Below are positions 1-20,500 of a stretch of 20,500 nucleotides of DNA, piece by piece. Below the pieces are notes generated by a model. The model saw only the letters and a program-made list of their open reading frames with translations, was not told the origin of the DNA and did not search any database. Made by a program: the position numbers and the translations under genes. The DNA is from a virus. The DNA is taken from positions 1-20,500 of the IMG/VR virus record IMGVR_UViG_3300022659_000296; one strand, 5' to 3'. Every line of letters begins with the position of its first letter. The first letter of the stretch is position 1.

Positions 1-678
1 TTAATTTTTGGGCTTATATTTCTCTGTATCGAAACCCTCTATATCAAATTCAAAGATAGGGGCACCCTCTTGATAGATTGTTGGCGAAATACGAACAATT
101 TTTGCCTTATTTAAATTACCTAAGAATTTGGTATAGTTACTTATAAAGATTGTTTCAGTGCTATTGTCTGCTGGAGGATTAGCAGAGTAAGTAACAGGTT
201 TACCGTCATCAAATCTAATTAACACATTACAACCTTCATAAGAATTGCAAAGAATCTGGCCTTGTTCAATTCTAAATATTACATCCTTGCCATACTTAGG
301 GTCATTTCTGAGGGTTAAGGTCGCATTTTGAGTGCCGCTGTATGGGAATGAAAAATTTACAGAATTAGAACTGGTTACTGATGCAAAATAAGTTTTACCG
401 CCTGTCATCTTATCTTCGCTTTGCTCATATTGCCAGTTAGATAAATTTGGAGGATCTACAGGTTCAATTTTTTCAGGTAGTTTAGTTTCCTCTGTCCTAT
501 TTGCCGAAGTTTCTGATGAATTTGAAACTTTACTTGCTTCGAGCTTCTCAAGAGAGACTTCCAATTCAGCTATTCTTTTATTTGCAGCATCCAGCTCAGA
601 TTGAGGAACTCCACAGGCACCCAAGATGATGGTAAATAGAAATATATTACTTAATCTAATAAAGCGTTTATCTATCAT
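1..678 (-). CDS. Putative lipoprotein with coiled-coil N-terminus
   Basis: A 225-residue protein of unknown function. It begins with a short basic segment and a hydrophobic stretch ending in the lipobox-like LGAC, so Cys22 is the likely lipidated residue and the mature protein would be anchored in a membrane facing the periplasm. Residues about 27-50 are rich in Leu/Glu/Lys/Ala with heptad spacing (a short coiled coil). A Ser/Thr/Glu/Pro-rich linker follows to about residue 80, then a compact domain with beta-strand-like alternation and two Cys (in CNSYEGC) that could form a disulfide. The start at 678 is ATG. It overlaps the end of the membrane-protein gene 668-1087, so the two are probably cotranscribed. 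The stop codon lies at the window edge, so the gene is complete. I see no diagnostic enzyme motif. Confidence 0.75.
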   Translation of the reverse strand: MIDKRFIRLSNIFLFTIILGACGVPQSELDAANKRIAELEVSLEKLEASKVSNSSETSANRTEETKLPEKIEPVDPPNLSNWQYEQSEDKMTGGKTYFASVTSSNSVNFSFPYSGTQNATLTLRNDPKYGKDVIFRIEQGQILCNSYEGCNVLIRFDDGKPVTYSANPPADNSTETIFISNYTKFLGNLNKAKIVRISPTIYQEGAPIFEFDIEGFDTEKYKPKN

Positions 679-1087
679 ACGTTACGCCGCCAGTAGATAT
701 TTTATATAGCATTGAACTGTAAGGTAACCTGAGAAGTACTTTGGATTTACTTGTTACTGCCCCTAAAACTCCAATCCTGCATATTAGACTCACCCCGCCC
801 ATTTCTCGCTCGCAAATAGAATCTGCGCTCTCTATGAAATCCGTTTTATTGAGTCTCAAAATCACTAACGTTTTACCTTCAGGGACTACCCCTATTGGCT
901 GAATTACAAATAATGTAATTTGAGTATAAATTAGAATTCCAATAACGGCTGTTGCCAAGAAACCAATTAAGATTTTTTCATATTTTTTCTTCGTTATCTC
1001 TGAAACTTGACGATACCATGAAATGATTTTTACTAAAAATAATCTGCATCGAACATTAAGCTTTGTAAATGAGTTTAAATTGCTCAA
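668..1087 (-). CDS. Hypothetical single-pass membrane protein
   Basis: A 139-residue protein with a basic N-terminal segment (many Lys/Arg up to residue 40), one strong transmembrane helix at about 41-64, and a C-terminal domain with two Cys (in ICERE and SLICR). This suggests an inner-membrane protein with the C-terminal part in the periplasm, where a disulfide could form. It lies just upstream of the lipoprotein gene, overlapping it by 11 bases, so the pair likely forms one transcription unit. The start is weak: the only start-like codon at the 5' end is TTG, with no clear ribosome-binding site. The frame stays open a little further upstream with no ATG or GTG, so the true 5' end may be misplaced or damaged. 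I do not recognise the family. Confidence 0.5.
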   Translation of the reverse strand: MSNLNSFTKLNVRCRLFLVKIISWYRQVSEITKKKYEKILIGFLATAVIGILIYTQITLFVIQPIGVVPEGKTLVILRLNKTDFIESADSICEREMGGVSLICRIGVLGAVTSKSKVLLRLPYSSMLYKISTGGVTYDR

Positions 1088-1392
1088 GTCAGGAGATACA
1101 AAAAATGTTTACTTTAGTTAGAGTTGCTTGGATGCTGGGTCAGCATAATCCTAATAAGTCTCAAAAATTATGAAAAATTTTAAGACAAATTTACGTTAAA
1201 AATCCAAAGTATAGTGTTTGGATTTAGGCACGGAAAATAGTACTAAAGCAACATCATCGTAGTATCAATTTATATCTAAGGTATTAATTCTTTTGTATTA
1301 AAAAATGCTAAGTGTAGTTAATAGAACCTTGTTAGTTTTTATAGTGTTTTATTGAGATTATTAGTAACTCTGACCCGGAATTTTCGCATTAT
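1088..1392. other. Intergenic region with a 22-codon reading frame
   Basis: No gene of normal size is visible. On the plus strand an AGGAGA box (1091-1096) sits eight bases before an ATG at 1105, which opens a 22-codon frame ending at 1173. The same ten bases, AGTCAGGAGA, also precede the serine recombinase start (about 2420-2431), so this may be a small leader peptide or a decayed copy of that gene start. The rest (1174-1392) is very AT-rich and I see no strong hairpin or promoter in it. Confidence 0.3.
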
Positions 1393-2238
1393 TTAATCTT
1401 TGTTAAGCCTGATTGTTAGCTCTCGAAGCTTTTCATAAGCGATACTATTTAGTTGCACATCTGCCTTAGTCCCCATTTTATTTACTCTCATTCCGCCACC
1501 TGTACGTCTTTTCATATTTATTTGACCTAATTGATTTACACCTTCTTTAAGAATAATTTTTAACAAACCAATCGCGTCATCGTCGATTTTTCTGAATTTA
1601 AACCATTTAGCTAATTTGGTTAACTTATAACTCTTTGCTTCTTCAATAGTTTTGAATGGACACTCTTTACCTTTAAGCGTTATTTCGTAACGTGCTCTGT
1701 GTAATTCTTTTGGCAGGTCTTCATTTTTATCAGTTGTCTTATAATAAATTCGCTGACTAATGTCCTCACTATTCTGACTTCCAACGTAAAGAGTATGTCC
1801 ATCCAATATTTTTCTACTTAATGCTTTTAATCTTGGTGGCGCACTAGCAGAGCCTTTAGAGATTCCTGCAACACGTTTATTGTTACTACACGGCTTTGAA
1901 AGACTCCAATAAAAATTAGCTGTCTTGTCTAGTATGCTGTCCTTATTCTGGCTTTTTGAATAAGCATCAAACGATATTTCTACTCCGGTGAATATGAATG
2001 AAGTTATTTGATATTGCGCATTAATCTTATTATAGATTCTCTCAAGCTGAGACCATGATGCAACATCATACATCCTAAATTTAAATGTATTTGTAGCTCC
2101 ACTTGAGCCCGCGTCAATTGGCTCGACATAATTCAAATCAAACAAGCGCCTAAGAGTCATGAAATTTGTGTTTTTTGTTAATGTGATTTCAATTTTTATC
2201 CAATCAATAACAGCTTTGTACTTAAACTCATCCATCAT
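1393..2238 (-). CDS. Putative replication initiation protein (Rep_trans-like)
   Basis: A 281-residue protein whose layout resembles replication initiation factors of small plasmids and phage-like elements (Rep_trans / RstA type). Those proteins nick the origin for rolling-circle replication. The supporting signs are an opening VIDWIKIEITL segment (family pattern D-W/Y-hydrophobic), a central LYVGSQNSEDISQRIYYK stretch matching the usual 'Y-x-G-S-x-x-S-x-x-x-x-R-I-Y-x-K' signature, and then an ARYEITLKG strand that follows it in these families. The C-terminal third is basic and may bind DNA. The start is ATG at 2238, with AAGGAA a few bases upstream; a second ATG follows directly. It is transcribed divergently from the serine recombinase at 2437, a pairing seen on small mobile elements. 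I assign it by motif pattern only. A relaxase or an unrelated phage protein remains possible. Confidence 0.5.
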   Translation of the reverse strand: MMDEFKYKAVIDWIKIEITLTKNTNFMTLRRLFDLNYVEPIDAGSSGATNTFKFRMYDVASWSQLERIYNKINAQYQITSFIFTGVEISFDAYSKSQNKDSILDKTANFYWSLSKPCSNNKRVAGISKGSASAPPRLKALSRKILDGHTLYVGSQNSEDISQRIYYKTTDKNEDLPKELHRARYEITLKGKECPFKTIEEAKSYKLTKLAKWFKFRKIDDDAIGLLKIILKEGVNQLGQINMKRRTGGGMRVNKMGTKADVQLNSIAYEKLRELTIRLNKD

Positions 2239-2302
2239 TACGTCTTCCTTGTTTTCATTAAATAGTTTTTTGACTCAAGATTTAAATCTCACCTAATGAT
2301 TC

Positions 2303-2308
2303 ATTATA
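2303..2308 (-). promoter_or_regulatory. Candidate -10 box for the Rep-like gene
   Basis: On the minus strand a perfect TATAAT lies about 65 bases upstream of the start codon at 2238. The matching -35 position holds only a weak TTCAGT at 17-base spacing, so activity may need an activator or be low. Confidence 0.35.
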
Positions 2309-2398
2309 GTAACGACATTAAATTGACTGAATATTTTCCAAAAACTTCCCCAATGCTCCTGTTCTTTTTATTTATGCCTTGATAGGCTTGGATACATA

Positions 2399-2414
2399 TT
2401 AAACGTTCGTTTAA
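2399..2414. promoter_or_regulatory. Inverted repeat upstream of serine recombinase gene
   Basis: TTAAACG and CGTTTAA form a perfect 7-base inverted repeat with a 2-base spacer. It ends 22 bases before the recombinase start codon and just ahead of its AGGAGA ribosome-binding site. Position and symmetry fit an operator or a recombinase binding half-site pair (autoregulation is common in this family). A smaller GCCT-TGAT-AGGC hairpin lies some 20 bases further upstream. Confidence 0.45.
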
Positions 2415-2436
2415 CAATGTAGTCAGGAGAAAAAGC

Positions 2437-3105
2437 ATGGATAGTAAAAAATATGTTGCTTATTATCGAGTCAGTACTCAAAAACAAGGATTAAGTGGAC
2501 TAGGATTAGAAGCGCAGGAGAATGCAGTTATAAACCACCTCAAGAACATCAATTCTGAGCTCTTGGCATCGTTTACAGAGATTGAAACGGGAAAAGGCGC
2601 TAACGCATTAGAAAAGCGTCCACAGCTTTGCAAAGCGATTGAGCTCTGCCGTAAACTAGATGCTTATTTGATTATTGCTAAGTTAGATAGGCTAGCACGT
2701 AATGTTCACTTTGTATCAGGACTTATTGAGACAGGTTGTGACTTCATTGCGGCTGACATGCCACAAGCAAACAAAGTAATGATTCAAATGCATGCCGTAA
2801 TGTCAGAATGGGAACGTGACCAAATTAGTTGTAGAACTAAAGCTGCTTTACAAGCCGCAAAGGCACGCGGAGTTAAATTGGGTCAAATGGGAATCAATAA
2901 TCTAAAAAGCAATATAGTCTTACGACAATTAGATTCCAAATTATTTTCAGAAAAATTAAAAGGCCAAGTTGAAGGTTTTAAGCTTCGAGGTTTAACTCAG
3001 CGCAACATGGTGAAAGAGCTCAATAATGTAGGAATAACTACAATTAAAGGTGGCAAATGGACGTTAAACCAATTACAAAGATTACTTAAAACCCTAGCAA
3101 TATAA
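2437..3105 (+). CDS. Serine recombinase (resolvase/invertase family)
   Basis: A 222-residue small serine recombinase. Residues 5-145 form the resolvase catalytic domain: YYRVST with the nucleophile Ser13, the GLGLEAQ segment, the conserved AKLDRLARN motif (active-site Asp and Arg), and the long E-helix region ending in AARGVKLG-like sequence (AKARGVKLG). Residues about 170-220 form the C-terminal DNA-binding part, with RGLTQRNMVKELNNVGI followed by KGGKWTLNQLQRLL, a helix-turn-helix of the type used to choose sites. It would cut and rejoin DNA at short crossover sites, for inversion, resolution or integration. The start is ATG at 2437 with AGGAGA eight bases upstream. Its partner site may be the inverted repeat at 2399-2414. 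A decayed copy of its 3' end lies at 4359-4457. It appears intact. Confidence 0.9.
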   Translation: MDSKKYVAYYRVSTQKQGLSGLGLEAQENAVINHLKNINSELLASFTEIETGKGANALEKRPQLCKAIELCRKLDAYLIIAKLDRLARNVHFVSGLIETGCDFIAADMPQANKVMIQMHAVMSEWERDQISCRTKAALQAAKARGVKLGQMGINNLKSNIVLRQLDSKLFSEKLKGQVEGFKLRGLTQRNMVKELNNVGITTIKGGKWTLNQLQRLLKTLAI

Positions 3106-3254
3106 ACCATTCCAAGCTTTTTGAAATTCAATTCATTATCTAATTAATTGAGTAATGTAGTCTTATCTCTTATAGGGCTTAACAGATAGGATATAGAATA
3201 TTCTCTATATAACAATTAATCTAATACTTATACTTCAGTAGCTCTAGAAAGCAA

Positions 3255-3275
3255 AAAGCCTCCAATGGAGGCTTT
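3255..3275 (-). terminator. Hairpin terminator between recombinase and Abi gene
   Basis: AAAGCCTCC and GGAGGCTTT form a perfect 9-base stem with a 3-base loop. Read on the minus strand the stem runs into a short T stretch; on the plus strand the T stretch is weak. It may stop transcription in both directions and separates the recombinase from the Abi gene. The rest of 3106-3399 is AT-rich with no gene. Confidence 0.6.
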
Positions 3276-3354
3276 CTACTCTTTACATTGGGGCGCCCAT
3301 AACGGGTAAGGCCATCCAACGCTTCACTAGCAATATTAGCTATACTCTAGTAGA

Positions 3355-3383
3355 TTGTCAACCTTTATAGACTATCCTTTAAT
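3355..3383 (+). promoter_or_regulatory. Sigma-70-type promoter for the Abi gene
   Basis: TTGTCA (five of six to TTGACA) and TTTAAT (five of six to TATAAT) are separated by exactly 17 bases. The -10 box is about 16 bases before the Abi start codon at 3400, leaving a very short leader. This suggests that the Abi gene is an independently expressed cassette. Confidence 0.55.
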
Positions 3384-3399
3384 AATAAGAAGATAAATC

Positions 3400-4323
3400 A
3401 TGCTTCCTTCTGATACGCAATCCTTTGAACTACTAGTATCCAAACCAAGATTAGACAGCTATCGCAATTACTTCAAGACAGTCACACCTTTAGAAACAAT
3501 AGGGTTTTATATGTGGAATTGCGACCTTAGTATCAATCTTAATGTGTTACTAGGATATTTAGAGATAGCACTAAGGAATAACACTCATAGGAGTTTATCT
3601 AACTTCACATCTAAAGGGTCAACTAATAGTAGCCATTGGTATGATAGCAGTCGTATAAACCTTTCTGCTGACAATCAAAGAAAAATTGATGATACTAGAA
3701 AAGATAAAAAAACTGGTCAGCCTCTAAAGCCTGCACCAAATCCAGATGAGATTATTTCAAGATTATCTTTTGGATTTTGGCCTAATTTGCTAAACCAGTT
3801 GGACAGAAGATACACTGACATTACTCTTACGGCCATATTTCCAAACCATCAATACAGTGCAAATCCTTCAAATTGGAAGGTTGGTGCCAATGTGAAATCA
3901 GCAATTGCCGAATTGTTTGAAATCAATAAGCTTCGTAATAGAGTTGCACATCACGAATCAGTATGGAAGTTTGGTTCTATTATCAATACTTCTGTCCAAC
4001 CTAACATTATTGTTGAGCCTGCTTCCAGTAATTTGAACGAGAGTATTCATAGATTTAATAGATTTCTTACTCAATATGATAATGTTCTTCAATCATTAAA
4101 TTTGGATTTGCACAATGATTTATTTAACTCAAGCTGGAGAAAGAGAATTGAGTATTTGATTTCCCCAAAAGGGATTCAAAGATATCAAACAGCAAAAAAC
4201 AGAATAGCTCCTGTTGCAATCACATCAACACATTTTCATGACAATTTTATTGCTTTCGCACAAGATAACCAGCCAATTGTTATTCATCAAAATGGCGAGT
4301 CAGGTTTGTTCCATCCATTATAA
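3400..4323 (+). CDS. Abi-family protein with HEPN-type motif
   Basis: A 307-residue protein matching the Abi-like family (Abi_2 type) of abortive-infection genes. The N-terminal part has the family pattern: an early 'R-L-x-x-Y' helix (KPRLDSYRNYF), a Y-x-W-N segment near residue 38, and YLEIALRN near 53-60. Later come the SFGFWPNLL stretch (about 123-131) and the HEPN-type catalytic motif R179-N-R-V-A-H184 (RN-x3-H). HEPN proteins of this kind are usually RNases that shut down translation when a phage infects; the role here is inferred from the family. The C-terminal 110 residues have no signature I recognise. The gene has its own promoter (3355-3383) and is separated by a terminator from the recombinase. 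No antitoxin gene is adjacent, so it would have to be self-controlled or triggered by infection. Confidence 0.82.
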   Translation: MLPSDTQSFELLVSKPRLDSYRNYFKTVTPLETIGFYMWNCDLSINLNVLLGYLEIALRNNTHRSLSNFTSKGSTNSSHWYDSSRINLSADNQRKIDDTRKDKKTGQPLKPAPNPDEIISRLSFGFWPNLLNQLDRRYTDITLTAIFPNHQYSANPSNWKVGANVKSAIAELFEINKLRNRVAHHESVWKFGSIINTSVQPNIIVEPASSNLNESIHRFNRFLTQYDNVLQSLNLDLHNDLFNSSWRKRIEYLISPKGIQRYQTAKNRIAPVAITSTHFHDNFIAFAQDNQPIVIHQNGESGLFHPL

Positions 4324-4358
4324 AAAAATCTAAATACGACGCCTTCTAGCCCCGATGT

Positions 4359-4457
4359 AATATTGCTGATGCAGCCGCAAAAAATAAACTATTTATTTCT
4401 GCGGCTAGAGGTGGGAATAGGACATTAAATCAGCTACAAAGAGTAATTATTATTTAA
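4359..4457 (+). pseudogene. Remnant of a serine recombinase 3' end
   Basis: In one plus-strand frame this stretch reads A-D-A-A-A-K then RGGNRTLNQLQR before a stop at 4455-4457. It matches the last part of the recombinase at 2437-3105, whose end reads KGGKWTLNQLQR; the DNA is similar too. The middle of the C-terminal domain is missing and no start codon is attached. It is therefore a decayed fragment of a related recombinase, lying just after the Abi gene. The Abi gene is thus bracketed by one intact recombinase gene and one broken copy. Confidence 0.45.
4373..4406. repeat. Long imperfect hairpin in recombinase remnant
   Basis: AGCCGCA pairs with TGCGGCT and AAATAAA pairs with TTTATTT, giving 14 base pairs with a small AA/C internal loop and a 3-base apex. 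There is no T stretch after it, so it is a poor terminator. It could be a recombination or binding site, or a chance product of the decayed gene. Confidence 0.45.
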
Positions 4458-4477
4458 TATTACAAAATTTTGGTAGA

Positions 4478-4483
4478 TATAAT
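4478..4483 (+). promoter_or_regulatory. Candidate -10 box for the 4530-6688 operon
   Basis: A perfect TATAAT lies 46 bases before the start of the membrane-protein gene. I do not see a convincing -35 box at 16-18 bases (TTTAAT occurs at 19-base spacing). Confidence 0.35.
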
Positions 4484-4529
4484 ATAGTCTGAACTAACTT
4501 AGGTGTCCCATCATTCAGGAAGCTTACAC

Positions 4530-5079
4530 ATGAAAGCTATGGTAATAATTTTCTATATATTATTAGGTATCTCTAATGCTAATGCCGATTTACAACAAGA
4601 CAAATATAACAACAAAAAATAGAAGTAATACGAGAAAAAGAATCTATAACGGTTGATTACCTTTATAAAATTGATGCTCTAGTGGAGAAAAGTAATCAGT
4701 TAGAAATTAAACAAAAAGAATTAGAAATACAGCTTGTAAAATTAGCAAGTACTTCTGTATCTAATATTGATGTCGATGAAAAAAAGATATAGATTTTGAA
4801 GTTTGGATGGGCTTACTTTTAGCTTGTGTTGCGATAGTTGTAACTGGTTTAGGTGTTGTAATTGCTTTGTTAGCTTTGTGGGGTTATAGAAATATTAAGA
4901 AAAAAGCCACTAAAGAAGTTTTAAAACAATCAGACAAACAAATCAAAGAAGCTATTAAATCTGGTCACTTTGATGTCTTGATAGCCACAGAAGTGGACCG
5001 TGCAATTTATAGAGGTATTATGTCAGATAGCGATTTCCCATCGACCGAATCAGAAGGAGAAACCCATGAGCCGCAGTAA
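4530..5079 (+). CDS. Coiled-coil membrane protein (two apparent frameshifts)
   Basis: Read through two single-base losses, in the A runs at 4614-4619 and 4779-4785, this is one protein of about 183 residues. It has a signal peptide ending in SNANA, a Glu/Lys/Leu-rich coiled coil (about 30-75), a transmembrane helix in WMGLLLACVAIVVTGLGV and the residues after it, then a basic cytoplasmic tail containing VDRAIYRGI. This layout (periplasmic coiled coil, one membrane helix, tail ending near an RxIYRGI-like motif) recurs in proteins encoded directly before ImmA/IrrE peptidases. A CAGGAAG box precedes the ATG at 4530. The 3' end overlaps the ImmA gene by 14 bases, so translation is probably coupled. 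As written only 4807-5079 is open in the third frame. Substrate for ImmA, sensor or toxin are all possible roles; function is unknown. The second site reads A AAA AAG, so ribosomal slippage there cannot be fully excluded. Confidence 0.6.
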
Positions 5080-5575
5080 AGAATGGGACTCTGTCCCTGA
5101 AGAACAAAGAGAAATAATTTTAAAACATCAAAGTTCTTTTCCCATTAAAGTTGGAGCAATTGCTAAGGATTTGGGTCTGGACGTTAAGAGCTCAACCCTC
5201 AAAGCTGGTATTTCTGGAGAAATAAAAGAGGTTGAAGGAACAGTATTTATTAAAATTAGCAGGCACGACTCTAAAGAGAGACAACGATTTACATTGGCAC
5301 ATGAGATTGCTCATTTTTTACTGCACAAAGACAAGTTAAGCGAAGGTATAGAGGATACAGTTTTGTTTCGTTCCAATTTATCAGACAAGCTAGAAGTCGA
5401 GGCTAACAAACTGGCTGCGGATATAGTAATGCCACTTTCTCTGATTAATGCGATAGACTTTCCAAATGACACAAAGTTTGAAGTAAAGGTTGAACGAATA
5501 GCGAATTTAGCACAGCTATCAATACCAGCTATTGAAATACGTTTAGGCAAAAAAGGTTTTAATTATGTTCGATGA
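5066..5575 (+). CDS. ImmA/IrrE-family metallopeptidase
   Basis: A 169-residue zinc peptidase. The HEXXH motif is H79-E-I-A-H83 in RFTLAHEIAHFLLH, and the third ligand is probably Glu112 in VEANKLAADIVMP, the usual family ending of the active site. Members cut a partner protein, typically a phage-type repressor (ImmA) or a stress regulator (IrrE). The start at 5066 is chosen over the longer frame from 5000 because GAAGGAGA sits just upstream and the family domain begins soon after. The longer start would overlap the membrane-protein gene by 80 bases. No Xre-type repressor gene lies next to it, which is unusual. Its neighbours are instead the membrane protein upstream and the Beta-family gene downstream (11-base overlap), so its substrate may be one of them. 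Confidence 0.88.
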   Translation: MSRSKEWDSVPEEQREIILKHQSSFPIKVGAIAKDLGLDVKSSTLKAGISGEIKEVEGTVFIKISRHDSKERQRFTLAHEIAHFLLHKDKLSEGIEDTVLFRSNLSDKLEVEANKLAADIVMPLSLINAIDFPNDTKFEVKVERIANLAQLSIPAIEIRLGKKGFNYVR

Positions 5576-6688
5576 AAATTTCCCATATAAATATTGCCCT
5601 ATTTTATCAATTAGCCCTTCAGAAATTACAGGCTTAAAAGAGCTTCCAGAAAAAGATAAAGATTTAATTTTACCCATATTTCCTATCAAGTCATGGGCAA
5701 CCTCGAAAAAACTCACAGATGCAATAGCTAAAGTAGAGTCTGCAATCGGAAAAAATAGAAAATGGATTGCAGATATTGACCATGAAGAGCTATTAAACCG
5801 TTCACTAGATAAATTTCGAGACGTTCATAAAGAAATAAAAAGACTGACTATACCGGACAATGGTTATAAATACTGGTGTGATTTTATTGTAGAAAACCCC
5901 AACACTATACCTTGCTTACAGCTGAAAGTATTAACTGAACTACAAACCCAAATTAAAGTATTAAGTTCATTAAATAGAGGAATTGTAATAATACTACGAA
6001 GGTCTGATATTGAATCTCAAGCTTATATGGAAATTCTAACTCAGCTCAGACAAACAGATAATTTACTTATACTACTGGATTTGGAACAAATTACTAACGA
6101 ACAAGTTGGTTTGCACGAGCAAATTAAACTGTATTTAATAGCTATAAAACAAATACTCCCAAATGCATTGGTTTCACTTTCATCTACTTCCTTCCCAGAT
6201 AGCTTTGGTGGTTATTACAAAGGAACAAAAAATATTTACGAAAGAAGACTATATGAGATATTAAAAGCGGATGTAGATGACCTTATATACTCTGACAGAG
6301 GTGGGGCACGAGCAACAAATCTGTCTGGCGGCGGCGGAACCCCGCCCCCAAGGATTGATTATGCATGTAGAAATGAGTGGAACTTCATACGAATGGAGCT
6401 TGAAAGCACTTCAGGCAATTCAGATGAAGAACTTAGATTAGCTGCAAAAAGTAAAAAAAGGAGTTATACACTCAAATTTCAAAAGAAATTATGAGAGAGC
6501 AGTATTGGGAGTCAAATCTTAAGTTGTGGGCTAACAACATTATTGAACTCACAAGTGTAGGAGATGACTTTGGAATAAACAGCGCTCAAAAGGCTACAGC
6601 AGTAAGAATAAATAAGCATTTGTATACCCAGTTGCATTATAACTCTATAGATTTCAACGAGGATACCGATGAGGATTGGGAGGACTAA
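5565..6688 (+). CDS. Beta-family protein (T4 beta / sce7725-like), one apparent frameshift
   Basis: Read through one missing base in the A run 6453-6459, this is a single protein of about 374 residues. The N-terminus (YKYCPILSISPSEITGLKEL, then ILPIFPI) fits the Beta_protein family (PF14350) named after a phage T4 protein: an opening 'Y-x-P-I-L', a Glu and Leu pair, and a hydrophobic 'I-x-P-I' strand. The C-terminal part after the break holds the W...IxxH segment (VRINKHLYTQL) expected at the end of this family. Without the added base the gene would end at 6494 with an unnatural basic tail, and a separate 65-residue frame would begin at 6491. The fold resembles a TIM-barrel-like family; biochemical activity is not established. 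The start overlaps the ImmA gene by 11 bases. The 3' end overlaps the convergent sce7726-type gene by 4 bases. Confidence 0.7.
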
Positions 6689-7458
6689 ATCAGTTGAGCA
6701 GTCTTTGTTTCAGAATCAACAAATTTAGTTAAATCTGCAATATGTTTATCAATATTCAGCCAAAATTGATTACTTTGCATTTCCTCTAACTTATTCTTTT
6801 CTCGCTGTGCACTAAATCTACTTAGAAGCCTCAAGTCATCTTTTGAAATGATTTTATTAACTGTTTCTTCGACAAACTTAAGATTACTTTCTCGAAATTT
6901 TCTACTAAGAGTTTGTTGAACTCCTAATCTCAAACTTTCATTTGCTACATTAGCTAGCGAGTCTTTCAAAGCATTTCTGTTTTTTATGAACGGAATTTTC
7001 AAATTTGAAGCTAATTTTGCTAGGTCTACTACATCCATATAGTCGATTAATTGACTACTCTCAATCCTGTCACTACAAGTACCTTTACTCTTTATTTTAA
7101 TTTCAGACTTGTTTATTTCCCATAAACCTACAGACTTTGGTAATTTGTGTGTAATTTTAGAAATAAACTTAGTATCGGATGCAACTATTACCATGTCGAA
7201 ATATTTCAAATAAGTGTGAACTTGTTCCTCCAGTCTATATAAGCTATCTGCTTCGCTCTTAATTTCAAAAGCAATCAATTTACCTTTTGTTAGGATTGCA
7301 AGATCCACTCTTTTTAAATAGTTACCAACAGTCAACTCACTCATAATAATTGAGTCTTGGTTGATGATTTTCATGTCTCTCAAATAGTTTAAAGTTAATG
7401 CCTTAATGTCACCTTCAAGCATCCTATTACTATCTTTACTTGCATCCATTTTTGCCAT
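6685..7458 (-). CDS. sce7726-family protein, PD-(D/E)xK nuclease-like
   Basis: A 257-residue protein. Residues 35-95 match the sce7726 family pattern: an early Glu (E41), RVDLAIL with D52, AFEIKSEADSLYRLEEQV with E65 and K67, then a hydrophobic strand (FDMVIVAS). D52 and E65-x-K67 form the D...(E)xK core of the restriction-endonuclease-like fold; Q79 is also placed as in that family. A Trp-containing GLWEI strand follows. The C-terminal half is helical and basic. In this family the gene often occurs with a Beta-type (sce7725) gene, and here it converges on one with a 4-base overlap of the ends, which supports a functional link. DNA or RNA cleavage is inferred from the motif only. It starts 60 bases beyond the integrase stop on the same strand. 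Confidence 0.75.
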   Translation of the reverse strand: MAKMDASKDSNRMLEGDIKALTLNYLRDMKIINQDSIIMSELTVGNYLKRVDLAILTKGKLIAFEIKSEADSLYRLEEQVHTYLKYFDMVIVASDTKFISKITHKLPKSVGLWEINKSEIKIKSKGTCSDRIESSQLIDYMDVVDLAKLASNLKIPFIKNRNALKDSLANVANESLRLGVQQTLSRKFRESNLKFVEETVNKIISKDDLRLLSRFSAQREKNKLEEMQSNQFWLNIDKHIADLTKFVDSETKTAQLI

Positions 7459-7518
7459 AAATTTTTCTATTAAATAATAGTGTATATTTAATATTTATAT
7501 TCTTCTTTAAATACCACT

Positions 7519-9294
7519 TCAGTTGAGGCTACGCCGGTTGTTATGCGTTTTGTCGTTTGATTTAACTTTATTTAAGATTTCATGAAAATCTAGCGTATTA
7601 ATAACCTCGACCAGATTACCAAGCTTAAATGACTTTCCATACCTACCAAAAGTTTCACTCTCATCTTCATGCCCAACTAGCGCGGCAATTTTTGCTTTAG
7701 AAACGTCATTTTGTTTTAACTGATTAATAAAAGTATGTCTAAATGAGTGAAAACCTTTCCACTCTCAACTATTCCACATTTTTCTCTATATCTAGCAAAC
7801 CACTTAGATGCCGCCTGACCATAGCCATCCCTGCCCTCCTTGAGTTCAGGGAATAACCTTAATTCATTTCGACCTCTGAGTTTATTTACATAATTTAAAA
7901 TGCCAAGTCTAAGAAGCTCTGAATGAAGAGGAATTTCCCTGAATGCAGCTTTAGATTTTATTCTTTTTCCTGGCATATCGTCATTTATTTTTATGACATC
8001 AACTCCATCAATTATAACGAAATCTTTCAAATGTAGTTGGCAGAGCTCATTTAACCGAGCACCTGTGCATAGAGCAAGTAATGGCAACCAATAGTAATGT
8101 GGATGTCTGTATTTTTTTCAACAAATACCTCTGAGCTAAACAATTTTATTAAATCATGATTTGAGAATACTTGTCTTTCATCACGAGCTAATTTTGGACT
8201 CCTAATGGTCATACCTTTTGCAGGATTTAAAGAGGTATAACCATGCTGTATAGCCCATTCAAACAAAGAAGAGACTCTAGCTAATTTTTTGTTAATAGTA
8301 TGACTAGCAGCTGGCTTTTCATTTAATTTTAAAATTTCATCAAATGATTTACTTCTAAATTTTGGTGACTTATTAATATTTGGAGGAAGTTTAAGTAGCA
8401 AAGCTCTGTATTCGCGGTGTTGTTCAAAACCATATTCAATGATTGGCCTATCTCCTACTATCCTAAGCCACATTCCAAATATTTCATTTACTGTATCTTC
8501 CGTTTTTGCAGTCCATTTTCCTTCCGCCTTTTGATTATTTGAATACTCTCGTATAACAGTGCTTATAAGCACTTGAAACTGATTTATATTAGCTTGGTTA
8601 GGCTTTATATTTGGCGAGGTTGCAGACGCCCTGCTGAGTACGTCTGATGCAAATTGGGTTAGTTTTTCTTTATCAGAATTGAATTGATTTTGCAGTTCTT
8701 GTAAGTTGAGTTTACTCAGTTCAGAATGCATTTTAGACTGCATCTCAAGTGTTAATTGATTAATTTCTTCAGAAAGGTGCAGCTCTAAATTTTTTATTGG
8801 TGTAATTTCAGCATAGAAATCATTAGTGATTGAATCAATTTCCGCTTGGTTGCAATTTGAAAGCTTACTTTTAAACACTTCTAATAATAAATAAATTTGT
8901 TGCTTATAATCATTATCTTTTTTCTCAAATCAATTAAATTTGATATGTGATGTCTGTTATCACCTAAATCAAATTCATACAAATTTTCTAAAAAGTTAAT
9001 ATGATTGTTAAAATCTTGAATTTTTAAGGACTGAACTAGATCTAGCGCAGCTTTGTATTCATCCTCAAAATTTAGTGCCATACGTATTCTTCCGAAATGA
9101 AGATTAATTGATGCTGCTAATTTAAAAGCGTGTAATTTAGCTAACTCTCTATTTCTTGTTTTTAGTGAAATTCTATACTCACTTTGATTGAACAAAACTT
9201 TCAGACTCTTCGGGATAACAAGCCTGAAACCATACACGCCGTATCGGTTAATGTGAAGTCTGGATGAAAACTTTATAGTTGAGTAAGTTTTCAC
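7519..9294 (-). CDS. int: Tyrosine site-specific integrase (three apparent frameshifts)
   Basis: As written the gene is split into pieces, but three single-base additions (run at 8918-8923, near 8096, and at 7749) restore one protein of about 592 residues. The N-terminal 45 residues (RYGVYGFRLVIPKSL onward) fit a phage integrase arm-binding segment. The catalytic domain then has all the expected residues: Arg in TGARLNEL, Lys/beta-hairpin region IKSKAAFREIPLH, HSFRHTF (His-x-x-Arg), GHEDES, and the nucleophile Tyr in GRYGKSF. The middle region is an unusually long alpha-helical insert of over 100 residues with coiled-coil character. The start at 9294 is GTG with a weak GAGG upstream. It lies beside a tmRNA-end attachment sequence and reads away from it, the arrangement of ssrA-targeting integrases such as that of CP4-57. 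The three breaks look like sequence errors, not decay, because the residues around them fit the family exactly. Confidence 0.8.
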
Positions 9295-9315
9295 TGGGAC
9301 ACCTCATTGGGACAC
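9295..9315. repeat. Direct repeat TGGGACAC, candidate integrase arm sites
   Basis: TGGGACAC occurs at 9295-9302 and 9308-9315, 13 bases apart, directly before the integrase start. The core GGGACA appears a third time on the minus strand at 9415-9420, on the other side of the attachment core. Arm-type integrase sites typically flank the core in this way. Confidence 0.45.
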
Positions 9316-9330
9316 AGGCGAATCAGTGAA

Positions 9331-9336
9331 ATTATA
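9331..9336 (-). promoter_or_regulatory. Candidate -10 box for integrase
   Basis: A TATAAT on the minus strand, about 37 bases before the GTG start. The -35 region is poor (TTGATT at 19-base spacing) and overlaps the terminator hairpin at 9344-9367, so integrase expression may be weak or controlled. Confidence 0.35.
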
Positions 9337-9343
9337 TAACAAA

Positions 9344-9367
9344 AACCCACTGAAAAATCAATGGGTT
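9344..9367 (-). terminator. Rho-independent terminator after the ssrA end
   Basis: On the minus strand, AACCCATTG pairs with CAGTGGGTT (nine pairs, one G-U) around a short loop, followed by a run of T. It begins 11 bases after the CCA of the tmRNA-end sequence, the place where an ssrA terminator would be expected. Confidence 0.65.
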
Positions 9368-9377
9368 ATTTGTTAAT

Positions 9378-9405
9378 TGGTGGAGCTGGGGGGAATCGAA
9401 CCCGC
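9378..9405 (-). other. tmRNA (ssrA) 3'-end fragment, phage attachment core
   Basis: On the minus strand this reads GCGGG, then TTCGATT, then CCCCC, then CAGCTCCACCA. That is the T arm and 3' acceptor strand of a proteobacterial tmRNA including CCA. The T stem pairs at four of five positions, with one C-C mismatch on its 5' side, and no further tmRNA sequence lies upstream (9406 onward). It is therefore only the 3' end. Such fragments are the cores used by integrases that insert into ssrA. The mismatch suggests that the crossover lies at or after the T loop, with phage DNA to the right. It could be attR of a prophage, or attP of a circular genome. Confidence 0.72.
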
Positions 9406-9436
9406 ATACACCATTGTCCCTCTTGATTATAAAACA

Positions 9437-9458
9437 AATGCTGTCAAAATGCTGTCAA
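9437..9458. repeat. Perfect 11-base tandem repeat by the attachment core
   Basis: AATGCTGTCAA occurs twice head to tail (9437-9447 and 9448-9458), between the attachment core and the end of the late operon. Its place and size fit paired integrase arm sites or an excisionase site. On the minus strand it also contains two TTGACA-like hexamers, but their spacing to the nearby TATAAT (21 and 10 bases) is wrong for a standard promoter. Confidence 0.45.
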
Positions 9459-9477
9459 TTAAGGATTAAAATTTAAA

Positions 9478-10055
9478 TCACTTACACCCTACTTGCTCAC
9501 AAGCTGCGTCAGCCCATCCACGCAATCGGTTGTAATCAATTGTCGTGACTTGGCATGCACGTTCTAGCGTAGAATATCCTGCGTAACACTCTCGTTCACG
9601 TTCGGTAAGTCCGCTGGTATCGCTTCCAGTGTCGGACATTCCAAGGCGATAACGCTCGGCTTTGTCTGATTCAATCCGCACGCGCTCAATAAAATTATGC
9701 TTAGTGCTATCAATGCGTTTTTCATATAGATCCTTTAAGTTTTGAGTTTCTCGCTGGCGATCGAGATTTAACTTTGCGACTAATGCCAGGTGTTGCTTTT
9801 CACTTTCCTGCAGTGCTTTTTTGCAACCGCCAGCTTCACAGCATTTTCAGAAGTTCGTTTAATCATCTGTGCTTGCAATTCAGCTTTCATCGTGAGCAAT
9901 GCTAACTCAGCCGTATCAGCACGCTTCACCTCATTGCTGTATTGAGCGTAGCAATACCAAAGCACCAACAACGGCACGATAACGCGCCAGTGCTTGATTA
10001 TGAAAGCCAAAAAATTACTAGCGCCAAGCTTAATCAGTTGCCATGCTATCAACAT
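9478..10055 (-). CDS. Rz: Rz-like inner-membrane spanin (one apparent frameshift)
   Basis: With one base added in the T run 9817-9822 this is a protein of about 192 residues. It has an N-terminal membrane helix (about 15-40, HWRVIVPLLVLWYCYAQY), then a long charged helical region (about 45-130) that would span the periplasm as a coiled coil, and a Cys-containing C-terminus (ACEQVGC). This is the i-spanin that, with Rz1, fuses inner and outer membranes in the last step of host lysis. It is the last gene of the late operon, and its start overlaps the endolysin gene by 26 bases. As written it ends early at 9780, and the C-terminal part appears as a separate 67-residue frame. The gene for Rz1 nested inside at 9564-9725 strongly supports the call. 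The break site reads A AAA AAG, so slippage cannot be excluded, but a missing base is likelier. Confidence 0.8.
9564..9725 (-). CDS. Rz1: Rz1-like outer-membrane lipoprotein nested in Rz
   Basis: A 53-residue reading frame wholly inside Rz in another frame. It starts with a basic MKN, a hydrophobic stretch, and the lipobox LLSAC (Cys16). The mature part has five prolines (KPS, CPT, IPAD, LPN). AAGGAT sits about five bases before the ATG at 9725. A short signal, a lipobox and a small proline-containing tail, embedded in Rz, are the classic o-spanin features. It would sit in the outer membrane and bind the C-terminus of Rz. Confidence 0.85.
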   Translation of the reverse strand: MKNALIALSIILLSACGLNQTKPSVIALECPTLEAIPADLPNVNESVTQDILR

Positions 10056-10599
10056 ATAAATTCGCCTCCATCGGCATCATGCCGCTTTTAATCCAGTCAG
10101 CCACGGTGAAATTCGGACAATCTTTTATCCACTCATTACGTGTGATTTGGCCATCACCATTTAAGTCTGGTGAATAGTCACGATGCCCACGCACTTTAAT
10201 GCCCATATCGTTATAAGCGTTGATTGCACCTTCTGCAGTTGCATGTGGGCGGTTTTGAATAATGCTTGATAAGTTAATCACGCAAGTGCGTAAGCTTTCC
10301 CATTGCGCTTTGCTGTACTTATCCAGGCCGATTAAACAAATACCAATCGAGCGTGAGTTATTGCCTTGCACGTGCGCACCCACTTCTTCAAGCCCACGGC
10401 CAGTTTCAATATCGCCATTCACACAAATAATGTAGTGATAGCCAATGTGTTTAAGTGTTGGATTAAAATTGCGTGTAGCTTGCGTTGCACGTTTAAAGCC
10501 ACGTGCTTTGTGCATCGCATCAATGTCAGTCGCGCGAAAGTTCCTGCCGTTTGGTGTGGCAGCACAATGAATAATAATGTCGGTTATTTTGCGCTTCAT
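10030..10599 (-). CDS. Endolysin: N-acetylmuramoyl-L-alanine amidase (T7 lysozyme type)
   Basis: A 189-residue Amidase_2 protein that cuts the bond between muramic acid and the stem peptide in murein. The zinc ligands His11 (IIIHCA), His139 (GHRDYSPD) and Cys161 (KDCPNF) match T7 lysozyme; Lys159, two before the Cys, and a Tyr in GYHY (Tyr54) fit the other active-site residues. Between His139 and Cys161 is a clear EF-hand-type loop (D145-x-N-x-D-x-Q-x-x-x-x-E156), as in many phage amidases, which may bind calcium. No signal peptide is seen, so release depends on a holin. I chose the ATG at 10599, which overlaps the stop of the upstream gene as ATGA, rather than the TTG at 10611. Together with the genes around it this is a standard lysis cassette. 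Confidence 0.9.
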   Translation of the reverse strand: MKRKITDIIIHCAATPNGRNFRATDIDAMHKARGFKRATQATRNFNPTLKHIGYHYIICVNGDIETGRGLEEVGAHVQGNNSRSIGICLIGLDKYSKAQWESLRTCVINLSSIIQNRPHATAEGAINAYNDMGIKVRGHRDYSPDLNGDGQITRNEWIKDCPNFTVADWIKSGMMPMEANLYVDSMATD

Positions 10600-10946
10600 T
10601 TTTTCAACCAATCATCAAAGTCACGCCACAAGCTTTTAAAGTAATCATTCACTAAGTAAACTTGATCATAAAACCATTCTCGCGCTCGATCTAAATCTGC
10701 GTGCGCCATGTATCTATCAAAGAAAAGCCAGAAGGTTAAGCCAAAAAATATGACAATCAGCGCAACTAGCCTATGCCATACTGGTGGCTCATAAACCACA
10801 CTGCAAACTAAACCACCTAATCCAATCACCATAATCACCATGCTATGCTTCATGCAGATGCACGTGGTTTTACCCATGTTGTTTGCGATGAATATGCACA
10901 TCCCCGCCAGCACCGCGCTTGATAGATAGAAAAAGTTTAATAACAT
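10596..10946 (-). CDS. Small membrane protein, holin candidate
   Basis: A 116-residue protein with about three transmembrane helices (about 3-22, 35-52 and 58-78) and a charged, aromatic C-terminal tail (REWFYD to DWLKK). Size, topology and position directly before the endolysin fit a holin or an accessory membrane protein of the lysis cassette. The stop overlaps the endolysin start by 4 bases (ATGA), and it follows the second membrane protein by 2 bases. I cannot assign it to a named holin family. It could instead be an antiholin. Confidence 0.6.
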   Translation of the reverse strand: MLLNFFYLSSAVLAGMCIFIANNMGKTTCICMKHSMVIMVIGLGGLVCSVVYEPPVWHRLVALIVIFFGLTFWLFFDRYMAHADLDRAREWFYDQVYLVNDYFKSLWRDFDDWLKK

Positions 10947-10948
10947 TT

Positions 10949-11326
10949 TTACTTACTCCCAAGCCATGCAATGCGTTTAAGTAAAGCAGGCATCAATACG
11001 TGGGCCACTAAACCAATCACAATCGCAATTAATGCAACCATTGGCTCTTGTGCCGTTTTTGCCCACTCGGTTAAAAAAGGTAAAAAGTTAATCACGGCAA
11101 GCAACACCGGCACGGCTGATAATTGAGAAACCATGCCACCTATTGCCGTGGATGCAATGACGTTTAAGAATGATTTATTGACTGGCATTTTTTCTTGATA
11201 GACCAATGCACATATTGAAAACACCGCAGTTAAAGCGAATGGCCAAAAGGTTATGCCTACCATTGTTGTCGCAATGGCAAGTGCAGGAATTGCAACTGTC
11301 GCTGCATCGTCAATCTGTGTAGTCAT
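10949..11326 (-). CDS. Phage holin-like membrane protein
   Basis: A 125-residue, strongly hydrophobic protein with three to four membrane helices (about 10-42, 55-85 and 92-115) and short charged ends (MTTQIDD at the start, KRIAWLGSK at the end). This is typical of phage holins, which form the hole that lets the endolysin reach the murein. It lies between the NlpC/P60 gene and the other small membrane protein. With two such proteins in a row, one is probably the holin and the other an antiholin or pinholin; the sequence does not say which. Confidence 0.65.
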   Translation of the reverse strand: MTTQIDDAATVAIPALAIATTMVGITFWPFALTAVFSICALVYQEKMPVNKSFLNVIASTAIGGMVSQLSAVPVLLAVINFLPFLTEWAKTAQEPMVALIAIVIGLVAHVLMPALLKRIAWLGSK

Positions 11327-11339
11327 TCTTCTAGCCTTT

Positions 11340-11783
11340 TCACTTAACTTTCACTTTTGGATAATTCAGCATGAGTAGATGCTGCGGTGTAATTCTGTGG
11401 TGGTATTTCAAGTCGTACGGCACATAACCACCCTGCACCATCACTGCATAAATAAACTCGGCACATGACCATTTCTCATGGGATTGCCAGTCTTGCATTA
11501 AGCCAATCCCGATTGCGCCAAACCAGTCGTAAGGCTTACCCATTTGCGCAATTATGAATACCATTGCATCAGTGTTTAATTCCACTGGAATTGTCACCAT
11601 CACCGCATCACTGGCTTTAGCTAATCGCTCACTTAACGGTGTTTTGCAGACACCTTCACCCGCGATTGCACCCACAACGGTTTCATCATCTAAGATAATA
11701 TCCACGTGGCTATAAACACTCCACGTCACAAAGCGGATGATCCAGCTGCCAATTGCACGTCTGCGGGTGAATAGTATTTTCAT
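11340..11783 (-). CDS. Permuted NlpC/P60 (YiiX-type) cysteine peptidase-like protein
   Basis: A 147-residue papain-like protein with the permuted order of the YiiX/LRAT-type NlpC/P60 group. The catalytic His comes first (YSHVDIIL, His27) and the Cys later (WSCAEFIY, about residue 107), with GKPYDWFGAIG (about 82-92) before it as in the family. Members cleave peptide or acyl bonds. Encoded between tail-fibre and holin genes, it probably cuts murein peptides during infection or lysis, or assists tail penetration. No signal peptide is seen. The ATG at 11783 follows the fibre gene by 6 bases. Confidence 0.75.
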   Translation of the reverse strand: MKILFTRRRAIGSWIIRFVTWSVYSHVDIILDDETVVGAIAGEGVCKTPLSERLAKASDAVMVTIPVELNTDAMVFIIAQMGKPYDWFGAIGIGLMQDWQSHEKWSCAEFIYAVMVQGGYVPYDLKYHHRITPQHLLMLNYPKVKVK

Positions 11784-11789
11784 GGTGTG

Positions 11790-12440
11790 TTACCAGGTAA
11801 TGGCTGCCACTTGCTCTGGCGTTGTTGCTGCATTTAACTGCGCCTTTAAACCTTCGCTTTTAGCAAAGTTGGCTTGGCCTTGTGCAATCATGCTGTCAAA
11901 AAAAGCATTCCAAGTTACAACGTCTGGAATAGAAACAATGCTGTTATCCACTGCTTTCCAGCCACCAACCCAATTTGGCGGCATTTCACCGCGTGTGGCC
12001 ACATAACCATTGATGCCGTCAATATCACTACGGCTTAATGGGTCGCAGGCAATCACTTTACCGTTATGGGTAAAGGTGGTTTGGTTGGCAGTTAAACGTG
12101 CTTGGTTGATTTCTGCATTCTTAGCGGCTTTTAAATCCTCTAATTTTGCTGGAGGGGCAATTTCACCAAAATACTCAACATCATCTTCTGGATTAATCCC
12201 GATTTCTGTAATGTCAATTTTGGAACCATCATTCTGATAATAAGACGTACCTCTAAAATCAGAAGTAATTGTCCATACGCCATTATCAAAAATAGCCACT
12301 TCATTAATACCGACTACTGGTGGCTCAACATTGGTCGAGTTTGCAGGAATAAGCCAATTGTTAGCGTCAAGCGGGTCTTGGTCTGCTAGCCCTTCGCCTA
12401 AAAATTCTTTAGTGATTGGGTGATAGTGATAGATTTTCAT
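11790..12440 (-). CDS. Tail fibre protein with DUF4376-like C-terminus
   Basis: A 216-residue protein. The N-terminal third (YHYHPITKEFLGEGLADQDPLD) is typical of short fibre or fibre-assembly proteins that begin by describing a sugar-like 'x-P-x-T-x-x-x-x-G' strand. Residues about 105-216, including KNAEINQARLTANQTTFTHN and WNAFFDSMI, resemble the DUF4376 domain found in tail-fibre and fibre-assembly proteins. It probably joins or chaperones the adhesin encoded just upstream at 12449-13585 (8-base gap). Exact role is uncertain. Confidence 0.7.
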   Translation of the reverse strand: MKIYHYHPITKEFLGEGLADQDPLDANNWLIPANSTNVEPPVVGINEVAIFDNGVWTITSDFRGTSYYQNDGSKIDITEIGINPEDDVEYFGEIAPPAKLEDLKAAKNAEINQARLTANQTTFTHNGKVIACDPLSRSDIDGINGYVATRGEMPPNWVGGWKAVDNSIVSIPDVVTWNAFFDSMIAQGQANFAKSEGLKAQLNAATTPEQVAAITW

Positions 12441-12448
12441 GGTTAATC

Positions 12449-13585
12449 CTAGAATTTAATACAAGCTAATAAAGCAACGTTGCGCGGGCGAGTTTCAGGC
12501 CCACCAGTGTCCGCAGTTTGATAAGTTGTCGAAGCGCCGTTAAATGTGCCAATGCCTGCGCCAGTTGTATTCGAACTTACAGAACCTTGATTTGGCATTG
12601 TGTGCTGATGGCTTTTTAATTCATCAGCTTGAGCCGAACCAAAAGCTCTCCCACTATCCGCACCGCGCCCGTCATCCCATCCGCGAATAAACTCGCCGCG
12701 CAGGTCGGGTAATCCGAACGTTGTCGAACCATCGCCAGCGCCAAACATAGTGCCAATTTCTGCAAATAACGCCGCGTATGTTGTGCGCGATACTAGAGCA
12801 CCGTTTGCTTTAAGCCAGCCTGTCGGTGGAGTATTCTTAGCAAAATATTGAACAGCACCCGCACTTAAAGATAAAACAGCGGCACCACTTTTCTTCTGAA
12901 TAACCACATCAAACGTATCAATATCAACCGCAGTAATCTCAACTCTGTCACCCGCTTCAACGGTGTAATTAGCACTGCCCTGTACGCGGATATCAGCATT
13001 GTTGGTAAATATTGTTCCCGCAGCAGGGTAAACAACACGACTAGCACCAGCCTGTGGCGCAGCAGGAAAGTTGGTGATAGTTGGTGTGCCTGTCCAGTCT
13101 TGTACGTTGCCGTTTACAGCGGTCCACAAAGGCGTGGTGGTTGCTGTTGCGGCTACTGTGGCGCGTTTTTCGTTGATTGCGGCTTGCAGGTTGCCATTAA
13201 GCGTTGTTGATATAATTTGCCAGTTTGAAAATGTGCCCGTACCAACAATCGTGCTTGGGCTAAACTCAAAATCACCAGTTACATCATCGTAATCAACAAC
13301 TGAAGCAATAAAATATTGGTTGATGTTGGCAGCATTTGTAACCCGCACGCCAGAGCCAGCAGGGAATACTTTCCCAGGCTCAATCTCTATGGTTTTATTG
13401 CCTGGCGTTAAGCTGATGCTGCTTGATGACGAAGCCACCATGCCAGGAAAGAAAACGCTTAATTTCTGAAAATAAGGAATTAAACTATCGTATTGAAAAT
13501 TAATAAAAGCCTGACTTGGAACGTCAAAATTATCTGGGTCCGCAATATTTGGCCTTGGCTGTGGAGCTGATTCTAAGTTGTCCAT
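12449..13585 (-). CDS. Tail fibre with phage collar domain
   Basis: A 378-residue receptor-binding or tail-fibre protein. The first 60 residues form an attachment region, about 60-230 is a beta-rich, Thr/Ala-rich shaft, and 240-310 is the phage tail collar domain (PF07484 type) with the usual signatures PTGWLKANGALVSRTTYAALF, then GDGSTTFGLPDLRGEFIRGWD. The end contains HQHTMP and TRPRNVALLACIKF, the standard finish of collar-domain fibres, where His-rich sites can bind metal. It likely contacts the host surface. It follows the tail protein at 13611-14512 after 25 bases. I see no reverse transcriptase, template repeat or other sign of tip variation machinery. Confidence 0.85.
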   Translation of the reverse strand: MDNLESAPQPRPNIADPDNFDVPSQAFINFQYDSLIPYFQKLSVFFPGMVASSSSSISLTPGNKTIEIEPGKVFPAGSGVRVTNAANINQYFIASVVDYDDVTGDFEFSPSTIVGTGTFSNWQIISTTLNGNLQAAINEKRATVAATATTTPLWTAVNGNVQDWTGTPTITNFPAAPQAGASRVVYPAAGTIFTNNADIRVQGSANYTVEAGDRVEITAVDIDTFDVVIQKKSGAAVLSLSAGAVQYFAKNTPPTGWLKANGALVSRTTYAALFAEIGTMFGAGDGSTTFGLPDLRGEFIRGWDDGRGADSGRAFGSAQADELKSHQHTMPNQGSVSSNTTGAGIGTFNGASTTYQTADTGGPETRPRNVALLACIKF

Positions 13586-13610
13586 AATTACACTTCTCTC
13601 AATAAAAGTT

Positions 13611-14512
13611 TTACTTTTGTTTTTTAGGGTTGGCAGCGTTAATCACAAATTCATCAGCAATGCCATGCAATACAAACGCTGGGAAGAAGCCATCGTCATC
13701 ATCGTCAACAGTTGCCCAAATAGATGGAACGCCGTCTATTTCTTCGCTCAAGTTATATAAATATTCAGTAAGCGATTTAGGTGATTCAACTGTTTGGCGG
13801 GTTGTCTTTTTGGACGGACGCTTAACTAAGCGCGTAAAGCCAAATTCGTTTGGCTCAGTTTTGCTAAATGATCTACGCTCAACCTCTGCGCCAAATTCAG
13901 CATTCCCAATAAACGTACTTATTCCTAATGCTAATATGCCCAAACGCACCTCACCCGCTGACGATCTGCGAAGTGTGACGGTGATTTTTGCACCAATAAT
14001 CGGCGGCAAATTTCTGATAAACAGATTTTTTTAACCTGAAATGGCTTAGTCCAAAACTCTAAGAACCCACGTGTTACACGGGTGACCATTCGGATAGACT
14101 GATCGTAAATTACAGTGTCGTTAAACTCGACTTTTACATCAACAAACTGTGCATCTGCATTTAGAATTGAAACCGTATCTACACGTGACGATGTAATCAT
14201 CACGTAAGTCATATTCATTTCTGCAACGGCTTGATTATTACGTTGGCCATCAAATGGCATCCAGCGATTTGTCGCGCTTACTTCTTGCCACCATACTGGC
14301 GGGTTATTTTCATCAAACTGGGTGTCGTCTAACGGATTGTTACCAGTATTGCCTGCTTGAACAGACTGAAAAACCTTATGCACTGAAAGCACAATGACAT
14401 ACTGATTCAAGTCATAAGTTGCCATAGGGTCATAAACTGGATGATCCGTTTCTGGAATAGTTGAGCTTTGCAAAACAGCATCCGTCATTGGCGTAATTTT
14501 TAAATGCCTCAT
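13611..14512 (-). CDS. Tail tip/baseplate-like protein (one apparent frameshift)
   Basis: With one base added in the T run 14026-14032 this is one protein of about 300 residues; as written it appears as two overlapping frames. The N-terminal part (residues about 25-60) has the pattern of a carbohydrate-binding-type module (YDLNQYVIV, then VFQSVQAGNTGNNP, then WWQEV), as in many tail adhesins. The middle is beta-rich, and the C-terminal region has an acidic stretch (VDDDDDG). Its position just after the tape measure (4-base ATGA-type overlap with it) suggests a tail-tip protein, perhaps replacing the usual set of four or five tip genes. I do not recognise a named family. Confidence 0.6.
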
Positions 14513-17500
14513 GCCGCCTCCACCGTTAAAATTGCATCGCCATTTTCAATATTTGCAGTGCTTTTTGCAGTGCGCTCAGTGAACTGCACAACATCAGCAA
14601 GCTGTGTGCTTAATTTATCTACTGTGCGGTTAAGCCTGCGGACTTCAGCAACTAATGAAGCGTTGTTACTGCCACCATCACCAGATAGCATGCGTTTTGT
14701 TTGCTCGGCTGAATAAATGCGTGATGCACCTGTCGCTTCAATCTCTGGTCCACGCTCGCCAACTAAGCGTAAGCCACCGCTGTGATAACCACCATCAGCA
14801 AAGGCTGGCATATTGGCAGCAGGTAGCATATTGAGCGCTATGCCATTACGGGCGAATGATGAGGCTTTGATGAAGTCGTTAAATGTTTTAAAGCGGTCTG
14901 GGTTAAGTGTGTTGGTAAGTGCCTGCACAGCACCGTTAACTTCAATAAAGCCAGCAACTAAATTAGGGAATGCATTGGCAAGGTTTAAGCCTTCTTTTGT
15001 AATGTCATTAAAATCAATTTCTTTACCTAATTTAATAAATTCCTGTGCATTTTTAGGCACAGCCAAACCAAATTCTGCAAACATTTTGGCAAGGTCTTCT
15101 TGCTGCATGGCACGTTTTTCAGCATCGCTAACAAGTGAATATAAACCTGTACGCACGTTATTTTGCAAACCAACCAATAAGCCATCAAATTGCTTAAATG
15201 CATTACGGCTATCAAGTAATTTAAGAAATTCTGCGCGGCCTTCTGCTGTTGTAGTATTTACATCACGTAAAGCTTGGTCATAAGCTTTTAGGCTGTTTGG
15301 TAATGCAATACCAATTGCCTCCATAATGTCGCCTTTTAGGTTTACCATTGCATCACCTATTGTTAAGGCTTCATTTGCTGCACCTAAAAGAATATCAGTC
15401 AGTTTAGTAAAGTTTTCACCTGCAATTCCCGTCTCTTTGGCAAGTAGTGCAACTTGAGAAACAGTAATATCAAATGACTGGCTTAGTACTTCTGATGATT
15501 GTCCTAAGCGCATCACATCATTAACTAATGTTGCAACTTCTTCACGTCCAGTAAGGCCAGTAAATAAATCTTTGATTGCAACATCTAAGGGAGAAGCCTT
15601 AATTGCTCGTACTAAGCCTTCACCAAACACTTTATTAACAAGTGCTTGATATACAGCATCCATACTGGCTTTTTTAAGTACAACATCAATTCTGCCTATA
15701 TCAACTCCATCAACTGTTGCGCCAAAAATACCGCCAGATTTTTTAGACTTGCCTCGTTGATAAAGACCACTATAAGTACCAATATTTGCAGACTCTCCAA
15801 ATGCGCCAAGTAGACCCTGCAAGGTGTTGCTAAACTGTTTATTAATATCATTTAGCGCATCACCACCGCCTAAACTACGGTCATATATAATGCCTTGGGC
15901 GGTTTGTGCATATTCGCTGCCTGCTCCTTGAAACCCGCTAACAGTTGTGCCAAAGCGCTTATAAGATTTACCCCCAAATAATCCACCAATAGCACTACCT
16001 AAGAATGAACCGATTGCGCCACCTACTGGACCACCAAAGAATGTGCCAAGCGCTGTGCCCGCTGCGCCTGCAAAGTTGCCTTGCGCAAGTTGTAAAACAG
16101 CGCCGCCATAACTAGCTAAGTTCCCAATGGTTGTTGCGTTCTGCTGAATAAAGCCACCAATAGCGCCGCGAATGCCGCTTAGATCGCCTGATATTAACTT
16201 GCCAAAACTGGCAATACCGTCGTAAACAACTTGGTTGGATTTTGTAAAAATATTGCCAACTTCTTGTAGTAATCCACCTGCAGTTGTACCACTGCCAGCA
16301 CCACCTGTGCCGTTAAGTAATTGAGAGACAGATTTGATGTCACCAAGCCCAGTAATCCCTGCAACGCTTGCAATTAATTTAACAACAAATGGCTGTGCAA
16401 AATAGCGATATAACTGATCAGCAACAGTAGTTTTAAAAGTAGTGTTAAGCGATTGCATAAACGCTTTCCAACTACCTTCACCACCATTAATCAATTGTGA
16501 AAAGCTAAATCTAAATGTTTCGTTAATGCCATCAACGCTACGCTCAAATTCACGGCGCTTTTGTTCTTCAGCTTGTTGCCAAATGCGCACAGCTTCGTCT
16601 GCTGCTTTTTTCTCAGCATCTAAACGCTCTTTATTAAGCGTTACATTTACAAGCTGTTTGCGGGCTTCAATTTCTTTATTAATGTCGTCAGTAGTTAAAC
16701 CTAAGTTTTCAAGCACAATACGTTTTTCTTCAGCACGCGCAAGCGCAGTCGCAGCAATTTGCGACTCTAATAACCCATATTCATTGATTTCGTTTTGTGT
16801 GGCTTCGGTGCGATTTAAAATGTCTTGCAAAATGCCAGTTTGCAGATTTTGTTGTGAAGCAATATAAGCATCTTCTGCACGAATTTCTTCTGCTCGCGCC
16901 ACGTTCTGTTTAACGATTTCTTGGTTAACGCGCTCGTAATAAGCGAGCATCGCTTTTTTAGATTCACTTAAGGCGGTAGATTTTGTCGTGCTTTTTTCAT
17001 ACTCAGCATTTAACTGCTGGCGATAGCGCGTTGCTTCTTGTACTGTTAGTCCGCCGTTTTGCTCAAGAATGTTTACTTCTTGAAGTTTAGTTTGGTAAGC
17101 CTGCAGTTTTGCCAAGTCATCTTTAAATGGGTTGGCTTGTTTAAATATTTCAGCCTTCTTTTCTGATAATTTTCTTGCAGCGTCAAAGTCAAACCTACCT
17201 ATCTTGCCAGATTGTTCGTTTTGAATTCCGCCATTTGGAGTGCTTGGAAAATACCTTTCTAGAGCGACCATCCCAACTGGTGAAATAGCAAATCCAACTT
17301 TGTCTAATAAACTGTATTCTTCACGTTTTTGAATTAAACGATTTAAAGCATCAGTCCATTGGACAAGCTCACCAGTAGACTGTGCTGAAGCTTCAAATAA
17401 ATCATTGAAACTATTAGCAAGCGCTTTTAATGCACCGCCTAAGGTATTGCGGGCAGCTTCAGCTGCCCCACCGTATGAGCCTTCCAAGGTTTTGATAATA

Positions 17501-18093
17501 ATGTCTTGTGCTTCGGCAACACGGCCAGTGTCTTCAAGTGATTTGATTAACTCCTTTTGGGATTCAGTAAATCTAAATCCTTGGCGTGTTAAAGCCGTTA
17601 AGCCTTGCGATGGAATATCAAGCGCACGGCCAATAAGTTCTGCTGATTGTTCTACAGACATACCCATCCGTTGCGCCATATCGATGGTGATCTGCATGGC
17701 AGCTGGAAACTGGCGACCAACAATGCCAGTGTAAGAAAGTAATCGCGTTTGTGCGTTAGTAATCTCACCCGCTGCAAAAACACTTTTGTTACTTAACTGC
17801 TCAGCCAACAGATTTAATTCGCTAGCGGCAAAGCCTGCAGCCATACCTGTAGATCTTAAAACCGCTTCTAGCTGTGCTTGCTCATTTTGCGCGTCTATTG
17901 TCTCGCTTAAAAACTTAGTAAACGCACCTGCGGCAAGTGTGACTGCGCCAGCAACGCCACCGTACCGGCTAATTAATGAGCTTGCACCTTGGCTTAAAGA
18001 GTCAACGTTACGTTGCGCCGCAGAGAACGCGGCATCCGTTCTATTTTCTGCTGATAAAACAATGCGGGCATCGCTTGCAACGTTAAACGCCAT
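14509..18093 (-). CDS. Tail tape measure protein
   Basis: A 1,194-residue tape measure protein (prophage TMP_2 type). The N-terminal 230 residues hold the family block (AENRTDAAFSAAQRNVDSL, then AQTRLLSYTGI, ALTRQGFRF, and ALKALANSFNDLF). A long helical, coiled-coil-rich section spans about 310-530. A Gly/Ala-rich hydrophobic stretch at about 650-720 (GGPVGGAIGSFLGSAIGG) could insert in the host membrane. The C-terminus has the common 'FADGGYHSGG...LVGERGPE' end. It sets tail length and probably helps pass DNA. Its length predicts a tail of roughly 180 nm at the usual 0.15 nm per residue (inference). The start overlaps the chaperone stop as TAATG. The gene is intact despite its length. Confidence 0.92.
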   Translation of the reverse strand: MAFNVASDARIVLSAENRTDAAFSAAQRNVDSLSQGASSLISRYGGVAGAVTLAAGAFTKFLSETIDAQNEQAQLEAVLRSTGMAAGFAASELNLLAEQLSNKSVFAAGEITNAQTRLLSYTGIVGRQFPAAMQITIDMAQRMGMSVEQSAELIGRALDIPSQGLTALTRQGFRFTESQKELIKSLEDTGRVAEAQDIIIKTLEGSYGGAAEAARNTLGGALKALANSFNDLFEASAQSTGELVQWTDALNRLIQKREEYSLLDKVGFAISPVGMVALERYFPSTPNGGIQNEQSGKIGRFDFDAARKLSEKKAEIFKQANPFKDDLAKLQAYQTKLQEVNILEQNGGLTVQEATRYRQQLNAEYEKSTTKSTALSESKKAMLAYYERVNQEIVKQNVARAEEIRAEDAYIASQQNLQTGILQDILNRTEATQNEINEYGLLESQIAATALARAEEKRIVLENLGLTTDDINKEIEARKQLVNVTLNKERLDAEKKAADEAVRIWQQAEEQKRREFERSVDGINETFRFSFSQLINGGEGSWKAFMQSLNTTFKTTVADQLYRYFAQPFVVKLIASVAGITGLGDIKSVSQLLNGTGGAGSGTTAGGLLQEVGNIFTKSNQVVYDGIASFGKLISGDLSGIRGAIGGFIQQNATTIGNLASYGGAVLQLAQGNFAGAAGTALGTFFGGPVGGAIGSFLGSAIGGLFGGKSYKRFGTTVSGFQGAGSEYAQTAQGIIYDRSLGGGDALNDINKQFSNTLQGLLGAFGESANIGTYSGLYQRGKSKKSGGIFGATVDGVDIGRIDVVLKKASMDAVYQALVNKVFGEGLVRAIKASPLDVAIKDLFTGLTGREEVATLVNDVMRLGQSSEVLSQSFDITVSQVALLAKETGIAGENFTKLTDILLGAANEALTIGDAMVNLKGDIMEAIGIALPNSLKAYDQALRDVNTTTAEGRAEFLKLLDSRNAFKQFDGLLVGLQNNVRTGLYSLVSDAEKRAMQQEDLAKMFAEFGLAVPKNAQEFIKLGKEIDFNDITKEGLNLANAFPNLVAGFIEVNGAVQALTNTLNPDRFKTFNDFIKASSFARNGIALNMLPAANMPAFADGGYHSGGLRLVGERGPEIEATGASRIYSAEQTKRMLSGDGGSNNASLVAEVRRLNRTVDKLSTQLADVVQFTERTAKSTANIENGDAILTVEAA

Positions 18094-18421
18094 TATTTAC
18101 TCTCGCTTGCCTTTTTTTGATTGTGAAAATTTAAAAACGCTTTATCTAAAGCACGAATCATTTTTGGAAATATTGAATATCGTCAATTTGGTTGATTAAG
18201 CAATACGCTAAAATCTCTAAGTAACTAATTGCCAAATGCTCTGATAAACCTATTTGGCGCGTTGCGTTTAATTCCCAAAATGCAAACCAGTAATCAAGGT
18301 TTTCTTGCTCTATTTCTGGTACTTCGTAACCGCTATCGCTTAAATCTGCACCGTATTCAATGTAAATTTTGTACTGCTCGCCATACTTCAAATCCCAAAG
18401 TAGGCGATCTGTTAGTTTTTT
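18093..18421 (-). CDS. Tail chaperone GT extension (T part)
   Basis: The T segment is reached from G by a -1 shift at 18415-18421. It reads LTDRLLWDLKYG, is acidic in the middle, and carries helical, Trp-rich sequence (DYWFAFWELN). As written it stops at 18158. Adding one base in the T run 18161-18165 continues the frame through MIRALDKAF to a stop at 18093-18095, overlapping the tape-measure start as TAATG, for 107 residues. GT proteins coat the tape measure during tail assembly. T has no start of its own apart from a TTG at 18391, which I think is not used. Confidence 0.72.
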
Positions 18422-18806
18422 ATGGCTGCAGCCTCAACCTCAACTTGAAAGTTTTTAATATCACCTGCAACAAAAGTAACCATGTCTTTGAAATCGCTGT
18501 ACTCAGTCATCAATCGAATGGCTTCTGCTTTTGAATACACAATTTTTTGCCATCAACCTCTAAGCCTTCCCATCCCAAAAGCACTGTTTCTGCAAATGCT
18601 TCAATGGTGATTTTTTCTTGTATATCGTCTGGCAGGTTACGGTTGCGAAGCTTAATTTGGTGTGGCTGAAGTAAGCGTTTAAATGAATTGCTAAAGTTAG
18701 TATTACCAAGACGTGCAACTAACAATTTGCCGCCAGCGCCTACATCAACCCAAACGCCTTCTTGCTCAGCAATTTTGTTGGTACCAAATACTTTTTTAAT
18801 GTCCAT
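18412..18806 (-). CDS. Tail assembly chaperone G (one apparent frameshift)
   Basis: A protein of about 131 residues, after adding one base in the T run 18543-18548. Before the break it has an N-terminal beta-rich domain (KLLVARLGNTNF) and a Leu-rich helix with LLGWEGL; after it comes IVYSKAEAIRLMTEY, the usual chaperone pattern 'W-E-G ... Y-S-x-x-x-A-x-x-L/M'. Without the added base the gene would end early at 18510 and this family block would be lost. G binds the tape measure during tail assembly. The stop at 18412 lies directly after the slippery heptamer. The ATG at 18806 follows the tail tube gene after 92 noncoding bases. Confidence 0.78.
18415..18421 (-). promoter_or_regulatory. Slippery heptamer A AAA AAC for -1 frameshift
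   Basis: In the G frame the codons read ATA AAA AAC TAA, so the heptamer A AAA AAC lies immediately before the G stop codon. A -1 slip here continues in the T frame with CTA ACA GAT. This is the canonical site and position of the G/GT programmed frameshift that lets lambda-like phages make both chaperones in a fixed ratio. Confidence 0.8.
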
Positions 18807-18898
18807 CTTTGTAACTCCCGTTTAAATAAATCCCGTTGTGAAAGGTTGGCATCCAGCACGCGACGGGAGGCGCGGTTTAATTGCCAGACGCCAATTCG

Positions 18899-19861
18899 TT
18901 AAATGCAGACGATGCGAAGTTCGTCGTTACCTGCAACTGGCACCATGCGGAAATCGTAGCCAATTAAGCGTTTACCATTGATTGACGATTTGCTTGGGTT
19001 AAGAATTTGCAAGCCTGGTGTGAATAACAGCACTTTTAAACCTTCTTCAGTGCCATGCACCCAGCCGAGCGTTTGTAATGTGTTGTTGATGACATTGCCC
19101 ATAAAGGTGACTTCTTGCGCTGGCGTTAAATCCAACGCAAAATCGCCACCGATTTGGCGTTGATCTAAATCAACCGTTTCGCCACCAAGCAATGCGTTAA
19201 AGTTAACTTCATTGCCAGATGTGATGGTAATGCCACGGCTTGGGTAAGGTGTACCGCCAGTTAATGCACCCGCTGCGTATGTGCAACCAAAGGTTAAGTC
19301 GCCTGAGTTTTGGTCTGTTACGATTTTTGGCACTTTCCAATCGGTAAATACTGGCGTTGCGTTAGCTGCCACTTCAATATCTTCATACAAACCAATAAAG
19401 TTAAAGCGCAATACTGGGCGCTCACCAACCACACCCGCCAACTCCCATGTGCCACGTGCGCCAGTAAATTTATGCAGCACGCCACTGTCATACAAGTAAG
19501 CCGTAAGTGATTGAATTGCGTCTGTTACAAGCGTGTAATCCACGCGCTCAACAGCTGTGACTGTCTCAGCAAATCCGCAAGCAATTAATACTGGGCCCCA
19601 TGCCGGTGCAACACCTAATGTGCCAGAAGCTTGTAGCTCTAAGTCAAAGCCAACTTCAGCGTACTTAGTGCCGACTAATTGCTCACTACCGCCCAAATAT
19701 GAGCGGATTAAATCGCGGTCCACGTTTTGCGCATTAAGCGGGTTAACGTTTACGTTTGAAATAAGCATGGCGTTATCGGCACCTGTTGGCACTGGATCAA
19801 CCCCATAAGTTGACTCCAGCTTTGCAAGCATTACCATGTTACGAACTAAACGATTAGCCAT
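18899..19861 (-). CDS. Major tail tube protein
   Basis: A 320-residue phage tail tube protein. The start (MLAKLESTYGVDPVPTGADN) and 'Y-x-x-D-P-x-P-x-x-x-D-A' signature, followed by VGTKYAEVGFDLELQASG, are typical of this family. It is beta-rich with little Cys and ends in a short strand (NDELRIVCI). It polymerises as rings to form the tube. A start overlap of 8 bases with the small gene upstream and a 92-base gap downstream set it off; the gap (18807-18898) has no gene, and I see only short weak GC-rich repeats there. Confidence 0.88.
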   Translation of the reverse strand: MANRLVRNMVMLAKLESTYGVDPVPTGADNAMLISNVNVNPLNAQNVDRDLIRSYLGGSEQLVGTKYAEVGFDLELQASGTLGVAPAWGPVLIACGFAETVTAVERVDYTLVTDAIQSLTAYLYDSGVLHKFTGARGTWELAGVVGERPVLRFNFIGLYEDIEVAANATPVFTDWKVPKIVTDQNSGDLTFGCTYAAGALTGGTPYPSRGITITSGNEVNFNALLGGETVDLDQRQIGGDFALDLTPAQEVTFMGNVINNTLQTLGWVHGTEEGLKVLLFTPGLQILNPSKSSINGKRLIGYDFRMVPVAGNDELRIVCI

Positions 19862-20066
19862 GATTGTTTCCTTCTTGATTAATTAATGTTTGTGTTTCTG
19901 TGTCAGCAGGTTTATCTAACTGCTGATCGTTAAAATCTGTTGTTTTTAGTTCTTCGGCTTTAATTAAGCTGCCATCTTTTTGGCGAATAAAACGACCACC
20001 CGTGCTTGGCTGAACTTCAGCTGGCTGAGTTGTTGGCACTATCGTTTTAACTGTTTTTTTAGCCAT
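19854..20066 (-). CDS. Small hypothetical phage protein
   Basis: A 70-residue, hydrophilic protein with a Lys-rich start, a Pro/Thr/Gln-rich middle and one conserved-looking stretch (GGRFIRQKDGSLIKAEE). It sits between the tail terminator-like gene and the tail tube gene, overlapping the latter by 8 bases. Small genes with RxxDGSL-like motifs are common at this place in siphovirus tail operons. Function is unknown. Confidence 0.65.
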   Translation of the reverse strand: MAKKTVKTIVPTTQPAEVQPSTGGRFIRQKDGSLIKAEELKTTDFNDQQLDKPADTETQTLINQEGNNHG

Positions 20067-20077
20067 GTTGTTTTGCC

Positions 20078-20500
20078 TTAAAGTGCGTTATCGGATGATT
20101 CGTATAACACCGAAAATGCAATTTCCATTACTACCAAATCTGTGTCGGCTGATTCCCATTCTGGTGAAACTGAATCCACCTGAATGTCATCGCATAAGCC
20201 GCTTAATGTTCTATCGCTTAAAACGCGATTTACTACTGTTTTAACAATTGGATCAGCCAACAAATCGGGCTCATCGCCTCTTACATAAACTTCAACCGAC
20301 TGGCTGACAATTCGATGGTGTCTGCCCAAAGTGGTTAAGTTTTCTTTACGATCTAAACCTTTGCGAACCACCACCGCTCGATCAATGTTTTGCGGTATTC
20401 TTTTAAGCCGTGAGCGCCAAGTTGCATCTACAACAACTGCCGTTGGCTCGCTTAATAAAGCGTAAATTGCAGCAGTGATTTGTTCAGCTTTAGTTGCCAT
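20078..20500 (-). CDS. Minor tail / tail terminator-like protein
   Basis: A 140-residue protein starting with an ATG exactly at the window edge, so a longer start outside the window is possible. The pattern IYALLSEPTAV, then VVVRKG, then SVEVYVRGDEPDLLAD, then VVMEIAFSVLYES fits small tail-completion proteins of the gpU type, which cap the tail tube. Its position directly before the tail-tube genes supports this. Assignment is by layout and size more than by a strict motif. Confidence 0.6.
   Translation of the reverse strand: MATKAEQITAAIYALLSEPTAVVVDATWRSRLKRIPQNIDRAVVVRKGLDRKENLTTLGRHHRIVSQSVEVYVRGDEPDLLADPIVKTVVNRVLSDRTLSGLCDDIQVDSVSPEWESADTDLVVMEIAFSVLYESSDNAL

Follow-up and report, generated by a model that had tools for sequence, protein, structure and literature searches.

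What is catalogued as a single viral contig is most likely composite, with the end of a prophage abutting a separate mobile element. The record, IMGVR_UViG_3300022659_000296, is classed as linear in IMG/VR, and records of that class are often fragments; its entire 20,500 bases make up the window analyzed here. Within it lies a copy of the 3′ end of ssrA (hereafter the core), which is very probably a hybrid attachment site, the seam between two different elements standing in tandem at ssrA. The first-pass annotation had offered either a tandem array or attP. We favor the former on the basis of the arm-type repeats that flank the core, a matching prophage half on another viral contig (L207), and the oligonucleotide signature.

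The core runs from the T-loop to the CCA end of the tmRNA and stands without the tmRNA body, with phage genes to its right and an integrase to its left.

9378–9403, minus strand: copy of the ssrA 3′ end, GGGTTCGATTCCCCCCAGCTCCACCA, shared attachment core (26/26 identity to ARAGORN-confirmed tmRNA ends; tmRNA model)
9338–9368, minus strand: hairpin and T-run just downstream from the core, candidate replacement terminator for ssrA (read from the sequence)

The 26/26 match is to the ssrA 3′ ends of many Methylophilaceae, in genes that ARAGORN confirms as tmRNA. The Rfam tmRNA model aligns just its last part, to 9378, with 17.3 bits (E = 0.002 in the window scan and 4.9e-7 in an own-genome search). 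With the tmRNA body missing, the match does not reach the gathering threshold, and ARAGORN reports no tRNA or tmRNA gene in the window. These matches bear out the earlier placement of an ssrA 3′ end between the integrase and the last late gene. The core had been given as 28 bases, of which positions 9404–9405 must be given up: hosts with this 3′ end have GGACGG before GGGTTCG, versus GTATGC in the window, and a 29-mer with two bases beyond the core had zero matches in viral contigs or genome contigs, so the shared core is 26 bases long. An exact scan of bacterial genomes found the core in at least 120 places. Among the matches listed, most are tmRNA genes (Methylophilaceae, Burkholderiales, several Actinobacteria, and others) and a few are tRNA-Ala; in the Methylophilaceae set, the CCCCCC or CCCGCC form of the ssrA end occurs in 77 of 187 genomes. 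The record contains the core once, and no complete ssrA was found in it, so neither outer boundary is visible. Relatives have a hairpin at the position equivalent to that of the window, and the window hairpin is probably a substitute terminator for ssrA.

To the right of the core is a single late operon, read toward the core.

9478–20,500, minus strand: distal late operon of the right prophage (Pfam and PHROG matches)

It comprises a tail terminator, tail tube, tape measure, collar/tail fiber, C92-like peptidase, amidase, and, as the last late gene, a spanin-like gene that is split by a frameshift and ends at ∼9478. Homologous late modules occur in three genomes (G180, G055, and G177). A SNORD48 match at 16493–16550 (plus strand), inside the tape-measure gene, scores below the gathering threshold and was taken as chance.

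The left side is of a different character.

7519–9294, minus strand: tyrosine integrase with a DUF6538 N-terminus, in three frames (Pfam and PHROG matches to the pieces)
6685–7458, minus strand: sce7726 family protein, PADLOC “cll” (NF033832 over cut-off; PADLOC E 1e-40)
5565–6688, plus strand: Beta protein (PF14350), split by a frameshift at an A-run (Pfam 8.5e-35)
5000–5575, plus strand: ImmA/IrrE-like metalloprotease (PF06114 5e-17)
3400–4323, plus strand: Abi_2/PD-T4-5-like defense protein (PF07751 over cut-off; PADLOC PD-T4-5 3.6e-19)
2437–3105, plus strand: small serine recombinase (PF00239 1.7e-24)
1393–2238, minus strand: Rep_trans-like protein (PF02486 28.4 bits, just under the Pfam cut-off of 29.6)

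The integrase does start at 9294 and point left, away from the core, as had been claimed, but it occupies three frames rather than one ORF. The C-terminus of PADLOC “beta” was located in ORF 6491–6688. No conjugation gene was seen in the window, and no phage structural, primase, or repressor gene was recognized left of the core.

Some further features of this side may be recorded. The stretch adjoining the integrase (3400–7458) is a cluster of likely anti-phage genes (PD-T4-5-like Abi_2, ImmA, Beta, and sce7726), and ImmA and Beta, at 5000–6688, resemble parts of PD-Lambda-2. Positions 1–2238 encode, besides the Rep_trans-like protein, the phage-associated proteins phrog_1848 and phrog_37309, whose function is unassigned. 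A left-end protein (668–1087) was abandoned as a lead: viral contigs L127–L130 match it but nothing else in the window.

The genes for relatives of the left integrase lie immediately 3′ of a tRNA or tmRNA gene, on the same strand. The layout of the window fits this DUF6538 family, whose members lie just 3′ of a tDNA end, on the same strand and with arm repeats between (L133, L135, L137, L144, and L212); another relative, at L221, adjoins a tmRNA. For eight relatives both ends of the element could be located, 4–12 kb apart. These are islands whose cargo includes, for example, Vsr, cytosine methylase, UmuDC, and serine recombinases, and no phage was recognized among them. Relatives were absent from the viral contigs, at the sensitivity used, and from the phage collection. 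With its Abi_2/PD-T4-5, Beta, sce7726, and serine recombinase genes, the left half resembles these small cargo islands; genes similar to its serine recombinase are present in islands of G159 and G110.

The sharp change in AT content that had been reported at the core was readily reproduced: GC is 33.8% to the left and 43.1% to the right, and the step sits at the core. After GC correction, the tetranucleotide distance between the left and right halves is 0.375, versus 0.21–0.24 within halves. The sequence also contains about seven apparent frameshifts in 20 kb, spread over several sites in 4760–14015 and most at or near homopolymers; the genes affected are those for the integrase, Beta, a tail protein, the spanin, and a small membrane protein. 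Decay of the integrase was rejected as their main cause, given that the tail, spanin, and Beta genes are affected too and that most sites are at or near homopolymers. This location, the involvement of essential tail and lysis genes, and the intact tail gene of G180 and G055 (a single ORF in both) make these frameshifts look like sequencing errors, and they are probably errors of the source data rather than decay.

The first-pass annotation reasoned correctly that, in a single integrated element, the core cannot separate the integrase from the late genes. Gene order, however, does not discriminate here: late genes, then core, then integrase, all on one strand, is what either a tandem junction or attP would produce, and the choice between them was made on the flanks. 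Were the core an attP, from a single temperate phage in circular or packaged form, the left integrase and right late genes would be one genome and the left cargo its lysogeny/defense region. We at first preferred this reading from the layout of the G180 and G177 prophages, in which tRNA-Ser, integrase, early genes, late genes, and a repeat of the tRNA end follow one another, all in tRNA sense; circularized, such prophages would give late genes, core, and integrase on one strand. Phages carry defense cargo and AT-rich lysogeny regions, which also speaks for it. The reading was dropped on comparison of flank words and arm repeats, as described below.

The comparison depends on two pairs of short repeats, one on either side of the core.

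9438–9458, minus strand: late-side arm-type repeat pair, TTGACAGCATTTTGACAGCAT (G143/G144 pattern; 14-nt match to L207)
9295–9315, minus strand: integrase-side arm-type repeat pair, TGTCCC twice with 13-nt spacing (putative arm function)

The late-side pair, TTGACAGCATTTTGACAGCAT, stands 34 nt from the core. In both G143 and G144, an ssrA element carries a counterpart, TTGACAACATTTTGACAACAT, at a distance of 35 nt from its far core. The far-flank pattern merged from these two genomes, TTGACARCATTTTGACARCAT, has one exact match in the window, with 0 expected in shuffles; that is, an arm pair of TTGACARCAT twice, ∼35 nt from an ssrA core, is present in the right half of the window. When the viral contigs were searched for the arms plus core, no further record matched. 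The integrase of the G144 element faces ssrA, and its integrase-side and far-side flanks have TGACAACATTTT in common (12 nt, P 0.003). A repeat found at both ends of that element can be assigned to its convergent integrase. The integrase-side flank of L207 likewise shares with the late side of the window a direct 14-nt word, TTTTGACAGCATTT (P 0.0005), and a 12-nt inverted word (P 0.0025). The late-side arms, which match the flanks of G143/G144 and L207, would therefore belong to an integrase other than the left one.

The integrase-side pair has its parallels elsewhere. The closest relative of the left integrase (L212) has GGGACAC/GGTACAC upstream, at the position and with the 13-nt spacing of the TGTCCC pair, and other relatives have TGTTACAC pairs at the same position and spacing. 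A family-wide arm motif GGGACA was rejected, as most relatives carry TGTTACAC-like repeats. The TGTCCC pair has no counterpart on the late side, where a single inverted TGTCCC at 9415 might serve the left integrase as a weak arm site. From position and sharing, TTGACAGCAT is a candidate arm repeat of the L207-type integrase, and TGTCCC one of the left integrase.

The attP of the left integrase should show a word common to both flanks. In seven of the eight delimited relatives, an exact direct word of 9–13 nt occurs in the flank on the integrase side and again in the far one (TGTTACACTT, GTGTTACACCA twice, GTCTGTTAC, TTGTACAAA, AGTGAGCCACACA, and TGATACACTT; shuffle P 0–0.042). For the window, by contrast, the words common to both flanks have 6 nt (direct; P 0.98) and 7 nt (inverted; P 0.69), which is chance level, and the same arm-type motif was not found on both sides of its core. 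It should be noted that the test is not absolute, since one delimited relative (G058) lacks a shared flank word; two prophages with a P4-type integrase showed no shared flank motif either. Where outer boundaries are missing, comparing arm repeats across the core is a simple test of attP against tandem insertion, and it can be used on other contigs.

The phage to which the right half might belong is suggested by L207, a viral contig that holds the ssrA-proximal half of a tailed prophage, from its own integrase to the capsid. The order is ssrA, integrase, reverse transcriptase, CI-like repressor, primase, TerL, portal, protease, and capsid; the integrase is of the G143/G144 element type and lies beside a Methylophilaceae-type ssrA. 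Late genes are in ssrA sense, and the right half of the window carries on in that sense with tail, lysis, and core; the contig ends where the right half would continue. The GC-corrected tetranucleotide distance of the right half to L207 is 0.15–0.18 (0.13 for L207 to itself), versus 0.34–0.38 for the left half. There were zero matches between window proteins and those of L207, as expected of complementary halves, which is no confirmation of identity. The earlier suggestion that the late operon is of different origin from the integrase is supported by this signature and by the arm repeats that match another integrase type. With unrelated arm-repeat types and different signatures, the two sides of the core appear to belong to different elements. 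As a side observation, L207 has at 8684–11328 a reverse transcriptase beside a pair of paralogs that share a C-terminal motif; this is probably a diversity-generating retroelement of the ssrA prophage.

Taken with the flanks, these comparisons make attP unlikely. Late-side arms that match another integrase type, signatures that differ more than those of halves within a phage, the small islands formed by relatives of the integrase, and a left side devoid of recognized phage structural, primase, or repressor genes all weigh against it. What looks like a genuine attP is seen in L208, a 22-kb viral contig in which the ssrA core (2922–2947) also lies between an integrase and a tail gene (tail-fiber-like). 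This layout is a point in favor of attP for the window as well; in contrast to the window, GGTCGAC/GGTCAAC repeats flank the L208 core on both sides.

A junction of the proposed tandem form occurs on a 416-kb contig of G144, where the 33-kb ssrA element ends in a far core with a P4-type integrase gene directly behind it. In G143, a sensor-kinase gene, not an integrase gene, lies behind the far core of the same element. The G144 locus is like the window in having an element's far core, the same type of arm pair, and the integrase of the next element directly behind; it differs in that the first element has a relaxase-like gene and no tail genes, and in that the second integrase is P4-type. A search over 84 kb turned up no third core, and the second element of G144 may therefore be a remnant. 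This natural junction bears on whether the window is a chimeric assembly, in which two unlinked contigs ending at ssrA 3′ ends were joined at their common 26 bases. The core is short and found in many genomes and elements, and the frameshifts described above are a mark of imperfect sequence quality, both of which a chimera would suit. Against this, 26 bases is a short overlap for overlap assembly and nature has produced the same form in G144, and we regard a chimera as quite unlikely.

For the tandem reading, the proposed arrangement in ssrA sense is as follows. An L207-type tailed prophage would adjoin ssrA, with a convergent-type integrase at its ssrA-proximal end (beyond the window) and lysis genes at its distal end, and the ssrA 3′-end copy at that distal end would be the core in the window. 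Directly behind the core would follow the next element, with an unrelated tyrosine integrase, its own arm sites, a terminator, defense genes, and a serine recombinase, and a third core would be expected beyond the left end of the window. Each integration would restore ssrA and leave a core copy at the far end, and a second element could use either copy, resulting in element, core, element. With one and the same ssrA 3′ end serving both integrases, entry may have been via the attachment site of the other element or via the regenerated ssrA 3′ end. We infer the order of insertion of the two elements, as well as a Methylophilaceae-like host.

Tandem accretion at ssrA is already known, and the window adds a further case. 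In Dehalococcoides, several elements are stacked downstream from ssrA, set apart by direct repeats (∼20 bp) of its 3′ end; the islands have low GC, and crossover is in the T-loop region (PMC3146451). The window is like them in its stacking at ssrA, 3′-end repeats as separators, a low-GC island, and T-loop crossover. However, those islands have a serine recombinase and reductive dehalogenase cargo, whereas the window has tyrosine integrases, a tailed prophage, and a defense-gene element, in a host that we infer. In the accretion of ICEs, IMEs, and CIMEs, distantly related integrases of similar specificity put elements side by side, and the incoming element uses the att site of the resident (PMC5704250). 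The window shares such side-by-side placement through integrases of similar specificity; unlike those arrays, one partner is a prophage and no conjugation gene accompanies it. Islander-type tRNA/tmRNA islands have a tyrosine integrase by the tDNA 3′ end and a displaced 3′ fragment at the far end (PMC4383910), both of which have likenesses in the window, but the window has a single visible boundary that is common to two elements.

The PD-T4-5-like, Beta, sce7726, and integrase genes left of the core should not be credited to the phage. It might be asked whether the prophage and second element are now mobile as one, the prophage excising with its neighbor through the outer cores. Accretion and cis-mobilization of tandem elements are documented (PMC5704250, PMC3146451). 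The outer cores are absent from the record, which has no sign of excision or packaging, and such joint mobility seems highly improbable here. That prophage and defense element form a composite excised and packaged via the outer ssrA cores, the phage regularly spreading the defense island, is likewise very unlikely.

A candidate second precedent for tandem insertion, G126, was dropped, as its extra core is in ssrA sequence at a contig end. In that genome (L259, contig C150, 2610–2700), the 3′ end of a convergent-type integrase abuts a shortened ssrA 3′-end remnant, downstream from an ssrA with a P4-type integrase, and this is possibly another stacked ssrA locus.
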